From positions 1 to 64,000 of the IMG/VR virus record IMGVR_UViG_3300044911_002208: 64,000 nucleotides of DNA; one strand, given 5' to 3'. Below the pieces are notes generated by a model. The model did not search any database and had not been told where the DNA came from. It was given only the letters and a program-made list of their open reading frames with translations. Numbering within the stretch: the first letter of the stretch is position 1; each line of letters opens with the position of its first letter. The DNA comes from a virus. The translations under genes were made by a program, and so were the position numbers. Below, one piece after another: positions 1 to 64,000 of the stretch.

Positions 1-96
1 TTTATATTCTTTTATTAATTTTTTAACTTCATCATCATCAACTATTACTGTTGCTTTACCTTTTTTATTTGTAGATTCACCAAATCCTGTTGTCAT
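1..96 (-). CDS. Unknown protein, N-terminal part only
   Basis: An open frame reads leftwards from the ATG at 94-96 and leaves the window. The visible 32 residues begin MTTGFGESTNKKGK, contain an acidic VDDDE stretch and then Lys-rich sequence. The start overlaps the end of the next upstream gene by ATGA, the usual coupling here. Too little is visible to name a family. Confidence 0.6.
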   Translation of the reverse strand, partial: MTTGFGESTNKKGKATVIVDDDEVKKLIKEYK

Positions 97-350
97 TTTT
101 TCTTTTTTGCCTCCTTAGGTGCTATACCCCAAAGTTTTGGATTGACTCTACCATCAGTCCATTTTATAGATTGTAGTCCTTCCCTATATTTGTCCCAATA
201 CATATCGAAAATATCGGATCTTTTATTACAAATAACAATATCGTATCTAAGATTATCTTCGTTATAATAGTTAACAAGATAAGAATTAGATGGCAAAGTT
301 TTGTCCTCTGCCATTGATGCATCACAATTTTCATGAATAATTTTACACAT
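93..350 (-). CDS. Small conserved cyanophage protein
   Basis: 85 residues from the ATG at 350, which overlaps the TAA of the upstream gene (TAATG), so translation is probably coupled. The core SYLVNYYNEDNLRYDIVIC followed by KRSDIFDMYWDKY and WTDGRVNPKLWG looks like a small soluble alpha/beta protein, with a basic tail. I recognise this type as recurring next to DUF6433-like genes in cyanomyoviruses but cannot assign a function. A role such as a transcription accessory factor would be a guess. Confidence 0.65.
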   Translation of the reverse strand: MCKIIHENCDASMAEDKTLPSNSYLVNYYNEDNLRYDIVICNKRSDIFDMYWDKYREGLQSIKWTDGRVNPKLWGIAPKEAKKKK

Positions 351-934
351 TAAGAGCGACCTCCCCAAACAATATCGGGATATGCTTCCTTAATATTATC
401 AAGACTAATTTTATACTTATCTGTTAATCTTTTATCCTTAACCAGACACATAATTTCTGCTTCAAGAGGATGAAGACCTTCTAACATTTGAATGAACATA
501 GTTTCTCTACGCAGAGAACTAAGTCCTGGATTTCCACCTTGAAGATAATTATAAAAATTTTCAAATTCATTGCGAATAGAAGTGTGCCTTTCTCTAATAA
601 ACTCATCAGCTCTACTAAGACCTTCAACTTTATTTGCCTTAGATAAAGAAGCAGATAAAGTATCATTAAAAGATGACTGCTCTTCTACACGAGAATATGG
701 AACATCACCTTGTGGTAAAAGTGAAATAATAGATTCATCAAAATTCCAAATTAGAATTGATACTAAAGCATCATTTCTATATTTTTTAAGAACTTCAACC
801 TTGTTAATATTTGATCTTTGTTTTGATACTAGTTCTAAAATTTCAAACTGAAAAGCATTAGGTTGAAGTTCTGTAATTGTAATTTTATTAGTCTTTTCAG
901 TCGTCTTCTTCGTCTTCGTTGTAGTCATAGTCAT
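350..934 (-). CDS. DUF6433-like conserved cyanophage protein
   Basis: About 195 residues. The segments LPQGDVPYSRVE and RRETMFIQMLEGLHPLEAE, then a C-terminal IVWGG, match my memory of DUF6433, a family found in nearly all T4-like cyanophages with no known function. The frame opens with a TTG; I prefer the in-frame ATG at 934 (928 is another). The N-terminus is a Thr/Lys-rich low-complexity tail that overlaps the acidic C-terminus of the upstream gene. Confidence 0.75.
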   Translation of the reverse strand: MTMTTTKTKKTTEKTNKITITELQPNAFQFEILELVSKQRSNINKVEVLKKYRNDALVSILIWNFDESIISLLPQGDVPYSRVEEQSSFNDTLSASLSKANKVEGLSRADEFIRERHTSIRNEFENFYNYLQGGNPGLSSLRRETMFIQMLEGLHPLEAEIMCLVKDKRLTDKYKISLDNIKEAYPDIVWGGRS

Positions 935-1121
935 TTTCAAATCGTACTGCTAAAATTTCGTCTGGAATTACGTTACCGTTTTCATCAAACATTTCGGGAT
1001 GTGTATACGCGGTATAATTTCTTTCAATTAAATATTGTTTGACCATCCACCCACATAATACACCAACAAAAAAGAACATAATAGAAATTAATGTTCCTAA
1101 AGTAAGAGCTACTGCTAACAT
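897..1121 (-). CDS. Small single-pass membrane protein with acidic tail
   Basis: 74 residues. Residues 3-28 form one hydrophobic segment (LAVALTLGTLISIMFFFVGVL), followed by a cytoplasmic-type segment with HPEMFDENGNVIPDEIL and a strongly acidic C-terminus. A GGGAG ribosome site lies just upstream of the ATG. The layout is typical of a conserved cyanophage inner-membrane protein that is encoded beside the DUF6433-like gene. No function known. Confidence 0.7.
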   Translation of the reverse strand: MLAVALTLGTLISIMFFFVGVLCGWMVKQYLIERNYTAYTHPEMFDENGNVIPDEILAVRFENDYDYNEDEEDD

Positions 1122-1138
1122 TTTTTTTCTCCCGAGAG

Positions 1139-1351
1139 TTAAATCTTTCTTACATCAAAGATAAACTGGAACTGAATATGGAACTCTCGTTTGAAGAGAG
1201 AAACCATTTTACCAAACATTATCTCAAATGTTTTTGGCGTTAATGAATTTTCCCTCCTATTATTCTGTCTTAACATTAACTCAAATCCCCGATTAATATC
1301 GGGCTCTTGATTATTTAGTTTGCTTTTTTCTTCTTCCTGGTCTCCTATCAT
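1139..1351 (-). CDS. Small conserved protein
   Basis: 70 residues from the ATG at 1351, chosen because GGAGA lies 7 bases upstream; the ATG at 1369 has no ribosome site. The C-terminal half (LTPKTFEIMFGKMVSLFKR and the aromatic HIQFQFIF run) looks like a compact folded domain. The first 14 codons overlap the end of the upstream gene in another frame. Function unknown. Confidence 0.55.
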   Translation of the reverse strand: MIGDQEEEKSKLNNQEPDINRGFELMLRQNNRRENSLTPKTFEIMFGKMVSLFKREFHIQFQFIFDVRKI

Positions 1352-1679
1352 TACTATATCTCCAAGCATCTTCTAAAATGCCGTAAAGGTAATTTCTAAT
1401 CTTTCTTGCTTGTGGTTTGGGTATATGCCCATATGCTTCACGTAGTTGCTTATGCACATCGTCTTGTCCACCTTCAAGATAATCATCCAAATCTAAAATA
1501 ATACTATTGATATTAGTAGCAGTATTACTTTCAATAAAAGACTCAACTTGACATCTTTTTGCACTATTAATTTTTAAATAATCATAAAATTTTAAAACAA
1601 ATTTTCCATCAAAAGCAAGATCAATAGCCTTTTCAACATCATGATAAACATCGAAAAGATTGGTGGTCATTAAGTTCAT
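1311..1679 (-). CDS. Conserved phage protein, basic C-terminus
   Basis: 122 residues with GGGAG three bases before the ATG. The protein is largely helical, with LDLDDYLEGGQDDVHKQLRE and then KPQARKIRNYLYGILEDAW, and ends in a very basic RRPGRRKK tail that could contact nucleic acid. It is the first gene of the small-protein group reading left. Family not recognised. Confidence 0.6.
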   Translation of the reverse strand: MNLMTTNLFDVYHDVEKAIDLAFDGKFVLKFYDYLKINSAKRCQVESFIESNTATNINSIILDLDDYLEGGQDDVHKQLREAYGHIPKPQARKIRNYLYGILEDAWRYSNDRRPGRRKKQTK

Positions 1680-1708
1680 GTTCTCCCAAATTAAATTATA
1701 TATTAATG

Positions 1709-3295
1709 TTAAGAATTAAACAACTGTTTTGATTGACAAAACCAAAGAAAATCCAAGGATGAGTTATTTAAAGTTTTAAATGCATCTTCAGGTGTTTCTA
1801 CTAATGGTTCCCCAGCAAGATTAAAACTTGTATTCAAAAGAATTCCATGCCCGCTAATTTTTTTAAATTCTAGCAGAAGTTCTTTTAGGTGTCCACTATT
1901 AACCGTTTGGACTCTGCAAGTTTTATCTACATGCGTTACACCTGGAATTATATCAGTTTTTACTGGAAAGCAAACTGTCATAAAAGGATTTGATTTTAAA
2001 TTTCCCATATCAAAATATTGATTCGCGTCTTCTTCTAAAACTATAGCAGCAAAAGGTCTATACCATTCTCTTTTTTTAATACCATTAACTATTTCTTTTG
2101 CATTAAGATTTAACGCATTGAATAATATAGATCTATTACCCAATGCCCTTTGCCCAGATTCAGCAAGATTATTATATATTGCAACAGATTTATTATCGTA
2201 TAGGATTTCAGCAAGTTGTTTTATTTCAATTTTATCTCCTTTATATTTTGATATATCATAATTAAAACCATGAACAAAAGTATTTTCTATTGGAATTATT
2301 TTTGAATCTTTAGTCATCTTTCTATATGCATACATTGCTGCACCTATAGATATTCCACCATCATCACAAAGAGGTTCAAAATAAAAATCAATATCAGGAA
2401 ATTTTTTAGTCAATAAATGATTGGATATTATATTCATTCCATATCCACCACTTATACAAACATTTTTTATACCAGTTTTTTCAATAGAATTTTTTACTAA
2501 TTTACAAATAGCTTCTTGCGTTTGAACTTGAACCTCAAAACAATAATCTGCATAAAACTGATAATTATCTTCTGTAATTTTTACATTTTTTCCATTATCA
2601 ATTAAATTGAAAAATAATTTTTCTTCCACATTATCTAATGCTACTATTGGTTCATCAATTGCCTTATCAAAAAAATTAATAAAATCAGGAATTCTATTTC
2701 CATATGATGACAAACCCATTGCCTTACCACAATCATCAATGGTTTGTCCCATAATCATAGACACTCCATCATACAAATTTCCTATTCCATACTGTGATTT
2801 ACAAATGTATTGACATCCATCAATAATTTTATCTAAGTTTTGTGGGTTAGAACTATGATGATTTTTATAAATTGGTGTTATTTTATCTGGATATTCCAAA
2901 ATATAAACAGATTCACATTCATGCATATCTTTTAATATTGCACCAGAAGAATCTACTACTATTACTATACTTTTTTCAAATCCACTATTATAAAAAGCAA
3001 TTGATGCATGATATAAGTGATGATGAGTATTTGAATTTATCATCACTATATTTTTATTCTTTTGCTGAATTATTTTATTTTTATTATCCTTTACTTCATT
3101 AGTATCATTAGTTTTAAAAATAAAATAGTCACACTTATCTACAAAATTTTCTAAGCAAATTTTAAATATATTGTCAGTCCTCTTATCCTTTTTTACTTTA
3201 GAGAATCTTTCTTCTTTTAAATAATACTCAACAACACCATTATTTAAAACAGTTGCTGACGCATCGTGACCATCAAAAATTGATAAAATTCTCAT
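1709..3295 (-). CDS. Carbamoyltransferase, NodU/CmcH/TobZ family (copy 1)
   Basis: 528 residues. The N-terminal TsaD-like domain shows ILSIFDGHDAS, the metal-site motif THHHLYHASIAFYNSGF and a DSSG turn; SGGYGMN lies near residue 285. The C-terminal domain has SGQRALGNRS, EWYRPFAA, TCRVQTV and LLNTSFNLAGEPLVETPEDA. The family transfers carbamoyl from carbamoyl phosphate (via carbamoyl-adenylate) to sugar or antibiotic hydroxyls. A longer paralogue lies at 10631-12433 beside sugar genes, so a glycan target is likely. The target is inferred; the family call is firm. Confidence 0.9.
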   Translation of the reverse strand: MRILSIFDGHDASATVLNNGVVEYYLKEERFSKVKKDKRTDNIFKICLENFVDKCDYFIFKTNDTNEVKDNKNKIIQQKNKNIVMINSNTHHHLYHASIAFYNSGFEKSIVIVVDSSGAILKDMHECESVYILEYPDKITPIYKNHHSSNPQNLDKIIDGCQYICKSQYGIGNLYDGVSMIMGQTIDDCGKAMGLSSYGNRIPDFINFFDKAIDEPIVALDNVEEKLFFNLIDNGKNVKITEDNYQFYADYCFEVQVQTQEAICKLVKNSIEKTGIKNVCISGGYGMNIISNHLLTKKFPDIDFYFEPLCDDGGISIGAAMYAYRKMTKDSKIIPIENTFVHGFNYDISKYKGDKIEIKQLAEILYDNKSVAIYNNLAESGQRALGNRSILFNALNLNAKEIVNGIKKREWYRPFAAIVLEEDANQYFDMGNLKSNPFMTVCFPVKTDIIPGVTHVDKTCRVQTVNSGHLKELLLEFKKISGHGILLNTSFNLAGEPLVETPEDAFKTLNNSSLDFLWFCQSKQLFNS

Positions 3296-3317
3296 AAAAG
3301 TAACAAATAAATATTGT

Positions 3318-3323
3318 TATAAT
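3318..3323 (+). promoter_or_regulatory. Candidate -10 box for the bilin reductase frame
   Basis: A TATAAT lies 19 bases before the plus-strand ATG at 3342. The -35 region (around 3295-3300) is poor and overlaps the start of the divergent carbamoyltransferase gene, so this is a weak call. Confidence 0.35.
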
Positions 3324-3341
3324 AATTTATATTATAAGTGC

Positions 3342-3989
3342 ATGAGTTTAAAAGATATCTTACTAGGCACATTCAATAATTTAGAATCAGTAGATTTACC
3401 CCCATGGTTAAGCAACCACATTACAGAAAATGAATCTACTATAACCTCATACATTTGGAAGACAGATAAATTAAGAAGGATAAGGTTGTGTGAATTAAAT
3501 ATAAAAAATAAATTTTTTGCAGAGTCTTTAGTATTGTATCCAGACTTTAACTACGAGTTTCCAATTCTTGGTACTTAATATTTGGGAACTTCAAGTAAAA
3601 AATATTTTGGAACTATAGACTTTCACCCACTAAAATCAGATCCAGAATACAATTCAAAATATATTGATTCTTACCTATCAGATTTTGGAGATAGGAAAAA
3701 GGAACAATCTAAAATATATGATTTAAACAAATACTTCTCAAAAAAATTATGGATTAAAAGTTCCGATAGTTGTTTTTATAAAGAATACATAGAGCAATTT
3801 ACGCAATATATATCTCAATATAAAAAATGCATAGAAAATTCAAAAAAGACAGAAGTATCATACCTTTATCAAAAGGGATATGATTACCATCTGTCTTCTA
3901 CAGATCCAGCTTATGGAATTTTAAAAGCACATTATAATAAAGAATTTGCTGAAAAATATATTTACAATTTTTTATTCGACTTACACTAA
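3342..3989 (+). pseudogene. Ferredoxin-dependent bilin reductase (PebA/PebS/PcyX-like), interrupted by an in-frame stop
   Basis: One continuous frame of 216 codons broken only by TAA at 3576-3578. Part 1 contains LRRIRLCELNI and PDFNYEFPILGT; part 2 contains KKYFGTIDFHPL, LNKYFSKKLW and DPAYGILKAHYNKEFAEKYIYNFLF. These follow the ferredoxin-dependent bilin reductase pattern that converts biliverdin to phycobilins. The stop sits where PebS carries its catalytic Asp105 in GMDL (here GT-stop-YL). A downstream TTG at 3582 cannot rebuild the enzyme. This is either a decayed gene, a read-through gene or a sequence error. The opposite orientation to its neighbours suggests separate acquisition. Its last 9 bases overlap the convergent glutaredoxin gene. 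Confidence 0.8.
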
Positions 3990-4223
3990 ATTTTGTTCTT
4001 TCAAATACTTCACTGTTTCAGTGCATCCACCAAGATGTTGTTGATCATTTAGCAATACTTGTGGAAATGTGGCACCTTCACCAAATTCTGCATAGAATTG
4101 ATTTCGGGTAAAATCATCATCTAATTTATAAACCTTATGTTCAATATTTGCCAATTTTAAAACTTCTTCAACTTTGGTACAATATGGACAACCATACTTA
4201 GAGTAAACTGTAAATTTCATCAT
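3981..4223 (-). CDS. Glutaredoxin
   Basis: 80 residues with the redox motif CPYC near residue 12 and the cis-proline loop TFPQVLL, followed by GGCTETVKYL, the standard glutaredoxin fold. In T4-like phages such proteins (nrdC) reduce ribonucleotide reductase or other phage thiols. The start overlaps the end of the upstream structural gene by one base (TAATG). The fold is certain; the partner is inferred. Confidence 0.9.
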   Translation of the reverse strand: MMKFTVYSKYGCPYCTKVEEVLKLANIEHKVYKLDDDFTRNQFYAEFGEGATFPQVLLNDQQHLGGCTETVKYLKEQNLV

Positions 4224-4879
4224 TATCTGTTTGTAGTTTTTCCTAAAGCGACTATATTTATATCTGTTGATGTAGCCTTCGCAAAAATAATTTCTCCAGC
4301 ACCCAATTTAATGTCGTTCTGACAAAAATAATTTCCAGGATCAACTCTCTCATTATATACCAAATAATGGTTTGAGCCAATGGTTGTACCAATACCAACA
4401 CTAACCTCAACATAATCTGGTGAGGTGTTAGTTATGTATAAATTAGCATCTGTTTCAAGTATAGATACTGGAATATTGAATACCGTTTGTCCAGCACCAA
4501 TTTTAACATTAGTTACTGGACTAAAGGCAGATAAAATTCCACAAGTTGAAGTTGATAACCCAACTTCGCTACCACGGAAAGTAAATTTAACATTAGGCAA
4601 ATCTGCTCTAACAACTACAGACTCACCATCTTTTAAAAATATTTTATCGGAGACAAATTTTTCTCCAGTTGGAATTGTATGGTTATATATAATGTAATCT
4701 GAAATTAGTAAATCACTTATATCATTGCTCCCCAAAACCGCAACTCTAATTTTAACGGGGAAAGAATTCATATTAACCACATATACACTACCTTCAGAAA
4801 AATTTGAAGATGGCGAAGTATATAATATTTGTGGGAAGTTATTTATTGTAGAATATGAGGCTAGAGATCCAAAGGACAT
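4223..4879 (-). CDS. Virion structural protein with duplicated domain
   Basis: 218 residues, beta-rich, with the Val/Gly/Thr composition of phage fibre proteins. Two halves resemble each other: residues about 31-105 (VYVVNMNSFPVKIRVAV, then SDYIIYNHTIPTGEKF and VVVRADLPNVKFTFRG) and about 145-215 (LYITNTSPDYVEVSVGIG, then NHYLVYNERVDPGNYF and IIFAKATSTDINIVALG). The pattern suggests an internal duplication of a sandwich domain. An AATAAATA late-type box lies 30 bases upstream. Exact position in the virion unknown. Confidence 0.6.
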   Translation of the reverse strand: MSFGSLASYSTINNFPQILYTSPSSNFSEGSVYVVNMNSFPVKIRVAVLGSNDISDLLISDYIIYNHTIPTGEKFVSDKIFLKDGESVVVRADLPNVKFTFRGSEVGLSTSTCGILSAFSPVTNVKIGAGQTVFNIPVSILETDANLYITNTSPDYVEVSVGIGTTIGSNHYLVYNERVDPGNYFCQNDIKLGAGEIIFAKATSTDINIVALGKTTNR

Positions 4880-4908
4880 TGATATACTTTTAGTCTTTTT
4901 TATGTTAT
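4879..4908 (+). promoter_or_regulatory. Candidate sigma70 promoter for the epimerase gene
   Basis: TTGATA at 4879-4884 and TGTTAT at 4903-4908, spaced 18 bases, precede the plus-strand epimerase gene; a good AGGAG site lies at 4922-4926. The -10 is only a 4/6 match. Confidence 0.35.
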
Positions 4909-4916
4909 TATTTATT
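4909..4916 (-). promoter_or_regulatory. Late-type promoter AATAAATA
   Basis: On the minus strand this reads AATAAATA, a one-base variant of the T4-type TATAAATA, about 30 bases before the structural gene starting at 4879. Confidence 0.45.
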
Positions 4917-4930
4917 ATAATAGGAGAATT

Positions 4931-5725
4931 ATGATTATACTTACAGGATCATCTGGTTTTATTGGTCAACATTTTGTAAATAAAATCAGTACAAATGAAG
5001 ACATACTATTAATAGATCAAGAAGATTCTTGGAGATTATTAAGAGAATTTGAAGATTGGGACAAAGTAAGTCTTATCATACATCAAGGTGCAATATCATC
5101 GACCACAGAAAAAAATCTACAAAAATTATGGCATTATAATGTAGCATTTTCTTGTGCCTTATTTAATAAAGCAATCGAATATAAAATTCCAGTAAAATAT
5201 GCATCTTCAGCATCAGTATACGGAAACACTAATGGGCAGATTAATCCATTAAATCAATACGCAATTTCAAAACTTCAAATTGATTATTGTGTATTAGATA
5301 ACTTAGACCAATTCCAATTGATTCAGGGATTCCGTTATTTTAATGTGTACGGTGATGGAGAAGATCATAAAGGAAATCAAGCAAGTCCAGTTAGTAAATT
5401 CACCAAAGAAATTAGAGAAACTGGAGAACTTAATTTATTTGAAGGATCAGACAAATTTCTTCGTGACTTTGTTTGTGTTGATGATATTGTTGATATTGTT
5501 TTAAACAATGATGCACCAAGTGGAATTTATGACATTGGCACAGGAAATCCAATTTCATTCCAAGAGGTTGCAGAATTAGTTGCAAAAAAAGAGAATGGTA
5601 AAATTAATACCATTCCCTTCCCAGATCATTTAGTTGGTAAATATCAAACTTATACTTGTGCAGATATGAGTTGGTTAAAAAATTATAACTTCAAGTCTGT
5701 TGCTGAGTATTTACAAGTAAATTAA
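4931..5725 (+). CDS. NAD-dependent sugar epimerase, ADP-heptose 6-epimerase (HldD)-like
   Basis: 264 residues, extended short-chain dehydrogenase fold. Rossmann motif GSSGFIGQHF (residues 5-14), then HQGAISSTTEKN, SSASVYGN, the catalytic YAISK pair and RYFNVYGDGEDHKGN. HQGAISSTTE and YFNVYG are the marks of ADP-D-glycero-D-manno-heptose 6-epimerase. Strong AGGAG site 5 bases upstream. It is convergent with the oxygenase gene at 5691 (35-base overlap) and lies beside the heptose kinase and nucleotidyltransferase, which supports the heptose assignment. Another NDP-sugar epimerase activity cannot be excluded. Confidence 0.8.
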   Translation: MIILTGSSGFIGQHFVNKISTNEDILLIDQEDSWRLLREFEDWDKVSLIIHQGAISSTTEKNLQKLWHYNVAFSCALFNKAIEYKIPVKYASSASVYGNTNGQINPLNQYAISKLQIDYCVLDNLDQFQLIQGFRYFNVYGDGEDHKGNQASPVSKFTKEIRETGELNLFEGSDKFLRDFVCVDDIVDIVLNNDAPSGIYDIGTGNPISFQEVAELVAKKENGKINTIPFPDHLVGKYQTYTCADMSWLKNYNFKSVAEYLQVN

Positions 5726-6305
5726 AACTAATAGTCCTTCTTTCTAAAAGACTTTTTTGTTTAGTAACCCAATGCATAAGGTTACTGGGAAACAAAAAAG
5801 TTTTTCCTATTTTCTGCTCAGGTCTATGATGCTCATTATTCCAAATAAATTCCAAATTATGTAAATCATACCAATCCGAATCTTCTGGTAAATCCAATAT
5901 CGTTATTCCAGATATATGTCCAGCATGATCATGTGGTGGTGTATAGTCATTTTGAAAATATCTATTAACCCAAACATCAACAAATAACTCTGAAAAATGT
6001 GAATTGTTAAAATATATATCCGCACTATTCACACCATGAACTTTCATATATTCTTCAGAAGCATTAGCAATAAAAGATGAAAATCCAATAGTATCTAATT
6101 GATCACTTGTCAAATATACAATCTCAAATCCTCTTGATAATAGATCAGGAAATCCTTGAACTTTACTATGCTTAGAGGAACATAGTTCTTTTGTTTCTTG
6201 ATCCATATTATCAATGAAATTATTAAAATTATCCACCACATTTTGTGGGCAAAAACATTCAAAAATGATAGGACCAAAAGGTTTAGTTATATTATATTCT
6301 AACAT
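5691..6305 (-). CDS. Putative 2-oxoglutarate/Fe(II)-dependent oxygenase
   Basis: 204 residues. The C-terminal half has YTPPHDHAGHISGITILD, then FPSNLMHWVTKQ and RRTISFNL, consistent with a two-His-one-acid iron site and an Arg that binds 2-oxoglutarate, as in 2OG-Fe(II)_5-type phage oxygenases. It is the last gene of the run transcribed from near 13.6 kb, overlapping its upstream neighbour by 7 bases. Substrate unknown; phage examples are often next to fibre genes. Confidence 0.7.
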   Translation of the reverse strand: MLEYNITKPFGPIIFECFCPQNVVDNFNNFIDNMDQETKELCSSKHSKVQGFPDLLSRGFEIVYLTSDQLDTIGFSSFIANASEEYMKVHGVNSADIYFNNSHFSELFVDVWVNRYFQNDYTPPHDHAGHISGITILDLPEDSDWYDLHNLEFIWNNEHHRPEQKIGKTFLFPSNLMHWVTKQKSLLERRTISFNLLVNTQQQT

Positions 6306-6883
6306 GAAAATTCTTTGTAGTTAATAAAAGCAGTGGCAATATATTTTTCTCCAGATATTGGAGTGTTTCCACTATGAGGAAACAAATAGTTACAAGGAAA
6401 TATTAAAACTTTACCTTTTTCTGGTTTAACTTTTATATCATAATGTGGAAATTCTGTCTCCCCACCTTCCACCACATCATTTAAATATATTATTACCGCA
6501 AACGTTCTAGTTACATTACCACCAGGACCTTGATCAATATGACAATCAAAATACCCATTATTTTTTTCATAGACTCTTACAGAATAGTCTTTAATGCAAA
6601 CATAATCCATTGTTACTGAAGGTCTTATGTTACTGTAATTAGTATATACATCACAAATAATTTGTGTCATTAAATGTGATATTTCGTGATCTGGTGGTGG
6701 ATTAGATTGTTTTGCCTTTTTAACATCCAATCTAACATAATTTTGATACCCAGACTCTCCATATCCAGACACAGATCCATCTATATGAAGATGTTCATTT
6801 TCTAAAAACCAGGAACGTATTTTATCCGCACATTCATCAGATATAAAATTAGGATATTCTACAATCAAGTCTTGCAGTTCCAT
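6299..6883 (-). CDS. Prolyl 4-hydroxylase-type 2OG-Fe(II) oxygenase
   Basis: 194 residues. Iron ligands HID (in YFDCHIDQGP) and the distal His in YLFPHSGN, with the 2-oxoglutarate-binding basic residue in GEKYIATAFINY. EGGETEFPHY between them is typical of the P4H subgroup, which hydroxylates proline in protein chains. TAATG overlap with the cupin gene upstream. A protein target among the phage fibre proteins is possible but inferred. Confidence 0.85.
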   Translation of the reverse strand: MELQDLIVEYPNFISDECADKIRSWFLENEHLHIDGSVSGYGESGYQNYVRLDVKKAKQSNPPPDHEISHLMTQIICDVYTNYSNIRPSVTMDYVCIKDYSVRVYEKNNGYFDCHIDQGPGGNVTRTFAVIIYLNDVVEGGETEFPHYDIKVKPEKGKVLIFPCNYLFPHSGNTPISGEKYIATAFINYKEFSC

Positions 6884-7236
6884 TAGTCCCCCTTAATAAT
6901 TCTAATACTATCTTCTTCAAAATGTTGAGTAGAAAATTCAAATAATTCAGTATCTTCTAGGGCATACATTCTATGTCTAAGTCCAACTGGGACGTGAAAT
7001 TTTTCTCCTTTTTTAAGTGTTCTTTTTTGTGCTAGATTAATATCATCATCATACCCATAATGAAGTATTAACAATCCAGATTGAACATAAAATGTTTCGT
7101 CTTTTATCTTATGATAATGCCAAGAACATTTTCTACCCTTTACAAAATAAAGAAGTTTACCACAATATTGTTCATTATTAACGATCCACTTTTCAAATCC
7201 CCATCCTTTAGGAACAAATTCAATTGAAGAAATCAT
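6883..7236 (-). CDS. Cupin-fold protein (sugar isomerase-like)
   Basis: 117 residues forming one cupin barrel: SWHYHKIKDETFYVQSG carries the His/His/Glu metal site and VPVGLRHRM the distal His. WGFEKWIVNNEQYCG at the N-terminus is common in cupins of the mannose-6-phosphate isomerase/sugar-binding type. It overlaps the HAD gene by 17 bases inside the heptose block, so a role in sugar phosphate handling is likely, but the reaction is not determined. Confidence 0.75.
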   Translation of the reverse strand: MISSIEFVPKGWGFEKWIVNNEQYCGKLLYFVKGRKCSWHYHKIKDETFYVQSGLLILHYGYDDDINLAQKRTLKKGEKFHVPVGLRHRMYALEDTELFEFSTQHFEEDSIRIIKGD

Positions 7237-7549
7237 TGTCTTTTATTGCTTTATCATCTATATAGTAGTCTGCTGATGGTTTACCCATTATCAATTCATG
7301 GTATTTACATCCCCATAATTCTAATTGCATTTTAGTTAAATTATAAAATTTATCCCTCGCCTTTTGAGCATCATCATTGTATCTACCCATTCCCCTAGCG
7401 GTAAAATATTTTATTGTATGCCCATCTTCATAAAGTTGATTAATTTTTTCAATTCGTTCTAAATGAGGCATACTTCCTTCATATGCACACACTTTACATG
7501 CTCCATTTTCACAAATTGTACCATCAATATCAATGCAATATATTGCCAT
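7220..7549 (-). CDS. HAD-family phosphatase-like protein
   Basis: 109 residues. Motif I is CIDIDGTIC near residue 5, Thr/Ser motif II is KYFTARGMG, and the C-terminal GKPSADYYIDDKA supplies the Lys and double Asp of motifs III and IV. This short HAD type is common in capsule and LPS clusters. Placed directly after the PfkB kinase (20-base overlap), it could remove the C7 phosphate in ADP-heptose synthesis (the GmhB step), although GmhB itself is longer. The role is inferred. Confidence 0.75.
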   Translation of the reverse strand: MAIYCIDIDGTICENGACKVCAYEGSMPHLERIEKINQLYEDGHTIKYFTARGMGRYNDDAQKARDKFYNLTKMQLELWGCKYHELIMGKPSADYYIDDKAIKDNDFFN

Positions 7550-8336
7550 TATTTAAACTCCTAATATCATCTTCTGATAATGTATATGTACCAAAATGTT
7601 GAACAGCAATTGCTGCTGCTTTATTTGCATATTTAATAGATTCAGAAAATCTAAACCTATCTTCTTTACATGTCAAGTAAGAGTGTACAAATGCTGCTAA
7701 GAAGGTATCACCAGCACCAACAACATCAAATACATTTACTTTTTCAGATGGATATGTATACCCCAAGTATTTAACTCCATCACTACCCATAGTAACAATT
7801 AAATGTACATCCTCTGGATAAGATATGAGGTTATTATATTCTCTCTGATTTATTTTAAAAATTACATTCTTTTCAGTAAATAAATCTCGTTTTTTAGTAT
7901 CAATAAAAACGGGACCATTAAAGTTTTGACAAATTACTTTAAGGTCATCAGTTGTAAGAAGACCTTTATCATAATCAGATACAACAACTGCATCATATGA
8001 AAAATGCAAAAAAGCACTCCGAACCTCAGAGGGTTTAATCGGAGATACTTTTACATCATTATCAATTCTTAGAAGTTGTTGTTTACTACCATTATGAACT
8101 ACTCTAGTTTTTTTAATAGATTCTTTATTTGTTATATGAACTACATTTATACCAAAAGACTCTAGATTATTTTTAACATTAGAAGACATTCCAGAATATA
8201 TTTCTGTGTGAGTATATTTAAGTATTGGTACTGGAGCTTCTGGACTGATGCGTTCTACATCACCATAAAGATATTCATCTTCACACTTCTCCCCTATTAA
8301 TAATACGTTCAATTGTGCCTGTAGTTGAGTATCCAT
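7530..8336 (-). CDS. PfkB sugar kinase, HldE kinase-domain-like
   Basis: 268 residues. RISPEAPVPIL near residue 29, TRVVHNGSKQQLLRIDND, and the PfkB signature DVVGAGDTFLAAF near residue 207 match the kinase half of the heptose enzyme HldE, which phosphorylates D-glycero-manno-heptose 7-phosphate at C1. The N-terminus is shorter than in HldE, and the first 56 bases overlap the nucleotidyltransferase gene. In many bacteria the two activities are one polypeptide; here they are separate overlapping genes in reverse order. Confidence 0.85.
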   Translation of the reverse strand: MDTQLQAQLNVLLIGEKCEDEYLYGDVERISPEAPVPILKYTHTEIYSGMSSNVKNNLESFGINVVHITNKESIKKTRVVHNGSKQQLLRIDNDVKVSPIKPSEVRSAFLHFSYDAVVVSDYDKGLLTTDDLKVICQNFNGPVFIDTKKRDLFTEKNVIFKINQREYNNLISYPEDVHLIVTMGSDGVKYLGYTYPSEKVNVFDVVGAGDTFLAAFVHSYLTCKEDRFRFSESIKYANKAAAIAVQHFGTYTLSEDDIRSLNNGNILH

Positions 8337-8700
8337 CTAATCTATTAAAAAATTTTAATTCCTTTGCGTGTTCAGATCCAATAACAGTTTTACCAATCCA
8401 ATCAGAACCTACAACCATTATATCAGGTTCTATACTTTTAACCAAATATTCCAATTCTTCATCGGTATTGAATAAAACAACATAATCAACAGATTTTAAA
8501 TTAATTAAAAATTCTGCCCTATCATTTTGACTATTGATTGGTCTTGATTCTCCTTTTTTTTCTTTGACTCTTTGATCAGTGTCAATGGCAACATATAAAA
8601 TATCACCTTTTGATTTTGCATAATTTAACATTTCAATATGCCCTTTATGCAAAAGATCAAATGTTCCGTTTACAAATACTTTAGTTATTTCTTTAGACAT
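8281..8700 (-). CDS. Nucleotidyltransferase, HldE C-domain-like
   Basis: 139 residues. FVNGTFDLLHKGHIEML is the HxGH cytidylyltransferase-type motif; VKEKKGESRPINSQNDRAEFL, VGSDWIGKTVIGSEHAK and YSTTGTIERI match the adenylyltransferase half of HldE, which makes ADP-heptose from heptose 1-phosphate. It overlaps the kinase gene by 56 bases and the next upstream oxygenase by 8. Glycerol-phosphate or other sugar-phosphate nucleotidyltransferase is the alternative, but the kinase neighbour favours heptose. Confidence 0.85.
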   Translation of the reverse strand: MSKEITKVFVNGTFDLLHKGHIEMLNYAKSKGDILYVAIDTDQRVKEKKGESRPINSQNDRAEFLINLKSVDYVVLFNTDEELEYLVKSIEPDIMVVGSDWIGKTVIGSEHAKELKFFNRLDGYSTTGTIERIINRGEV

Positions 8701-9172
8701 GATAATTAAAATTAATTACTACTCTATTGTATTCATCAGTACAAGTTGTACCAGTATGTTTTTGATTAGAATTAAAAACGATTAACCGATTGGCAATACT
8801 TTCAACTTCCGTTCCATCCTCAAATATCGTTTTTCCGTTATTTGTATTTAGATATAAAATAGCAGTTGTGCAATCTGGATGATCCGAATGAAAATCATGT
8901 TGAATTATATTGTCAGTTTTTATAAGTAAATTAGCTTTAGATCTTACAACAGATGATGCACCTAAAATTTCAAATATGGGAAATATCAATCCAAAATATT
9001 TTGTTTTTGGTTCATAATCAGTATAAAAAAGATGAATAAATTGAGAATATCCATCATACGGTGATACTATACCTTTTTGAAAAAACCAAGGAAACATTGG
9101 TCCAAGTATAGTATCTTCTAATTCATTGAAGTATTGTTTTTCTAAAAAATTATCTATTATTTTTATTGTCAT
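8693..9172 (-). CDS. 2OG-Fe(II) oxygenase
   Basis: 159 residues. QHDFHSDHPDCTTAILYLN carries the HxD iron ligands, KTIFEDGTEVES the linking turn, NQKHTG the distal His and NRVVINFNY the 2-oxoglutarate-binding Arg. It lies between the halogenase (23-base overlap) and the nucleotidyltransferase. The substrate is unknown; being translated with the halogenase suggests a shared pathway. Confidence 0.8.
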   Translation of the reverse strand: MTIKIIDNFLEKQYFNELEDTILGPMFPWFFQKGIVSPYDGYSQFIHLFYTDYEPKTKYFGLIFPIFEILGASSVVRSKANLLIKTDNIIQHDFHSDHPDCTTAILYLNTNNGKTIFEDGTEVESIANRLIVFNSNQKHTGTTCTDEYNRVVINFNYHV

Positions 9173-10634
9173 TTATCATAGTTGAATAACCTTTAACATA
9201 ATTATAATGGAGCACAGAATTTTTATGCTTTTCTAGTTCATTTTTACGAAAATCTGAAATTATTCGTCTCGTTTGAATTTCGGACAATCCATTATTTTTA
9301 TATAAAATATTTTCTACATCCATTAATTGAAATAACCATACACTCCAATTTTCACCAGCAAACATAAAATCTCCATCATTAGGAACTTGATATGGATTAT
9401 GCTCAAGTTCAAATTCATAATATTTTTGAGTATCAGTTATTTGATGAGTTTCTTTAACCCACTCCCAGAATTTTCCACTCTTTTGAGATCTAGAATAATG
9501 CATATTTACAAAGTCTACAGCATTCTCAAAGAAACATTTCATCTTACAATTATACAAATTAATGTCTTGCATATTATAAGAAGATCCTTTAAGTGCTTCT
9601 CCCAATCCAATTACTCCAGCACAAATTAATGCTACACCAGTACTTTCTAATGGTTCAATAAATCCAGCAGATAATCCAATACATACAACATTATTTTCCC
9701 AAAAGTTATTATGATAATAAGGAGTCCAATCAATAACTTTTAGTGATTCACGTTCTACTCTATTATCCCAATAATTAACAAAATAATCTTTTGCTTCTTC
9801 TGGGTCTGTAATAGATCTATTAAAAACTAACCCAGATCCAATTCTGGTTTGAACAGGAATATTCCAAATCCATCCATGCTCAACTGCATCACATATTACA
9901 TAAGGTCTCATTTCATTTTTAATATCATTATATGGAATATGCCCAGCAACCGCAGTATCACAAAACAACCTATCACGAAGATTTACAGTATCTGGTTTGG
10001 ATCCAATTAATCTCTTAAATCCAGTACAATCAACAAATAAATCAGATTCTATTTCTTGTCCATCACTTAACAATAAGTACTGGACATTGCCAGTATTATC
10101 TCTAACAATATCAACAACCTCGGATTGAACAAAAGTTATTTTATCCATAATTTTATTTTGGATAAATTTAACTAATTTACCACAATCAATATGGTATGCA
10201 TATGCGGGTAGATTTGTTGGATCTATTTTATTCTCATCCACTGAAGGATGATATAATGCTGTAGCATTCAATTTAAAATCAAGATCTTTACATTGAGTCC
10301 AGATATTCAATAAGTTTGTATTAGCCCAATCATATGCTGGGAATGCAAATGGGTGCCAAATATCTTCCCCTTCTTTTTGCCAATTTGCAAATAAAATTCC
10401 AGATTTAAAAGTAGCATCTATTTGATTAAACCAGGATTCAATTGGAAATCCACATGCCTCCATAAATGGTTTAAAACTTAAAACAGTTGCTTCTCCAACA
10501 CCAACAGTTTGACCTTGTTCTTTATCAATTACAACTATCTCACAATATTTTCTAGTTCTGTTTAAGAGGAACGCAGCAGTCAACCAAGCAGAAGTTCCTC
10601 CCCCAACTATTACAATTCTACGAAGTGGTTTCAT
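9150..10634 (-). CDS. Flavin-dependent halogenase (tryptophan halogenase family)
   Basis: 494 residues. FAD motif GGGTSAWLTAAFLL near residue 10; ATFKSGILFANW places the catalytic lysine near residue 79; the halogenase signature GWIWNIP is near residue 255; IEPLESTG near residue 328 matches the Glu region that holds the hypohalite adduct. The family needs FADH2 from a separate reductase, not seen here. A cyanophage enzyme of this kind (VirX1, phage Syn10) has been reported to iodinate many substrates. ATGA overlap with the carbamoyltransferase gene upstream. Natural substrate unknown. Confidence 0.9.
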   Translation of the reverse strand: MKPLRRIVIVGGGTSAWLTAAFLLNRTRKYCEIVVIDKEQGQTVGVGEATVLSFKPFMEACGFPIESWFNQIDATFKSGILFANWQKEGEDIWHPFAFPAYDWANTNLLNIWTQCKDLDFKLNATALYHPSVDENKIDPTNLPAYAYHIDCGKLVKFIQNKIMDKITFVQSEVVDIVRDNTGNVQYLLLSDGQEIESDLFVDCTGFKRLIGSKPDTVNLRDRLFCDTAVAGHIPYNDIKNEMRPYVICDAVEHGWIWNIPVQTRIGSGLVFNRSITDPEEAKDYFVNYWDNRVERESLKVIDWTPYYHNNFWENNVVCIGLSAGFIEPLESTGVALICAGVIGLGEALKGSSYNMQDINLYNCKMKCFFENAVDFVNMHYSRSQKSGKFWEWVKETHQITDTQKYYEFELEHNPYQVPNDGDFMFAGENWSVWLFQLMDVENILYKNNGLSEIQTRRIISDFRKNELEKHKNSVLHYNYVKGYSTMINDNKNNR

Positions 10635-12433
10635 TCATCCTCCTGATTTTTAACGTAAATTAAAGTATTGTATTCTGGCAAATACAGATATTCAATTAAA
10701 CTATTAGCAAGAGTTCTTACAGCATCATCAAGAGTTTCAACCAGAGGTTCTCCACCAAGATTAAATGATGTATTAAAAATAATAGGACAACCAGTTTTTT
10801 CGTAGAAGGTATTGATTAAATTATAGTAATGCAAATTCTGTTCTTGAGTAACAGTTTGAATTCTACAAGTTCCATCAACATGAATAATTGCAGGAATTTT
10901 TTCTTCTATACCTTCTTTACAATTTACAGCATACATCATGAAGGGAGAATCTTCCATACCACGAAGATCAAACCAATCATGAACATGCTCATGAAGAATA
11001 GATCCAGCAAAAGGTCTAAAGTATTCTCTTCTCTTAATACGATTTACATGATCTTTACCATTTGGATCTCTTGGATCATAAAGAATGGATCTATTACCAA
11101 GTGCTCTAGGACCAGCTTCCGACCTTCCCTGGAATACTGCGACAATATTTTTATCCATGATTAACTCAATAACATCTTCATAAGATGCAGATGTTACTTC
11201 CGTCGCATTATATTTTTCCGAGACTAAATTAATCTCTTGATTACTGTAATTATAACTAGGTCCAGTATAAAGATTTTGAATTTTTTCTTTTACATTATTA
11301 TCTTCATTGACTTTATGATGCCATATTAATGCAGCACCAATTGCAGTTCCAGCATCATTACTTACTGGTTCAACATAAAGATTAATGTTTTCATCTTTAA
11401 GTTGCTCAAGATACCAATAGTTTGCAACACAATTAAGACCATATCCACCAGAAATAACGACATTATTATTTCCAGTCATTTCAACTGCTTTACGAATTAA
11501 ATCAAGAACCATTTGTTGTGATTGTGTTTGAATAGCATATGCCATATCACGACGATTCTCAAGAAGTGTTAGATCATCAAATTCTTCTGGTGTTCTAAGA
11601 AATTCATATCTACCTTCATTAACTAATGCACCGTTAGGATAGGTTGGAATAATAACATTTCGATCAGAAGTCTTCCAACTACCACCATTACCATCAGTAT
11701 AAATTGCAGGAATATTATCATTTGGTTTTCCATAAGGGAATAATCCCATAGTTTTACCTGCTTCAATGGGAGGCCAACCACAATATTGTGTTGCTGCTTC
11801 ATATGCTTTTGTAATACCAGCACTATCATCAAGAACTAATTCATGTGTTCCGTCTTCACCTTCAGTATCACTAGGCATTTCGGGTATTCTTACAGATGCC
11901 CAAGGACCTCTTCCAGATTGATGCTTATAAAGAGTTTTGAATAACGCTGGATATTCACAACTAAAAATAGATTCAAGTTCCCAGGTCATTTCTTGATTTC
12001 GCCCAATTTGCATTGGAATAAAAGTTCCAGCACCATCAACAACTAATGATACTGCACTTTCAAATCCAGAACGATAAAATGCACATGCAGCATGAAGTTT
12101 ATGATGATTTCTACTTAAATCTATAACTTGAGGATGATTATAATTATCTTGATTTCTATCAATTAATCCAAGTTTTCTTGCAAGACCAGTATAGATATCA
12201 TCACCAGAAAAATCAATTCTTCCAGCGTCACTTAAAGGTTGTGTATGTGCGATTACCAAATAATCAAGTTTATCAGTATATTCAAGAATTTTAACCATTG
12301 ACGCCAATGGTCCACCATCATATTTTGCCCTAGATAAACGCTCTTCCTCAATAGATAAAACTAATTCACCATCTTTAAGAAGACAAACCCCAGAGTTATG
12401 CCCTCTAGCAATAGCAGCAATCCATTGTGTCAT
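10631..12433 (-). CDS. Carbamoyltransferase, NodU/CmcH/TobZ family (copy 2)
   Basis: 600 residues. N-terminal ATP/carbamoyl-phosphate domain with AIARGHNSGVCLL, SRNHHKLHAACAFYRSGFESAV and VVDGAGT; ISGGYGLNCVAN near residue 330; C-terminal SEAGPRALGNRSIL, REYFRPFAG, TCRIQTV and IFNTSFNLGGEPLVETLDDA. Same family as the 528-residue copy at 1709-3295 but clearly divergent, so not a recent duplicate. It sits 10 bases after the GT9 gene and overlaps the halogenase gene, which suggests carbamoylation of the product of this block. Confidence 0.92.
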   Translation of the reverse strand: MTQWIAAIARGHNSGVCLLKDGELVLSIEEERLSRAKYDGGPLASMVKILEYTDKLDYLVIAHTQPLSDAGRIDFSGDDIYTGLARKLGLIDRNQDNYNHPQVIDLSRNHHKLHAACAFYRSGFESAVSLVVDGAGTFIPMQIGRNQEMTWELESIFSCEYPALFKTLYKHQSGRGPWASVRIPEMPSDTEGEDGTHELVLDDSAGITKAYEAATQYCGWPPIEAGKTMGLFPYGKPNDNIPAIYTDGNGGSWKTSDRNVIIPTYPNGALVNEGRYEFLRTPEEFDDLTLLENRRDMAYAIQTQSQQMVLDLIRKAVEMTGNNNVVISGGYGLNCVANYWYLEQLKDENINLYVEPVSNDAGTAIGAALIWHHKVNEDNNVKEKIQNLYTGPSYNYSNQEINLVSEKYNATEVTSASYEDVIELIMDKNIVAVFQGRSEAGPRALGNRSILYDPRDPNGKDHVNRIKRREYFRPFAGSILHEHVHDWFDLRGMEDSPFMMYAVNCKEGIEEKIPAIIHVDGTCRIQTVTQEQNLHYYNLINTFYEKTGCPIIFNTSFNLGGEPLVETLDDAVRTLANSLIEYLYLPEYNTLIYVKNQEDE

Positions 12434-12443
12434 TTATTATACC

Positions 12444-13580
12444 TCACTTAAGTTTTTTTAAAATGTTATTAATTTCTTTATCTAATGATTCTTTTCCACC
12501 AAATCCTTTATTTTCTTTTGGCATCAATACTGGAGTAGAGGGTGCCTTTATTTCTGGTGCCATAGGAAGAGCATTTTGAGTAGTTGGACAACAAGAACTT
12601 TGTGCTGCATTAGATGGTTTCCAATTTCCAGTATAAGCAACAGATTTACCTAAACTTTTTTTAACAGAAGAAATAACTTCTTGTATTTTTTGCTTATTCA
12701 ACTCCATTGCTTCATCATTATATCGATCAATTTCTTCATCAATAGAGATACGAATAGGGCTATATTTTCTCCTATCTAATCCAGCATCAATAATATTAAA
12801 ATCCTTTGAATTTGGATATGAAATATTTTCTGGATATGTTGATCCCAAAACAACAGTAGCAGTTTTACCAAATGCTTTAGCAATATGTTGCCCCATACTA
12901 TCACAACCCAGGAAGTGATCTGAAGCATTGATAATACTTGCCCACATTCTCATATCTGTAATTTGTGGTCTTGCGACACGATATTTAGATTTTTCTTCAT
13001 TTTCTTCAAGAGGAAAATGAATCTCACTCATAATAATAATTGCATAATCTTTTTTAAGTTCGTTAATAATTTCTACAATATTATTGAGAGAAAAACTACG
13101 AGATGTTGGATCTGCAATAAAATCTGCCCCGACTTGTTCAACAGATCTACCAAAAGGTTGTACAACTAAAACTTTATCCTTACCAGTTCCTGCTTTAATT
13201 TCTTCCACAGAATTATAACCAGCAAGAAGTTCCATTTTATTTAAATGAATTGTTGGATCACCAATTTCTCTCGGTTCATCCAATTCATTAATGATAACAT
13301 CAAATGCTTGAGCAAGATTACACTTCTGATTGTAATAATGCCAAGATCGATATGGCTCTGGAGTTATACAATCTCTATGTTTAATTTCTTTTTCGAATAG
13401 ACCTTTATGCCAATTATCAAAAACATATTTGTGCAGAATTGGATGTCCTTTATAAAAATCAGTTCCCCCTTCACAAACTATAACAAAATCGTCATGAGTT
13501 TCTGCGTATTTTTCAAATGCAGGGATGGAGCAAATCACTCTGCCAGCTCCACCATTTATAAAAAATGCCTTGGATCTCAT
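12444..13580 (-). CDS. GT9-like (heptosyltransferase-type) glycosyltransferase
   Basis: 378 residues. The N-terminal GGAGRVICSIPAFEKY and the C-terminal GCDSMGQHIAKAFGKTATVVLGSTYPEN are features of GT9, the ADP-heptose:LPS heptosyltransferase family. Residues about 310-370 form a Pro/Ser/Cys-rich extension (SSCCPTTQNALPMAPE) not typical of the family. It is the first gene of the block reading to about 5.7 kb, with an extended -10 promoter 30 bases upstream. Together with the ADP-heptose genes this points to heptose transfer. Acceptor unknown. Confidence 0.75.
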   Translation of the reverse strand: MRSKAFFINGGAGRVICSIPAFEKYAETHDDFVIVCEGGTDFYKGHPILHKYVFDNWHKGLFEKEIKHRDCITPEPYRSWHYYNQKCNLAQAFDVIINELDEPREIGDPTIHLNKMELLAGYNSVEEIKAGTGKDKVLVVQPFGRSVEQVGADFIADPTSRSFSLNNIVEIINELKKDYAIIIMSEIHFPLEENEEKSKYRVARPQITDMRMWASIINASDHFLGCDSMGQHIAKAFGKTATVVLGSTYPENISYPNSKDFNIIDAGLDRRKYSPIRISIDEEIDRYNDEAMELNKQKIQEVISSVKKSLGKSVAYTGNWKPSNAAQSSCCPTTQNALPMAPEIKAPSTPVLMPKENKGFGGKESLDKEINNILKKLK

Positions 13581-13608
13581 TTACAGTCAACCTCAGTGTA
13601 ATTAATAT

Positions 13609-13624
13609 TGCTATAATTATAGCA
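13609..13624 (-). promoter_or_regulatory. Extended -10 promoter inside a 16-bp palindrome
   Basis: The perfect palindrome TGCTATAATTATAGCA contains the extended -10 TGCTATAAT on both strands. On the minus strand it precedes the GT9 gene by about 30 bases, with GAGGT as ribosome site. Being a palindrome, it could also bind a dimeric regulator. Confidence 0.5.
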
Positions 13625-13646
13625 CGATTCAATTTTATTTAGAAGA

Positions 13647-14333
13647 TTAAAAAAACATTATTTGAGTTAAACGATCACATGTTTTAAACATATGTGGTTC
13701 CATCACTGCACCATGTATTTGATTTGCGTCATACAAGATACATCTATTATATTTCATATCACATGTATATTCTAATTTTGGTGAATTTGTAGTTCCATCA
13801 GAATTTGGAATACTTACAGAATAAAAACTAGTACCACCTTCACACTCATTTTCTTTATTCAAAAATACTAATGCTGCCCATTTATTATATGGACCATCAA
13901 CATGACATATAGTTTTCCAATCTCTACCAGAATTAACAATTTCCTTATTACTAGTAACATTAACAACAAATCTCATATATTGCCATTTATTGTAATGATG
14001 TTCTTTATCAAATTCAATATGCCATTTTGGATATAAACATAATTGTTCAAAAACTGGACAAAGATTAATATTTAATTGATTCATTATTTCAAATTCTTCA
14101 TCCCATACCCGTCTACCAATAGCACCAGCAAGACGTTCTTTATCAGTATAAGTTTTTGATTTTATTGCACAATCCCGTATCTCATCTGGATTTTTATAAA
14201 AATCATCGATTATAAAAACCATTTTTTCAACTGTATCTGAACTATATTTTACAACACCATCAGATATAGATTCCCAAGTAATATCTTTTACTTTTTCTAT
14301 TTTTACTTTTAATTCACTATTAACTTCAAACAT
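13647..14333 (-). CDS. 2OG-Fe(II) oxygenase-like protein
   Basis: 228 residues. IIDDFYKNPDEIRDCAIKS near residue 40 is typical of DUF6445-type oxygenases; the iron site is WKTICHVDGPYNKWAALVFLN (HxD) plus the distal His in YDANQIHGAV, and CEGGTSFYS lies between. It overlaps the preceding oxygenase-like gene by one base and follows the fibre chaperone, so it is probably expressed late with fibre genes. Confidence 0.7.
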   Translation of the reverse strand: MFEVNSELKVKIEKVKDITWESISDGVVKYSSDTVEKMVFIIDDFYKNPDEIRDCAIKSKTYTDKERLAGAIGRRVWDEEFEIMNQLNINLCPVFEQLCLYPKWHIEFDKEHHYNKWQYMRFVVNVTSNKEIVNSGRDWKTICHVDGPYNKWAALVFLNKENECEGGTSFYSVSIPNSDGTTNSPKLEYTCDMKYNRCILYDANQIHGAVMEPHMFKTCDRLTQIMFF

Positions 14334-14869
14334 TATAGTAATGGGATTGCACCAAAATTTTCTGTAGGTAGTATAATGCCATTATAATCTTCTTCTAAAA
14401 TAATGTCAAAACCTATCGTAATTCTCTTTCCTTTATAATTTGACTTATTAACTACACGATGTAAATATCCACCAGGACCAAAGTAAATATTTCCACATTC
14501 ATTTTCGATGGACCAATTCTCAAATTCAGTTACAGTATCTTGAGGTTCTATTGATATGTACCCATGCCAACTTGAAGTATGATTATGCCAAGGTAAAACT
14601 TCATTATAACTTTGATAGTTTAACCAAGACTGAATCCAAATCATTTGATCTGGAAGTTGTTCTCTTACAATATCCCTAACTTTGGAATAAACTCTATACA
14701 TATGCTTAGAAGGAGAAGACACCCCAAAGATATTATAGTAAATATAAGCTTTCGTTGTATCGAAAACTCCATATTTAACTAAATTATCTTGAGATGTCTT
14801 CAGTTCTTTTATTATTTCTATTTGATTTTCTTTAACATAATCAAAATTATATAATGTATATTCACTCAT
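14333..14869 (-). CDS. 2OG-Fe(II) oxygenase/cupin-like protein
   Basis: 178 residues. LPWHNHTSSWHGYISI carries a HxH or Hx-type metal site, GNIYFGPGGYLHRV the distal His and RITIGFDI the 2-oxoglutarate-type basic residue, arranged as in phage putative 2OG oxygenases. It lies between the fibre chaperone-like gene (10-base gap) and another oxygenase, in the same late unit. Substrate unknown; a fibre protein is an attractive target but not shown. Confidence 0.6.
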   Translation of the reverse strand: MSEYTLYNFDYVKENQIEIIKELKTSQDNLVKYGVFDTTKAYIYYNIFGVSSPSKHMYRVYSKVRDIVREQLPDQMIWIQSWLNYQSYNEVLPWHNHTSSWHGYISIEPQDTVTEFENWSIENECGNIYFGPGGYLHRVVNKSNYKGKRITIGFDIILEEDYNGIILPTENFGAIPLL

Positions 14870-14879
14870 AAATTATAAC

Positions 14880-15575
14880 TCAGGAATCTCTTCCAGCAAT
14901 ATTAGCAGCTTTTGGTTGTAATGGGAACATATAGTAAGCAATATTTGGATCAACCCCCGCATTTTCCATTACAGTAGGAAGATCTCTTAATTTTTGACGA
15001 TATTCCATCCATTCATCTTTCAATGATTGTGGCATATCTTCAGCAATTTGACCATCACTAAGTCCAAGCATCATATCTCTATGATTTCTAATATCACCCC
15101 ATGTTAAGTTTTCAGGTTTGCCATGAAGTTTTTCAGAAACTGTATATGTAGTTAATTCTACATTACCATCTGTAACTTTAACATTCCACTTATCAAAAAC
15201 GTCCTCTGGCTTAAGAGGTGTTGGATAAGAATATCTATCATATCCTTCTATTTCAGGTGATCCAGGATGGAATTTTTCTCCAGTATAATCTTCCTGAAAT
15301 TCATTTACAATTGGTCCTCTTAAATGACATACAAGAGGATTTTCTGTACAATCAACTTCATACCATTCAACAACATCAGCAGGAATTGGTCTACCATCAG
15401 CAATGTCTTCTTCAGTTAATGGACCATATTTTTCAGTACCATCTTCTCCAATTTGGAGATAAATTTTATCTGGTCCATGATAAGTATATTTACGTGTTTT
15501 TCCTTCACTAAAAGAATGATCTACTAGATAATCATTGAATTCTGGAAATTCAAATTCTACTGAAATTTGTGCCAT
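14880..15575 (-). CDS. Tail fibre assembly chaperone-like protein
   Basis: 231 residues. The C-terminal WMEYRQKLRDLPTVMENAGVD is the hallmark of tail fibre assembly and tail assembly chaperones (DUF4376 type), preceded by a mixed domain with YLQIGEDGTEKYGPLTEEDI. These proteins help fold or attach distal fibre parts. It follows three fibre-adhesin-like genes, and a perfect TATAAATA box lies 40 bases upstream, so late expression is expected. Confidence 0.7.
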   Translation of the reverse strand: MAQISVEFEFPEFNDYLVDHSFSEGKTRKYTYHGPDKIYLQIGEDGTEKYGPLTEEDIADGRPIPADVVEWYEVDCTENPLVCHLRGPIVNEFQEDYTGEKFHPGSPEIEGYDRYSYPTPLKPEDVFDKWNVKVTDGNVELTTYTVSEKLHGKPENLTWGDIRNHRDMMLGLSDGQIAEDMPQSLKDEWMEYRQKLRDLPTVMENAGVDPNIAYYMFPLQPKAANIAGRDS

Positions 15576-15614
15576 GAGTTTATGAGTATAAATTGATAAT
15601 TTTTGCTTTAATTA

Positions 15615-15622
15615 TATTTATA
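15615..15622 (-). promoter_or_regulatory. Late promoter TATAAATA
   Basis: Perfect T4-type late box on the minus strand, 40 bases before the chaperone-like gene; it probably also serves the two oxygenase-like genes that follow. Confidence 0.75.
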
Positions 15623-15624
15623 TA

Positions 15625-16416
15625 TTATAAGAAGCTAATTTTAACAAGTCCAGGACCACCAGTTCCACCTTGACCACAACAAGATCCACCACCACAAACG
15701 GTTCCCATTGCACCTTGTCCACCATGACCATAAGGAACAGTCCAACACGCACAACGCATCCAACATTCATGAACATTTTGTTGAACTTGTGTACCAATAA
15801 ATGGAGCTGGAGTTGGTGTAGCACCCTTACAATGGCAATGACATTGAGATCCATGAATAAAGAATGCCCCTCTATGATTACCCAGTCCAAAATCACCACC
15901 CCATGCACCAGGAGCCATACAGCAGGCACCTTGATCTGAGAAGCATCCTTCATTCCAACTACCATTTGCACACCCAGTAATTCCACCCAATGCACAGAAG
16001 TTGCTCAATCCACATCCAGTCATATACGATGAGCATCCACAACAACCCAAACATTCGTTAGACAAACAAGGATACACACCAGCAGCACAGACTGTATATG
16101 TCCATCCAGGACATACATTAATCATTTTTGAATTATAATATCCTCCTTGTGCTCCCGCAAAGTGTTGACATCTACTAGTTGTACATGCCCCGTGTCCATT
16201 TCCACCAGCACCCCAGAGTTCAATAAATGCCTTAAATACACCATTCGGAACAGTCCAAAGGCAACAGCAACCAGTAGAACAAAAACAAGGTTGCCCATAA
16301 AACCACTTAACTTCCCATGTTGCAAAGGCATTTCCACCAACAGCAGTTGATGGAATAGTACCATCAACTATGCCATCAGAGGAATTTATTTTTTTGTAAC
16401 TTGCATAAGATGCCAT
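15625..16416 (-). CDS. Cysteine/glycine-rich fibre adhesin, tandem copy 1
   Basis: 263 residues with about 29 Cys (11%) and many Gly. After a start shared by all three copies (MASYASYKKI), the pattern is CCCLWTVPNGV, IELWGAGGNGHGAC, GAQGGYYNSKM, then Cys-rich loops (CLGCCGCSSY, CHCHCKG), HECWMRCACWTVPYGHGGQGA and GQGGTGGPGLVKI. IELWGAGG and the Gly-rich end recall the glycine-rich domains of phage adhesins. It lies between the giant fibre genes and the fibre chaperone. Receptor binding is inferred. Confidence 0.7.
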   Translation of the reverse strand: MASYASYKKINSSDGIVDGTIPSTAVGGNAFATWEVKWFYGQPCFCSTGCCCLWTVPNGVFKAFIELWGAGGNGHGACTTSRCQHFAGAQGGYYNSKMINVCPGWTYTVCAAGVYPCLSNECLGCCGCSSYMTGCGLSNFCALGGITGCANGSWNEGCFSDQGACCMAPGAWGGDFGLGNHRGAFFIHGSQCHCHCKGATPTPAPFIGTQVQQNVHECWMRCACWTVPYGHGGQGAMGTVCGGGSCCGQGGTGGPGLVKISFL

Positions 16417-16452
16417 TTGATTCTACTCCTTAGAAATATGTAATTTTAACAA
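16385..16452. repeat. 68-bp perfect direct repeat, copy A
   Basis: Identical over 68 bases to 17196-17263. It spans the end of one Cys-rich gene, the 13-base gap and the start of the next, and so links the tandem genes. It offers a site for homologous loss or gain of copies. Confidence 0.85.
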
Positions 16453-17227
16453 GACCAGGACCACCCATACCACCTTGCCCACAGCAACTGCTTCCACAAT
16501 AGGAAGTCATAGCCCCCTGTCCACCATGACCATAAGGAACAGTCCAACAACCACAACGCATCCAACAGTAGTTAATTGACTGTTGAACAGTTGTTCCAAT
16601 TAAAGGAGCAGAAGTTGGTTGAGTTTGTTGATGATGACAATGGCAGAATCCAACACCAAACCACCATTCAACACCACCAAAAGCACCAGCATGGTTCATG
16701 TATCCAAAGTCACCACCATTGTTTTCACCTTGCAAACAACAATCCCAGACAGAGTTACAAGGAGTTGCCCAATCAGTGTTTGCACATCCAGGAGATCCAC
16801 CAACAGCACAAAAATTGGATAAATTAAATCCAGTTGTATAAGAAGCACATCCAATACATCCACTACATTCAAATCTGCAGCAGTTACCATTTCCTGCAGC
16901 ACAAACAGTATATTGACATCCAGAGGCAGAAGTAATCATTTTAGAGTTATATGCTCCACCACCAGCACCTCTATAGTGGTGACATCTACTACAAGAACAT
17001 GCACCATGTCCAGACCCACCAGCTCCCCAAAGCTCAATAAAAAGTTTAGTTACACCAGAAGGAACAGTCCAAAGACAGCAACATCCCTGCGAACAAGCTC
17101 CAGGATCACCATAAAACCATTTAACACCAAAAGTCTTTCTAGCAGTAGAATCAAATTTTGTTTCATCTAGAGTTCCAGCAACAAAAGATGATCCGTTTAT
17201 TTTTTTGTAACTTGCATAAGATGCCAT
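16430..17227 (-). CDS. Cysteine/glycine-rich fibre adhesin, tandem copy 2
   Basis: 265 residues, about 27 Cys. Same architecture as its neighbours: CCCLWTVPSGVTK, IELWGAGGSGHGACSCSRC, NCCRFECSGCIGC, NYCWMRCGCWTVPYGHGGQGA and a Gly-rich C-terminus. The middle loops (CNSVWDCCLQG and VGFCHCHH) differ most from copies 1 and 3, as expected if they face the receptor. It starts 13 bases after copy 3 ends, with a shared ribosome site region. Confidence 0.7.
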   Translation of the reverse strand: MASYASYKKINGSSFVAGTLDETKFDSTARKTFGVKWFYGDPGACSQGCCCLWTVPSGVTKLFIELWGAGGSGHGACSCSRCHHYRGAGGGAYNSKMITSASGCQYTVCAAGNGNCCRFECSGCIGCASYTTGFNLSNFCAVGGSPGCANTDWATPCNSVWDCCLQGENNGGDFGYMNHAGAFGGVEWWFGVGFCHCHHQQTQPTSAPLIGTTVQQSINYCWMRCGCWTVPYGHGGQGAMTSYCGSSCCGQGGMGGPGLVKITYF

Positions 17228-17263
17228 TTGATTCTACTCCTTAGAAATATGTAATTTTAACAA
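17196..17263. repeat. 68-bp perfect direct repeat, copy B
   Basis: Second copy of the 68-base repeat at 16385-16452, placed identically relative to the next pair of Cys-rich genes. Confidence 0.85.
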
Positions 17264-18023
17264 CACCAGGGCCACCAGTTCCTCCCTGTCCACAGCAACC
17301 ACCACAATATGTGGTCATAGCATTTTGTCCACCACTACCATAAGGAACGTTCCAGCAACCACAACGAATCCAACATTCTGTTAATTCTCCAGTAACGTTA
17401 GCTCCACCTAAGAATGGGGCACCAGAAGCACAGAATATGTGTCTATAGCAGTGACAGTTCCAAGCACCAGTAAATGCACCTCTATGATTACCCATTCCAA
17501 AATCACCACCCCATGCACCAGGAGCCATGCAACATCTACCTTGATCGGAAAAACATGGGACGTTCCAGTTAGAATCGGCACATCCAGCACATCCACCAAT
17601 TGCACAGAAGTTACTTAATCCACATCCAGTAATATACGATGAGCAACCTTCGCATCCATTACATTCAATACTATTACATGGATAAACACCACCAGCACAT
17701 ATAGTATAGGTCCACCCACTAGATACCGAAATTGTTTTTATATTATAATACCCTCCCTGTGCTCCAGCATAGTGCTGACAGCGACCATTAGAACAAGCAC
17801 CAGCACCATTTCCACCAGAACCCCAAAGTTCAAAAGTAACTCGTCTTACGCCACTTGGAACTGTCCATAAGCAGCAACATCCAGGGCTACAAACACCCAA
17901 ACATCCACGAATCCACTGGACTGTATAATTTTTAAAAGCTGTAGATTCTAATTTAGAATCTGGAATGGAAGTAGAGAGTACTTGATCTCCAACTACTTTT
18001 TTATAGCTTGCGTATGATGCCAT
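17241..18023 (-). CDS. Cysteine/glycine-rich fibre adhesin, tandem copy 3
   Basis: 260 residues, about 28 Cys. First in transcription order, 21 bases downstream of a TATAAATA box. It shares CCCLWTVPSGV, FELWGSGGNGAGAC, CNSIECNGCEGCSSY, MAPGAWGGDFGMGNHRGAF and ECWIRCGCWNVPYGSGGQ with copies 1 and 2. Copies 1 and 3 are closer to each other in the MAPGAWGG region than to copy 2. Such Cys density would need oxidation after lysis, or metal binding, to be stable. Confidence 0.7.
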   Translation of the reverse strand: MASYASYKKVVGDQVLSTSIPDSKLESTAFKNYTVQWIRGCLGVCSPGCCCLWTVPSGVRRVTFELWGSGGNGAGACSNGRCQHYAGAQGGYYNIKTISVSSGWTYTICAGGVYPCNSIECNGCEGCSSYITGCGLSNFCAIGGCAGCADSNWNVPCFSDQGRCCMAPGAWGGDFGMGNHRGAFTGAWNCHCYRHIFCASGAPFLGGANVTGELTECWIRCGCWNVPYGSGGQNAMTTYCGGCCGQGGTGGPGVVKITYF

Positions 18024-18044
18024 TTTTGATATTTGGATTACTAA

Positions 18045-18052
18045 TATTTATA
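18045..18052 (-). promoter_or_regulatory. Late promoter TATAAATA
   Basis: Perfect late box just before the three Cys-rich adhesin genes and directly after the terminator at 18057-18081. Confidence 0.75.
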
Positions 18053-18056
18053 CTAA

Positions 18057-18081
18057 AGGGGACTAGATCACTAGTCCCCTC
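18057..18081 (-). terminator. Hairpin terminator after the giant fibre gene
   Basis: Stem GGGGACTAG/CTAGTCCCC with a 4-base loop directly after the stop of the fibre gene at 18088, followed by TTTAG and then the next late promoter. Confidence 0.7.
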
Positions 18082-18087
18082 ATTTTA

Positions 18088-21000
18088 TTAGACGGTGAAG
18101 ATTCTCCATCCTTGTGTATTATCAAAGAATACCAATTCAAACGCAGCACCTTCTGTTGAGATAGTCATGTTTTCAGCAAGGCCACCGATTGGTTTTCCAT
18201 TTCTACCAATTGTTAAGTTATTTGTATCAAAGGTATTACCAACGTCAAATACTCTGATCGCATCACCCTTAACTGGAGAAGCAGGAAGAGTTAATGTAAA
18301 TGCACCACCACTGGTATTACAGAAGTAGGTTCTCCAAATAGATGCGTTAGTGTTTGAAGTTATATCAACAGTTGCCCATCTACCAGCAGGAATCCATTGA
18401 GTTCCATCATAATATTCTGGAGTTTTAAGATCAGTGTTGTAACGGAATTGACCTTCAATTAAGTTGCCAACACCAGGTCTTTCAGCAGTAGTTCCTGTAG
18501 GAGGAACCATAGCCTCACTACCCATCTTATCTCTGGTAAGATATCCACGAACTGCATACTCAGTAGGACAAGCAGTATTGGAATTACCACTCATTGTCTC
18601 ATCAGATGAGAATTCATTAATTGCTTCACCAATCTGACCACCAAGAGAACCGAGTCTCAATTCTGTAAGACCAGACAGGTTGAATGCAGAAGCATCAAGA
18701 GTTGCAGCACCAGTTAACTGGTTAACCGAGAAGAGATCACCTACACGGAAGTTACCACCTTGGTCAGTAGATACATAGAATACTTTACCTGGACCAAATG
18801 TATTTGTTTCATTACCCTGCTGAACATTTGATTCATTGACGTTAGGATAATTTGTTTCAGCTTTGTTTCCAGTACCAACAGATAAGAAGTCGTGACCAGT
18901 TAAACGAGCATTAGAGAACTTAGTTCTAATGTCTACGAATGAACCACCAGAAGCAGTACCAACACCAGACAGGAAAGTAGATCTTGTATCGGGAGTAGCA
19001 CCACCTTTTTCAGGAGAAATTGTAATGGTAACTCTATTGTTATAAGTTACTGAAGATAATCCACTAGAACCACGGTACTGAGTATACGATGAAGTAAATC
19101 CAGTTACATTATTAATAATGTAATATCTTACTTCTCCACCAGTTCTATCACTACCAATTCCAGTTGTAGTAAATCCAATAGCATCACCAACTAATGGTAA
19201 ATTATTACCATTAACTTCATCAAGTTCAATAATAACACCCTTTTGTCCAGATACTGAACCAGTAGCAGTAGCGATTCTAAGAGCACCAGTAGTACCAGCA
19301 CCAATAAATGATACCCATTCACCATCAACAAAAGAAGTAGTACCAATTCCAGCAGATACACTACCGTAACCAGGCCAATACTTGAAGTAAATTCTATCCG
19401 CACTGGTTTGATCATTAATGAAGGTTGCTCTTGCACCAGAGGTTTCACCAATCATTGTCATACCGACGCCGATAGTTCCACTTACAGTTCCAACAACGGT
19501 ATCTGCTCTATCACCAAAGACTCTACCAGTTCTTGGAGTTTCTGATGTAGAGAATCCAGAAGAGACAACACCATAATCACCATAAGAGTTGTTACCAGCG
19601 ACAGAACGAATTCTAGATCCACCACCAGAATAGTAACCCCATCTACAATAATAAGTAAAGCAAGATACAATTTCTGCACCAGCATCTCTATCAAGAATGA
19701 ATCCAGCACCATCACTCAGAACATTGGTATATGCATCGAATACCATTGTCTTGGCACCTTCATTATGCACTCCTCCATCAATGAATACACCGACGCCAGC
19801 ACCACCATAACCATTAGGATCTGGATCACCAAATGAAGTACAATCCTTAACGTAAGGTGATTTATTTAAAATTGGTGAACTTGGATTGAATGCAAAGTAA
19901 ACACCACAAGCAGTTGTTCCAACACCAGTTCTAACTGTACTTGCTTCTAATTCATAAGGACGGTTAACGTCATAATTAAATCCAACAAGACCAGATACAT
20001 TCAGACCTTGAATTGTTGTTGCATCAGACAATCTAAACATTGTCTGGCGATTATTTGGAGTAGTACCATCAGTTGATAAACCAGCAGCAGGACGAATCTT
20101 AGACGCTCTAAGAGTAGATCCAACGATGCTTGTAAATGCAGGAACAGTAATTGGAAGTTGCTCAGCAAATTCAGATGCAGATAACTTAACAACTGCAGGT
20201 GAAAGGTTAATTACGTGACCACCACTTACATAAGTGTGATAAATTGTAGATAATCCAGCATTAACTTTAATAGTATTATTATCTACAATTTCACTTACTG
20301 TAAAATAAGATTCAACCACATTTCTTGGGAACACTGTGGTATCAAATCCAACAAATGCATTACCACCACTTACATAAATGTGGTTGATTGTAGAAACACC
20401 AACGTTTACTGCAAATGATGTTGAACTATTAACAGAAGTTACCGTGAAATTGGGTCCTTGAGCTCTTGTACCATCTGGGAATATTGTAGTTGTAATTCCA
20501 GATCCACCAGGACAAGTAAATTCTAAGTCTTTGAGTCTAACTACTGTACCAGGAGAAATTCCTGTTGCTGCAGCCCCAACTGTTACAGTACCAATACCAG
20601 AAGTAGCATCATATGTAAATCCAGTAACGTTGTAACTTCTACCACCACTTAAACATTCAAATTCAATATCCTCAAGTCTAATAGTAATATTTGGATATAA
20701 AATTCCGTGTGAAGGAGCCGTAATTGTTGATATACCAGTTAGAGGATCATATACAAAGTTTGTAATAGATGTTACGGCACTAGCATTATCACAGGCATAC
20801 TTCAGAGTTCTGAACGCCATATCAGGTGTACTGCCATTATAAGTATCAGAACCAAGTTCTGGGTCAACATAGTAAATACGAGTAGAATCACCAATGGTCA
20901 TCCATTGTGGAACACCCGATGTACTTACACCAAGAGACTTATAAGGAACTGTAGAAATTCCAAGTCTGGCTGGGGCAGAAGAATCTCTAATTAAAATATC

Positions 21001-21882
21001 ACCTTTTGTGGTTAGTAGGGCATTGGAATCTCCAATTGCTAAAGCACCCCAAATAGTAGAATCTGTTCCAGGAACAATTCCTTGGAATGAAGTTGAACCT
21101 ATACCAACATATGCAGATGAAGAATATTCTACAACATCATTTGCAAAATATTGAGTAATTGATGAATATGTTCCAGCGTATCTTAATCCAGTATTATATA
21201 AATCCCAAGCAGTTACTGCAACACCAACAACAGTAGATCCGATTCCAATGGTAGATCCAATTGCAGGATTAACATACTGTGCAGTAGTTGCGTTAAGTCT
21301 ATATGTATTTCCACCAAGTCTTACTAAATCTCCTTTATAATAAATTGAATTTCCTTGATAGGTAGTAATTCCAGCAGCATTGATACCATCAGCAAGAACA
21401 TTCCATTTTGTTCCCAACTCAACAGGAGGTACAACACCAGAAGTTGTAGTAGTAATAGCTACATAACTAATACCATTAAATATTACAACATCTCCAGTTT
21501 GATAAACCGTTCCTGGATCATAGGTTCCTTCACCATTAAATCCAGAAACATAAAGAACACTATTAGTACTCCCAATACCAACAGCAGTAGAAATTCCTAC
21601 GGTAACTCTACGCTGTGTATTACCATCAAGAACTACATCGTTAATTTTATAAAAAGTCCCTGGAGTATAAGTACCAACATTTCGTACTCCTTCAGTATGT
21701 AAAGACCAATTTGATGCATCTACAGAATACCATACTTGTTCTGAAGAAGAAGAAGTATGGTTTGTAGTACAAACATAAGTATTTGCACCAAATTTTACAA
21801 TGTCGTCAATAACATAAGCAGTACTGGGTGCCCACTCGCCTCTCCAGTTGAATTTTAGTCTCCCTAATCTAAAATCAGCCAT
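18088..21882 (-). CDS. Large tail fibre protein
   Basis: 1264 residues. The N-terminus has three or four repeats of a small carbohydrate-binding-type module (WAPSTAYVIDDIVKFGANTYVCT; YDPGTVYQTGDVVIFNGISYVA; YSSITQYFANDVVEYSSSAYVG). The middle (about 330-900) has long beta-helix-like sequence including GSDTYNGSTPDMAFRTLKYAC. The C-terminus (about 1130-1264) has STACPTEYAVRGYL-like trimerisation sequence and the TYFCNTSGGAFTLTLPASPVKGD domain also present in the 149-residue protein. Typical of the long cyanophage structural fibres. The exact fibre part is unknown. Confidence 0.8.
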   Translation of the reverse strand: MADFRLGRLKFNWRGEWAPSTAYVIDDIVKFGANTYVCTTNHTSSSSEQVWYSVDASNWSLHTEGVRNVGTYTPGTFYKINDVVLDGNTQRRVTVGISTAVGIGSTNSVLYVSGFNGEGTYDPGTVYQTGDVVIFNGISYVAITTTTSGVVPPVELGTKWNVLADGINAAGITTYQGNSIYYKGDLVRLGGNTYRLNATTAQYVNPAIGSTIGIGSTVVGVAVTAWDLYNTGLRYAGTYSSITQYFANDVVEYSSSAYVGIGSTSFQGIVPGTDSTIWGALAIGDSNALLTTKGDILIRDSSAPARLGISTVPYKSLGVSTSGVPQWMTIGDSTRIYYVDPELGSDTYNGSTPDMAFRTLKYACDNASAVTSITNFVYDPLTGISTITAPSHGILYPNITIRLEDIEFECLSGGRSYNVTGFTYDATSGIGTVTVGAAATGISPGTVVRLKDLEFTCPGGSGITTTIFPDGTRAQGPNFTVTSVNSSTSFAVNVGVSTINHIYVSGGNAFVGFDTTVFPRNVVESYFTVSEIVDNNTIKVNAGLSTIYHTYVSGGHVINLSPAVVKLSASEFAEQLPITVPAFTSIVGSTLRASKIRPAAGLSTDGTTPNNRQTMFRLSDATTIQGLNVSGLVGFNYDVNRPYELEASTVRTGVGTTACGVYFAFNPSSPILNKSPYVKDCTSFGDPDPNGYGGAGVGVFIDGGVHNEGAKTMVFDAYTNVLSDGAGFILDRDAGAEIVSCFTYYCRWGYYSGGGSRIRSVAGNNSYGDYGVVSSGFSTSETPRTGRVFGDRADTVVGTVSGTIGVGMTMIGETSGARATFINDQTSADRIYFKYWPGYGSVSAGIGTTSFVDGEWVSFIGAGTTGALRIATATGSVSGQKGVIIELDEVNGNNLPLVGDAIGFTTTGIGSDRTGGEVRYYIINNVTGFTSSYTQYRGSSGLSSVTYNNRVTITISPEKGGATPDTRSTFLSGVGTASGGSFVDIRTKFSNARLTGHDFLSVGTGNKAETNYPNVNESNVQQGNETNTFGPGKVFYVSTDQGGNFRVGDLFSVNQLTGAATLDASAFNLSGLTELRLGSLGGQIGEAINEFSSDETMSGNSNTACPTEYAVRGYLTRDKMGSEAMVPPTGTTAERPGVGNLIEGQFRYNTDLKTPEYYDGTQWIPAGRWATVDITSNTNASIWRTYFCNTSGGAFTLTLPASPVKGDAIRVFDVGNTFDTNNLTIGRNGKPIGGLAENMTISTEGAAFELVFFDNTQGWRIFTV

Positions 21883-21901
21883 TGTGTTTTAATTCCTTAC
21901 T

Positions 21902-22267
21902 TTACTTAGGTCCTTGGGTATTATAATCATAAGTGCCATTAATTCTGGCAACGAGGTATCCATCATCATCGATGAGATAATTTAATCCTCTAAAATCAAA
22001 TCTATACTGTTGGTATTTATCTGTTGGATGATTCGTATAAGATTTCTCTTCTGTCGTTTCATCTACATAATCAACACCATCCAAAAATCCAGGGTATTGA
22101 GTTCCATCTGTTCTATGAAAATCAGCAACTTCAGTACTTGCGGAACCAACTCTAGTATAATAAAGCATTCCAGTAGAGTCTCTACGCAATGCATGAACGA
22201 CAAAATCGTTTGACTGCGTTACTGTCTTTTCTCCAGTTGTATTTGATCTACTTAGATGCATTGTCAT
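21902..22267 (-). CDS. Small virion structural protein
   Basis: 121 residues from the ATG at 22267, which overlaps the stop of the upstream gene by ATGA; an earlier TTG-start frame is less likely. FVVHALRRDSTGMLYYTRV and YRFDFRGLNYLIDDDGYLVARING are beta-rich and appear in cyanophage fibre regions. Likely a small fibre-associated or baseplate-periphery component, by position only. Confidence 0.6.
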   Translation of the reverse strand: MTMHLSRSNTTGEKTVTQSNDFVVHALRRDSTGMLYYTRVGSASTEVADFHRTDGTQYPGFLDGVDYVDETTEEKSYTNHPTDKYQQYRFDFRGLNYLIDDDGYLVARINGTYDYNTQGPK

Positions 22268-22713
22268 GAGAACAGTCTCCAATAAGTTCCTTCCCAAATT
22301 AATTCTATATAAGCCCCAGATACATCACATACCAAAGGTGCGTCAATATATCCAGTACTATCTTTTATTTGTTCACCACTTTGAGTATTCACCGTAAGAT
22401 TATTTATACCCCAATAGTATTTGGAATCTGCTAATTGAATCACATCTCCAACATATTTTAATGTTGGTAATGTTACAGTAAAAGGACCGCCAGAAGTATC
22501 AGTAAAATACTTAATATTAGTTGCTACATTAGTAGTTGAACTAATTTCAGTTAATCTAGATTTTTGAACTTCAAATCCAGATGTAGTCAATCCGTCATGC
22601 ATTCTTATGACACCTTTAGTTGTATCATAAGTTACTTCTGCTAATGCCCCAGTAAATGAGGCATGTTCTGTTTCGGTCCCTTTACGAAGTTGTACTCGTT
22701 TGGTATTTGCCAT
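22264..22713 (-). CDS. Fibre protein with phage tail N-terminal domain
   Basis: 149 residues. The start VQLRKGTETEHASFTGALAEVTYDTTKGVIRMHDG is the widespread phage fibre attachment domain (RRGT...H..FTGA.GEVTYDT, as in the Mtd N-terminus). The C-terminal part, TSGGPFTVTLPTLKYVGDVIQLAD, repeats the domain found at the end of the 1264-residue fibre. A TATAAATA box lies 27 bases upstream. Confidence 0.7.
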   Translation of the reverse strand: MANTKRVQLRKGTETEHASFTGALAEVTYDTTKGVIRMHDGLTTSGFEVQKSRLTEISSTTNVATNIKYFTDTSGGPFTVTLPTLKYVGDVIQLADSKYYWGINNLTVNTQSGEQIKDSTGYIDAPLVCDVSGAYIELIWEGTYWRLFS

Positions 22714-22739
22714 TAAAAAGGGAAAAATATTCTTAAGAT

Positions 22740-22747
22740 TATTTATA
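22740..22747 (-). promoter_or_regulatory. Late promoter TATAAATA
   Basis: Perfect late box before the 149-residue fibre gene; it probably also serves the 121-residue and 1264-residue fibre genes downstream. Confidence 0.75.
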
Positions 22748-22749
22748 TT

Positions 22750-25700
22750 TTAGATTACATATATTCTAGGCGGTTTCTTAGGCTCTGCCTTTATCTTCCT
22801 ATCTTGTGAATTTCCATTAATTTGAATTTCATCATATCCATTATATAAACCATATGCAAATGACTCACGAAGTTTTCCATTAATTCTGAGAAGAGATCCA
22901 TTTGATATAACTCTAACTCTAAAGATTGTAGTGCTCTTACTTCCAATAGAAGTAATAAGTCCTGTTCCTTTATATGCTTCAGTGTTAGATTCAACTGCAG
23001 AACCAGTAATTCTAAAGAGTTCTTCAGACTTCTCAGATACTGCTCTGGTTTCAGTGAAGGATACAAATGTGAAGATTGATCCAGAACCAACATGTGGTGC
23101 AGGAGTAATAGATTCATTACCCTTACCAGAGAATCTAAACAGAATTGTTGATTCTGGAGGATTAGATCCTGTTGCTTCAGTTGTGCTGCTGAATCCAAAT
23201 AGGGATCCACGACCAACATAATTCTCAGTATTCTTCTCAATTGAAGTTCCAGAGAATCTAAAGAGTTCTGTAGATACTTCAGATACAGATCTAGTTTCAG
23301 TAGCAGATACAAAGGTGAAGATAGATCCAGATCCAACATGTGGAGCAGGAGCAATTGATTCTTCACCTTTACCAGAGAATCTAAAGAGTTCTTTAGATGT
23401 TTCTGCGTTAGAGGTTGCTTCAGTTGTACTAGAGAATCCAAAGAGTGATCCAGAACCACGATAAGATTCAGTATTCTTCTCAACTGAAGTACCAGTGAGT
23501 TTAATAAATTCACCAACTTCTGGTGGATTATATACAACAAATTCAGTTGCAGAACCACTAAATCTAAAGAGTTCTTTAGATGTTTCTGCGTTAGAGGTTG
23601 CTTCAGTTGTACTAGAGAATCCAAAGAGTGATCCAGAACCAACATAATTCTCTACATTCTTCTCAACTACATTACCAATAATTCTGATTGGTTGTCTACC
23701 AGTCTCAGTAACTCTGAGTCTAAAGATTGTAGTTGCAGTACCTTCAATATTAGCAAGAACTCTACCTACATAATTTTCGGTATTCTTCTCAACCGCAGAA
23801 CCACTAAATCTAAAGAGTTCTTTAGATGTTTCTGCGTTAGAGGTTGCTTCAGTTGTACTAGAGAATCCGAAGAGTGATCCAGAACCAATATGTGGGGCAG
23901 GAGTTCTAGATTGTGTAGCAGCACCAATAAGTTTAATTGGTTGTCTACCAGTCTCAGTAACTTTAAGTCTGAAGATTGTATTTGCAGAACCATTAAGTTC
24001 AATAGTTCCAGATCCATCTGGTCCTGGTGAACTTTTCTCAACTGCAGATCCAGTAATCTTAAAGAGTTCTGTAGATTCTTTTGGATTAAATACTGCAGTT
24101 TCAGTAAATGATACAAAGGTGAAGATAGATCCAGATCCAACTTCAGTTTGAGGAGTTGTTGATTCAGCAGCATTACCAAAAATATGAACGAATCCAGAAC
24201 CATTATGCTTAGGTAAGACATAAATTCTTGCCTCACCGCTAACGGTAATAGTTCCACTACCAGGATAATCTGGTGCAATCAATACATATGCTTCACCAGA
24301 AATCTTGAATAGTTCAGTAGATTCTGGTGGATTATAAGTAGCAGTCTCAGTAAAGGATACAAATGTAAATATGGATCCAGATCCAATTTCAGTTGCAGGA
24401 GTTGTAGACTCAGCAGCATTACCAGAAATTCTAAAGAGTCCTTTAGATTCTGCTTGTACAACAGTTGCTTCAGTTGTACTGGAGAATCCAAATAGTGAAC
24501 CAGATCCAATGTATACCTTAGTTTGAGCATCAGTAGTTCCACTGATAAACTCAAACTTACCATATGGTCTTCTTGGAGCATCTGGAATAATAAATCCATA
24601 ATCATCACGCTGCCATGGATATATGGTTTGATCACCAACTAATCCATAATCATCACCAACATCAACACATCCAAATTCAGATACTATTTCATCAGCATAA
24701 GTACTAATCAGTTCAGAAGAGTAATCAGAAATAGTGTCACAAGATGATTCAAATAGTGGAGTTTCAGTAATAAATCCATAATCATAAGATTCAATATCAA
24801 CTATTGAAGATTCATTGTAGTGATATGTAACTCTTTCTGCATGTCCACTAATACTAAAGAGTGATCCAGAACCAACGTAAGATTCTGCATTTCTTTCAAC
24901 AGCAGATCCAGAGAATGTAAAGAGTTCTCCTTGTTCTTCTGGATTTGGACCATACGATTCTGCGGATCCACCAAGTGTGGAGAATAATCCAGATCCAACA
25001 TAATTCTCAGTATTCTTCTCAACTGCATTACCAATGAACTTGAAGAGTTCCTTAGATTCTTCAACAACAGCAGTAGACTCAGATGTGCTGGAGAATCCAA
25101 ACAGTGATCCAGAACCAACATAATTTTCAGTGTTCTTCTCAATAAGTTCACCAGCAATTCTGATAAATCCAGATCCGTTATGCTTAGGTAATACATATAC
25201 CTTAGCATTGCCATTGATGGAAGTTAATCCATCACCAATATGAATCTTAGTCTGACTATCAGCAGTAGTGCTAATAATTCTTGCAACACCATATGGGAAT
25301 AGTGGTCTATCTGGTGTTAAGAATCCATAGTCATCAATTTCCCATGGATAATAAGCATCTCCAGTTATATTTTGATAATCTTCAAATAATGTTGGAGATT
25401 CACTTACAAATCCATAATCAATTCCTTCAACATTAACAATTGAAGTCTCATTATATGAATATACCCTACTATTATCTTCAATGTTGCTAAAGGTAAGTAC
25501 CCTATCAACTTCATTAAAGATAACAATATAATTTGCATTACCTCTGACTAAAATATCCTCATCACTAATACCAACTTCATCTCTTACTGCACTAAATGTA
25601 GTTGTACTCTGTACTGAGAATAGTTTTCCTGTTGGAGATTCTGTAAATGTAGAAGTTTGAGTAGCACTACTAAATCCAAATAGTGATCCACCACGGAATC

Positions 25701-26730
25701 TGTCTGGATATCTATCCCATCCACCATCCGCCTTGTAGTGCATCCTAATTTGGACGCGAGGAGTTCCTTCAAGAGTAATCTTTCCAGATCCATTAATTTT
25801 TGGTGTTGAATAATCTTTAGCAGTACCAAGTAGTCTTGGTTGCTTATTACCCCAAGATCCATCATAATTTGCAAATATAAAGCTCTCTTCACCTTTACCG
25901 AATAATTTAAATTTACCGTAAAGATTAACGGTAATATCTTCAGTAATAAGACCCCAATCTTCTGCTTCAGAGTCCCATCTTTGAATATCTTGACCTTCAG
26001 TTATTAATCCAAAGTCTTCTGTTCTAGAAAGAGCTTCAGTAATAAATCCATAATCATCACTATTAAGATCAAGTTTAGAAGAGTCATTGTAATCATAAGT
26101 TATAGATTCATCTGCCGTTCCTTCAATATCAAATACTCTATCTCCTTCATAGAATACTGGATAAGTAACAGCACTTCCTTGAATTTTCAACAAAAAGACA
26201 GACTCTGGAGAAGAAAATCCCACAGAATCTGTCGCTTTGACGCGAGGGAAGTTGACAATGCCATTACCAGCAGAAGCCAACGTAGCCCTAACAGTAGCAG
26301 CACCTTCAATATCAAAGACTCTATTAACAGGATTAAATATTACTTCAGTTGCTGCCCTACCAAACAGAGCAAATTGAACTCCCCCAACACTAACTCGGAT
26401 TAAACGAGAATCTGCAAAATCGACAAATTTAATTTCCCCATAAGGAGATCTTGTAGTATTAACTTCTAACGTACCATAATCTTGTATTTGATACCATAAT
26501 TCAATGGTAGCGGTTATTTCTCCGTAATCTTCATCTTCAGTTATTGCATCAGATATACTTCCATAGTCCCATACATCATAGGTAACTATAGAATCTTTAT
26601 TATAATCGAAAGATGTTTTTTCTTCGCTATATGTAGATACAAAATATCCTGGATATGACCCTAGTAAATCGCCATCATATCCGTCTGTAATATTTAAAGT
26701 GGCAGAAGATGTGTAGGAGTATACTGCCAT
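22750..26730 (-). CDS. Giant repeat-rich virion protein (fibre/adhesin)
   Basis: 1326 residues. The N-terminal third repeats DYGxIT/DYGFITE blocks (EDYGEITATIE, DDYGFLTPD). The C-terminal two thirds alternate two unit types: GSGSLFGFSSTTEAT and ELFRFSGSAVEKNTENYVG, at roughly 20-40 residue spacing. At DNA level some units are nearly identical (81-bp repeats below). Cyanophage structural proteins of this kind are known, but the role is not; the repeats suggest a long rod. An AATAAATA box lies 38 bases upstream. Confidence 0.7.
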   Translation of the reverse strand: MAVYSYTSSATLNITDGYDGDLLGSYPGYFVSTYSEEKTSFDYNKDSIVTYDVWDYGSISDAITEDEDYGEITATIELWYQIQDYGTLEVNTTRSPYGEIKFVDFADSRLIRVSVGGVQFALFGRAATEVIFNPVNRVFDIEGAATVRATLASAGNGIVNFPRVKATDSVGFSSPESVFLLKIQGSAVTYPVFYEGDRVFDIEGTADESITYDYNDSSKLDLNSDDYGFITEALSRTEDFGLITEGQDIQRWDSEAEDWGLITEDITVNLYGKFKLFGKGEESFIFANYDGSWGNKQPRLLGTAKDYSTPKINGSGKITLEGTPRVQIRMHYKADGGWDRYPDRFRGGSLFGFSSATQTSTFTESPTGKLFSVQSTTTFSAVRDEVGISDEDILVRGNANYIVIFNEVDRVLTFSNIEDNSRVYSYNETSIVNVEGIDYGFVSESPTLFEDYQNITGDAYYPWEIDDYGFLTPDRPLFPYGVARIISTTADSQTKIHIGDGLTSINGNAKVYVLPKHNGSGFIRIAGELIEKNTENYVGSGSLFGFSSTSESTAVVEESKELFKFIGNAVEKNTENYVGSGLFSTLGGSAESYGPNPEEQGELFTFSGSAVERNAESYVGSGSLFSISGHAERVTYHYNESSIVDIESYDYGFITETPLFESSCDTISDYSSELISTYADEIVSEFGCVDVGDDYGLVGDQTIYPWQRDDYGFIIPDAPRRPYGKFEFISGTTDAQTKVYIGSGSLFGFSSTTEATVVQAESKGLFRISGNAAESTTPATEIGSGSIFTFVSFTETATYNPPESTELFKISGEAYVLIAPDYPGSGTITVSGEARIYVLPKHNGSGFVHIFGNAAESTTPQTEVGSGSIFTFVSFTETAVFNPKESTELFKITGSAVEKSSPGPDGSGTIELNGSANTIFRLKVTETGRQPIKLIGAATQSRTPAPHIGSGSLFGFSSTTEATSNAETSKELFRFSGSAVEKNTENYVGRVLANIEGTATTIFRLRVTETGRQPIRIIGNVVEKNVENYVGSGSLFGFSSTTEATSNAETSKELFRFSGSATEFVVYNPPEVGEFIKLTGTSVEKNTESYRGSGSLFGFSSTTEATSNAETSKELFRFSGKGEESIAPAPHVGSGSIFTFVSATETRSVSEVSTELFRFSGTSIEKNTENYVGRGSLFGFSSTTEATGSNPPESTILFRFSGKGNESITPAPHVGSGSIFTFVSFTETRAVSEKSEELFRITGSAVESNTEAYKGTGLITSIGSKSTTIFRVRVISNGSLLRINGKLRESFAYGLYNGYDEIQINGNSQDRKIKAEPKKPPRIYVI
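23378..23458. repeat. 81-bp direct repeat, copy 1 of 3
   Basis: Inside the giant repeat protein; identical to 23561-23641 and one base different from 23807-23887. The length is 27 codons, so recombination between copies keeps the frame. Confidence 0.85.
23561..23641. repeat. 81-bp direct repeat, copy 2 of 3
   Basis: Middle copy of the in-frame 81-base repeat of the giant virion protein, encoding the SLFGFSSTTEATSNAET module. Confidence 0.85.
23807..23887. repeat. 81-bp direct repeat, copy 3 of 3
   Basis: Third copy, with one base change (ccga instead of ccaa), in the same frame as the others. Confidence 0.85.
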
Positions 26731-26766
26731 TTAATTCTACAATCTTAAATTGTAGATCTATATGTT

Positions 26767-26997
26767 TTATTTATTGTAAATTCCACGGGGGAATAATTGA
26801 CCAGTTTGAGGTCTTCTTCCAGTTAATGTACCAGGACGAGAATTATCAATGATCATTCCTGATATATTCCCCATTGGAATTGTCCCATTTGTTGTTGTAA
26901 CAGATAAAGCAACACCAACTATATTAGAATAAATTGTCTCTGTTGATGCAATTCCAACTCTTGCTGTTGTTACTGATGCAAAAGTAAAATTAGCCAT
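26767..26997 (-). CDS. Small virion-associated protein
   Basis: 76 residues from the ATG at 26997 (ATGA overlap with the upstream gene). The first part, FTFASVTTARVGIASTETIYSN, is beta-rich, and the end, RPGTLTGRRPQTGQLFPRGIYNK, is basic with Gly and Pro. It sits between two large structural genes and is probably a virion component. No family recognised. Confidence 0.6.
   Translation of the reverse strand: MANFTFASVTTARVGIASTETIYSNIVGVALSVTTTNGTIPMGNISGMIIDNSRPGTLTGRRPQTGQLFPRGIYNK
26768..26775 (-). promoter_or_regulatory. Late-type box AATAAATA
   Basis: One-base variant of TATAAATA on the minus strand, 38 bases before the giant repeat gene and overlapping the end of the 76-residue gene. 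Confidence 0.35.
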
Positions 26998-28931
26998 CAA
27001 ACAGTCCTCGCACAGAATAAAATTCCACGAGTCACTGTTGTTTGATTATAAGATCCAGTAATTACAGTATAAACTTCACTTGGACTTATTGTAATTGTAT
27101 CTCCCTGTTGAATATTTGCATTTGCAGCATTATAGTAAAATTGAATTAAAACAAAATCATCTGGTAAATAGTATGGAATAGGAAGAAGGCATCCACTAAT
27201 CGGCAATCCTTTTATAACAGCATTAAAGTTTGCATCTGGAGACACTCTTTCATTTCCACTATCAGTATTTGGATATCCACCACCATAAGTAAGAACAGAA
27301 TCATTAGACCTATAATACATTCTTGTGGTATACGGAGCCATGTCAAATGGATATGCAGTCGATTCTATAATCCAATCAACATAATTGTCCGAATTAGAAG
27401 AGTATCCCCTATTATCTTGATAAGGAAATTCTGCAGTTCTTTTTGCTCCAGAATTAAGGCTATCTGGATCTTTGGAGCTCAAATAAGTTCTAAACGTTAG
27501 TGTTGGATTTGTTGTATTCCCAGTTGTAGGATAAATCATAGTCATTCCACCAAGAAATACATGATCCAAATCCCAAATATCAGTGGTAAAGTTATGGAAA
27601 AACCAAGTATCAAAAGTATTTGTAGTAAGATGTGTTGATGATAAGTTAGATGCTCTATAAGAAAATACTGCAAACCTAGGGTCAAGGTTAGATTTAAATA
27701 CATTTAAATCCAAATTAAATCCATAATTTGTTCCGTGATTAACAGTTGCCAAACGCATAATCTGGGTCGTCAAAGGGGCATATTCTGCCAATGACATTCC
27801 ATTGTCCCTTATATCACTTATATTATAAGATGGGTAATCTAAATTTGCAGATCCAGCAGCTCTTTTAGGAGATGCTGTTCCACCATGATAATCGGAAGTG
27901 TCGGTATTTGCATTATCACTGTTGCCATAATATTCCCCACCATAATAAGAACTATATCCACTACATGTTACAATATCAAGATACCCAGCAGTATACTCTC
28001 TAAAAATACGATAGGTAGATCCATATCGTTTATTATCTTGTATCTTATGATTTTGAACTGCCCAAGGATAAGTTGTTGATAGATTTTTATCCCAGAAGGT
28101 ATTTGTTGATCCTATTCCAACTAATGTTCTATCACCAGGACTTCCACTCCAAGGTTCAACAATCAATCTACCCAGTTCTGGTCCAAGATTACCACCTACA
28201 GTTCTAAAGGTATATGTTCCTGCTTGTCCAATTTTGGGTCTAAAAACCATAAAATTATTATATGGAGAACCGTTAACATTTTGTCCCGCAACCATTCCAC
28301 GATCTCTATTCAAACTTGAACTACTTGACCCTGGGATGTATGGAATTGGATTTGCAAGACCAGGAGGATATGAACTAGAATAACTATTACCAATACTTAC
28401 AATATCACCCTCTCTTACAGTAATGTGAGTTTGACCCGCTGAAATAACTCCATTTCTATCCGTACCTTTAAATCTATACGTATAATCATTTCCAGTATAA
28501 ACAATATCTGTCGTTGCTATAGAAATATTAGTTCCACCTGTTACTGTTTCATTTACACAAACTTTAAACGATAAGTCTGCTGCACCACTTGAAATTCCAC
28601 CGATGCTATTTCCATCAAGAACAATTAATTCACCACCAGTATATCCAACACCAGGACGATTTACAAGGACATATCTAACACCAACGGTGTCTCTATAAAC
28701 AAAAAAGCTAGCATTTGTTCCAACACCACTTGTAGATTTTTGTCTGACATCATAATAATACTCGGTAACACCAGTATTACCCCCACCCCAAAAACTACTG
28801 AGTCCAACAACTTGACCAGTTTCAGTTCCAGAATGCCAACCTAACCAAGTTAAAGCACTCTCCATCTGACTAATAACATCAGATCTTGCCCAACCTGGAT
28901 TAACTCTAAAAGTATTTGTAGAGATTGCCAT
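26997..28931 (-). CDS. Virion structural protein
   Basis: 644 residues, beta-rich with many aromatic and Ser/Gly residues. Residues about 170-270 (GVISAGQTHITVREGDIVSIGN to YTFRTVGGNLGPELGRLIV) have the spacing of a cupredoxin-like sandwich, though the metal ligands are not clear. The C-terminal part carries VLIQFYYNAANANIQQGDTITI. Placed 6 bases after the 853-residue fibre gene. Likely a fibre or baseplate-periphery protein. Confidence 0.65.
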   Translation of the reverse strand: MAISTNTFRVNPGWARSDVISQMESALTWLGWHSGTETGQVVGLSSFWGGGNTGVTEYYYDVRQKSTSGVGTNASFFVYRDTVGVRYVLVNRPGVGYTGGELIVLDGNSIGGISSGAADLSFKVCVNETVTGGTNISIATTDIVYTGNDYTYRFKGTDRNGVISAGQTHITVREGDIVSIGNSYSSSYPPGLANPIPYIPGSSSSSLNRDRGMVAGQNVNGSPYNNFMVFRPKIGQAGTYTFRTVGGNLGPELGRLIVEPWSGSPGDRTLVGIGSTNTFWDKNLSTTYPWAVQNHKIQDNKRYGSTYRIFREYTAGYLDIVTCSGYSSYYGGEYYGNSDNANTDTSDYHGGTASPKRAAGSANLDYPSYNISDIRDNGMSLAEYAPLTTQIMRLATVNHGTNYGFNLDLNVFKSNLDPRFAVFSYRASNLSSTHLTTNTFDTWFFHNFTTDIWDLDHVFLGGMTMIYPTTGNTTNPTLTFRTYLSSKDPDSLNSGAKRTAEFPYQDNRGYSSNSDNYVDWIIESTAYPFDMAPYTTRMYYRSNDSVLTYGGGYPNTDSGNERVSPDANFNAVIKGLPISGCLLPIPYYLPDDFVLIQFYYNAANANIQQGDTITISPSEVYTVITGSYNQTTVTRGILFCARTV

Positions 28932-28937
28932 TTATCC

Positions 28938-31499
28938 TTATGCCTCCAGTTGAAGAATGGTGAGATTTGCGGTGATTGTTTGCGTCGAACCAGATAAATT
29001 GGTTATAGCAACATAAATTTTATCGGTGACGGGAGTATCCATATTGCCACCCATAACAAAAGGAGTAATTATTTGTTGAGTTGATATTCCAGTAGTTACA
29101 ACCTCAACAATCACTCCACTTCCAGGTGCTGGATCTTCTCCAACACTTCTGGTCACATCGTTCGTTCTAGATGTACTATCAGTATATAGTCTTATCCATC
29201 CTGCGGTAGATAATCCAACTTTCATTAATGAATAAGATTTAAATCCAGTAATATCAGTATTACCAATCCCAAGATTAGGAATTGATGTAGTTACTCCACT
29301 AACTGTTATTCTAGATTGTAGTGAACCACCAGATGATGATACGGTTGCAATACCAGAACTGAATGTAACATCAAGTCCAGTTCCAAAATTGACTGTTACT
29401 GCAGATCCAACATTTACATTATCATCTTCAACTACAATACCAGTTCCAGATGCAGTTACATTTATTAAAGCAGAACCATCAATTGCTGGCAGTGATCCTG
29501 TAAGTTGTGCAGCTGGAAGATTTGTAAGTCCAGAACCAGATCCAGAGAAGGAAGATGCTGTAATAATTCCAGAAGTATTGACACTTGCTGTAGCAATTAA
29601 ACTAGAAGATATTCCCGATGAAGTTGCGTAAGTAGAGATTCCTGCTGAACTAGCATAAGTAGAAATTCCTGATGAAGTTGCATAAGAAGAAGTTGTAGAA
29701 ATCCCAGCAGTAGATGCATAAGTTGCAATACCAGATATATTTGCATAAGTTGCCAATCCATTCCCAGAGACAGTAGCAATGCCAGAGGAAAGAGTAACAT
29801 TTAAGTTAGATCCAAAATTTACTGTTGCTGCAGTTCCTACAAGAACATCATCATCTTTGATTTGAATTCCAGACCCTAGAGCAGTAATTCCAGTTAATAA
29901 AGATCCATCTCCAGAAAATTTAGTAGCATTTAAAGTTCCAGTAGTACTTATACTAACAGCAACAAAACCATTTGCAGCAGTTGCATCATCTTCTCTAAAA
30001 ATTCTAAACTCATTATTGGATGAGTAGTTATCAATACTCCAACGATAAGAGGATGATGGTTGTCCTCTAAAAACAATTCTATTATTGGAACCAGAATCTT
30101 GTTGTATCTGTATTCTACCAGAAACAGTTAATCTATCTGATGGATCGATTGTACCAAATCCAACATTACCATTTGAATTAATATACTGACGAATATTACC
30201 CGCACCATCAGCAATGACTACATTATTTGATGATGTTCTAATATCTAATCCAGTCTGTCCATTATAAGAACCAATGATTACATTATAAGATCCAGTAGTT
30301 AAATTTTGTCCAGCACGATCTCCAAGTCCAATGTTATATTGTCCAGAAGTTACTGCATAATAGGAAAGTTGTCCAATAGCAATATTATGACCAAGACCAC
30401 TATTGTTTAATCCTAATGCCTGATCTCCAATCGCAACGTTTGCAGAACCATAACCACCTGTTAAATCACCAATCTTTATATTTTCCCCACCACTACCAAA
30501 CTTAATTCTAGTTGGAGAACTTATTTCTCCAGTAAGAATAATATTACCAGTAACAGAAACATTACCTTTAACTGTTAATTTTTCTGTTGGTATAGTTGTT
30601 CCAATTCCAACTGCAGATGTTGTTCCAATTCCAGCAGTTCCGCCTTCAAAAAATCCTCCTCCACCACCTGCCAATACAGCAGTTACAATAGCAACATTCC
30701 CTGTTTGCTGAACAATTATATTACCACCAGCAACAATAGATGAGATGCCATCAGTAACGATTCCAGTTACATTAGAAGCATCACCATATAATTTTGTACC
30801 AGTTATAATACCAACAACATTAATATCTGACCCAATACCTAATGGGAATGATACTGATCCACTACTACTGAAAATTCTTATTGATTGTTGATTATCAGGA
30901 GAAAGAATATAACCAGAACTTGACTTAAGACTTTGTGCTGTTAATATTCCAGTAAACTCTGCATCATCAGCAACAAATTTACTGGCAGTAAGAATTCCAA
31001 CATTAAGATTTGGTACTCCTGTTAGATTAGCAGCAACAGTGGCAAATCCAGCAACAGGAGAATAACTCGCTATAGAAGCAGATCCAGATAATGAGGAATA
31101 TGTTGATATTCCAGAAACAGAAGCATAAGTAGCAACGCCAGAAACTACAGCATACGTTGCAATACCAGAAATTGATGAATAAGACGCTACACCAACAACA
31201 TCAGCAAATGCTGCAGTTTGTGCTTGAACAGCAGATCCAGAAGTTGATGCATATGTTGCAACTCCAGCTAAATTAGCATAAGAAACTATTCCTGCAGTAG
31301 CAGCATAAGTAGCAATACCAGAGGTTTGCGAATAAGTTGCGACACCAGCATTTGGTGCATAATCAACATCAACAGTTATTCCAGTACTACCAAATCCAAC
31401 AATAGAGGATGTTAAAGTAAAAACATCCACAGCAATTGAATTGATGACTTGTCGTTGCTGTTCAAACGTTGAATTTATACCTACATTACGTGCTGGCAT
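28938..31499 (-). CDS. Tail fibre protein with Ala/Gly/Tyr repeats
   Basis: 853 residues. The first about 150 residues and about 620-700 are short repeats of GIATYASxSG and GISTYASSAG type. A central part has TEKLTVKGNVSVTGNIILTGEISSP and GGYGSANVAIGDQALGLNNSGLGHNIAIG, the beta-helical pattern of phage fibre shafts and trimerisation regions. The C-terminal 130 residues (GIGNTDITGFKSYSLMKVG) look globular and probably form a tip domain. A typical cyanophage fibre. Confidence 0.8.
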   Translation of the reverse strand: MPARNVGINSTFEQQRQVINSIAVDVFTLTSSIVGFGSTGITVDVDYAPNAGVATYSQTSGIATYAATAGIVSYANLAGVATYASTSGSAVQAQTAAFADVVGVASYSSISGIATYAVVSGVATYASVSGISTYSSLSGSASIASYSPVAGFATVAANLTGVPNLNVGILTASKFVADDAEFTGILTAQSLKSSSGYILSPDNQQSIRIFSSSGSVSFPLGIGSDINVVGIITGTKLYGDASNVTGIVTDGISSIVAGGNIIVQQTGNVAIVTAVLAGGGGGFFEGGTAGIGTTSAVGIGTTIPTEKLTVKGNVSVTGNIILTGEISSPTRIKFGSGGENIKIGDLTGGYGSANVAIGDQALGLNNSGLGHNIAIGQLSYYAVTSGQYNIGLGDRAGQNLTTGSYNVIIGSYNGQTGLDIRTSSNNVVIADGAGNIRQYINSNGNVGFGTIDPSDRLTVSGRIQIQQDSGSNNRIVFRGQPSSSYRWSIDNYSSNNEFRIFREDDATAANGFVAVSISTTGTLNATKFSGDGSLLTGITALGSGIQIKDDDVLVGTAATVNFGSNLNVTLSSGIATVSGNGLATYANISGIATYASTAGISTTSSYATSSGISTYASSAGISTYATSSGISSSLIATASVNTSGIITASSFSGSGSGLTNLPAAQLTGSLPAIDGSALINVTASGTGIVVEDDNVNVGSAVTVNFGTGLDVTFSSGIATVSSSGGSLQSRITVSGVTTSIPNLGIGNTDITGFKSYSLMKVGLSTAGWIRLYTDSTSRTNDVTRSVGEDPAPGSGVIVEVVTTGISTQQIITPFVMGGNMDTPVTDKIYVAITNLSGSTQTITANLTILQLEA

Positions 31500-31521
31500 A
31501 GTATTCCCTTATCTCCGATAA

Positions 31522-31557
31522 AAAAATAGGAGGGATCGCTTTGGCAATCCCCCCATA
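31522..31557 (-). terminator. Hairpin terminator
   Basis: GGGGGGATTGC/GCGATCCCTCC stem with small loop followed by TATTTTTTT on the minus strand, after the 459-residue gene and before the 853-residue fibre gene. Confidence 0.75.
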
Positions 31558-31580
31558 ACAAAGATATCAAGCAGTGTAAA

Positions 31581-32960
31581 TCAGTCGAGGCTGATATTCA
31601 GAGTAACCTTGATTTGGTCACCGTTGTTCTGAATGTTGTAAGGACCGTTTGTGAATCTTTCTGCGAAGAAGATGCTGCTATAAAGAGTAGCACTTCCAAT
31701 ACCAGATAGGGCAGGAACAGTTCTAAAGGTATTAGTATTTGGAGTCTCAAAGATTGTATAAGTTGCGGATGTTGTAGTTGTGTTTGCAGCACCAGCAGCA
31801 ATATAAATTACATCACCAGGAACTAATCCATGATCAGTAGCAGTAACTTGACTGAAGTTAAAGTAAACGATGTTACCAGTCGCAGACTGAATGTTGTTAT
31901 CGAGTTCATTACTCAGATATACAATACCAGTTTTTTCATCAATACCAGTGACAACAGTTCCAGCAGGAATAGCGTCAGTTTCTCCAGCAAGGAATCCATG
32001 GGTAACACCCATACCTACACAGAGATCTTCAGTAACATTTCTGTAGAATGTTGTAACACCGCTTACAGATCCTGTATTTTTCTTACTAAGAACAATAGTT
32101 GTAGTATTCATGATACCAACAACTGTTGCACCAGAAGCAATACCTACACCAATAACTCTTTGGCTAGTAGTAATGCCAGCATTGCTGGATACAGTAATTG
32201 TAAATTCTGATCCGATACCAGTTGCAGTTGGTTCAGACTTGAATGGGAACAGAGTTACATAAGATTGACCAATTGTTCCACTAGTTTGTGCTTTAGATAC
32301 AGTAGAACCAATACCAACTGAAGCGGCATGAAGAACACCGTTTAAAGCAACAGGCATGTTATTTGCCCTTACCAGATAATAACCATAGCAGTTATTAGCA
32401 GCAGATGTAAAGGTAAAGGTCTGCTCAGTATAAGAAGCAGTTGTTGTTCCTCTACCAAACTCTAGTGCTTGGTTGCTGAATGTAGATGCGTTCTTAACAG
32501 TAAGGACAATTACGTTACCGTCAATTGCAGCAACAGTTGCATTAGAACCTACACCACCACCAGATACATAATGACCAACAGCAATATTGGTTGTTGAAGA
32601 TACGGTAATGGTATATTCGTTGATGTTACCACTTCCAGTTGGAGTTGCAATTGGGGTAACAATTGTTCTTACATTCCACTGACTACCATTCAGAAGAATA
32701 CCGTATTGTCTTGAATAATCTTCGTCGTTTCTATTATTAATTACTAAAGGATATCCAGTGCTTGCTGCGGTTCCATAACCAACAGATCCAGATGCGTCAT
32801 ATGGTTCATAATACTTCAATTGAGTTGGAACATCACTCTCAGCTGGAGTGGTGTTGCTAGTAAAAAGCTTCAGAATTAAATTCTTTGGAATATTGCGATT
32901 GCTATTTACCAGATATCTCAATGACTGTAATTCACCACTGTCTGATACTAATAAAGCCAT
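31581..32960 (-). CDS. Virion structural protein
   Basis: 459 residues. The N-terminal domain (SDSGELQSLRYLVNSNRNIPKNLILKLFTSNTTP) is shared with structural proteins of many T4-like cyanophages. Later parts repeat a two-strand unit, VSSTTNIAVGHYVSGGGVGSNATVAAI and VSSNAGITTSQRVIGVGIASGATVVGI, each about 35 residues. A TATAAATA box lies 37 bases upstream and a strong terminator lies downstream, so it can be transcribed alone. Confidence 0.7.
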   Translation of the reverse strand: MALLVSDSGELQSLRYLVNSNRNIPKNLILKLFTSNTTPAESDVPTQLKYYEPYDASGSVGYGTAASTGYPLVINNRNDEDYSRQYGILLNGSQWNVRTIVTPIATPTGSGNINEYTITVSSTTNIAVGHYVSGGGVGSNATVAAIDGNVIVLTVKNASTFSNQALEFGRGTTTASYTEQTFTFTSAANNCYGYYLVRANNMPVALNGVLHAASVGIGSTVSKAQTSGTIGQSYVTLFPFKSEPTATGIGSEFTITVSSNAGITTSQRVIGVGIASGATVVGIMNTTTIVLSKKNTGSVSGVTTFYRNVTEDLCVGMGVTHGFLAGETDAIPAGTVVTGIDEKTGIVYLSNELDNNIQSATGNIVYFNFSQVTATDHGLVPGDVIYIAAGAANTTTTSATYTIFETPNTNTFRTVPALSGIGSATLYSSIFFAERFTNGPYNIQNNGDQIKVTLNISLD

Positions 32961-32996
32961 TTGAAAGGTCTCCGTTACAGTTATCCGTTATGTTTT

Positions 32997-33004
32997 TATT
33001 TATA
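32997..33004 (-). promoter_or_regulatory. Late promoter TATAAATA
   Basis: Perfect late box 37 bases before the 459-residue structural gene. Confidence 0.75.
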
Positions 33005-33021
33005 AGATTTTAATAATTGTA

Positions 33022-33732
33022 TCAAAGTAAAAGTCTAAGAAATAGAGAACATTTTTTAATTCCAGAACAAGATACAACACTAAAGTCTAAAATGTCTCCT
33101 GCAGTAATTATTGTGTTCCAAGTTGTAAGATCTTCATCTCTATTTTTAAGTTGATTACTTAATCTTGGATATTCAGATCCAACAATAGAGGTAAGATTAT
33201 CTGGGAAGGTGTCATATCTATCTTTTTGGATATCAATGACTATTGATCCTACATTCTCAGAAACTAAAACCCAGGATTCTATTCTTCCAGTTACATCAAT
33301 ACCAAGTTGTCCTTTAGATCCTGCTGAAATATCTTCAGATCCACTATCAAGAACAAAATTAATAGTTCTTGTAAGATCTGCGGTGGTTGCCATCGCAACC
33401 CCAAAAAATACATCTCCATTAGATGGAGGTATAGTAAAATGAATATTACTACCAGATATTTGATAATCTACACCAGGATTTAAAACAATATCATTAATAG
33501 AAATAATTAATTGTTGTTCATTTAAAGGGGAATATGGTTCACCATTGACAGTTAATGGAAATGTTTGAGAAGTTCCATTAAAAGATGCTGATATATTATC
33601 TAGAAGAAGATTACTATACTGTGTTGATTTTGATGGTATTTCATAATTGACTCCAAGATTATATCGTTGTAATCCTGGATCAATCGTAACATCATATAAA
33701 CCATCATCAACCGTTACTATAAAATCAGACAT
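33022..33732 (-). CDS. Virion structural protein
   Basis: 236 residues. The central SFNGTSQTFPLTVNGEPYSPLNEQQLIISINDIVLNPGVDY module with FTIPPSNGDVFFG is a known small beta domain of cyanophage fibre and neck proteins. The C-terminus contains IVDIQKD- and NTIITAGDIL-like segments seen in galactose-binding-like phage domains. It overlaps the upstream 111-residue gene by one base. Confidence 0.65.
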   Translation of the reverse strand: MSDFIVTVDDGLYDVTIDPGLQRYNLGVNYEIPSKSTQYSNLLLDNISASFNGTSQTFPLTVNGEPYSPLNEQQLIISINDIVLNPGVDYQISGSNIHFTIPPSNGDVFFGVAMATTADLTRTINFVLDSGSEDISAGSKGQLGIDVTGRIESWVLVSENVGSIVIDIQKDRYDTFPDNLTSIVGSEYPRLSNQLKNRDEDLTTWNTIITAGDILDFSVVSCSGIKKCSLFLRLLL

Positions 33733-34067
33733 TAGAAGCTAACTCCTGGAGATACTAATGCCATCCCATAAACTACTTTTGTCTTTTTGCCATTAGATGA
33801 TTCAATAAAAATATCATACACATATCTTCCCTCAGTCAAAGTTGCCGTGACAGCATCTGACATTTCTAAAGATATTCTTCCATTAATCCTATCAACAAAA
33901 GTAAGAATAAAAGGATACGTAGTTGTTGATGTATGATGCTTTCTCAAATTACTAGAAGCAGTATATCCCAAAAGATTTAATGGTGTGCCATCTTTATTTC
34001 TAACAGTCAAATTTATCTGAAAATCTGCACCCTGTTCAATAGTAAGATTTAAGGGTATTGCTGCCAT
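33732..34067 (-). CDS. Small virion structural protein
   Basis: 111 residues. IEQGADFQINLTVRNKDGTPLNLLGYTASSNLRK followed by GRISLEMSDAVTATLTEGRYVYDIFIE is an Ig-like sandwich resembling the N-terminal domain of BppU-type baseplate proteins found in many phages. First gene of its unit, with a TATAAATA box 25 bases upstream. Confidence 0.65.
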   Translation of the reverse strand: MAAIPLNLTIEQGADFQINLTVRNKDGTPLNLLGYTASSNLRKHHTSTTTYPFILTFVDRINGRISLEMSDAVTATLTEGRYVYDIFIESSNGKKTKVVYGMALVSPGVSF

Positions 34068-34091
34068 TATACTTCTTCTAAGGGTTTCAAA

Positions 34092-34099
34092 TATTTATA
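34092..34099 (-). promoter_or_regulatory. Late promoter TATAAATA
   Basis: Perfect late box 25 bases before the 111-residue structural gene. Confidence 0.75.
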
Positions 34100-34161
34100 G
34101 TATTGTAGCTAGCTATATTTATTCAACCCTAACAAAGGTATTTTAGCGATATTCGGGGGTA

Positions 34162-34190
34162 GTGTCAAATTTGAATTTATACTGTATAAT
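34162..34190 (+). promoter_or_regulatory. Sigma70-type promoter for the sulfotransferase
   Basis: GTGTCA, 17 bases, TATAAT on the plus strand; the predicted start lies about 17 bases before the ATG at 34214, with AGGA as ribosome site. Confidence 0.65.
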
Positions 34191-34213
34191 AAGGTCAATG
34201 GTAGGAAATAAAA

Positions 34214-34828
34214 ATGACTTTATTTGTAAAAGAGGATATCAAAGCATTTCACATTCATATTCCCAGAACTGGTGGAAGATATATTAAAGAAGTTTTATCT
34301 AATAATGGATACAATCTTTATCACACAGATTATGATCAATCAATCTACGGGATTAGCATTATGCATTTACATTATCCATTATATGAAATGTTAGAAGACG
34401 TTGAAAATGCTAAACAATTTGCAATTGTTAGAAATCCTTTTACCAGATTCGCTTCCGCCGCACATTGCATGATCAATGAATGGTATTCCGATATGGAAGA
34501 TCAGGTTATTTCTTCTTTAGAAACTGAAGGTGGATTAAAGCATTTTATTGAATATCATGCCATTACCAAAAGATATAATTCAAATTGGATGAGATCACAA
34601 AATGAATTTCTAAGCGATAAAACATTAATCTATAAATTTGAGGATGGATTAACAAAGAATTTTATTGAATGGTTTAATCAACAATTTAATGATAATGTAG
34701 AAGTAAGAGAATATTCATATTATGGAGATCCTGCAGAATTACAAGAAAATAAATTAAAAACAAATGCAAAAATAGAATCTTTAGTAAAAGAATATTATGC
34801 TCAAGATTATGAAATTTTAGGATATTAA
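34214..34828 (+). CDS. Sulfotransferase family protein
   Basis: 204 residues. HIPRTGGRYIKEVL near residue 15 is the 5'-phosphosulfate loop and VRNPFTRFASA near residue 73 the 3'-phosphate motif of PAPS-dependent sulfotransferases. It is a lone plus-strand gene with its own early-type promoter between late structural genes, which suggests a recently gained moron. Substrate unknown; sulfation of a glycan or surface sugar is one option. It ends 3 bases from the convergent gene. Confidence 0.8.
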   Translation: MTLFVKEDIKAFHIHIPRTGGRYIKEVLSNNGYNLYHTDYDQSIYGISIMHLHYPLYEMLEDVENAKQFAIVRNPFTRFASAAHCMINEWYSDMEDQVISSLETEGGLKHFIEYHAITKRYNSNWMRSQNEFLSDKTLIYKFEDGLTKNFIEWFNQQFNDNVEVREYSYYGDPAELQENKLKTNAKIESLVKEYYAQDYEILGY

Positions 34829-34830
34829 TA

Positions 34831-35667
34831 TTATATTTTTGGAAGTTCCCAAGAGGGTTTATTGTATGGAAAATTTATATACCAATCGAATCTAATAACA
34901 TATTTTGGTTTTCTCTTTAACTCATTCAATTTGGGTATCATATCCGAATGAATTGATTTACCAACATCAAAAATAAAAAATGAATTTTCAATACCCTCAT
35001 TATAATAAGTATTTTTAGAATTAAATAATCCTTTTATTTTTGGTTTTTCTATGGAAACATAAGTTCCATATTTTGGATCTGGATTTGACAAATAGTATAC
35101 AACACCAATTAAATGTTTATTAATTACATTATCAGTACTATTATTCCATTCTAAAGTTAAGTAATTATCAGGATCTTCATAATCCACCATTCTAGAAGAC
35201 CAACAAGAATGTGGAATTATTTTTTCTGGATCAATTCCAGCATGAATACAATAATTAATTACATGCTTTTTTGCTGTCATACAAAAGGTATTCCAACAAT
35301 TTTCTTTATATGGATATTCTGGACTGTTTGATAAATGGTGCCCATGACAATCTATAATACATCCACTGTTTTGTTTTCCCCTTAATGGAGTTTGATTTGT
35401 TTTATTGAATTGTCTGTCACAGTCTTCACGCATATTTTTGATAGTTACTCTATCGAAAAGATTATATGCAGTATAAAAATAATTGTCTTTTACTCTAACA
35501 ATTTTAGTATTTTCTTCTACTTTTTTTGGATAAAATGGACATGGTAAATTATCGTTTAAAACCCATGTCGGTTTATCCGAATCTAAAAATACTTCTTTTT
35601 CTATATTTTCTATCTTTTTTTCTAATGATTCTATTTTAGAAACCAATCTTTCTATTAATGTATCCAT
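34831..35667 (-). CDS. Unknown protein with N-terminal coiled coil
   Basis: 278 residues. Residues 1-26 (IERLVSKIESLEKKIENIE) are a coiled coil, suggesting trimer or dimer formation. The rest contains IDCHGHHLSNSPEYPYKENCWNTF, DNYLTLEWNNSTDNV and a C-terminal KYVIRFDWYINFPY. The HGHH and final RFDWYI hint at a cupin or 2OG oxygenase fold, but a full iron site is not visible. I leave it unassigned. Confidence 0.55.
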   Translation of the reverse strand: MDTLIERLVSKIESLEKKIENIEKEVFLDSDKPTWVLNDNLPCPFYPKKVEENTKIVRVKDNYFYTAYNLFDRVTIKNMREDCDRQFNKTNQTPLRGKQNSGCIIDCHGHHLSNSPEYPYKENCWNTFCMTAKKHVINYCIHAGIDPEKIIPHSCWSSRMVDYEDPDNYLTLEWNNSTDNVINKHLIGVVYYLSNPDPKYGTYVSIEKPKIKGLFNSKNTYYNEGIENSFFIFDVGKSIHSDMIPKLNELKRKPKYVIRFDWYINFPYNKPSWELPKI

Positions 35668-35688
35668 ATTAAAGTTATAATATTGTTT

Positions 35689-35802
35689 TTATTTAGATTT
35701 ATCTTTAGGAGGTGATTTATAATTTTTTGGTGGATTATATAAATTTGGCCAAGTATCTCTAATAATTTCTGCTAGTTTATACGGAGTTGTTGAATTAATC
35801 AT
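35689..35802 (-). CDS. 37-residue small protein
   Basis: Begins MINSTTPYKLAEIIRDTWPN, ends in a Pro/Lys-rich tail. The ATG overlaps the HNH stop as ATGA, so it is probably translated by coupling. A helical LAEIIRDTWP segment followed by a basic tail recalls tiny cyanophage proteins. Function unknown. Confidence 0.5.
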   Translation of the reverse strand: MINSTTPYKLAEIIRDTWPNLYNPPKNYKSPPKDKSK

Positions 35803-36182
35803 GATGCATTATTTCTTCTTGGGCGATAACTATAAAGATTTGTAGGTTTTGGTGGTTCCATCCATCCATCTATTTTATTCAAACTATCTTCATTGTAGAA
35901 GTCTTGTTGGACATACCACAATTTCCAATGTTCATGTCCTTTAGATTGATTACAAGATTTGCAGCAACATACCACATTTCTTGTAATATCTAAACCTCCT
36001 TTTGATTGTGGGATAACATGATCTAAAGTTAAATTTTCTTCAGAACCACAATAAGCACATTTATGATTCCAACTTTCTTTTATTTCTTTTCTCCATAATC
36101 GTTTTGCTTCAGATTGACTTGTTGTTTGAAGATTGAACAAGTATTCTTGAGGCGATTGGAGAGGTCTCATAAGTGCTTGCAA
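35799..36182 (-). CDS. HNH endonuclease
   Basis: 127 residues. CAYCGS, then the HNH core LTLDHVIPQSKGG and CCKSCNQSKG, giving two CxxC zinc pairs around the DH...N motif. MRPLQSPQEYLF near the start (possible start at 36170) is usual for cyanophage HNH proteins. It could be a free-standing homing nuclease or a packaging/DNA-processing nuclease. An inverted repeat AAGTGCTTG (36171-36179 and 36211-36219) flanks its start. Confidence 0.85.
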   Translation of the reverse strand: MQALMRPLQSPQEYLFNLQTTSQSEAKRLWRKEIKESWNHKCAYCGSEENLTLDHVIPQSKGGLDITRNVVCCCKSCNQSKGHEHWKLWYVQQDFYNEDSLNKIDGWMEPPKPTNLYSYRPRRNNAS

Positions 36183-36234
36183 CTTATGAATATTTATTTT
36201 AAATTTGTTACAAGCACTTTTTATCGTTAATTAG

Positions 36235-37269
36235 TTACCTAACATGATGACCACCAAACATATAACGCATTCCGTTCAGGATTTTTGCTCCGAACGATCC
36301 AAGATTGCGTGAGTTAAATCTTTCAAATAAGGCAGTAGTAATAACAGGAGCGGGAACCCCCAGATCCACAGCGGCAGAAACAGTCCAACGACCCTCACCA
36401 CTATCGGATACACCTCCAGAGAATTGTTTAAGGCTACCATCCCTGCGTAGCACATCAGCAGTAAGATCGAGTAACCAAGACCCAACCACGCTACCACGAC
36501 GCCATAACTCAGCAACCTCAGCAACATCAATATCATAGCAATAAGATTCTGGATCTGCCATAGGGGCAACCTCTGCATCTCCTTCCCTGACATACTGAGC
36601 ACCTGCATTAGCGTTCTTGATAATGTTAAATCCTTCTGCATATGCCTGCATAATGCCATACTCAATACCATTATGAACCATCTTCACAAAGTGTCCAGCA
36701 CCTGGACCACCACAATGCAACCAACCGTATTCAGCAGAAGTTATGTCTGAGTCAAATTGAGTCCTGGGGGCAGCGTCAATTCCTGGGGAGAGGGAATTAA
36801 AAATGCTTTTACAAGTGGCGACTGCAGTATCTCCACCTCCAACCATAAGACAGTATCCACGATCCAAACCATAAACACCACCGCTAGTGCCACAATCAAT
36901 ATATTGGATGCCATGCTTTGCCAAGCGTTCTGCTCTCTTCCGACTGTCTTTAAAATTGCTATTGCCATGATCAATAATAATATCTCCTTCACTACAATAT
37001 CGTAGTAACTCATTAATCGTCTCCTCTACTGTTTCTGCTGGCACAACCATCTGGAAAATTCCTGGTTGATTACCACCGTTTATTTTTTGTTTAACTATTT
37101 TAACAAGATTTTCGATAGTAGTTGCAACTCCATCTACATATCCGTTTTCATATGCTTCTTGTGCTTTTTCATAATTTCTACGATAACCCCAGACTTCTAT
37201 TCCTGCCTTCATCATACGACGAGACATTCCTTCGCCCATTCTCCCTAATCCAATCATTCCTACTTTCAT
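36235..37269 (-). CDS. gnd: 6-phosphogluconate dehydrogenase (decarboxylating)
   Basis: 344 residues, the short Gnd form. NADP-binding GLGRMGEGMSRRM at residue 7; substrate and catalytic segment GGPGAGHFVKMVHNGIEYG near residue 188, with the Lys and Asn of the active site. Converts 6-phosphogluconate to ribulose 5-phosphate and NADPH, supplying nucleotide synthesis during infection. Last gene of the talC-zwf-gnd group, 9 bases after zwf, with an AGGAG ribosome site. Confidence 0.95.
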   Translation of the reverse strand: MKVGMIGLGRMGEGMSRRMMKAGIEVWGYRRNYEKAQEAYENGYVDGVATTIENLVKIVKQKINGGNQPGIFQMVVPAETVEETINELLRYCSEGDIIIDHGNSNFKDSRKRAERLAKHGIQYIDCGTSGGVYGLDRGYCLMVGGGDTAVATCKSIFNSLSPGIDAAPRTQFDSDITSAEYGWLHCGGPGAGHFVKMVHNGIEYGIMQAYAEGFNIIKNANAGAQYVREGDAEVAPMADPESYCYDIDVAEVAELWRRGSVVGSWLLDLTADVLRRDGSLKQFSGGVSDSGEGRWTVSAAVDLGVPAPVITTALFERFNSRNLGSFGAKILNGMRYMFGGHHVR

Positions 37270-37278
37270 TTTTTACTC

Positions 37279-38610
37279 CTATTTTAATTTGAGTGGATAA
37301 TCCCACTTAGTAATAAGTTCTGTTTTTTGCCAAGGTCCCCAAACACCTTCATTATAAAGATATGGCATTGTCATAATACGACAATGATCTCCAGTACATA
37401 AAAGATCATCAACAATTCTCCAAGATTCTAATACCTCATCAGCATGAACAAAGTGTGATTGATCTTCGTTTATTGCATCATAAAAAAGTTTTACATAACC
37501 ATCAATTGCTTTTTCTACTGGATAATGATACTGAAGAATTGCTGATTCTACATTATCATTTAGTCCAGGAGATTTGATGTCAATACGCATATCCAAATGT
37601 GGATCTGGTTGTAATCTCATTACAATTCTATCGTTGCATTCGTGCCCATCAAATAATTGTTGTGGTGGAGACTTAAATTTAATCACAACCTCAACACAAT
37701 TCACGGGCATTTTTTTACCTGTCATAAAGTGAAATGGAACTCCTTTCCATCTCCAGTTATCAATATAAAGATCACCAGCAACAAAAGTTGGAGTTTGAGA
37801 ACCTTGAGTTACTCCTTCCTCATTTTTATATTCATCATATTGTCCAAGAACTACATTATCACCAAGTCTAGTTGCAGCAAGAACCTTAACCTTCTCTCTG
37901 CGAATTTCTTTAGCATCATTTTTACAAGGAGGTTCCATTGCAATTAATGCAAGCACCTGAAGCATATGGTTTTGAAGCATATCTCTTACGGCACCAGCAG
38001 TATCATAATACTGGGCACGACCTTCACAACCAATCGTTTCAGTTGCAAAGATCTGAACTTCTTCTATAAAGTTCCTGTTCCAAAGTGGTTCCAATAATAT
38101 ATTGCTAAAGCGGGTGGCAAGGATATTATTAACAGTATCTTTGCCCAGATAATGGTCAATGCGATATACTTGTTTTTCGCGTAAATATCCAGCCACCACA
38201 GATTGTAAATGATTAGCAGATTGAATATCGGTGCCAAAAGGTTTCTCAATAATGACTCTAGATTTTTCTGCGTCATCTAATTTACCTGCCTCTTTTAGAT
38301 TAGTAATTGCATCAACATATCTTTCTGGAGGAACTGATAGAAAATAAGTGGTGTCATCGCAAGAATCTATCAGTTTTAAAGATTCTAAATCGCTTAAGTC
38401 ACAAGGAACATAATCAAGTCGTTTAATAAACTCTTGAGAATAGTGTCCTAAAATCTCAACCCAACTCTCCTTACTATGTTTAGTTCTAGAAGCACCAATA
38501 ATTTTAAATCCTTTTGGTAAAAGATTTTTCTTGTGAAGAGAATAAAGTGCTGGTATGAGTTTCCTTTTACAGAGGTCACCAGTTGCCCCAAATATTACTA
38601 TTGATTTCAT
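37279..38610 (-). CDS. zwf: Glucose-6-phosphate 1-dehydrogenase
   Basis: 443 residues, shorter than the about 500 of host enzymes. NADP motif GATGDLCKRKLIPALY at residue 8; active-site RIDHYLGKD near residue 155; VIIEKPFGTD near residue 120. First step of the oxidative pentose-phosphate route, producing NADPH. Overlaps talC by 4 bases (ATGA). Host-like gene commonly carried by cyanomyoviruses. Confidence 0.95.
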   Translation of the reverse strand: MKSIVIFGATGDLCKRKLIPALYSLHKKNLLPKGFKIIGASRTKHSKESWVEILGHYSQEFIKRLDYVPCDLSDLESLKLIDSCDDTTYFLSVPPERYVDAITNLKEAGKLDDAEKSRVIIEKPFGTDIQSANHLQSVVAGYLREKQVYRIDHYLGKDTVNNILATRFSNILLEPLWNRNFIEEVQIFATETIGCEGRAQYYDTAGAVRDMLQNHMLQVLALIAMEPPCKNDAKEIRREKVKVLAATRLGDNVVLGQYDEYKNEEGVTQGSQTPTFVAGDLYIDNWRWKGVPFHFMTGKKMPVNCVEVVIKFKSPPQQLFDGHECNDRIVMRLQPDPHLDMRIDIKSPGLNDNVESAILQYHYPVEKAIDGYVKLFYDAINEDQSHFVHADEVLESWRIVDDLLCTGDHCRIMTMPYLYNEGVWGPWQKTELITKWDYPLKLK

Positions 38611-39266
38611 TTTTTATTATCTAAAACAGAGTCCCAATCTTTCTGGAAGAGTTCCAAACCCTTATCAGTCATAATGTTCTTATACATTGCCCAGAATACA
38701 ATGGGAGGAATTGTAACTACATCAGCACCACAAAGAGCAGATTGTTCTACCTGTCTTATATCACGAAGAGATGCTGCAAGAATTTGTGTAGATGTTCCCG
38801 AATAATCAAATGCTGTACGAATATTTTTAATCAGTTCAATTCCATCTACGGAATTGTCCATCCATCTACCTACAAATGGTGAAATAAATGTTGCTCCTGC
38901 CTTTGATGCAAGAATTGCTTGTGCCACTGAGAACACAAGTGTTACATTAACTTGAATTCCTTTATCGGAAAGAAACTTGCAAACTTTAAGTCCTTCTACA
39001 GTACAAGGGACTTTGATTGTAACAGCAGGAGCGATTGTGTAATATTGTTGTGCTTGCGAAATCATTTCGTCAGCAGTGTCTGCAACTACCTCAGCAGAAA
39101 TGCTTTCTAAATTTGGAAATATATCCGAAATTTCGTTAATAACTTCTCGAAGTTGTCTACCACTTTTAAGAATCAAAGTGGGATTTGTAGTAACTCCATC
39201 CAATAGTCCAGTCTCATATGCTGGACTAATCATTGAAACATCTGCGGTATCTAAAAAGATCTTCAT
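38607..39266 (-). CDS. talC: Transaldolase, TalC type
   Basis: 219 residues from MKIFLDTAD. Catalytic Lys in VTIKVPCTVEG; FVGRWMDN and ILAASLRD as in TalC/fructose-6-phosphate aldolase-like transaldolases. It interconverts fructose-6-P and sedoheptulose-7-P pools in the pentose-phosphate route. I choose 39266 over 39284 because the likely -10 (39289-39294) puts the RNA start close to 39282. It opens the talC-zwf-gnd operon. Confidence 0.95.
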   Translation of the reverse strand: MKIFLDTADVSMISPAYETGLLDGVTTNPTLILKSGRQLREVINEISDIFPNLESISAEVVADTADEMISQAQQYYTIAPAVTIKVPCTVEGLKVCKFLSDKGIQVNVTLVFSVAQAILASKAGATFISPFVGRWMDNSVDGIELIKNIRTAFDYSGTSTQILAASLRDIRQVEQSALCGADVVTIPPIVFWAMYKNIMTDKGLELFQKDWDSVLDNKK

Positions 39267-39288
39267 ATAAAAATAAGAACTCATTATA

Positions 39289-39317
39289 ATTATAACGGGT
39301 TCTTGATAAGATATTAA
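39289..39317 (-). promoter_or_regulatory. Candidate promoter for talC-zwf-gnd
   Basis: TATAAT at 39289-39294 with a weak TTAATA at 39312-39317, 17 bases apart; it would leave a very short leader. Confidence 0.4.
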
Positions 39318-39342
39318 ATTTTGTTATGAATTAAAGATATAA

Positions 39343-39366
39343 TAAAAAAGACCCCGAAGGGTCTTA
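39343..39366 (-). terminator. psbD terminator
   Basis: AAGACCC-TTCG-GGGTCTT followed by a T run on the minus strand, directly after psbD; the loop is the stable TTCG tetraloop. Confidence 0.9.
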
Positions 39367-39371
39367 TAAAA

Positions 39372-40433
39372 TCAAAGTGCGTTGCCCCTTGGAAGAACTT
39401 CCTCAGGAAATACAAACTGCTCATGAGGTTGGTCAACTGGTGCCATCCAAGCACGAAGACCTTCATTTAGAAGGATATTTTTCGTGTAGAACGTTTCAAA
39501 TTCTGGATCTTCTGCTGCACGAATTTCCTGTGATACGAAATCGTATGCTCGAAGGTTAAGAGCCAACCCAATGATTCCAATACTAGATGTCCACAGACCC
39601 ATAACAGGTACAAACAACATAAAGAAATGGAGCCAACGCTTATTACTAAAAGCGATACCAAAAATTTGAGACCAGAACCTATTCGCTGTAACCATTGAAT
39701 AGGTTTCCTCTTCTTGGGTAGGTTCAAAAGCCTTGAAGGTGTTTGATTGGTCACTATCTTCGAAGAGGGTGTTTTCAACTGTTGCACCATGAATAGCACA
39801 GAGTAGAGCACCTCCTAGTATACCAGCAACTCCCATCATATGGAAAGGATTAAGGGTCCAGTTGTGGAAACCTTGTAGGAACAGCAGGAATCGGAAGATT
39901 GCAGCAACACCGAATGAAGGTGCAAAGAACCAACTGGATTGCCCCAGAGGATACATTAAGAATACAGAAACAAATACTGCAATAGGACCAGAGAATGCGA
40001 TTGCGTTATAAGGACGAATACCTACAAGACGGGCAATCTCAAACTGGCGAAGCATGAATCCAATTAGAGCGAAAGACCCGTGTAGTGCCACAAAAGGCCA
40101 GAGTCCCCCAAGTTGGAACCACCTGACAATATCTCCTTGAGCTTCAGGACCCCAAAGTAGAAGAAGAGAATGACCCATAGCGTCTGCAGGCGTAGACACA
40201 GCTGCCGTGAGGAAATTAGCACCCTCAAGGTAAGAAGACGCCAACCCGTGGGTGTACCAACTGGTAACAAACGTTGTGCCAGTAAGCCAGCCACCAAGGG
40301 CCAAATAAGCAGTGGGAAAAAGAAGTAATCCAGACCAACCCACAAAGACAAAGCGATCTCGTTTAAGCCAGTCATCCAAGACATCAAACCATCCTCTCTG
40401 CGAAATAGGTTGTGTAAGTGTTGAAGAAGTCAT
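39372..40433 (-). CDS. psbD: Photosystem II D2 protein
   Basis: 353 residues, full length, five membrane helices. Recognised from [45 protein letters not shown] (chlorophyll/iron His region) and the C-terminal [12 protein letters not shown]. It replaces host D2 to keep photosystem II active during infection. A strong AGGAGG ribosome site precedes the ATG, with a composite promoter upstream and its own terminator. Confidence 0.98.
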
Positions 40434-40453
40434 AACCTCCTATGTATTTCTCA

Positions 40454-40487
40454 TATTTATCTTAACATTCCTTAACAAAGAGGTCAA
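40454..40487 (-). promoter_or_regulatory. psbD composite early/late promoter
   Basis: TTGACC (40482-40487), 17 bases, TAAGAT (40459-40464), overlapping a late-type GATAAATA (40454-40461) so that the combined text reads TAAGATAAATA. Same design as at psbA. Confidence 0.6.
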
Positions 40488-40500
40488 TGAGTATTAGTGC

Positions 40501-40704
40501 TTATCCAATTACAACGAGAGAATCAAATGAGCAATCATATGTTCCTTTACGATTGGTGTCTAAGTATCTAACTTTCATTGCAATTGGAGGAAAATATTCA
40601 TCATCTTTATCATACATAAAACCTAGAATTTCAAATTCTCTTCCGTGCCGTCTTTGAATTGGATTATTAATCCTACAAATATCACCTACTTTAAAAATAA
40701 ACAT
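40501..40704 (-). CDS. Small conserved protein, SH3-like barrel
   Basis: 67 residues. FKVGDICRINNPIQRRHGREFEILGF and MKVRYLDTNRKGTYDCSFDSLVVIG read as a short five-strand beta barrel (KOW or SH3-like). Lies between psbD and the 40-residue membrane gene in the photosynthesis block. Conserved-looking, function unknown. Confidence 0.65.
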   Translation of the reverse strand: MFIFKVGDICRINNPIQRRHGREFEILGFMYDKDDEYFPPIAMKVRYLDTNRKGTYDCSFDSLVVIG

Positions 40705-40710
40705 AAATTT

Positions 40711-40833
40711 CTATCCCCAATAAATCTGACCTAGAGTAAATAAAAAAAACACAAGGACTGTGAATACCATCATACCTACACCTGCCCAGATTACCCAGTT
40801 AGGCACAGGTTCGTGTTGAGTATTATGAGACAT
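40711..40833 (-). CDS. 40-residue membrane protein near psbA
   Basis: MSHNTQHEPVPNWVIWAGVG followed by one hydrophobic helix (MMVFTVLVFFLFTLG) and QIYWG. Starts immediately after the psbA terminator. The size and single helix resemble small photosystem or cytochrome b6f subunits, but I recognise no specific family. Probably a thylakoid or inner membrane protein. Confidence 0.6.
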   Translation of the reverse strand: MSHNTQHEPVPNWVIWAGVGMMVFTVLVFFLFTLGQIYWG

Positions 40834-40861
40834 AAAAAAAGAGGGTTGTTATACCCTCTTA
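40834..40861 (-). terminator. psbA terminator
   Basis: AGAGGGT/ACCCTCT stem with small loop followed by TTTTTTT on the minus strand, 25 bases after the psbA stop. Confidence 0.85.
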
Positions 40862-40885
40862 ATTATATCAGTTATTCAGTTTTTA

Positions 40886-41965
40886 TCAACCGATGCTAGG
40901 AGCAGTGAGAGCAACAGGAGTGTTCTCAGCAGCAGCAAGATCCAGAGGGAAATTGTGAGCATTACGTTCATGCATCACTTCCATACCCAGACCAGCACGG
41001 TTCAGAACATCTGCCCAAGTGTTGAGTACACGACCTTGACTATCAACGATGGACTGATTGAAGTTGAAACCATTCAGGTTGAATGCCATGGTACTAACAC
41101 CAAGAGCAGTGAACCAGATACCAACTACAGGCCATGCAGCAAGGAAGAAGTGCAGCGAACGTGAGTTATTGAAGGAAGCATATTGGAAAATAAGGCGTCC
41201 AAAATAACCGTGAGCAGCAACGATGTTATAAGTCTCTTCTTCTTGTCCGAACTTGTAACCATAGTTCTGCGACTCATTCTCAGTGGTTTCACGAACCAGA
41301 GAGGAAGTAACTAGAGAACCGTGCATCGCAGAGAACAGAGAACCACCGAACACACCAGCAACACCAAGCATATGGAAGGGGTGCATTAGAATGTTATGCT
41401 CTGCCTGGAACACAAGCATATAGTTGAACGTACCAGAGATACCCAGGGGCATCGCATCAGAGAAAGAACCTTGACCGAAGGGATAGACCAGGAATACAGC
41501 AGATGCAGCAGCAACAGGTGCCGAGTAAGCAACACAGATCCAAGGACGCATACCCAGACGATAGGAGAGTTCCCACTCACGACCCATGTAGGCGTAAATA
41601 CCAATCAGGAAGTGGAACACAACCAGTTGGAAAGGACCACCGTTGTAAAGCCACTCATCTAGGGAAGCAGCTTCCCAGATGGGGTAAAAGTGTAGTCCAA
41701 TAGCATTGGACGAAGGAATAACAGCACCAGAGATGATGTTGTTTCCGTACATGAGTGAACCAGCAACGGGTTCACGGATACCATCAATGTCCACAGGGGG
41801 AGCACCGATGAACGCGATGATAAAACAAGTCGTAGCAGCAAGTAGGCAAGGAATCATCAGGACTCCAAACCAACCAACATAAAGACGATTATTGGTTGAA
41901 GTAACCCAATTACAGAACTGTTCCCAAGTATTCGATTGTTGACGTGAAGCGATTGAAGCAGTCAT
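40886..41965 (-). CDS. psbA: Photosystem II D1 protein
   Basis: 359 residues, full length and uninterrupted by an intron. Glu130 (GREWELSYR) is the high-light D1:2-type residue. Manganese-cluster ligands Asp170 and the C-terminal [13 protein letters not shown] (His332, Glu333, His337, Asp342, Ala344) are all present, with a 15-residue extension to be cleaved after Ala344. Keeps photosystem II repaired during infection. Flanked by its own promoter and terminator. Confidence 0.99.
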
Positions 41966-42128
41966 TTGTTTAAAAGAGTAGTAAGACCATCAGGGAAATG
42001 GTGGTAATTACTATTCCCCAGTCACCCTCAGACTGGGTATGAGAGACGTAATTTATACACCCTAGAGGTCTCGGTTTAAGGGGTGTTACAAACATTAAAG
42101 AACTGTTACATTCCTTAACGTGTTGATA

Positions 42129-42162
42129 TATTTATCATAACACTGTTAGCAAATGCTGTCAA
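42129..42162 (-). promoter_or_regulatory. psbA composite early/late promoter
   Basis: TTGACA (42157-42162), 17 bases, TATGAT (42134-42139), overlapping late-type GATAAATA (42129-42136) so the combined text reads TATGATAAATA. This would allow use by host sigma70 polymerase early and by the phage late sigma later. Confidence 0.7.
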
Positions 42163-42188
42163 TAGGTCCAATTGCTTAAGTGGCACAC

Positions 42189-42196
42189 TATAAATA
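42189..42196 (+). promoter_or_regulatory. Late promoter TATAAATA (plus strand)
   Basis: Perfect late box on the plus strand, about 80 bases before the first of three small plus-strand genes. Confidence 0.7.
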
Positions 42197-42276
42197 CAGG
42201 GTTGATATGAGATAACCGTATAATTTTTATTTTTATATTATTACTAAATAAGTTAAAGTAGATTTATTTAAAACCG

Positions 42277-42468
42277 ATGTTAAACGAACCTACTCGCAAG
42301 AGACTTTTAGCAATTTGCACAAAACTTTCTAAAAATCAATCTGTTTCTGATTTTGATTTATCTTGGGCACAAAAAAATGCCATTCATGATAGCGAATCTG
42401 CAGATCTTTTAAAAAAAGTTGATTTATTCATTCCAGCAGAAGATCAAGAAGATACCACTGAAATTTAA
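42277..42468 (+). CDS. Small conserved cyanophage protein
   Basis: 63 residues: TRKRLLAICTKLSKNQSVSDFDLSWAQKNA then an acidic C-terminus. All-helical, soluble. First of three plus-strand genes downstream of a late box. No function recognised. Confidence 0.65.
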   Translation: MLNEPTRKRLLAICTKLSKNQSVSDFDLSWAQKNAIHDSESADLLKKVDLFIPAEDQEDTTEI

Positions 42469-42471
42469 TGT

Positions 42472-42669
42472 ATGCCAAGAGAGTGGAACACTCCAAAAAG
42501 AGAGTGTTGGAATGCTCCTATCCACCAAATACTAAAGGCCATTGATAATCACACCCGTCTCTGGTTAGAGACGGGTGATTTTTGGCATGAAGAACAGGCA
42601 AATACATTAAGAAAATATGTCGGAGATTTGAAGACATGGATCCACAACCAAGAAAAATCTCACCACTGA
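42472..42669 (+). CDS. Small conserved cyanophage protein
   Basis: 65 residues with WNAPIHQILKAIDNHTRLWLE and ANTLRKYVGDLKTWIHNQ: helical, Trp- and His-rich. It starts 3 bases after the preceding gene and overlaps the next by 34 bases. Unknown function. Confidence 0.65.
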   Translation: MPREWNTPKRECWNAPIHQILKAIDNHTRLWLETGDFWHEEQANTLRKYVGDLKTWIHNQEKSHH

Positions 42670-42893
42670 CAGTACTCATATACTCAACATTTGTTGTGTT
42701 GTTTGGGTATATTGGTTTTAGTATTGCCAGTTGCAATCTGATGATTCCTGGCACAATGCATTATGCTAACGTAAAAGGAGAATTAAAAAATCCCCCACCC
42801 ATAGATTGTAATAAATCACAGGATGAGGGTATTAAACAATTGTTAGTTGCTATTGGATTGTTAATTGCTTATAAAGCAAAGTCAGACGATTAA
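42636..42893 (+). CDS. Small membrane protein
   Basis: 85 residues with two hydrophobic segments: about 10-33 (LTVLIYSTFVVLFGYIGFSI) and about 68-80 (LLVAIGLLIAYKA), separated by a Cys-containing loop. The size and topology would fit a holin-like protein, and it is convergent with the lysozyme frame (end 42890), but there is no direct evidence of holin function. Confidence 0.6.
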   Translation: MDPQPRKISPLTVLIYSTFVVLFGYIGFSIASCNLMIPGTMHYANVKGELKNPPPIDCNKSQDEGIKQLLVAIGLLIAYKAKSDD

Positions 42894-43372
42894 GATATCC
42901 ATAGTTTTCCTTCAGCAGTACGTCTTCTCAATAATCCCGATTCTACATTACTTCCAGGATTACGATACATCTTTAATGTCTCTGGGATTGCTGACCAATT
43001 CTTCTCACGAAGGTTGCGAGAGATAGTATTAAATCCGCTTCCACCGTAAAAACCAGCACCGAGATTATAAGCAAAGCTGAAAAGTGCTCCATGTTGATTA
43101 TCAGTCATTTCACTCCAATAAGGAATCTTTTGTAAAGAAGGAAGAAATCTTTGTTCAAGATCAAATAAAAGTAATTTATCAGCATAATCTTGAGTGACTT
43201 TTTTTCCAAGTTTAAATGGTTGCCCATTAAAATCTCTAGTACTTCCCCATCCAATAGTTATTGGTAGACCTCCAGTTAATGGGTCGGGATAAGCATTTAA
43301 ATGGCATCCCTCAAATTCTTTAATTAAATCAACACCACATTGGGGGATTTTTTGTTGTGGTGTTGACTCTAC
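42890..43372 (-). CDS. GH24 lysozyme domain reached by predicted -1 frameshift
   Basis: 160 residues in a frame that has no start codon after its upstream TGA (43382-43384). It contains the GH24 triad: IKEFEGCHLNAYPDPLTGG gives Glu and, nine residues on, Asp; ITIGWG gives Thr. HGALFSFAYNLGAGFYGG and LLRRRTAEGKLW complete the fold. Read from the 43369-44067 gene through A AAA AAG at 43372-43378 it extends that protein to about 392 residues. It cuts peptidoglycan glycan strands. A sequencing indel is the main alternative. Confidence 0.8.
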   Translation of the reverse strand, partial: VESTPQQKIPQCGVDLIKEFEGCHLNAYPDPLTGGLPITIGWGSTRDFNGQPFKLGKKVTQDYADKLLLFDLEQRFLPSLQKIPYWSEMTDNQHGALFSFAYNLGAGFYGGSGFNTISRNLREKNWSAIPETLKMYRNPGSNVESGLLRRRTAEGKLWIS

Positions 43373-43378
43373 TTTTTT
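43330..43378 (-). promoter_or_regulatory. Programmed -1 frameshift signal
   Basis: Slippery heptamer A AAA AAG (43372-43378) ends right before the TAG stop; a 6-base spacer follows, then a perfect 10-bp stem CAACACCACA/TGTGGTGTTG (43356-43365 with 43330-43339) and a 16-base loop. This is the architecture of dnaX-type frameshift sites. Confidence 0.75.
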
Positions 43379-44067
43379 ACATCAAAAATTCTACCCCACC
43401 CATCATTTCCTGCTGGACACCATCTACGTGTTAATTCACTACGTTTATAAACAGCACCTTTACCATTTTGTACTGCCTCAGTATATCCATCATTCAATGA
43501 ACCATAAGGATCATTAACTACATAATCTCCAGCAGGAGTTTTGCCAATCACAACTACCATGTGTCCTCCTGTGGGATTAGATAGAGTCCCACGATGAAGA
43601 ATGCCAATAACAACAGGTCTACCAGCGGCAAGCTCTCTATCAAGATCAGCAAAAGAAAGACTGTAGGAAAAACTGGATTTAATGCCGTATGACGCAAGAA
43701 CTTTGGTTTGAACCAAGTGATCAGTTGTGTCACCGATTGAAAAAACTTTTTGTACATAGGCGTCATCGCCCTTAGATCCTTTTAATGTGCCTGGTTTAAA
43801 ATATTCGAGACACATTGCACAAGCAGAAGAGTTACAAGTTCTATCTGCATCTCTATAATTATCTGTTTGTGGATAAAATGGAACTGGTAAAATATCTGCT
43901 TGAGGTTTGTTTTCTTTTGTTCTAAAAATTCTCACCCAATTTGCTTCATCTTGCATTAGTTCTTGTGCCTTCAAAAGCAAATCCTTTTCAAATTGCTCTA
44001 CTGCAGCAACATGCTTTGGATTATTTTCATCAAAGAATTTAAAGAAGTTATGAAGATCTATAAGCAT
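43369..44067 (-). CDS. C39-like cysteine peptidase (N-terminal part of peptidase-lysozyme)
   Basis: 232 residues from the ATG at 44067; longer starts would run through the terminator at 44099-44122. Catalytic Cys lies in RTCNSSACAMCLEYF, His in GGHMVVVIG, Asp in YVVNDPYG, the C39_2 arrangement. The 0-frame ends IFDVKK-stop exactly at the slippery site, so most product would be the peptidase alone and a fraction the fusion with GH24 lysozyme. Likely cuts peptide cross-links or processes phage proteins. Confidence 0.75.
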   Translation of the reverse strand: MLIDLHNFFKFFDENNPKHVAAVEQFEKDLLLKAQELMQDEANWVRIFRTKENKPQADILPVPFYPQTDNYRDADRTCNSSACAMCLEYFKPGTLKGSKGDDAYVQKVFSIGDTTDHLVQTKVLASYGIKSSFSYSLSFADLDRELAAGRPVVIGILHRGTLSNPTGGHMVVVIGKTPAGDYVVNDPYGSLNDGYTEAVQNGKGAVYKRSELTRRWCPAGNDGWGRIFDVKK

Positions 44068-44090
44068 TATTTTAACCAAACTCTGCATTA

Positions 44091-44098
44091 TATTTATT
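44091..44098 (-). promoter_or_regulatory. Late-type box AATAAATA
   Basis: Late-type box adjoining the T run of the peroxiredoxin terminator (reads TTTTTTAATAAATA), 24 bases before the peptidase ATG. Confidence 0.5.
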
Positions 44099-44122
44099 AA
44101 AAAAGGAGGGATAAACCCTCCT
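44099..44122 (-). terminator. Peroxiredoxin gene terminator
   Basis: GGAGGG/CCCTCC stem with 5-base loop and a T run on the minus strand, right after the peroxiredoxin stop. Confidence 0.85.
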
Positions 44123-44126
44123 ATAT

Positions 44127-44654
44127 TCAAACTGTTGCTACTTCGCGGACAGTAGATTTTACATATTCCAAAACTTTTTCTGGAGTAGTTTCACCGTAAG
44201 GATCTTCTAATGCATTATCAGTTTTGCCAGGTTCTTCGAACAGTTTCTCAATAATACCATTGTCAACCACAGCAGCATAACGCCAAGAACGCTGACCAAA
44301 ACCAAGGTTAGACTTCATCACTAATTGTCCCATAGAACGTGTGAAATATGCATTGCCGTCAGGGATAAGAGTTACGTTCTTGATGTTTTGATCTTGTGCC
44401 CAAGCATTCATCACAAACCCATCATTAACAGAGATGCAGTAAATAGCGTCGATGCCACTACCAATAAAGTCGTCGTATTTCTCTTCGAATCCAGGTAACT
44501 GATAGGCACTGCAAGTAGGAGTGAAAGCACCAGGCAGGCTAAAAATGACCACACGCTTTCCAGCAAAATAATCTACAGAACTACGGACTAAAAACTCACC
44601 ATTTTCACGACAAATAAATTCAACTTCAGGAATTTGATATCCTTCTTTACGCAT
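44127..44654 (-). CDS. Peroxiredoxin, Prx5 type
   Basis: 175 residues from the ATG at 44654, which has GGAGG 5 bases upstream. SLPGAFTPTCSAYQLPGF carries the peroxidatic Cys, and GQRSWRYAAVVDNG is conserved in Prx5. It reduces hydroperoxides with glutathione or thioredoxin-type donors; the phage glutaredoxin could assist. Last gene of the light-stress operon. An accessory oxidative-stress gene also known from other cyanophages. Confidence 0.9.
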   Translation of the reverse strand: MRKEGYQIPEVEFICRENGEFLVRSSVDYFAGKRVVIFSLPGAFTPTCSAYQLPGFEEKYDDFIGSGIDAIYCISVNDGFVMNAWAQDQNIKNVTLIPDGNAYFTRSMGQLVMKSNLGFGQRSWRYAAVVDNGIIEKLFEEPGKTDNALEDPYGETTPEKVLEYVKSTVREVATV

Positions 44655-44665
44655 ATTAACCTCCA

Positions 44666-44785
44666 TCAGAATACACCAGGAATAATTTGTCCAGTAGTCA
44701 TGTAAGTGCCGACAGCAATTACAAAACCAAGCATAGCAAGACGAGCATTGAGGATTTCTGCCTCAGGGGTCCATCCAAATTTCAT
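44666..44785 (-). CDS. hli: High-light-inducible protein, short
   Basis: 39 residues, one membrane helix. AEILNARLAMLGFVIAVG carries the chlorophyll-binding ExxNxRxAMxGF motif of the Hli/CAB family. The start overlaps the 66-residue gene by ATGA. Hli proteins protect photosystems and bind free chlorophyll; cyanophage copies are host-derived. Confidence 0.9.
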   Translation of the reverse strand: MKFGWTPEAEILNARLAMLGFVIAVGTYMTTGQIIPGVF

Positions 44786-44982
44786 TTTGTTTCTCCTTTA
44801 TAAGAATGTTGTTGTTTAAGTTCTGGGTTTCGGTTACAAACCATTTTTTCTTTAACAGGTTTAATTACAATAAACTTGTCATTCTTTAGTGTTCCAGCAA
44901 TTTTGACTTCTAATTCAATATCACTGTCCCATCCAATTTCTTGAAGGGCAACTCCCAATTGCCCAAGCATTCCAGCACTCAC
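44782..44982 (-). CDS. Small protein between ferredoxin and Hli
   Basis: 66 residues. [27 protein letters not shown] then a basic Lys-rich second half. Overlaps ferredoxin upstream and hli downstream by 4 bases each, so it is co-translated with them. Possibly a ferredoxin- or light-stress-linked factor by context only; no family recognised. Confidence 0.65.
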
Positions 44983-45269
44983 AGGTTTTCTTCCTGTTCA
45001 GTAAGGATTACACAGTCACTAGTGGGATATGCGACACATGTAAGGATATATCCTTGTGCAATTTGATCATCATCAAGAAATGATTGTTCTTCATTATCGA
45101 CAGTTCCACTAATAAGTTTGCCTGCACAAGAACTACATGCACCAGCACGACAAGAATAAAGCATATCAAGTCCTGCTTCTTCAGCGGATTCTAAAATATA
45201 CTGATCACCAGCACATTGAATTACATTTTCAGTTCCATCTGGATTTTGAAGAGTAATAGTGTAAGTCAT
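44979..45269 (-). CDS. petF: Plant-type [2Fe-2S] ferredoxin
   Basis: 96 residues. The iron-sulfur ligands are in [11 protein letters not shown] (three Cys) and LTCVAYP (fourth Cys), and acidic surface patches flank them. Carries electrons from photosystem I to NADP reduction, ribonucleotide reductase or bilin reductases. It would be the natural donor for the broken bilin reductase at 3342. Second in the hli-petF-hli-prx operon. Confidence 0.95.
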
Positions 45270-45355
45270 TAATAGGTCTCACAAAGTTTTTCTACAGATG
45301 CTGCCAACAATACGAAGAAGGCAACTGAGGTCATTGTAAATAAAATTTCAGTCAT
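45269..45355 (-). CDS. 28-residue membrane protein
   Basis: [20 protein letters not shown] then VEKLCETY: one hydrophobic helix with a short polar tail. It overlaps the ferredoxin start (TAATG) and follows an hli gene by 13 bases. The size and position suggest a photosystem- or Hli-associated peptide. Unknown function. Confidence 0.55.
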
Positions 45356-45368
45356 TGTCAATCAATTG

Positions 45369-45563
45369 TCAGAAGATGCCGAAGAAGAGTTTGCCAGTGA
45401 TAGCATAAGAAATGAACCCAGCAATAATGCCGACCATAGCCCAGCGTCCATTTGTCATCTCCTTGATTTCGTTAGGGGAATACATACCATAGTTTTCATA
45501 ATACATTGTGGGTTCTTTAGCAAACATATTTTGCTGACCACGCTCATTAGTGGTAACTGTCAT
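45369..45563 (-). CDS. hli: High-light-inducible protein
   Basis: 64 residues. YSPNEIKEMTNGRWAMVGIIAGF is the Hli motif with the chlorophyll-binding Glu and Asn, followed by YAITGKLFFGIF. First gene of the operon, behind a consensus promoter whose -35 lies in the upstream terminator. Confidence 0.93.
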   Translation of the reverse strand: MTVTTNERGQQNMFAKEPTMYYENYGMYSPNEIKEMTNGRWAMVGIIAGFISYAITGKLFFGIF

Positions 45564-45588
45564 TGATTTTGTAACGATTTACAACAAA

Positions 45589-45617
45589 ATTATATAGTAA
45601 TTATAAAAAAAAGTCAA
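45589..45617 (-). promoter_or_regulatory. Sigma70 promoter of the hli-petF-hli-prx operon
   Basis: TTGACT (45612-45617), 17 bases, TATAAT (45589-45594). The -35 is part of the terminator stem; the predicted RNA starts at the hairpin TTGTAA-ATCG-TTACAA (45569-45584). Confidence 0.75.
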
Positions 45618-45640
45618 GGGTGGAAATCCGACCCTTGACT
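45604..45640 (-). terminator. Porin gene terminator
   Basis: AGTCAAGGGT/ACCCTTGACT perfect 10-bp stem followed by TTTTTTTT on the minus strand, 25 bases after the porin stop. Confidence 0.9.
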
Positions 45641-45665
45641 AAATTAATTAGATTTTACTTCTAAA

Positions 45666-46544
45666 TCAGAACTTGAAACCAACACCAGTGGTAAAGACAG
45701 GGGAATAAGTTCCGTTAGTAGCACCATAACTGTTAGCAGCATTGGTGGTGGGGAACTTAAGATCAGCAAAACCAACCAGAGAGTTAGTCAGACGACCTTC
45801 AATACCAAGAGCGAGAACAACTTGACCACGATCACCCACAGCGGACTGGAAGTTAGCGGCGGTGTTATTCACGAAAGGAATTTGATAACCAACACCAGTG
45901 TAGATGTTAGCACGACTTACACCAGAAGTAGCACGGGAGAGACTCCAATCGTAGGAGAGCAGAGCACCACCACCAGCACCGATTTGACCAGCAGGAGTAC
46001 CAACGAAGTTAGTATAAGGACGAACAGCAACAGCATTCTGATTGCTGAAGGTCTTCACAGCATAACGACCTTGTACAGTACCACCAGAGATAGTACGGTT
46101 TTCGGTGTAACCGTTACCAGCAGTACCTTGCTTGTTCAGCAGCACACCAGCACCCAGGTAGTTACCAACACCTTGTGCTTTTTGAGCAGCAGCAAGTTCA
46201 AGGGCACTTACACGGGCATTGGTAGCACCAATTTCTTTAGCAAACTCAGCACGGAGAGCCGCAGCAAGGGCAGCATCAGCAGCACTTTGGAACTCAGTAA
46301 TGCGATCCAGGCAAGCATTAGTCAGAGCAGCAAGTTCAGCACGGGTAGTGGGTTGGCCAGGTTGGAAAGTGCCATTGGGATAACCAGCAACACAACCATA
46401 ACGCTCAACCAGATTAGTGATTGCTTGATACGACCACTGAGTAGGTTGAACATCAGTCAGTTGCTTAACGCTGGTGACTTGTGCCATAGCGGGAGCAGCA
46501 GTAACTGCAACAGCAGTGGCGGCAAGAATAGAACGAATAATCAT
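45666..46544 (-). CDS. SLH-domain outer membrane porin-like protein
   Basis: 292 residues. Residues 1-21 form a signal peptide ending PAMAQ. Residues about 28-80 are an S-layer homology domain (DVQPTQWSYQAITNLVERYG, YPNGTFQPGQPTTRAELAAL), then an Ala-rich coiled coil, then a short beta-barrel-like region ending VFTTGVGFKF with the terminal Phe of outer-membrane proteins. The layout copies cyanobacterial SomA-type porins but with a much smaller barrel. GC content and codon choice appear higher than in the surrounding genes, suggesting host origin. Confidence 0.85.
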   Translation of the reverse strand: MIIRSILAATAVAVTAAPAMAQVTSVKQLTDVQPTQWSYQAITNLVERYGCVAGYPNGTFQPGQPTTRAELAALTNACLDRITEFQSAADAALAAALRAEFAKEIGATNARVSALELAAAQKAQGVGNYLGAGVLLNKQGTAGNGYTENRTISGGTVQGRYAVKTFSNQNAVAVRPYTNFVGTPAGQIGAGGGALLSYDWSLSRATSGVSRANIYTGVGYQIPFVNNTAANFQSAVGDRGQVVLALGIEGRLTNSLVGFADLKFPTTNAANSYGATNGTYSPVFTTGVGFKF

Positions 46545-46580
46545 AGTTAATTTGTTTTAGATCTAAACGACAATTGTATT

Positions 46581-46601
46581 AAGAATTGTGACAGAATTCT
46601 T
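46581..46601. other. Inverted repeat in the porin leader
   Basis: AAGAATT-gtgacag-AATTCTT, a 7-bp perfect inverted repeat starting about 6 bases after the predicted porin RNA start. Could be a 5' hairpin of the mRNA or an operator. Confidence 0.5.
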
Positions 46602-46613
46602 AAGTACCTATTT

Positions 46614-46642
46614 AGTATAGGTTTAAGATTTTTGTTTGTCAA
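46614..46642 (-). promoter_or_regulatory. Sigma70 promoter of the porin gene
   Basis: TTGACA (46637-46642), 17 bases, TATACT (46614-46619) on the minus strand, 70 bases before the porin ATG. Confidence 0.75.
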
Positions 46643-46653
46643 GTGTGTAGGGT

Positions 46654-47445
46654 TTACCGCTGTCCACCAGATGGATCAGTGACTCTCCCCAGATATGGAT
46701 CATAGTCCGTAAGTTGATCAATTGTCAACTGAGCTCCTGCTTGAGACCAAAAATTGAATATGCCATCATGACTAGCTCTATGAAAATTATCAATATGATC
46801 TGGATGAATGGAAGATCCCAATTCAAGTTTATATAATAATAAAGGAACAGAATAAGTATTACCAGAATTATACAACAAATCATCGGCAACTGGTCTTGGT
46901 TTTACACCATTATCCAATTTATACTTACCTCCTCTACCATGTAAACGAATCAATTTTTCTGCATGATGTCTAGTAACCACATAACATGCAGTAGAGAATT
47001 CATTTACAAATCTTTTATGTATTTTTACGTGGATATCTCCCGTACAAATAATTGCTAATTGTACAACATCCCAATCATAAGGGACTCTAGAAATAAAATC
47101 TTCCCACGTAAAATTCCAAAATCTAACAATATCCATATTACAATCATCTTCCATGATAATTGCATAAGGACTATCAGAATTATTATACCAGTATTCAATG
47201 GCTTTAAGATGTGATGTTACACACCCAACTTCACCAGATGACATATTTTCGGGATATCTCCCTTTAATAATGTCACTTAAATCATCATCTCTACCATCAT
47301 AAGCAGAGATTCTAGTATAATTATCAATTCCCCAATAAGAAAATTGATCTTCCATAAATTGTTTTCTTTCTGGTTGACCGTCCAAATTTAAATAATAGAC
47401 TGGTCCAAAGTTTTTCAACTTACTCATTGATTTGTTTTTATCCAT
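46654..47445 (-). CDS. Glycosyltransferase family 25
   Basis: About 263 residues. VYYLNLDGQPERKQFMEDQF near the start, SSGEVGCVTSHLKAIEYW and AIIMEDDCNMDI (the EDD/DxD nucleotide-sugar site) define GT25, the LPS galactosyltransferase/procollagen glucosyl-galactosyltransferase family. Last gene of the second glycan island; overlaps the GT4 gene by 8 bases. Donor and acceptor unknown. Confidence 0.85.
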   Translation of the reverse strand: MDKNKSMSKLKNFGPVYYLNLDGQPERKQFMEDQFSYWGIDNYTRISAYDGRDDDLSDIIKGRYPENMSSGEVGCVTSHLKAIEYWYNNSDSPYAIIMEDDCNMDIVRFWNFTWEDFISRVPYDWDVVQLAIICTGDIHVKIHKRFVNEFSTACYVVTRHHAEKLIRLHGRGGKYKLDNGVKPRPVADDLLYNSGNTYSVPLLLYKLELGSSIHPDHIDNFHRASHDGIFNFWSQAGAQLTIDQLTDYDPYLGRVTDPSGGQR

Positions 47446-48388
47446 GCTTATCAATAACTTCAATTATACTAGGAATATAATATTTTTGTAAAATTTCTTT
47501 CCAATCAAAGTTTTTAGAATATTCTATAATTTCTTCTCGATGAGAAATTGAATATTCTCTATTTTTCACAATTTTTTCTTCAATATATTCCAAATCATCA
47601 ATTTTATCTTCGGGTATAATAGTAATAAATGGTTTGGATTGGTCAAGATTTGCTTTACCCCATTCACATACAACCACACCAAGACCTGCAGCAAGTGCTT
47701 CCATACAAACTAATGGATGTGCTTCACCATCAGATAAAAGAACGAGATTACCATAATCCGTAAGTTCATCATATAAGGTTTCTTTAGACCATTCACCCAA
47801 ATAATTTTTATTGGTATTAAATCTACTATCTGCTAGATTTCCAGCAAACCAAAGACTATCGATAGATTGAAATAAATGTTGACGCTTTCTATAGTCAATT
47901 TTTGCAAGATAAATTGATCGATCTGGGTATTTTGGCGATTCGGAAACTTTAAATTGAGAAATATTAACTCCATTTGGAGTAATAAAAAGATTCTCTTTTG
48001 GTATATTAAACATTATTTGATATACTTTAGAGATCCCCTCCGATAAACAAAAAATGTTTGGTTTAATAGAAGCAAATTGATTAGCAACATTTGCGTATCC
48101 ATTAAACATTTGTGGTCTTTCTAAATATCCGAAATGACTTGTAATTGCAGATGGATATTGAATATACGGACAAAGATCAATAAATTCATCATAATGCACA
48201 TGTACAAAATCTGGTACAAATGCATTTATTTCATTAATAAGTTGTCTATAATCTTTAGTATTTACAATTTGAACTTCATGCCCCAATTCTTCTAGGGCAA
48301 GTTTAGTATCCCAAATTAATATTTCTACTGCACCCCACCCAGTAGGGGGAATAGGCATAATGCCTGGTCCAACTAATGTAATTTTCAT
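47438..48388 (-). CDS. Glycosyltransferase family 1/4
   Basis: 316 residues from MKITLVGPGIMPIPPTGWGAVE, the N-terminal loop of GT4 enzymes. FITPNGVNISQFK and SDGEAHPLVCMEALAAGLGVVV carry the donor-binding ExxxxxxxE-type region of GT-B transferases. ATGA overlap with the phosphodiesterase gene. Transfers an NDP-sugar in surface glycan assembly; specificity unknown. Confidence 0.85.
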   Translation of the reverse strand: MKITLVGPGIMPIPPTGWGAVEILIWDTKLALEELGHEVQIVNTKDYRQLINEINAFVPDFVHVHYDEFIDLCPYIQYPSAITSHFGYLERPQMFNGYANVANQFASIKPNIFCLSEGISKVYQIMFNIPKENLFITPNGVNISQFKVSESPKYPDRSIYLAKIDYRKRQHLFQSIDSLWFAGNLADSRFNTNKNYLGEWSKETLYDELTDYGNLVLLSDGEAHPLVCMEALAAGLGVVVCEWGKANLDQSKPFITIIPEDKIDDLEYIEEKIVKNREYSISHREEIIEYSKNFDWKEILQKYYIPSIIEVIDKHG

Positions 48389-48852
48389 TTTTTTATTTTT
48401 TGAGGATAATCTGTACAAACACCATAACAATCATAAGCAATCAAGTTATTTAATTCGTCTCGGTTAATATAATTTTCTGGCATAACAATTATACTAGATG
48501 GAGTATAAGTTTGTCCAGGATATGTCCAAATATAATTTTTACTAGTTAATGTATAATTATCAGTTTGATGCCAAAAATAATTATATCCACCTGTTTTATG
48601 AACAAAATAATAAAGTGCTTCAATGTTTTTACAATGAATCCACAGTTTTTCCATACGTTCAGCTAACCAATAAGGTGTAACAACATATTGTGGATCATCA
48701 TGACCTAGATAAAATTTATCATTAAAAGTATCATATCTAATATCAATTTCAACATCAAATCCAATTGATATAGCATTATCGATAGTATCTGGATGGTTTT
48801 CCGTTAAAGGATTAGGACCATCAATATTTCCTCTATGTGCAATAATTTTCAT
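48385..48852 (-). CDS. Glycerophosphodiester phosphodiesterase-like protein
   Basis: 155 residues. IAHRGN near residue 4 and ENHPDTIDNAISIGFDVEIDIRYD follow the GDPD pattern (HRG, then E.N...A...G....E.D) and YLGHDD supplies the second His. Shorter than bacterial GDPDs, so the barrel may be reduced. It may cut a phosphodiester in glycan or lipid head groups, or supply glycerol phosphate. Sits between two transferase genes. Confidence 0.75.
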   Translation of the reverse strand: MKIIAHRGNIDGPNPLTENHPDTIDNAISIGFDVEIDIRYDTFNDKFYLGHDDPQYVVTPYWLAERMEKLWIHCKNIEALYYFVHKTGGYNYFWHQTDNYTLTSKNYIWTYPGQTYTPSSIIVMPENYINRDELNNLIAYDCYGVCTDYPQKIKK

Positions 48853-48854
48853 AA

Positions 48855-49580
48855 TTAACCTCTAATACAAGCAGCGTCCATAGAACAAGGGGCAAGGTCA
48901 GAATGTTCAAACCATTTTAAAAATGATCCCATTTTAAATGCTTCTGGAGATGGTTCCCAAATGTCTTCATAAACATCTTCAATATCATCAAATGCATTAA
49001 GTGCCCAAGTAAGATATTTTGGTCCAAAAAATTGAATCGTATCTGGGAATCTAGGATGATGCCCTGGTAGATAGAATTTATATTTGTCGCAGGCGTTAAG
49101 ATCAGGAAATCTCATTAGTACGGTATCATATCGTGCTAAAACAATAAAATCATAACTAGTATTTGTTTCTTCGGAATATGATTTAATAATTTCTGCAACG
49201 GATTTAATAGAATACAATTGCGACATTACATTACTATAGTTTTTAGGATTCCAATGATTTCCATCTGGATGTTTACCTGTAAACTTTTCATCTATAAACT
49301 TTTTAGCTTTAGGTGGCAATTCAAAAGTTTTTGGATCTTCAATACCTAAAATTAAAGGAGAATAATTATTAGTAACAATTTCTGGGGCGTCTTCAGAAAT
49401 CGGACATTTATTTATTCTAGACCAAGAAGAATAATCATATTCGCCACCATCTTCTTGCCACCACATATGACCAAATACATCAGTATCATATCGGTCAAGA
49501 ATTACTTCTTTGTAAGTATCAATAATTTGTTGGTTGTCAACAAATCTAGGTTGTCCAAAAAATGCAAGTGCTACTTTCAT
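48855..49580 (-). CDS. GQPR-type putative glycosyltransferase (copy 1)
   Basis: 241 residues. LAFFGQPRFVDN at the start, TDVFGHMWWQEDG, MSQLYSIKSVAEIIKSY and DFIVLARYDTVLM. The same motif order (GQPR, DVFAHIWYDE, FYSLSEANNLK, DCVIRLRTDEYF) occurs in the protein at 50956-51660, so the two are paralogues. The R-x-D segment could be the DxD-type site of a GT-A transferase. Specificity unknown. Confidence 0.6.
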   Translation of the reverse strand: MKVALAFFGQPRFVDNQQIIDTYKEVILDRYDTDVFGHMWWQEDGGEYDYSSWSRINKCPISEDAPEIVTNNYSPLILGIEDPKTFELPPKAKKFIDEKFTGKHPDGNHWNPKNYSNVMSQLYSIKSVAEIIKSYSEETNTSYDFIVLARYDTVLMRFPDLNACDKYKFYLPGHHPRFPDTIQFFGPKYLTWALNAFDDIEDVYEDIWEPSPEAFKMGSFLKWFEHSDLAPCSMDAACIRG

Positions 49581-50956
49581 CAGACTTCTCCTTTATAATG
49601 TTCAAGGAAGTAGTTCAGATCTTCTGGAGTACCAATACCCCACATACCAGACTTATCGATTTCTTTGATGCGGATTTTTTTACCATCACCAATCGCTTCA
49701 TTAAATACTGGACAAACATAATATTCATTATTAACACGAATATCTTTAGCAATCATTTGTTCTGCATACTTAACATAGTCAGAACCTTTCTTCCAATAGT
49801 AGATGCCAACAGTGGCATGTTCAGAGATTGGTTTCTTCTCAGCAACTTCCTCAACATAACCTTCTTCACCAAGTTTAGCATAAGACCACTTGGGATGGGT
49901 TGCAGGGAAGGTTACGATACCACCATCAACTTCACCATTTTGGAATGCATAGAGAGTTTCGTTGCTATCCCATTCGACAAACTGATCAGAGTTTGCCATC
50001 ACAAGAGGTTCATCATTATCAATAAATTCTTTAGCAAGAAGAGTAGTGCAGCAAGCACCTTCTGTTAATCCATCAACTTGAACAATATTGCATCCAGGAG
50101 CAATCAAAGGAAGTAGATAATTCAGATTATACTTTTCATAATGTTCTTTTTGAACAATAAAGGTATAGTTTGCTTTGATGTTAAGGTTCTCAACAACCAC
50201 TTGAATCATTGGTTTACCTTTAACTTCAATCAAAGGTTTAGGGAAGGTGTAACCCTGACTAGCAAATCTGCTACCAGCACCTGCCATAGGAATAAGAACG
50301 TTCATTGTTTTGCTCTCCCATGCCACTTTTTGTTTTGTACCATTCAGAATTTTTTTAATACGATCAATTTTTACCTGATTAAGATCTTTGCGATCTTCTA
50401 CAGGAACAAGATGTGCTTTGCTATCAAGAGCACCTTGACGACCAATATGACTATCTTCAACAATAACAGTATCTGCAGGAAGTGCTCCAAGAGCAGTCAT
50501 GCACTTCCAATACATTGCAGGAAAAGGTTTGTTGCGAACAACGTCTTCATTAGAGACGTACATATCCACAAATTCCAGAAGACCAAGACGCAAGAGAATA
50601 ATCTTTACAGTATTCCGAATACTGTTAGATGCAACAGCAATCTTATATCCTGCATCTACAAGTTGTTGGAAGTATCCCATCAACTCATAATCTTTTGCAA
50701 CACAATCATTAAAAATCTTCAGTGTTGCCTCTTGCTTATCTCTCCAAATCTTATCATAAAGGTCTACAGGAAGACCTTTATTTCTAGTTAAAAGTTCTAG
50801 TTTTGCTTTGGTGGGAAGACCGTCGTAAATGCTGACATGTTCTTCTCTACTAATAGCATACTCTTCCCCAAGTGCCTGATTTAATGCTTCATAGTGATAA
50901 TCTTTGCTGTCGATTAGGACTCCATCCAAATCAAAGATAACGAGTTTGGTTGTCAT
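49580..50956 (-). CDS. Fused HAD phosphatase and sugar nucleotidyltransferase
   Basis: 458 residues. Residues about 1-215: HAD domain of the beta-phosphoglucomutase type (IFDLDGVLIDSKDYHYEALN, AVASNSIRN, NKPFPAMYW, IVEDSHIG). Residues about 220-458: nucleotidyltransferase (IPMAGAGSRFASQGYTFPKP, MANSDQFVEWD, SGMWGIGTPEDLNYFL). The fusion could both isomerise or dephosphorylate a sugar phosphate and activate it to an NDP-sugar for the neighbouring transferases. TAATG overlap with the upstream gene sets the start. Confidence 0.85.
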   Translation of the reverse strand: MTTKLVIFDLDGVLIDSKDYHYEALNQALGEEYAISREEHVSIYDGLPTKAKLELLTRNKGLPVDLYDKIWRDKQEATLKIFNDCVAKDYELMGYFQQLVDAGYKIAVASNSIRNTVKIILLRLGLLEFVDMYVSNEDVVRNKPFPAMYWKCMTALGALPADTVIVEDSHIGRQGALDSKAHLVPVEDRKDLNQVKIDRIKKILNGTKQKVAWESKTMNVLIPMAGAGSRFASQGYTFPKPLIEVKGKPMIQVVVENLNIKANYTFIVQKEHYEKYNLNYLLPLIAPGCNIVQVDGLTEGACCTTLLAKEFIDNDEPLVMANSDQFVEWDSNETLYAFQNGEVDGGIVTFPATHPKWSYAKLGEEGYVEEVAEKKPISEHATVGIYYWKKGSDYVKYAEQMIAKDIRVNNEYYVCPVFNEAIGDGKKIRIKEIDKSGMWGIGTPEDLNYFLEHYKGEV

Positions 50957-51660
50957 TATTTTTTGTCTCTCCAAAGTACATAGTTCCAGTTATTTTTATT
51001 GATGGGAAGATTATGCCTTTTTTGTGCATTAAACCCAATAAGGCATTCTGGATTAATTTCCGCACCCATTTCACATATTTTAACAAAATTGTCAAATACG
51101 TCAAGATATTTATCCATCAATTCAGATGATCCAAATGCAAAATGATCGTTAATACCATGATCAACATGTGCCCACTCATTGAGTATATTCACGGTATTTA
51201 AATCATAATTTGAAATAGGACCGATAGAAGTATTAAAATATTCATCAGTTCTTAGACGAATAACACAATCATATTTGAAGTTATTTTCTTCCTCATATTT
51301 TTTCTTGAGGTTATTTGCTTCACTCAAACTATAAAACATTGAGATGATGTTATTAACTGGGTGAGGAAATCTAGGATCTGGATGAATATCTTCTGCTTCA
51401 AATTCTTTTGGTTCTTCAAAGACAAGTCCTTTAGGTTGCCATTTATCAATCATGAACTCTTTAAGATCTGCTTCCCAACGTCCACGATCTTTATATTGAT
51501 CCCAAAAATAAGTTCCAACCCATGCTTCATCATACCAAATATGAGCAAACACATCAATCTCACAATCGGGATTTGCATCCCAAAAAGTCTGACGATGATT
51601 CTCATAACATTCTTTCAGGTGCCTTGGTTGACCTGAATATAACAGTGCAATTTTAGACAT
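50956..51660 (-). CDS. GQPR-type putative glycosyltransferase (copy 2)
   Basis: 234 residues. LLYSGQPRHLKECYENHR, IDVFAHIWYDEAWVG, IISMFYSLSEANNLKKKY, DCVIRLRTDEYFNTS and a C-terminal NNWNYVLWRDKK. Paralogous to 48855-49580; the two flank the fused HAD/nucleotidyltransferase. Overlaps the GT6 gene by 8 bases. Confidence 0.6.
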   Translation of the reverse strand: MSKIALLYSGQPRHLKECYENHRQTFWDANPDCEIDVFAHIWYDEAWVGTYFWDQYKDRGRWEADLKEFMIDKWQPKGLVFEEPKEFEAEDIHPDPRFPHPVNNIISMFYSLSEANNLKKKYEEENNFKYDCVIRLRTDEYFNTSIGPISNYDLNTVNILNEWAHVDHGINDHFAFGSSELMDKYLDVFDNFVKICEMGAEINPECLIGFNAQKRHNLPINKNNWNYVLWRDKK

Positions 51661-52372
51661 GATATTTACTATTATCTTTTGCTAGATGGACAATTTTTGG
51701 TTCAAAGGTACATGCTTTAGCAAATACCTCAGGATAAGCAAGACTCGGTGATGCAACAAATACCTCATCACGATGTTCGATATAAAATTTATTTAAATGA
51801 CTTTCATCGTGCCAAGTAGCAATAATATTATTTTTCTCATCTTCTGTTGTTTTACAATCAAGTTCTTGAATCATATCAAAAACATGTGGGAGTTTACCAC
51901 CCCATAAACATCCCTGAAAATAAACTGATAGATCATCAGATTCGGAAACACATGCATTAGACAAAGGAGTAACATCAAATGCTCCAGGGAGTTCATCATG
52001 TGGGGGCATATTCAAATAATGACATGGATGATGGACTCCAATATATTTTTTAGATTCATCAAATAAATCTTCTGGATTAACAGTATCCACGACTCGCATA
52101 TCAGCATCTAAAAATAGCAACCAATCACAATCTTGAATATCTTTAAAACACTTCTGAATCATTTTAAAACGATACAGTGTAATATAAGGCCATTCTAAAT
52201 GTTCTTGATGATATACGATAGCATTATCTGGCGATTCAGGAACCTCACCGTCTGTGAAAATTATATACTTTTTTTCAACATCTGGTAGTAAAAACTCTTC
52301 ACAACTTTGATACCAAGAAGGAAGAAAATTTAAATATTTTTCAGTTCCAATAAAAATAACAGCGACTTTCAT
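51653..52372 (-). CDS. Glycosyltransferase family 6 (ABO-type alpha-1,3-Gal/GalNAc transferase)
   Basis: 239 residues from the ATG at 52372 (TGATG overlap with the fucosyltransferase). VAVIFIGTEKYLNFLPSWYQS, ITLYRFKMIQ, LFLDADMRVVDTV (DxD metal site), VHHPCHY, FQGCLWGG and TWHDESHLNKFYIEH match the GT6 signature set. From memory, many bacterial GT6 enzymes replace DxD with NxN, while a GT6 gene has been described in cyanophage P-SSM2; here DAD is kept. GT6 usually acts on Fuc-alpha1,2-Gal, and a fucosyltransferase gene is next to it. Confidence 0.9.
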   Translation of the reverse strand: MKVAVIFIGTEKYLNFLPSWYQSCEEFLLPDVEKKYIIFTDGEVPESPDNAIVYHQEHLEWPYITLYRFKMIQKCFKDIQDCDWLLFLDADMRVVDTVNPEDLFDESKKYIGVHHPCHYLNMPPHDELPGAFDVTPLSNACVSESDDLSVYFQGCLWGGKLPHVFDMIQELDCKTTEDEKNNIIATWHDESHLNKFYIEHRDEVFVASPSLAYPEVFAKACTFEPKIVHLAKDNSKYHV

Positions 52373-53169
52373 CAAATTACAATCCAATCGGTACAATAAA
52401 GATCTTTAGTATCTAGGTGTTGATTATCAGGACCAAACCATTTTTTAGGTGCAATAACTTTTTTACTTTTTGCCAACCATGCTCCCCACCACGAGAATGA
52501 GGAATTTGCAATAATATGCTCTTTACATAAAGACATTAAGCAAAGATCAGTATAATTACTATTATTTTCAGATACCAAAAATCTATCATCTTCAAATAAC
52601 TTTTGTTCTTTACACCACTTTGGATCATCAGAAAAAATAATTACATTCCTATCTTTATCAAAATTATCTAATGCATTTTCATAATAATCAAGATTTAAAT
52701 TATTGTGATTATGACTCAAGGTGAGATAATCAGTTCTCCTAACATGAAGAGAAATTGGTTCATCAATAGTCTCTATCATTTCTTTTGCAGGATTAAAGAT
52801 ATGATCATGAAATTCAAAATCTTCTCTGATCTCATTTTCAATATCTTTAAAATATTTTTCAGATTGTAAATATCCCTGAATGTTTACCCATTTAGGGCAA
52901 TTTTCATATAATTCTTCATTAAAGGTAAAATCTTCTTCTACAATAGTAGGCCTCCTACCATCCAAATATTGAATATTCAATAACATTACATTATGAAGTT
53001 TGAAAGGTAAAAATAGTTGATGATCTTCCCATTCATTATTATTTGTAGATGGTGGAAGACAATAATTATAATTATTTTTTCTTGCAATTCCTTTTAATGA
53101 TGCAAGTTGGAACATTTGATTTCCAAGTCTACCCAGTTTTCCTAAAGAGTTAAATCCAATCATTGACAT
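52372..53169 (-). CDS. Alpha-1,2-fucosyltransferase, family GT11
   Basis: 265 residues. GRLGNQMFQLASLKGIA near residue 13, the donor motif SLHVRRTDYLT near residue 140, and NSSFSWWGAWLA near residue 220 define GT11, which adds fucose alpha-1,2 to galactose using GDP-fucose. The gmd and fcl genes that make GDP-fucose are just upstream. Family call is firm; the acceptor glycan is inferred. Confidence 0.92.
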   Translation of the reverse strand: MSMIGFNSLGKLGRLGNQMFQLASLKGIARKNNYNYCLPPSTNNNEWEDHQLFLPFKLHNVMLLNIQYLDGRRPTIVEEDFTFNEELYENCPKWVNIQGYLQSEKYFKDIENEIREDFEFHDHIFNPAKEMIETIDEPISLHVRRTDYLTLSHNHNNLNLDYYENALDNFDKDRNVIIFSDDPKWCKEQKLFEDDRFLVSENNSNYTDLCLMSLCKEHIIANSSFSWWGAWLAKSKKVIAPKKWFGPDNQHLDTKDLYCTDWIVI

Positions 53170-54089
53170 TTGTTTTTAAACCACTCGTATGTTTCATATA
53201 ATCCTTGTCTAATTCCAATTTTAGTATCCCATCCAAGTGATTTTATTTTATCAACATTCATCACTTTTCTTGGAGTTCCATTTGGTTTAGATATATCCCA
53301 TCTAATTTCGCCATTATATTCTAAAACATTACAAATTAATTCTGTTAGTTGTTTAATTGTAATATCTTTACCACTACCAACATTAATAATTTCGGGACTA
53401 TTATATTTAATCATGCAAGTATAACATGCTTCTGCAAAATCATCAATAAACAAAAATTCTCTCAATGCAGATCCATCACCCCAGCATTCTATAAAAGGAT
53501 CATTATTAATTTTTGCTTGATGAACCCTACCCATTATACCTGGAATAACATGACTTGTTTCTGGATTAAAATTGTCATTAGGACCATACAAATTAGTAGG
53601 CATTAAAGAAATTGCATTAAATCCATATTGTTGACGATATGCTTGACACATTTTAATTCCCGCAATTTTTGCAATTGCATAGGCATCATTTGTAGGTTCT
53701 AACGGACCAGTAAGAAGTTGATCTTCAGTAATAGGGATAACTGGATGCTTGGGATATATGCACGATGATCCCAAAAAGACTAATTTTTTTACCCCACATC
53801 GGTAAGAAAAATCAATTACATTTGCTTGAATTAAAAGATTATCTCGGATAAAATCTGCTGGATAATCTCTATTAGCAACAATTCCTCCAACCTTTGCAGC
53901 GGCAAGAAATACGTATTCTGGTTTATTGTCAATAAAAAATAAATTAACTTGAGATTGATCAGTAAGATCTAAATTTTTTTTATCAGCAGTAATAATATTA
54001 CTGTATCCTTTTAATTTTAAATTTCTTACAATTGCAGATCCAACTAATCCATTATGACCTGCAACAAAGATTTTAGAATTACTGTCCAT
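53160..54089 (-). CDS. fcl: GDP-L-fucose synthase
   Basis: 309 residues from the ATG at 54089. [16 protein letters not shown] (Rossmann), [20 protein letters not shown], and the catalytic [20 protein letters not shown] match GDP-4-keto-6-deoxymannose epimerase/reductase. Second step from GDP-mannose to GDP-fucose. Overlaps gmd by 11 bases and the fucosyltransferase by 10. Confidence 0.95.
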
Positions 54090-55080
54090 AAACACACATG
54101 TCCTCTACTAATTGTTCAAATGTAATTTTTGGTTCCCATCCCAACTTTTGTTTTGCTTTTGTTGGATCTCCCAATAAAGATTCAACTTCAGCAGGTCGGA
54201 AATATTTTGGATCGACTTTAACTATTACTTTTTTAGTAAGTTTATCGATACCAACTTCGTTTAGACCTTCACCTTCCCAAGCAATTTTCATCCCAAAATA
54301 AGGTGCTGCGGTTTCAACAAATGCTTTAACCGAATACTGTTCTCCAGTAGCAATCACATAATCATCAGGTTCATCTTGTTGAAGCATTAACCACATTGCT
54401 TCAACAAAATCTTTTGCATGTCCCCAATCACGTTTTGCATTCAAATTTCCGAGATATAATACGTCCTGTTCCCCAGTTGAAATGCGTGATAATCCGCGAG
54501 TGATTTTTCTTGTGACAAAAGTTTCTCCTCTGCGAGGGGATTCATGATTGAAAAGAATTCCAGAACTTGCGTGTAATCCATACGATTCTCTGTAGTTTTT
54601 AATAATCCAGTATCCATAAAGTTTAGCGACTCCATAAGGTGAACGAGGATAAAAAGGGGTTGTTTCTTTTTGAGGTACTTCCTGAACAAGACCGTATAAT
54701 TCAGATGTTGATGCTTGATAAATTCTTGTTTTTTCTTCCATTCCAAGAATTCTCACTGCTTCAAGAACTCTAAGGGTTCCAAGACCATCAACCATTGCAG
54801 TATATTCTGGAAGTTCAAAAGATACTTTTACATGACTTTGAGCCCCCAGATTATAAATTTCATCTGGTTGAACTGTCTGAATAACTTTAACGATATTAGC
54901 ACTATCAGTTAAATCACCATAATGCAATTTAATTCTATCAAAAATATGATCAATTCTATGCGTGTTAATTAATGAACTTCTACGAACGATTCCATGAACT
55001 TCATATCCTTTAGATAGAAGTAGTTCTGCAAGATAAGACCCATCTTGTCCTGTTATTCCAGTAATAAGGGCTACTTTCAT
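54079..55080 (-). CDS. gmd: GDP-mannose 4,6-dehydratase
   Basis: 333 residues, full length. [49 protein letters not shown], the [11 protein letters not shown] catalytic pair and [18 protein letters not shown] are diagnostic of Gmd. Converts host GDP-mannose to GDP-4-keto-6-deoxymannose. A TATAAT lies about 20 bases before the ATG. First gene of the fucose group. Confidence 0.97.
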
Positions 55081-55125
55081 GTAACAAAATACAATACGAA
55101 TTATAATCTATCACTGGAATAAAAT

Positions 55126-55938
55126 TTAGTCAATAGGTCTTTTTAATGGATTTGTTTTTATAAATTTTTGTGGATTTTTGGGGCACATTCCACACACAGA
55201 TTCCGAACCTCTATTAAAAAATTCATATATTTCTTTTTCTGTAGAATTTGAAGATAATGGGATATATTTTAAATATGGATTCCATTTTGGTGACAGTTGA
55301 TCTTTATATTTTCTTTTTTTAAGTTGTAGATATGCAAGTGGTGAACATTTATATATTTCCCCAGCATATAGTTGAAAATTTTGTTGTCCCGAAGGGCATC
55401 TATTCCAACTCATTTGTGGATCATTATCTTCAAATGGAAGTATATTTTTACCATTACCATGATAAGTTTTTATCCAATGATTAGCAGAATCATTTAATAC
55501 TACATTAATACCATACAATTCAATCCATTCATTTATTTTAGATAAAGATTTTAAAAATACTTTTAGATATTCTTTATCATAAGAATGCATCGATATTGTC
55601 AGTACACAATTGGTATCATACAAAGCTTTTGGTAATTCTGGATGCCTATCAATTAAAACACCATTAGTAACTATCTCATAATATTGATCTTCTTGAATAT
55701 TCCACTCCTCTTTTGTCATGTAGATTATATCAATTAAATCTTTATGCAATAAAGGTTCTCCACCAAGTATTGATAATTCTTTGGGTTTTATTTTATCTTT
55801 CCAAAGAGAATACCATTCTTTTAGGTCATTAATTGATATATGTTCATTATACCCATCGTTAGTAAAATGTCCACACCCCTGACACATAAAATTACATGAA
55901 TGTGTTATGTGCCATTCTAAGTGAGATACTTCTACCAT
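55126..55938 (-). CDS. Radical SAM protein
   Basis: 270 residues. CNFMCQGCGH near residue 14 is the CxxxCxxC cluster motif, ELSILGGEPLLHKDL the SAM-binding GGE motif, and the C-terminal VCGMCP with the earlier RCPSGQQ and KCSPLAYL suggests an auxiliary cluster (SPASM/twitch type). Such enzymes modify peptides, nucleotides or sugars by radical chemistry. No precursor peptide gene is seen beside it. An AATAAATA box lies 19 bases upstream. Confidence 0.85.
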   Translation of the reverse strand: MVEVSHLEWHITHSCNFMCQGCGHFTNDGYNEHISINDLKEWYSLWKDKIKPKELSILGGEPLLHKDLIDIIYMTKEEWNIQEDQYYEIVTNGVLIDRHPELPKALYDTNCVLTISMHSYDKEYLKVFLKSLSKINEWIELYGINVVLNDSANHWIKTYHGNGKNILPFEDNDPQMSWNRCPSGQQNFQLYAGEIYKCSPLAYLQLKKRKYKDQLSPKWNPYLKYIPLSSNSTEKEIYEFFNRGSESVCGMCPKNPQKFIKTNPLKRPID

Positions 55939-55956
55939 GATAAGAATTAAAAAATG

Positions 55957-55964
55957 TATTTATT
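55957..55964 (-). promoter_or_regulatory. Late-type box AATAAATA
   Basis: Late-type box 19 bases before the radical SAM gene, close after the T run of the terminator at 55974-56000. Confidence 0.4.
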
Positions 55965-55973
55965 TTATAGCAT

Positions 55974-56000
55974 AAAAAAAGATGGGAGTTACCCATCTTA
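55974..56000 (-). terminator. Hairpin terminator
   Basis: AGATGGG/CCCATCT stem, loop TAACT, then TTTTTTT on the minus strand; ends the unit that holds the 71- and 77-residue genes and the structured tract. Confidence 0.85.
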
Positions 56001-56148
56001 GTAAATTCAGGCTCGCCACTTGCCCTTTGACTGGAGGCAAGAAACCAGGCGGGAGTTATCCCATCCGCACCACTTGCTTTTTAATGGAAAAGCAAGAAAC
56101 CAAAATGAGGGTCATTTGACTCCACCAGTACTGTTAACGCCCATCCGT
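55984..56148 (-). ncRNA. Structured repeat RNA candidate
   Basis: About 165 bases with two copies of a unit: GGGAGTTA(T)CCCATC followed by CCACTTGC...GCAAGAAACCA (copy A 55984-56047, copy B 56051-56102). The stems CTTGCC/GGCAAG and CTTGCTTTT/AAAAGCAAG keep pairing with different sequence, and further short hairpins (GTCA/TGAC, CGCC/GGCG) follow. The left-most hairpin is the terminator. It is co-transcribed with the small genes to its right. Function unknown. Confidence 0.5.
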
Positions 56149-56367
56149 GGCGAAAAGATGGATTAATCTAGTAATTTCAATAAAAGCATAAAATCCACAT
56201 ATTGTTACCGAATCCCACATTTTAAAATAAACAAATGAAGGAAGTAACAGAATTCCTGCAAAAAATTTAATAATTAATCCAATTTTTTCATCTCCCCACA
56301 AAAGAATATAATATCCAATTATGAGGAGTGCATTACCAAAATACCTAAGTATTGTTTTTTTATCCAT
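56134..56367 (-). CDS. Conserved small membrane protein
   Basis: 77 residues from the ATG at 56367. Three hydrophobic stretches (YFGNALLIIGYYILLWG, LIIKFFAGILLLPSFVYF and VTICGFYAFIEIT) suggest two or three membrane helices. The pattern LRYFGNALLIIGYYILLWGD recurs in cyanophages. Function unknown. Confidence 0.7.
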   Translation of the reverse strand: MDKKTILRYFGNALLIIGYYILLWGDEKIGLIIKFFAGILLLPSFVYFKMWDSVTICGFYAFIEITRLIHLFATDGR

Positions 56368-56410
56368 AAAGGGGTTGCTCCCGACCAGGGTTTTTAAAGT
56401 CTCTCCATGA

Positions 56411-56626
56411 CTATGCAACTTCTACAGTTTCAAGATCTTGATAGAGATATTCCATAAGCATTTCATAATCATCCAAAGGATCACCAGAGAACACTACACC
56501 TTCGCTTTCATAATACCTACGAACTTTTTTGTAAAGTTTCGGATTCTTTACATCGAGGTAAAAATCACCATTTGCGGCACCGCGAAGAGTTTGAATGTCT
56601 TTCTTGAATTTAGTTGTAAGAGTCAT
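56411..56626 (-). CDS. Small conserved protein
   Basis: 71 residues from MTLTTKFKKDIQTL; a longer upstream frame overlaps the tRNA-Met and is not used. GDFYLDVKNPKLYKKVRRYYES and DDYEMLMEYLYQDLETVEVA are alpha/beta with an acidic end. A consensus promoter lies 23 bases upstream. Function unknown. Confidence 0.65.
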   Translation of the reverse strand: MTLTTKFKKDIQTLRGAANGDFYLDVKNPKLYKKVRRYYESEGVVFSGDPLDDYEMLMEYLYQDLETVEVA

Positions 56627-56648
56627 TGTTTTGAATGTTGACCTTAGT

Positions 56649-56677
56649 ATTATAAAGGGTTGACTTGAAGAAGTCAA
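56649..56677 (-). promoter_or_regulatory. Sigma70 promoter
   Basis: TTGACT (56672-56677), 17 bases, TATAAT (56649-56654), for the 71-residue gene and the genes after it. Confidence 0.75.
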
Positions 56678-56702
56678 GATGGACAGTGTAGATTCTGTCC
56701 CA

Positions 56703-56775
56703 TGCTGGTTGCGAGGATCGAACTCGCCTCCCATCGATTATGAGTCGATTGCATTCGCCAGATTGCTAAACCAGC
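56703..56775 (-). tRNA. tRNA-Met(CAU)
   Basis: Acceptor GCTGGTT/AACCAGC, anticodon stem ATCGA/TCGAT with loop CTCATAA (anticodon CAU), T arm GCGAG-TTCGATC-CTCGC. No CCA is encoded. If the C34 is lysidinylated it would read AUA as tRNA-Ile; sequence alone does not decide. Confidence 0.9.
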
Positions 56776-56780
56776 ATTTG

Positions 56781-56801
56781 CTATTCGCAAATAGCGAATA
56801 G
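56781..56801. other. Perfect hairpin between tRNA genes
   Basis: CTATTCGC-AAATA-GCGAATAG, an 8-bp perfect stem exactly between tRNA-Met and tRNA-Ile; possibly an RNA-processing site. Confidence 0.6.
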
Positions 56802-56805
56802 TGAG

Positions 56806-56877
56806 TGGGAATACTGGGAGTTGAACCCAGACTAAGCCCTTATAAGGAGCCCGCTCTAACCATTAAGCTATACTCCC
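56806..56877 (-). tRNA. tRNA-Ile(UAU), first copy
   Basis: Acceptor GGGAGTA/TATTCCC, D arm GCTT/GAGC, anticodon stem GGCTC/GGGCT with loop CTTATAA (anticodon UAU), T arm CTGGG/CCCAG, discriminator A. Reads the AUA codon, which is rare in higher-GC hosts. Confidence 0.88.
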
Positions 56878-56881
56878 TTGG

Positions 56882-56953
56882 TAGGACTGCTGAGAATTGA
56901 ACTCAGTTCACACCGTTATAAGCAGTGGGCCTTAACCAATAGGCGACAGTCCC
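56882..56953 (-). tRNA. tRNA-Ile(UAU), second copy, different body
   Basis: Acceptor GGGACTG/CAGTCCT, anticodon stem CACTG/CGGTG with loop CTTATAA (anticodon UAU), T arm CTGAG-TTCAATT-CTCAG. Distinct sequence from the neighbouring tRNA with the same anticodon, so not a recent duplication. Isoacceptor identity should be confirmed by a covariance model. Confidence 0.75.
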
Positions 56954-56972
56954 TCGTGTTTCAACAAATCAA

Positions 56973-57001
56973 ATTTAACATGCATCGTTGTGGTTTGTCA
57001 A
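56973..57001 (-). promoter_or_regulatory. Sigma70 promoter for tRNA genes
   Basis: TTGACA (56996-57001), 17 bases, TTAAAT (56973-56978), before the tRNA-Ile/Ile/Met group and inside the end of the 42-residue frame. Confidence 0.55.
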
Positions 57002-57103
57002 GACCTCTATCAACTCTTTGATATCAGTCTCTGATGCATCTCTACTTGATTCATTAGTAAAATCTATGGTTTCAGTTTTAGAAATTTCTTGTTTCGATTC
57101 CAT
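56975..57103 (-). CDS. 42-residue small protein
   Basis: Begins MESKQEISKTETIDFTNESS; helical and acidic, ends NHNDAC. No ribosome site is obvious. The frame overlaps the tRNA promoter. A possible small early protein, low confidence. Confidence 0.35.
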   Translation of the reverse strand: MESKQEISKTETIDFTNESSRDASETDIKELIEVLTNHNDAC

Positions 57104-57160
57104 TTAATAAAAAATCATTAACTAAAATTTTAAATAGTAAAATTACATAGATTTTACTAA

Positions 57161-57234
57161 TCGGGGTGACAGGATTCGAACCTGCGACATCTCGCTCCCA
57201 AAGCGAGTGCTCTACCAAACTGAGCTACACCCCG
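57161..57234 (-). tRNA. tRNA-Pro(UGG)
   Basis: Acceptor CGGGGTG/CACCCCG, D arm GCTC/GAGC, anticodon stem CTCGC/GCGAG with loop TTTGGGA (UGG), T arm GCAGG-TTCGAAT-CCTGT, discriminator A. CCA not encoded. Confidence 0.93.
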
Positions 57235-57242
57235 TAATGAGA

Positions 57243-57359
57243 TTATTTATCTCGGTGTATAATCATTATACCCATAAAAGGAACAACTGTCAAGCCAAAA
57301 CCGCAAAAGAACAACCAAACTGGACTCGCTGCAAGAGTCTCTACAATATGAAAAATCAT
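57243..57359 (-). CDS. 38-residue membrane protein
   Basis: MIFHIVETLAASPVWLFFCG, then GFGLTVVPFMGIMIIHRDK: one membrane helix. The start at 57359 is chosen because GGAGAG lies 5 bases upstream (an ATG at 57371 lacks a site). The end of the gene contains the promoter for tRNA-Pro. Confidence 0.5.
   Translation of the reverse strand: MIFHIVETLAASPVWLFFCGFGLTVVPFMGIMIIHRDK
57265..57293 (-). promoter_or_regulatory. Perfect consensus sigma70 promoter for tRNA-Pro
   Basis: TTGACA (57288-57293), exactly 17 bases, TATAAT (57265-57270). The predicted RNA begins with hairpin GAGAT-aaata-ATCTC just before the tRNA. Confidence 0.85.
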
Positions 57360-57386
57360 CTTTCTCTCCATTTAAATTATCTTTAC

Positions 57387-57473
57387 TTACGCATATGCGT
57401 TTGTAAGTCCCCATCTGATGAATAAACCAATTAATGTAAAAATTATTATTGCAGATATAATTGTTTTATCCAT
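57387..57473 (-). CDS. 28-residue membrane protein
   Basis: MDKTIISAIIIFTLIGLFIR then WGLTNAYA: one hydrophobic helix. Overlaps the 51-residue gene by 8 bases. Resembles tiny membrane proteins found next to cyanophage tRNA clusters; function unknown. Confidence 0.5.
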   Translation of the reverse strand: MDKTIISAIIIFTLIGLFIRWGLTNAYA

Positions 57474-57621
57474 TATTAGTATCACCAAAAAACTTTGCTA
57501 AAGGGTCTCTTTTAGTTTTTACTATTTCACAGGCCCTACGATAAAACATGTTATTTGTATTACCAGAAGACTCAAAGGTTTCTTTAATCTTCACCCAATT
57601 TTGGTAAGTATGATCATCCAT
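57466..57621 (-). CDS. 51-residue small protein
   Basis: MDDHTYQNWVKIKETFESSG then NTNNMFYRRACEIVKTKRDP: helical, ending FFGDTNNG. The pattern (YQNWVKIKE...FYRRACEI) is one I associate with small cyanophage proteins of unknown function. A consensus promoter with a 5' hairpin lies just upstream. Confidence 0.6.
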   Translation of the reverse strand: MDDHTYQNWVKIKETFESSGNTNNMFYRRACEIVKTKRDPLAKFFGDTNNG

Positions 57622-57632
57622 TGGGGTTTATA

Positions 57633-57647
57633 AGTAGTTGTACTACT
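57633..57647. other. 5' hairpin of the small-gene transcript
   Basis: AGTAGT-tgt-ACTACT, a 6-bp perfect stem placed at the predicted RNA start of the promoter at 57650-57677. Confidence 0.5.
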
Positions 57648-57649
57648 AT

Positions 57650-57677
57650 ATAATAGTTTTTAATTTTTAAACGTCAA
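57650..57677 (-). promoter_or_regulatory. Sigma70 promoter for the 51-residue gene unit
   Basis: TTGACG (57672-57677), 16 bases, TATTAT (57650-57655). Confidence 0.65.
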
Positions 57678-57720
57678 TGTATTGTGTTCATTTTATAACA
57701 CAAATTAAAAAATTGTTAAA

Positions 57721-57807
57721 CGGAAGGAGGGGGAGTCGAACCCCCAAGGGCTTTAACACCTCAACTGTTTTCAAGACAGGTTCCGTCGCCAATCGGATTG
57801 CCCTTCC
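57721..57807 (-). tRNA. tRNA-Ser(UGA)
   Basis: Class II tRNA of 87 bases with a long variable arm. Acceptor GGAAGGG pairs with TCCTTCC-type end, loop CTTGAAA gives anticodon UGA, T arm GGGGG-TTCGACT-CCCCC, discriminator G. Confidence 0.9.
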
Positions 57808-57847
57808 AAGTTAATAAGAAAACTTTATTTTCTTATTTAGTTAAGAT

Positions 57848-58105
57848 TTAACGTATTTCAAAATCTAATTTGCGAACTTTTCTTTTTCTTCTAGATTCTT
57901 GATACTCAAGTTCTTCTGGAGAAAATAAACTTGTTTTTTTATGAGGTTTTTTATTATTTGAATTAATAATAATTACTTTAGTTAAATCAATGGCTGATAT
58001 GTTATCAGCACAGACAGTCATCATATTAGAACATCCACAACACTGAGTTTTAGATGGATGACTTGTCAACTCTTTGTTGCAATCTTTGCATCTCACTACT
58101 AACAT
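57848..58105 (-). CDS. Small zinc-ribbon-like protein
   Basis: 85 residues. CKDCNKEL and CCGCSNMMTVC give four or more Cys in a CxxC...CxxC arrangement, a likely zinc finger at residues 6-32. The rest is basic (KKPHKKTS, SRRKRKVRKL). Could bind nucleic acid or polymerase; no family named. The start overlaps the 58-residue frame. Confidence 0.65.
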   Translation of the reverse strand: MLVVRCKDCNKELTSHPSKTQCCGCSNMMTVCADNISAIDLTKVIIINSNNKKPHKKTSLFSPEELEYQESRRKRKVRKLDFEIR

Positions 58106-58226
58106 TTTCCATTAATCTCCTAATATCTGCTAATGATAATTTAATACTATCAAGTTCTTCATGGATATCTTGATGATGAAATCTTAAAGGTTTTTGAATT
58201 AATTTTTTGAATTTTTTATCTTTCAT
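58050..58226 (-). CDS. 58-residue coiled-coil-type small protein
   Basis: MKDKKFKKLIQKPLRFHHQD then IHEELDSIKLSLADIRRLME and a Gln-rich helix: a heptad-like coiled coil with a basic N-terminus. It overlaps the zinc-ribbon gene by 56 bases in another frame. Unknown function. Confidence 0.5.
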   Translation of the reverse strand: MKDKKFKKLIQKPLRFHHQDIHEELDSIKLSLADIRRLMENVSSEMQRLQQRVDKSSI

Positions 58227-58251
58227 AATTTATATATGTACTATTTGATAA

Positions 58252-58323
58252 TGGGCGATACTGGAATCGAACCAGTGACTTACCACTTGTAAGGAGGCCA
58301 CTCTACCGCTGAGTTAATCGCCC
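58252..58323 (-). tRNA. tRNA-Val(UAC)
   Basis: Acceptor GGGCGAT/ATCGCCC, D arm ACTC/GAGT, anticodon loop CTTACAA (UAC) with one mismatch in the anticodon stem, T arm ACTGG-TTCGATT-CCAGT, discriminator A. Confidence 0.85.
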
Positions 58324-58332
58324 GATGATTTT

Positions 58333-58361
58333 ATTTTAACAGAGACAAATTATTTTGTCAA
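58333..58361 (-). promoter_or_regulatory. Sigma70 promoter for tRNA-Val
   Basis: TTGACA (58356-58361), 17 bases, TAAAAT (58333-58338), just before tRNA-Val. Confidence 0.75.
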
Positions 58362-58373
58362 CTATTTATTGGT

Positions 58374-59156
58374 TTATTTAAAGTATTTTTTAAGTTTCCT
58401 AATAAAATACTCACCAATAATTTTATACTGATCTTTTTTAGGATGATAACTAAAAGAATTTATTAGTCCACTTTCTTCAGCATATTTAAAATTATTATCT
58501 AATATTAGTTTAATATTAGATTTTCTAGCATGTTCATAACAAAGCATTGATAATAAATCTCTCTGTTCTAAAGATTCATCTAAAAAATTATTAAATTTTT
58601 CTCCATAATTAATAAAATTAAAGGTATCAAACCAAAGGTTTTTAACTCCAACTAGATTAAAATAATGATTAAAAAACAAAATTTCGTTTTTTATTACTTC
58701 AACTTCAACTTCTCTGTTATAAGACCACTTTAGCATTGCTTCTGCTAATTTATCTTGATAATTATTATATTCTATTTTATCTCCTTTTAAATTATAAAAA
58801 ATATTTTCATATCTTCTAGTATCTTTACACCAAAAATAATTTCTATAAGTACTAGTAATTCCCCATAAAACAACCACATTGTTTTTAGGATTATTAATTA
58901 ATTTTTTCCATTTCTCAGTTACGAAATATTCTCTAGCAGTTTTAAATTGTCTTTGATTACTACTTCCAGAGACAGAAAAATTTATATGAACTAAATTATA
59001 ATGGTCTACTAATACTTTTCTCCAAGAGTTTTCGTAACATATTTTTGGATCATGTTGAATTTTTTTATATTCAACTTCACTCATTCCATCAACATAACCA
59101 GACCCTTCACCAAAAGTCCAACTACATCCAAATGTAATTAATATGTTATTAGACAT
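58374..59156 (-). CDS. SGNH/GDSL-type hydrolase-like protein
   Basis: 260 residues. ILITFGCSWTFGEGSGYVDG gives the nucleophile-block Ser, and SYHPKKDQYKIIGEYF near residue 238 the C-terminal His block; VSGSSNQRQ and VVLWGITSTYRN fit blocks II-III. SGNH enzymes act as esterases on sugars or lipids, so it may deacetylate a host or virion glycan. A perfect late box precedes it. Confidence 0.7.
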   Translation of the reverse strand: MSNNILITFGCSWTFGEGSGYVDGMSEVEYKKIQHDPKICYENSWRKVLVDHYNLVHINFSVSGSSNQRQFKTAREYFVTEKWKKLINNPKNNVVVLWGITSTYRNYFWCKDTRRYENIFYNLKGDKIEYNNYQDKLAEAMLKWSYNREVEVEVIKNEILFFNHYFNLVGVKNLWFDTFNFINYGEKFNNFLDESLEQRDLLSMLCYEHARKSNIKLILDNNFKYAEESGLINSFSYHPKKDQYKIIGEYFIRKLKKYFK

Positions 59157-59164
59157 TTTTAGTT

Positions 59165-59269
59165 TTATTTATAAATGTATGGATCCTCTTCCTTACATTT
59201 TTTAGAGACTTTTTTAAAGTCAATATATTCTTTTATCTTCAAATAAACTTTTTTAAAAATATTAATCAT
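59165..59269 (-). CDS. 34-residue small protein
   Basis: MINIFKKVYLKIKEYIDFKK then VSKKCKEEDPYIYK: a basic amphipathic helix and an acidic end. I recognise the EEDPYIY-type ending in short cyanophage proteins. The last bases hold the late promoter of the next gene. Confidence 0.5.
   Translation of the reverse strand: MINIFKKVYLKIKEYIDFKKVSKKCKEEDPYIYK
59166..59173 (-). promoter_or_regulatory. Late promoter TATAAATA
   Basis: Perfect late box 10 bases before the SGNH gene ATG; with such a short distance the leader would be almost absent. Confidence 0.55.
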
Positions 59270-59310
59270 TATGACACCTATATCCTTAGCAATAGAATAC
59301 CAGAGGTTAA

Positions 59311-59529
59311 TGGGTAGTGAGTGACCACCACCCGCAGAAGACACTTTCTGCGATTTTCACTGCATTAGAGGGCAGTGATAAAAGAAAACACCAAACCTTA
59401 TTTTTCCTGTTCTCAGGAAGGCACCCAAATGGGGTGGGAGACCTTGCAAGGGTTTATACCTCCAAAGTTTGTCCAGCGTTTTCTGTTACGAACGGGGGCG
59501 ATCAAGTCCCCGACCTAACAAAAGTTAGG
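59311..59529 (-). ncRNA. Structured RNA candidate of unknown class
   Basis: Within the gene-poor tract 59270-59566 after tRNA-Asn. Consecutive hairpins: 59311-59332 (GGGTAGTG/CACCACCC type), 59334-59351 (GCAGAA/TTCTGC), 59358-59377 (CACTGC/GCAGTG), 59406-59417 (CCTG/CAGG), 59422-59436 (CACCC/GGGTG), 59442-59451 (CCTTGCAAGG), 59493-59512 (CGGGG/CCCCG), 59514-59529 (CCTAAC/GTTAGG). Local GC is higher than around it. No tRNA, tmRNA, 6S or RNase P pattern fits. The minus strand is favoured because tRNA transcription runs into it. Confidence 0.55.
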
Positions 59530-59566
59530 ATTTAGAGGAAGTCCCAGACATTTCCAGTCCTTCCGA

Positions 59567-59638
59567 CTCCCCCACCTCGATTCGAACGAGGAACCTTAGA
59601 GTTAACAGCTCTCTGCTCTGCCGTTGAGCTATAGGGGA
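59567..59638 (-). tRNA. tRNA-Asn(GUU)
   Basis: Acceptor TCCCCTA/TGGGGGA, D arm GCTC/GAGC, loop CTGTTAA (anticodon GUU), T arm CCTCG-TTCGAAT-CGAGG, discriminator G as in tRNA-Asn. Confidence 0.92.
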
Positions 59639-59663
59639 ATAATTTGGAGAATAAATCTCCAAG

Positions 59664-59737
59664 CGTCTCAGGTTGGATTCGAACCAACGACCGACCGCTT
59701 AGAAGGCGGTTGCTCTGTTCCACTGAGCTACTGAGAC
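59664..59737 (-). tRNA. tRNA-Arg(UCU)
   Basis: Acceptor GTCTCAG/CTGAGAC, anticodon stem ACCGC/GCGGT with loop CTTCTAA (UCU), T arm GTTGG-TTCGAAT-CCAAC, discriminator G. Reads AGA/AGG. Confidence 0.93.
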
Positions 59738-59742
59738 ATAAA

Positions 59743-59806
59743 GTAGGTTCCTATCGCCGCCACTCCTGAACCTACCAAAGGGGAGTGCCGCAGTTGATCT
59801 CTCAAC
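59743..59806 (-). other. Two leader hairpins before tRNA-Arg
   Basis: GTAGGTTC/GAACCTAC (59743-59750 with 59768-59775) and GTTGA-TCTC-TCAAC (59793-59806). The second sits exactly at the RNA start predicted from the promoter at 59813-59841. Confidence 0.55.
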
Positions 59807-59812
59807 TCCCAT

Positions 59813-59841
59813 ATCATATCAGATCGGGATTTGATTGTCAA
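59813..59841 (-). promoter_or_regulatory. Sigma70 promoter inside the tRNA cluster
   Basis: TTGACA (59836-59841), 17 bases, TATGAT (59813-59818), serving tRNA-Arg, tRNA-Asn and the structured tract. Confidence 0.8.
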
Positions 59842-59843
59842 GG

Positions 59844-59925
59844 TGGGCAGGGAGGGATTTGAACCCCCGTAGGCAGAGCCAGTGGATTTACAGTCCACCT
59901 CCATTAACCACTCGGACACCTACCC
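59844..59925 (-). tRNA. tRNA-Tyr(GUA)
   Basis: 82 bases, class II variable arm. Acceptor GGGTAGG/CCTGCCC, anticodon stem GTGGA/TCCAC with loop CTGTAAA (GUA), T arm GGGGG-TTCAAAT-CCCTC, discriminator A. Confidence 0.92.
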
Positions 59926-59928
59926 GAT

Positions 59929-59947
59929 AGGACTGTAGGAAAGTCCT
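59929..59947. other. Hairpin directly before tRNA-Tyr
   Basis: AGGACT-gtaggaa-AGTCCT, a perfect 6-bp stem three bases before the tRNA 5' end; likely part of the leader trimmed during maturation. Confidence 0.5.
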
Positions 59948-59981
59948 AAATGCCAGTGGATCTCTCCCCTGAACAAAGTAT

Positions 59982-60010
59982 ATAATACATCAAGATGTTT
60001 GTTCTGTCAA
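59982..60010 (-). promoter_or_regulatory. Sigma70 promoter for tRNA-Tyr
   Basis: TTGACA (60005-60010), 17 bases, TATTAT (59982-59987). Confidence 0.8.
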
Positions 60011-60171
60011 GCCGTCTTTGAATTTCTAATAACTTCTGCATTTTTTTTATTTATTTCAAGAAGAGTATCATAATTTATACCCAAATATTTTGAAAATCCT
60101 TCCAAATCAGTGTGCCCATACAAATTGTTTAAATCTGATGGATTTGGATATTGTTTTTTAATTTCTTCCAT
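60007..60171 (-). CDS. 54-residue small protein
   Basis: MEEIKKQYPNPSDLNNLYGH then TDLEGFSKYLGINYDTLLEI: a helical domain reminiscent of a short helix-turn-helix. The ATG at 60171 lies 20 bases after the upstream stop; a longer start at 60267 would overlap that gene heavily. Function unknown. Confidence 0.5.
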   Translation of the reverse strand: MEEIKKQYPNPSDLNNLYGHTDLEGFSKYLGINYDTLLEINKKNAEVIRNSKTA

Positions 60172-60191
60172 ATTTTTAATAACATCTATCT

Positions 60192-60599
60192 TTAATTTAT
60201 ATAAGTTTCTTTGCAGGAATCCACCCAAGGAGAACAGATTCTCATTTCCCCACCAAGTGATTTGCATTCATCAGTATAACAAACAGAATCATCTGTAGGT
60301 CTTTCCAAATACTTTGGTTGATACTTTTGATCTGCTTCAAGAATAATGCGATTATATTCTGGAGTAACTTTTTCTATTGCCAAACTTACATCTCTTTTAA
60401 CCCGATTATCAAGAAGTTTAGGATCCTTAATAATATATTCATTGAGTTCTGTATTTGGAAAATATTTTCTTTGAATCTCATCTATTAAATCAGTCCAGTG
60501 TATTTCATCAATACCTGTACACTGAGAAAGAATTGATACAATTGTTGTCAAGGTAACACCAATAATTGCAAATCTAATTGTTTTCTTTTTAATGTCCAT
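60192..60599 (-). CDS. Conserved membrane-anchored or lipoprotein-type protein
   Basis: 135 residues. Residues 7-27 (IRFAIIGVTLTTIVSILSQC) form a signal anchor or lipoprotein-like start with Cys at 27. Then TGIDEIHWTDLIDEIQRKYFPNTELNEYI, VKRDVSLAIEKVTPEYNRII and a C-terminal VCYTDECKSLGG/ICSPWVDSC Cys-rich end. The pattern recurs in cyanomyoviruses. Probably an envelope protein; function unknown. Confidence 0.7.
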   Translation of the reverse strand: MDIKKKTIRFAIIGVTLTTIVSILSQCTGIDEIHWTDLIDEIQRKYFPNTELNEYIIKDPKLLDNRVKRDVSLAIEKVTPEYNRIILEADQKYQPKYLERPTDDSVCYTDECKSLGGEMRICSPWVDSCKETYIN

Positions 60600-60630
60600 T
60601 AAAAAAGGGAGGTCTGCAGCACTCCCTCTT
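60600..60630 (-). terminator. Terminator after the lysozyme-like gene
   Basis: GGGAG/CTCCC stem with inner CTGCAG, then TTTTTT on the minus strand, right before the 135-residue gene. Confidence 0.75.
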
Positions 60631-60652
60631 ATTTATTCTGTTGTAGTTAGAC

Positions 60653-61309
60653 TTAAACTTTAGTCAAAACCATTTTACTGGCGTAGTTGTAAGCAAAGTC
60701 GGTTCGGGCACCATGATGACCCCAACGAATCCACTTACGGGCAAGACGCATATAATCGTTAATGGTAAGACCAGGAGTTTTCATTTGCCCCTCGATCATC
60801 TTCCAATCATACTCATTAATCATGTAATCCAATTGTGTCTCTAAAGCAGAAGGATTAGCACCGATTTTATAAGCATGGTTTCCAAGACCATGATACCTTG
60901 CGGAATCTGTCCATTGGATTAAACCATATCCACCACTTCTACACCCCTCATATGATGTTCTAGAACCACCTTCACAGATATTAGGAATGAATGTTGATTC
61001 CTGTCTAATATTACCCATAATGGTGGCAAGGGCATTTTTGTCAGTGATTCCCTTCTTCTGAAGAAATTCCAGAGTACGGGATTCGTAATTGTTACACCCT
61101 TTACAAATTAGTCTTTTCTCTTTTGGTTTTTCGGGAGCAACCTTGCGGATTGCTGTCTTCTCTTGTTCAAACTCTTTAATAATTGAATAAGGTCTTGCTT
61201 CCACTGGAGGAGGCGGACCTTGCAATTTATAACTAGAGAATGGCAGTATTGCCGTATTGGTTGTAACCGTTGCCAGAAGAGGCAAGGCTACTGTAAAGAT
61301 ATTTTGCAT
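60653..61309 (-). CDS. Phage tail lysozyme-like protein
   Basis: 218 residues from MQNIFTVALPLLATVTT, a hydrophobic export or anchor signal. Residues about 80-215 carry GITDKNALATIMGNIRQESTFIPNICEGG, GGYGLIQWTDSARYHGL and NDYMRLARKWIRWGHHGARTDFAYNY, the Phage_tail_lys pattern, with the catalytic Glu in RQESTF. It would open the peptidoglycan at entry or help lysis. A long Pro-rich linker separates the signal and the domain. Confidence 0.85.
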   Translation of the reverse strand: MQNIFTVALPLLATVTTNTAILPFSSYKLQGPPPPVEARPYSIIKEFEQEKTAIRKVAPEKPKEKRLICKGCNNYESRTLEFLQKKGITDKNALATIMGNIRQESTFIPNICEGGSRTSYEGCRSGGYGLIQWTDSARYHGLGNHAYKIGANPSALETQLDYMINEYDWKMIEGQMKTPGLTINDYMRLARKWIRWGHHGARTDFAYNYASKMVLTKV

Positions 61310-61404
61310 TAATTTTAATTGAACTCTACATCCGTATAGAAAGGGGGTACACCCTCTTTTCAAAGGGCACTTTCCACGGCTCTAAATGTCACTCAAAGTC
61401 TCAT

Positions 61405-61436
61405 AGTAAAAAAGATTCACATAGTTGTGAATCTTA
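61405..61436 (-). terminator. Hairpin after the 71-residue gene, possible terminator or 5' leader
   Basis: AAGATTCACA-tagt-TGTGAATCTT, a perfect 10-bp stem (61411-61434) followed by TTTTTT on the minus strand. It also lies exactly where RNA from the promoter at 61439-61467 would start, so it may cap that RNA instead of ending one. Confidence 0.6.
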
Positions 61437-61438
61437 AC

Positions 61439-61467
61439 ATAATAAGTTAATATTTAGGATTTGTCAA
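61439..61467 (-). promoter_or_regulatory. Sigma70 promoter
   Basis: TTGACA (61462-61467), 17 bases, TATTAT (61439-61444), upstream of the tail-lysozyme gene. Confidence 0.75.
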
Positions 61468-61479
61468 GATTTCTAACAA

Positions 61480-61695
61480 TTAGATTTGCTTATATTCCAA
61501 ATACATAATATCCAATTGTTCATTAGAATCCCCAGTCAGATCAATCCATTCTGAAAATTCTTCAGATATAGATACAGCGTCCATATAATTACGGAGTTTT
61601 AGTTTTTCTACCATACTATCTTCGCACAAATGATGAATTCGATCAATTGACCATTGACGAATATCTGCGACGATATCTTCAGTCGTTTTTTCCAT
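61480..61695 (-). CDS. Small conserved protein
   Basis: 71 residues from MEKTTEDIVADIRQWSIDRI at 61695; a longer frame runs through the upstream nuclease gene. DSMVEKLKLRNYMDAVSISEEFSEWIDLTGDSNEQLDIMYLEYKQI is all-helical and acidic. It overlaps the GIY-YIG-type gene by 17 bases. Function unknown. Confidence 0.6.
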   Translation of the reverse strand: MEKTTEDIVADIRQWSIDRIHHLCEDSMVEKLKLRNYMDAVSISEEFSEWIDLTGDSNEQLDIMYLEYKQI

Positions 61696-62116
61696 AATAA
61701 TCTTTTCTGAAGTACCTGTTGAGGATGTTGGAATTGTAGTACCTAGGGATCCCGCTGTCAAGTGATTCCGTGAGGACATTATTGGTGAAGAGTTGTCTAG
61801 TCTCTTCGAAGTTAGTTTTGCCCTTTGTTTTATGTAATGAAATAATATTTCTTGTAAAATTTTCTTTACCAAATTTTTGAACATCTTCTTTCAGCTCTGG
61901 ACATGATCCATAATAGTTTTTCCAGTCAGACTCTGATTTAACTTTTCTAGATTTTCCCTTCGGTGTGCGGAAACTCCAGAAATATTTTCTACCAATATAG
62001 TCCCTACCAGTTGTAGTGCAGTGAATATGATAAACAAAACCAAAATAATCTTGGATATTATCAGACTCAAAAACTTTGCCATTATAGATCCATGGATTAG
62101 TATAACTGTAACTCAT
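61679..62116 (-). CDS. SegE-like GIY-YIG putative endonuclease
   Basis: 145 residues. GFVYHIHCTTTGRDYIGRKYFW is the GIY-YIG-like core, with KGKSRKVKSESDWKNYYGSCPELKEDV and FGKENFTRNII as in the SegE family of T4-like phages; NFEETRQLFTNNVLTES follows. Such enzymes nick or cut DNA and often act as homing nucleases. Overlaps its upstream neighbour by 20 bases. Confidence 0.8.
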   Translation of the reverse strand: MSYSYTNPWIYNGKVFESDNIQDYFGFVYHIHCTTTGRDYIGRKYFWSFRTPKGKSRKVKSESDWKNYYGSCPELKEDVQKFGKENFTRNIISLHKTKGKTNFEETRQLFTNNVLTESLDSGIPRYYNSNILNRYFRKDYYGKND

Positions 62117-62252
62117 TCACATAGTCAATTGCTTTGTTAAGATATTTATGGGCAAGGTCTTTCTCTTGTTGTGAATAATATTCTTTATCTAATTGATGCT
62201 TAAGTTTATTCAATCTTGCCTTAAGTTCAAATATATCGTTATAATGTACCAT
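62097..62252 (-). CDS. 51-residue small protein
   Basis: MVHYNDIFELKARLNKLKHQ then LDKEYYSQQEKDLAHKYLNK and AIDYVNELQLY: a helical hairpin, conserved-looking in cyanophages. The end overlaps the SegE-like start. Function unknown. Confidence 0.6.
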   Translation of the reverse strand: MVHYNDIFELKARLNKLKHQLDKEYYSQQEKDLAHKYLNKAIDYVNELQLY

Positions 62253-62282
62253 ATTTAAATTCTTATTCTACAACTAATTATA

Positions 62283-62310
62283 AAAAAAGAGACCTTTTTA
62301 GGGTCTCTTT
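62283..62310 (-). terminator. Terminator after the Ala/Lys-rich gene
   Basis: AGAGACC/GGTCTCT stem, loop of A/T, then TTTTTTT on the minus strand. Confidence 0.9.
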
Positions 62311-62330
62311 GTGTTTATTTGATTATATTA

Positions 62331-63284
62331 TCAAAGATTTTCTAAAATATCTTGTCTCCATTCCTCAGACATATTTGCCATAATAATGAGTGCTGCTTCA
62401 TTAGTATCCGCATAACCGTCAGCAACAAGATGCTCAAGAACTGCATCAAATAAATCATCTCTTTGAATTTCTTCACCCAGTTTTGAAGCAACCTTACCAG
62501 CACCACTAGCAACTGCCCTTGCTGCCTTACCTACTGCACTCTTAGCACCTCTCTTAGCAACTGCTGCCTTATTCTTAGCAGATTGTACTGCCTTGTTTTT
62601 TACATCAGATGCTGCTTGCTTAGCAGAACGAGCTGCAGCATATCCAGAGACTGCTGCAGATGCTGCTTTCTGCTTTATTTTACCTGCTGCCGCTTTAATT
62701 TTAGCACCAACTCTTGATTTAATATCTTTGGCAACTGCTGAACGAAGTTCACCTCTACCCTTACTAGATTGAGTTTTCAGACCAGCACCTTTAACTAAAT
62801 TACGCTTATTTGCATACTTAGCAGCAGCTACGTGCGATTGTTGCTTGACATCTTTGATTTTCTTTTCTGCTGCTTTCTTTGCTTCACCAGGAGCAGACTT
62901 AACTTTTTCTACACCCTTTTTAATTGCACCTTTTACTTTAGCAATTCGCTCTTCTCTTTTTTTGGTTTTAGCAGCAGACAATCTAGATGCGGCAGCCATT
63001 CTACTACCAGATCCAGAAGTTACTTTGTCACTTCCGCCTGCTTCACCACCACGACCCATGGTGACTTTTGCTTCCAGAATGACTTCTTCAAAGATAACAT
63101 CAAGTTCTTCTACATCAAATCCTTCATTTAAAATATCATAAATTGCATCTTCAACAATAGCATCTAGTTCTTCTTCTGAGAGTTCTTCTACACCAACAAA
63201 CTCCTCATTCATATCTTCAACTTCAGATCTCAAATCTTCATCATAAATGGCATTATATGCCTCGGTAAGTTTAAAAACGCTCAT
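62331..63284 (-). CDS. Ala/Lys-rich, histone-like virion or DNA-binding protein
   Basis: 317 residues. Residues 1-75 are acidic and helical; 75-265 are low-complexity Ala/Lys/Gly (KGAIKKGVEKVKSAPGEAKKAAEKK, SAAVSGYAAARSAKQAASD, AKRGAKSAVGKAARAVASG), like histone H1 tails; 270-317 (LFDAVLEHLVADGYADTNEAAL, NMSEEWRQDIL) is a compact helical end also seen in other cyanophage proteins. It could bind DNA in the head or host chromosome. A late box and terminators on both sides make it a single-gene late unit. Confidence 0.65.
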   Translation of the reverse strand: MSVFKLTEAYNAIYDEDLRSEVEDMNEEFVGVEELSEEELDAIVEDAIYDILNEGFDVEELDVIFEEVILEAKVTMGRGGEAGGSDKVTSGSGSRMAAASRLSAAKTKKREERIAKVKGAIKKGVEKVKSAPGEAKKAAEKKIKDVKQQSHVAAAKYANKRNLVKGAGLKTQSSKGRGELRSAVAKDIKSRVGAKIKAAAGKIKQKAASAAVSGYAAARSAKQAASDVKNKAVQSAKNKAAVAKRGAKSAVGKAARAVASGAGKVASKLGEEIQRDDLFDAVLEHLVADGYADTNEAALIIMANMSEEWRQDILENL

Positions 63285-63307
63285 TTTTCTATTTTTGTGT
63301 TTAATTA

Positions 63308-63315
63308 TATTTATA
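63308..63315 (-). promoter_or_regulatory. Late promoter TATAAATA
   Basis: Perfect late box that directly continues the T run of the nrdB terminator (reads TTTTTTTATAAATA), 24 bases before the Ala/Lys-rich gene. Confidence 0.75.
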
Positions 63316-63342
63316 AAAAAAGGGGAGGTTACCCTCCCCGAT
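63314..63342 (-). terminator. nrdB terminator
   Basis: GGGGAGG-GTAA-CCTCCCC stem with a T run, 8 bases after the nrdB stop on the minus strand. Confidence 0.9.
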
Positions 63343-63349
63343 TATAAAA

Positions 63350-64000
63350 TTATAGCTTAAATCCACTAAAGGTATCTTTTTTAAGATCTTGTTTAATTCC
63401 ACCAACTACATAAGATTCGACTTCAGTTTCCTGAGGAGCAACTTGTAACCCTTTAGAAGAAATCCAATGTTGTGTCCAAGGAAGTGGATTATTATTTGCA
63501 GATATATCATAAACTGGTTTCAAACCAATTGATTTCATACGACGATTCGCAATCCATTCAACATATTGCTGTAGAAGTTTATCATTGAGTCCAATCATAC
63601 TACCATCTTTGAACAGATAATCTGCCCAACGCTTCTCTTCATTTACAGCACGATCAAACATTTTATAGACCCATTCTTCTTCTTCTTTTGCAATCTGCTT
63701 CATTTCTGGATCATCACCATCACGCCATTTATTTAAAATATTTTGTGTAATTGCTAAATGTTGGTTTTCGTCTCTTGCGATAAGAGAGATAATTTTAGCT
63801 GATCCTTCCATAAGCTTAAGTTCACCAAAGGCGAAAGAACAAGCAAAACTAACGTAGAACCGAATACCTTCAAGAATATTAACGTTTGCGATTGCTCTGT
63901 AAAGTTTTCGTTTGACATCATTGACGGTCTCTTTTGCGTAATTTACTCCTTCAAGATGATGTTTCCAAGTTTCAGATGACCCATAAAATTGTGCAGATTG
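63350..64000 (-). CDS. nrdB: Ribonucleotide reductase class I beta subunit, C-terminal part
   Basis: At least 216 residues, open to the right edge. LEGIRFYVSFACSFAFGELKLMEGSAKIISLIARDENQHLAITQ carries the iron-ligand Glu and ExxH of the diiron site; the C-terminal SYVVGGIKQDLKKDTFSGFKL is the tail that docks on the alpha subunit. Makes deoxynucleotides from ribonucleotides; needs the tyrosyl radical region, which is off-window. Reads from a gene start beyond 64000. Confidence 0.95.
   Translation of the reverse strand, partial: QSAQFYGSSETWKHHLEGVNYAKETVNDVKRKLYRAIANVNILEGIRFYVSFACSFAFGELKLMEGSAKIISLIARDENQHLAITQNILNKWRDGDDPEMKQIAKEEEEWVYKMFDRAVNEEKRWADYLFKDGSMIGLNDKLLQQYVEWIANRRMKSIGLKPVYDISANNNPLPWTQHWISSKGLQVAPQETEVESYVVGGIKQDLKKDTFSGFKL

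Follow-up and report, generated by a model that had tools for sequence, protein, structure and literature searches.

In the window, that is, the whole 64,000-nucleotide stretch analysed (positions 1 to 64,000 of the IMG/VR virus record IMGVR_UViG_3300044911_002208), three tandem genes are highly likely to encode tail-fibre tips. The proteins, designated p1, p2 and p3, are very probably a cysteine-rich variant of a known adhesin-tip type. We propose that they are the distal receptor-binding adhesins of a T4-like marine cyanophage, carried on a long tail fibre. Each tip would begin with a short conserved N-terminal peptide, probably used for docking, and continue with a TNF-like beta-sandwich that leads to bundled glycine-rich loops at the distal end, the layout seen in gp24 of cyanophage Pam3. 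Part of the distal glycine lattice would be replaced in this lineage by a fixed scaffold of approximately 21 cysteines, joining neighbouring loops by thiol chemistry. Disulfides that form as the particle passes from the reducing cytoplasm to oxic seawater are the most likely form of this chemistry, and some thiols may be metal-bound or free. We lean, with modest confidence, towards this account as a whole (fibre tips with a cysteine scaffold that fastens the loops, mostly through disulfides formed outside the cell).

Results

The three genes were complete open reading frames (ORFs), arranged head to tail on the minus strand. The first after the long fibre gene, p1 (17241–18023), encoded 260 amino acids with 28 Cys, including the p1-specific Cys198. 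It was followed by p2 (16430–17227, 265 amino acids, 27 Cys) and p3 (15625–16416, 263 amino acids, 29 Cys). These values agree with an earlier note on this DNA, which had described three tandem proteins of about 260 residues with 27–29 Cys (about 10%). The pairwise identity among the proteins was 56–64%. Cysteine made up 10.7% of the pooled residues of p1–p3, while its share in the window's remaining long ORFs was 1.3%; at the window background, the probability of at least 27 Cys per 265 residues was about 8e-16. The proteins were also rich in glycine (18% over the whole protein) and in tryptophan (3.4% vs. 1.4%), while charged residues were scarce. Their glycine runs were short, for example GSGGNG and GQGGTGG, without a distal domain dominated by GGGGxGG. 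Cysteine enrichment as a genome-wide trait, or as a general trait of glycine-rich proteins, was rejected. The rest of the window was low in cysteine, and a protein encoded elsewhere in P-SSM2 that matched the Pfam family Gly_rich_2 (PF21722) contained 2 Cys in 485 residues, so the enrichment was specific to the tip locus rather than to the genome.

Immediately upstream of p1, a gene on the minus strand (18088–21882) encoded a long tail-fibre protein of 1264 amino acids, the probable carrier of the tips. It contained three CBM_5_12 carbohydrate-binding stretches (55.5 bits). The gene following p3 in homologous loci (14880–15575, minus strand, 231 amino acids) encoded a probable tail-fibre assembly chaperone. 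Its product matched Phage_tail_APC (PF16778) with 30.8 bits, above the cut-off of 26.6, and phrog_4912 (tail fiber assembly) with an E-value of 2.7e-7. The structure model of this product was confident (pLDDT 94.9), with a beta-rich N-terminal part and C-terminal helices. Among solved structures it matched none significantly, and Pam3 gp25 was not among the matches listed; the chaperone role is therefore assigned from sequence and gene position. Of the 81 loci, 79 had an assembly-type gene directly behind the last tip. At L047 and L048, an ORF of tip size occupied that place instead; in L047 its start coincided with that of the third tip in L055, a related locus. An assembly-type gene after the last tip is thus probably universal, L047 and L048 included. 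Two cysteines of the chaperone-type protein, C76 and C83, were invariant in 58–60 aligned homologues; the comparably situated gene of P-SSM2 (L003, 12837–13514) encoded no Cys.

A cyanobacterial host was marked by two photosynthetic reaction-centre genes of the psbD and psbA types (39480–40349 and 41012–41884) and a 2Fe-2S ferredoxin gene (44979–45269). The region downstream of the tips (1709–14869) contained four genes resembling 2OG-Fe(II) oxygenases, two of them clear (5691–6305 and 6299–6883) and two weak (8693–9172 and 14333–14869). It also contained two carbamoyltransferase genes (10631–12433 and 1709–3295), a tryptophan halogenase gene (9150–10634) and genes for a cupin, a PfkB kinase and a cytidylyltransferase. 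Halogenases and an oxygenase likewise follow the fibre tips in Syn9. One idea is that such downstream genes modify the Trp-rich tips or the host surface.

The AlphaFold2 monomer model of the tip, based on an alignment of 138 sequences, had a pLDDT of 84.2 and a pTM of 0.79. The predicted fold was a TNF-like beta-sandwich with distal glycine-rich loops. Its best solved match was the fibre of cyanophage Pam3 (7ypx_A; Z 17.0 over 191 residues, 3.0 Å, 20% identity), and Foldseek matched the model to the same tail fibre with an E-value of 4.6e-8. Further fold matches were the tail tip of Bxb1 (Z 12.3) and the glycine-rich domains of ALK/LTK (Z 8–10). A family-profile sequence search of solved structures returned nothing meaningful; only the fold search gave matches. 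The earlier note had called the proteins adhesin-like and had suggested structure prediction as a check. The resulting fibre-tip fold, the Pam3 match and the neighbouring gene of the tail-fibre-assembly type all support that description.

Pam3 gp24 is a homotrimeric virion protein, identified by mass spectrometry, whose TNF-like and glycine-rich domains are the proposed receptor-binding parts and whose folding requires the chaperone gp25 (PMC9608196). Its glycine-rich domain contains 39% Gly, with strands approximately 5 Å apart (PMC9608196). The window proteins resemble gp24 (PDB 7ypx, 7yfw) in combining a TNF-like and glycine-rich fold with an adjoining assembly-type gene. In contrast, the aligned region of Pam3 lacked Cys, and Pam3 has a single tip gene whereas the window has three. 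Since glycine amounted to 18% overall and occurred only in short stretches, the tips were considered a variant rather than a standard member of the Pam3 gp24 type. According to the Pam3 authors, gp38 of Salmonella phage S16 (PDB 6F45) also bears a distal lattice rich in glycine at the tip of the fibre, but has a different middle domain (PMC9608196); the likeness to S16 gp38 is taken from that description. We infer that the window proteins are located at the fibre tip of the virion as trimers, and that the chaperone-type gene product would aid their folding and trimerisation on the upstream-encoded fibre.

Gly_rich_2 matched 81 of the 138 family members at E ≤ 0.01 (best 5e-9). Tips of S-SSM7, Sf-FS3, S-CAM1, S-CAM3 and Mosig scored above the family cut-off of 24.3 bits; p2 reached 23.7 bits, and p1 and p3 gave no match. 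Syn9 gp38 and the Mosig tip were clear members. The Cys-poor tips sampled stayed below 2% Cys, and their Gly content had a median of 23%; p1 and p3, by contrast, went undetected by the family search. All three window proteins matched phrog_4205 over their full length (E 1e-52 to 1e-57). PHROG 4205 includes a tip of S-CAM3 and PHROG 35878 a tip of P-SSM2; neither carries a function, and the tip role is proposed here from fold and context. That homologues of the tips were annotated only as hypothetical, and that phrog_4205 lacks a function, would suit proteins acting outside virions, such as intracellular metal or thiol buffers. We consider such a role extremely unlikely given the fibre-tip fold, the place between fibre and assembly genes, the conserved N-terminal motif and the variable loops.

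To survey tip classes, loci were gathered by a motif in the upstream fibre and were thus not selected on cysteine content. Among 149 non-redundant downstream Gly-rich ORFs (Gly ≥ 12%), 48 contained <2% Cys and 95 at least 7%, with six in between. The median Gly content was 23% in the Cys-poor and 17% in the Cys-rich class. No Gly-rich ORF was found at 27 of the 132 loci with room downstream of the fibre motif. Tips of S-SSM7, Sf-FS3, S-CAM1, S-CAM3 and P-SSM2 were Cys-rich, whereas those of Pelagibacter phage Mosig and cyanophage Syn9 were Cys-poor. Cysteine richness therefore belongs to a tip lineage and not to all cyanophages. A strict link between Cys-rich tips and cyanobacterial hosts was ruled out by cyanophage Syn9, whose comparably placed gp38, following the fibre genes, has 0.8% Cys. 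Only 7 of 36 records, most of them fragments, contained psbA, which was therefore of no use in assigning hosts. Two loci (L183 and L184) encoded tip ORFs of approximately 570 amino acids whose cysteines (6%) clustered in some parts of the chain; these may be intermediates between the two classes. A cellular origin of the tips was rejected, since a genome collection gave two matches, both on short metagenome-bin contigs that are probably phage. In the open-access literature, to which the search was limited, no description of Cys-rich cyanophage tips was found, nor were virion proteomics for a phage with such a tip.

A scan of IMG/VR found relatives encoded on 258 stretches, and 79 loci were retained from these. 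Together with S-SSM7, Sf-FS3 and the window, these yielded 198 non-identical proteins. Sixteen cysteines were invariant in all 198 and five more were conserved at 92–99%. The patterns used for retrieval (GCCC[LN]WT and CWxRC[GA]CW) include Cys 49–51 and 217/221/223, so the conservation of these two clusters is partly by construction; the other cysteines are unaffected. Conserved Cys columns had a weighted entropy of 0.15 bit, compared with 0.81 in Gly columns and 1.40 overall, and cysteine is the most conserved feature of the tip proteins. Several conserved cysteines were closely set, in the motifs CxxCxxC (121-124-127), CCC (49–51), CHC (190–192) and CxxxCxC (217–223). Accessory cysteines that come and go were located at positions 34, 43, 45, 79, 117, 148 and 243.

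The sequence between the cysteines varied, mainly at residues of about 151–170, 181–200 and 211–220. In p1 (minus strand), the first of these stretches (17514–17573) falls in a predicted distal loop region, based on entropy and secondary structure. The second (17424–17483) was the most variable segment and yet contains the invariant Cys190 and Cys192 of CHC. The third (17364–17393) adjoins the conserved CWxRCxCW. The earlier note had described a constant frame with varying Cys loops, and had proposed comparing loop diversity among related phages. The W(T/N)VP(S/N/Y)G and Gly-rich segments of that frame were present in p1–p3 and the inter-Cys residues did vary among relatives, but the cysteines, accessory ones aside, were the least variable columns, the reverse of what the note had described.

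Exactly three tip copies were present in 78 of 81 loci. Mapped on the tree, gene position required five changes versus 92 in shuffles, which identifies p1, p2 and p3 as old paralogues in a fixed order. Their divergence matrices were correlated (r about 0.90), and a short N-terminal motif was conserved in all three. These observations, together with the single chaperone-type gene, would fit one heterotrimeric tip built from p1, p2 and p3 in place of three homotrimers, an arrangement compatible with any account of the cysteines. S-CAM1 and S-CAM3 likewise have three tip genes. However, P-SSM2 and related contigs have only two, any tight cluster is expected to be co-inherited, and Pam3 gp24 is a homotrimer (PMC9608196). 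We regard a heterotrimer as rather unlikely. A block of codons 161–180 was approximately 90% identical at the DNA level between p1 (about 17484–17543) and p3 (about 15874–15933), unlike p2. Gene conversion is possible for this single block, seen on a 20-codon table.

Regarding the state of the cysteines, a strict swap was observed between positions 104 and 134. Cysteine occurred at one or the other but never at both in the 198 sequences, and the partner position was occupied by an aromatic residue or His in most sequences. Independent pairs showed no change in the same direction and about 10 in opposite directions (p about 0.002). This indicates that thiol placement is constrained, one Cys usually being wanted there and never two; the Cys–aromatic exchange could reflect a sulfur–aromatic contact without a bond. 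Cysteine counts were even in 98 and odd in 100 of the 198 sequences. Counted by paralogue, the even/odd numbers were 36/31 for p1, 33/34 for p2 and 30/37 for p3, and 25/42 for the sum of the three; 87 of 137 branches with Cys changes carried one change only. With odd counts as frequent as even ones and accessory cysteines changing singly, a complete intrachain disulfide network is unsupported. Count parity as a measure of Cys pairing gave no signal, and the co-loss of Cys 221/244 and the exclusion of 142/164 had too few independent events to be of use.

Disulfides among the conserved cysteines, with extra cysteines free or intermolecular, or else metal sites, are possible under these counts. 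A strand spacing of about 5 Å, as in Pam3, is compatible with the Cα distances of disulfides. The cysteines probably fasten the distal loops together, and we tentatively name disulfide-based fastening, at just short of an even chance, as their main use. As an alternative, the conserved cysteines of the same tip, together with the CHC at 190–192, might bind zinc or an iron–sulfur centre that is loaded in the cytoplasm before lysis. Such binding works in a reducing cytoplasm, needs no parity of Cys number and would suit both the close-set motifs CxxCxxC, CCC, CHC and CxxxCxC and the replacement of Cys at 221 by His only. Against it, the Pfam search matched no metal-site family, and the cysteines are too many for one or two sites; we regard metal binding as unlikely. 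The odd counts and the single gains and losses of accessory cysteines would also agree with thiols that stay reduced and serve in direct receptor binding or redox sensing, for example by exchanging thiols with a protein on the host surface. Seawater would be expected to oxidise free thiols, however, and the 16 invariant cysteines argue for a structural role, making this a very unlikely use.

The earlier note had further suggested that a glutaredoxin and a peroxiredoxin could handle the tip thiols until lysis. Both genes were present in the window, encoding a glutaredoxin (3981–4223) and a peroxiredoxin of the redoxin family (44127–44666), but they did not go with the tips. All ten related phages tested had a glutaredoxin, and two of these have Cys-poor tips. 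The search for peroxiredoxin found none in P-SSM2, S-CAM1 or S-CAM3, whose tips are Cys-rich, but did find one in Mosig, whose tip is Cys-poor. The two genes thus lend no support to thiol handling for the tips. Neither thioredoxin nor VKOR was found in the 148.8-kb genome record, which is probably incomplete; their absence there counts against our preferred account.

Discussion

We favour fibre tips in which conserved cysteines tie together the distal loops. A rigid Cys scaffold of this kind would free the sequence between the cysteines to vary for receptor choice. A bolder version, in which a heterotrimeric tip with one subunit per ancient paralogue carries a dense thiol scaffold of mixed disulfide and metal type that stands in for the polyglycine lattice and would set only once the particle has left the cell, appears improbable.

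The analysis offers a likely function for a widespread marine cyanophage family listed as unknown, encoded on the 258 stretches from one IMG/VR scan. The choice of a Synechococcus or Prochlorococcus host probably lies with these tips. They raise the question of how approximately 27 cysteines are used in a virion protein that is synthesised in a reducing cytoplasm, and why they stand where its relatives have glycine.

Follow-up and report, generated by a model that had tools for sequence, protein, structure and literature searches.

We find that a cyanophage peptidase gene very probably uses programmed −1 ribosomal frameshifting to make two proteins, a C39-like peptidase and the same peptidase fused to a GH24 lysozyme. 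We give this reading a probability of about 0.9; the slippage itself and its rate we infer from sequence. What was observed is the basis for it: a sequence signal that is conserved and covaries, both domains under selection, and a host with a single tRNA-Lys. The gene lies in the 64,000-nt stretch of DNA analysed here (the window), itself taken from a virus record of 148,843 bases. By inspection and PHROGs searches, this record carries psbA, psbD, hli, ferredoxin, and nine tRNA genes, and thus we assign the virus to the T4-like cyanophages. The features of the junction are listed in Table 1.

Table 1. Features of the peptidase/lysozyme junction, in window coordinates. Start-less relatives have no start codon for the lysozyme at the peptidase stop.
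Feature	Position	Strand	Basis
0-frame gene of 232 aa: N-terminal domain and C39-like/papain-fold cysteine peptidase; stop TAG 43371-43369	43369..44067	-	Pfam PF13529, E 3e-13
TGA opening the -1 frame, 3 nt 5′ of the heptamer	43382..43384	-	read from sequence
Slippery heptamer AAAAAAG, phase A_AAA_AAG; A AAA AAG in the 0 frame, AAA AAA after a -1 slip	43372..43378	-	heptamer in 76/76 start-less distinct relatives
0-frame stop TAG adjoining the heptamer	43369..43371	-	heptamer-adjoining stop in 68/76 relatives
Spacer TAGAGT, 6 nt, heptamer to core stem	43366..43371	-	read from sequence
5′ stem arm CAACACCACA	43356..43365	-	compensatory changes among relatives
3′ stem arm TGTGGTGTTG, also coding CGVD of the lysozyme	43330..43339	-	compensatory changes among relatives
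-1-frame extension from GTA (V-E-S-T...) to TAA 42892-42890, 160 aa, complete GH24 lysozyme	42890..43372	-	Pfam PF00959, E 2e-22

The peptidase gene carries an N-terminal stretch (about residues 1-55) ahead of the C39-like domain. Residues Cys78, His169, and Asp186 are invariant (alignments A1/A4), and the C..H..D motif is present in 76/76 start-less relatives. Because a PDB sequence search with the peptidase profile gave no relative, we performed a fold search with an AlphaFold model (mean pLDDT 78). Papain-like peptidases and peptidases of the C39-like kind matched this model, one of them a bacterial C39-like enzyme and another the pseudomurein endoisopeptidase PeiR; the best match in the viral library was the lysozyme entry of ACG-2014f, a fused relative. 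Motif and model together predict a C39-like cysteine peptidase of papain-like fold with a Cys-His-Asp set.

The lysozyme domain is encoded in the −1 frame. Between the TGA that opens this frame and the domain there is no ATG, GTG, or TTG, and the first ATG lies deep inside the domain at 43108. The catalytic E, D, and T are invariant (alignment A2), and the PDB relatives are lysozymes and endolysins. The E..D..T set recurs in 76/76 start-less relatives if the residue before D is left free, six loci having Y-x-D instead of YPD. These matches predict a GH24 phage lysozyme with its catalytic E, D, and T, as the first-pass annotation had proposed when it described a −1 lysozyme frame with an intact catalytic set and no start after its own stop. 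Measured against the window allele, dN/dS had a median of 0.17 in the lysozyme and of 0.13 in the peptidase, and the lysozyme is thus under purifying selection. The predicted fusion has 232 + 160 = 392 residues, and both product lengths given earlier hold.

Several PHROG families of this enzyme, including phrog_10051, are named ‘endolysin’. Going by its domains and these names, the enzyme is most likely a phage peptidoglycan hydrolase (endolysin) acting in lysis; a role at entry instead is possible. Searching PHROGs, we found no holin or other lysis gene among the six nearby genes. A convergent 85-aa ORF with hydrophobic segments (window 42636..42893, + strand) overlaps the 3′ end of the lysozyme by 4 nt and has no PHROG match. 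It possibly encodes a membrane protein, for which a holin identity is only a candidate.

The 0-frame gene ends with GAT GTA AAA AAG TAG, so that, as noted at first pass, the heptamer and then the stop codon close the peptidase. An X_XXY_YYZ heptamer in the 0 frame and inside the ORF overlap is found in the window and in 76/76 start-less relatives, followed by an open, conserved −1 frame without a start. In the long ORFs of the window, which total 18,501 codons, an in-frame A_AAA_AAG is found eight times and adjoins a stop only once; a much stronger argument than this count comes from the 76/76 start-less relatives that keep a heptamer. We also considered a second heptamer, three codons before the end of the window gene at 1311..1679 (-), and rejected it, since the downstream ORF has its own ATG and there is no sign of recoding.

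Downstream of the heptamer, the window has the 6-base spacer, the perfect 10-bp core stem, and the 16-nt loop reported in the first-pass annotation, and the helix grows to 14 bp when G·U pairs are counted. Folded alone, the stem region gave −20.2 kcal/mol in comparison with −10.3 for shuffled sequences (z −3.8). A stem of at least seven contiguous base pairs follows the heptamer in 75/76 start-less loci. The longest contiguous helix in these loci had a median of 10.5 bp (5.3 bp when shuffled), whereas in 24 loci with a lysozyme start codon the median was 5 bp (4.7 bp when shuffled). Since no comparable stem exists where a start codon is present, the stem is tied to frameshifting and not to the protein sequence.

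To assess pairing, we performed an arm-swap test, in which the 5′ window was fixed by the heptamer and the 3′ window by the lysozyme codons, with pairing disregarded. Native pairs had a mean of −17.1 kcal/mol, while arms joined from unlike phages gave −7.2 (permutation z = −14.8). Among 19 representatives with unlike arms, the native mean was −16.4 against −9.7, and the best of 5000 permutations reached −13.8 kcal/mol. In the stem family of the window (21 distinct sequences), 98.6% of cells were paired and four base pairs showed two-sided changes, with 0 in every slid control. The letters of the stem vary greatly among relatives, yet evolution has kept their complementarity. The comparison of relatives proposed at first pass thus finds heptamer, spacer, and stem maintained with massive compensatory change, the stem-loop lying 5-9 nt downstream of the heptamer.

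We then surveyed the gene pair in metagenomes. Six IMG/VR scans with peptidase and lysozyme queries yielded loci L011-L384; forward frames were searched with profiles and duplicates were removed. A pair was counted when the lysozyme began no more than 70 nt from the stop of the peptidase, which gave 100 distinct pairs. The lysozyme was in the −1 frame in 100/100 and in the +1 frame in none. No start codon overlapped the stop in 76 of these pairs, and every one of the 76 had a heptamer (73 A_AAA_AAG and 3 T_TTT_TTT). The other 24 had an NTGA stop-start overlap; the heptamer was kept in 19 of them and absent in 5. All five heptamer-less pairs have a start codon at the stop, so that pairs with neither number zero, a result with a Fisher probability of about 6e-4 that serves as a guide only, since the loci are related. 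The distance from heptamer to lysozyme ranged over 35-80 nt and varied only by multiples of three, which argues for translation of the linker in the −1 frame. In two further loci (L235, L252), C_CCA_AAG stands directly before the stop, followed by an 11-12-bp stem.

Fusion does not appear to be required in all lineages, since about a fifth of the overlapping pairs use a start codon and many phages have a peptidase without a nearby lysozyme. In L001 (2185-2210) and about 15 other loci of the S-SRM01 type, AAAAAAG is kept and the lysozyme has a start of its own in an overlapping ATGA/GTGA. Hairpins of 7-8 bp are also present in L083 and L061, of the start-codon type, where frameshifting and re-initiation might act side by side. 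Single-frame lysozyme-peptidase fusions in the reverse order were seen in L004 (1489-2670) and 36 other loci; in many of them, recognition of the N-domain/peptidase profile was limited to its peptidase part. One locus, L403 (NYUL01000008.1), is titled as the Gammaproteobacteria MAG CPC44 and carries a psbA 94% identical to the phage D1 protein; it is probably a mis-binned cyanophage contig.

A rival explanation would be that the A run was mis-called or misassembled and that the true gene is one in-frame fusion. ACG-2014f-like phages are indeed fused in frame, and L155 and L136 have A7 at this position, before GTAGAA, which joins the two domains in one frame. Relatives of this kind, with one base more, were named at first pass as the outcome that would speak against frameshifting; these two loci are the only ones found, both keep the full stem, and they stand against 76 distinct loci with the heptamer. 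Their A7 is either a recent mutation with loss of frameshifting or a read error, and it indicates that the site can be bypassed or mis-sequenced. The six-A run, however, recurs in 73 distinct loci from many samples, including both deposited S-PM2 genomes (AJ630128 and LN828717), and the C_CCA_AAG relatives have no long run at all. Errors could neither create co-varying stems nor place every pair in the −1 frame. Comparison of relatives therefore rules out sequencing error for the family as a whole, and for the window itself we regard it as extremely improbable.

Two further explanations accept the sequence as read. RNA polymerase could slip on the A run, or on the T8 of S-CAM7, and add a base to some transcripts, thereby fusing the frames; the sites are homopolymeric, and Thermus dnaX uses this route (PMC5009743). 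Such slippage usually takes runs of 8-9 or more, however, whereas the window has only six A, L235 and L252 have CCCAAAG and cannot slip in this way, and T8 is confined to the S-CAM7 clade. The A run moreover always ends in G at the phase fit for tandem tRNA slippage, and the conserved stem acts at the RNA level. We consider polymerase slippage improbable as the general mechanism, while a contribution at the T8 of the S-CAM7 clade is possible. Alternatively, ribosomes that stop at TAG could start again on a non-standard codon, giving a free lysozyme and no fusion. About 20 relatives of the S-SRM01 type have an NTGA overlap at the same junction, so coupling does work for this gene pair. ATGA-type coupling is nevertheless absent from all 76 distinct start-less loci, the window among them, and present in 24 others. 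Those 76 have no ATG, GTG, or TTG at the stop and always have the heptamer, and the stem covers the region where it would hinder rather than help re-initiation. Lacking a start codon, the window was ruled out for re-initiation, and we hold use of a non-standard codon to be very improbable.

Under programmed frameshifting, ribosomes translating the peptidase gene would reach A_AAA_AAG with two tRNA-Lys(UUU) in the P and A sites. The hairpin about 5-8 nt downstream would stall them, and a fraction would re-pair on AAA_AAA one base back. Unshifted ribosomes would terminate at the adjoining TAG and release the 232-aa peptidase, while shifted ribosomes would read V-E-S-T... and make a 392-aa enzyme comprising the N-terminal domain, the peptidase, and the GH24 muramidase. 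This would set a ratio between a peptide-bond cutter and an enzyme cutting both peptide and glycan; that a fixed enzyme ratio would serve lysis, as proposed at first pass, is plausible.

In E. coli, A_AAA_AAG is highly slippery because the sole tRNA-Lys pairs weakly with AAG (PMC5009743). Checking Synechococcus WH7803, the host of S-PM2, we found 43 tRNA genes (Rfam) with one tRNA-Lys, of anticodon UUU (ARAGORN). With only this tRNA to decode AAG, the heptamer is expected to be slippery in WH7803. No tRNA-Lys is encoded in the window, and a pattern search of six cyanobacterial genomes for the tRNA-Lys anticodon loop gave one match (loop pattern only).

The first-pass annotation called the site dnaX-type. 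It does resemble E. coli dnaX (tau/gamma) in its A_AAA_AAG heptamer, short spacer, simple stem-loop, and host with a single tRNA-Lys(UUU). However, dnaX has a Shine-Dalgarno-like stimulator about 10 nt upstream, whereas 65 of the 76 start-less loci have no such 4-mer 4-20 nt upstream, and dnaX frameshifting truncates its product, whereas here the −1 product is 160 aa longer and gains a second catalytic domain. We therefore reject strict dnaX-type membership on the Shine-Dalgarno element and the outcome.

Like the lambda G/GT tail chaperone and T3/T7 gene 10 capsid −1 frameshifts, the site belongs to a dsDNA tailed phage, and its outcome is of the same kind as that of G/GT. Those systems make structural or assembly proteins, whereas the cyanophage enzyme gains a separate second enzymatic domain. 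The orfA/orfB transposases of IS elements similarly reach a start-less downstream frame by −1 slippage, often on A-rich heptamers with downstream structure, but they are unrelated mobile-element proteins and about half use a Shine-Dalgarno stimulator. The lactococcal phage lysin of Shearman 1994 reportedly spans two overlapping frames; compared by description only, it is alike in this and differs in host and enzyme. Mycobacteriophage Ms6 lysA (PMC3111421) also makes two lysin forms from one gene, although its second form is N-terminally truncated through an internal in-frame start, while the cyanophage form is C-terminally extended. PRFect (PMC10885494) lists lysins of phages among the known cases of frameshifting and cites for this a lactococcal paper from 1994. 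In the literature searched, which covered subscription journals only in small part, we found no earlier description of cyanophage or endolysin frameshifting. The RNA signal thus belongs to the canonical −1 type, and the novelty lies in the gene family and in how the signal is used.

Performing a distant DNA search of GenBank, we obtained 59 Synechococcus phage records and read their junctions. S-PM2 (AJ630128, LN828717) has GCA AAA AAG TAA with the lysozyme in the −1 frame and a different stem (AGCTCTACT/AGTAGAGCT). S-CAM7 has GTT TTT TTT CCA CAG TAG, that is, a T_TTT_TTT heptamer with a 5-nt spacer and an 8-bp stem (GTAGAACC/GGTTCTAC). In S-SRM01, AAAAAAG is followed by CAATGA, and the lysozyme has its own overlapping ATG. 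The deposited lysin genes of S-PM2 (gp154, L002 2457-2675) and S-CAM7 (L007 2259-2531) are fragments starting inside the lysozyme domain; these annotations are truncated because the real frame has no start. ACG-2014f carries an in-frame fusion and S-CREM1 a fusion in the opposite order; both join the same homologous two domains and, unlike the pairs predicted to use frameshifting, are always fused and give one product.

DSL-LC02/03 have two separate genes, and their lysozyme (L005 2524-3195, L006 2267-2935) carries its own copy of the peptidase N-terminal IDLHNFFK(F/Y)YDE domain, for which we found no Pfam match. This second copy suggests that the lysozyme benefits from the N-terminal domain, which frameshifting would supply without a duplicate. 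In a peptidase tree of 147 distinct sequences, with 58 of 144 inner forks open, the A_AAA_AAG class is dominant and interleaved with the start-codon, stand-alone, and separate-gene classes. The T_TTT_TTT phages fall within a well supported clade whose other members are in-frame fusions, and the two C_CCA_AAG loci group with separate-gene phages. These placements imply either more than one origin of frameshifting or a replacement of heptamers. We regard the chances as about even that this happened repeatedly, with lineages swapping between frameshifting, in-frame fusion, ATGA coupling, and separate genes under selection for a set ratio of one- to two-activity enzyme.

Where phages are known to use frameshifting, it mostly sets the proportions of structural or assembly proteins. 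In this case, the ratio would be that of a one-activity to a two-activity wall-degrading enzyme, made at a widespread and overlooked recoding site in T4-like cyanophages, including long-deposited isolates such as S-PM2. The start-less lysozyme frames offer a correction for gene callers, and the −1 frameshift signals of at least 76 distinct loci form a large natural collection for cyanobacterial ribosomes. The stem variants, the three heptamers, and the sister lineages with fused, ATGA-coupled, or separate genes make a selected ratio testable, for which S-PM2 and Synechococcus WH7803 provide a phage and its host. If frameshifting did arise or change its heptamer several times, nature would have run, in these lineages, a replicated test of the way in which phages tune the stoichiometry of their lytic enzymes.
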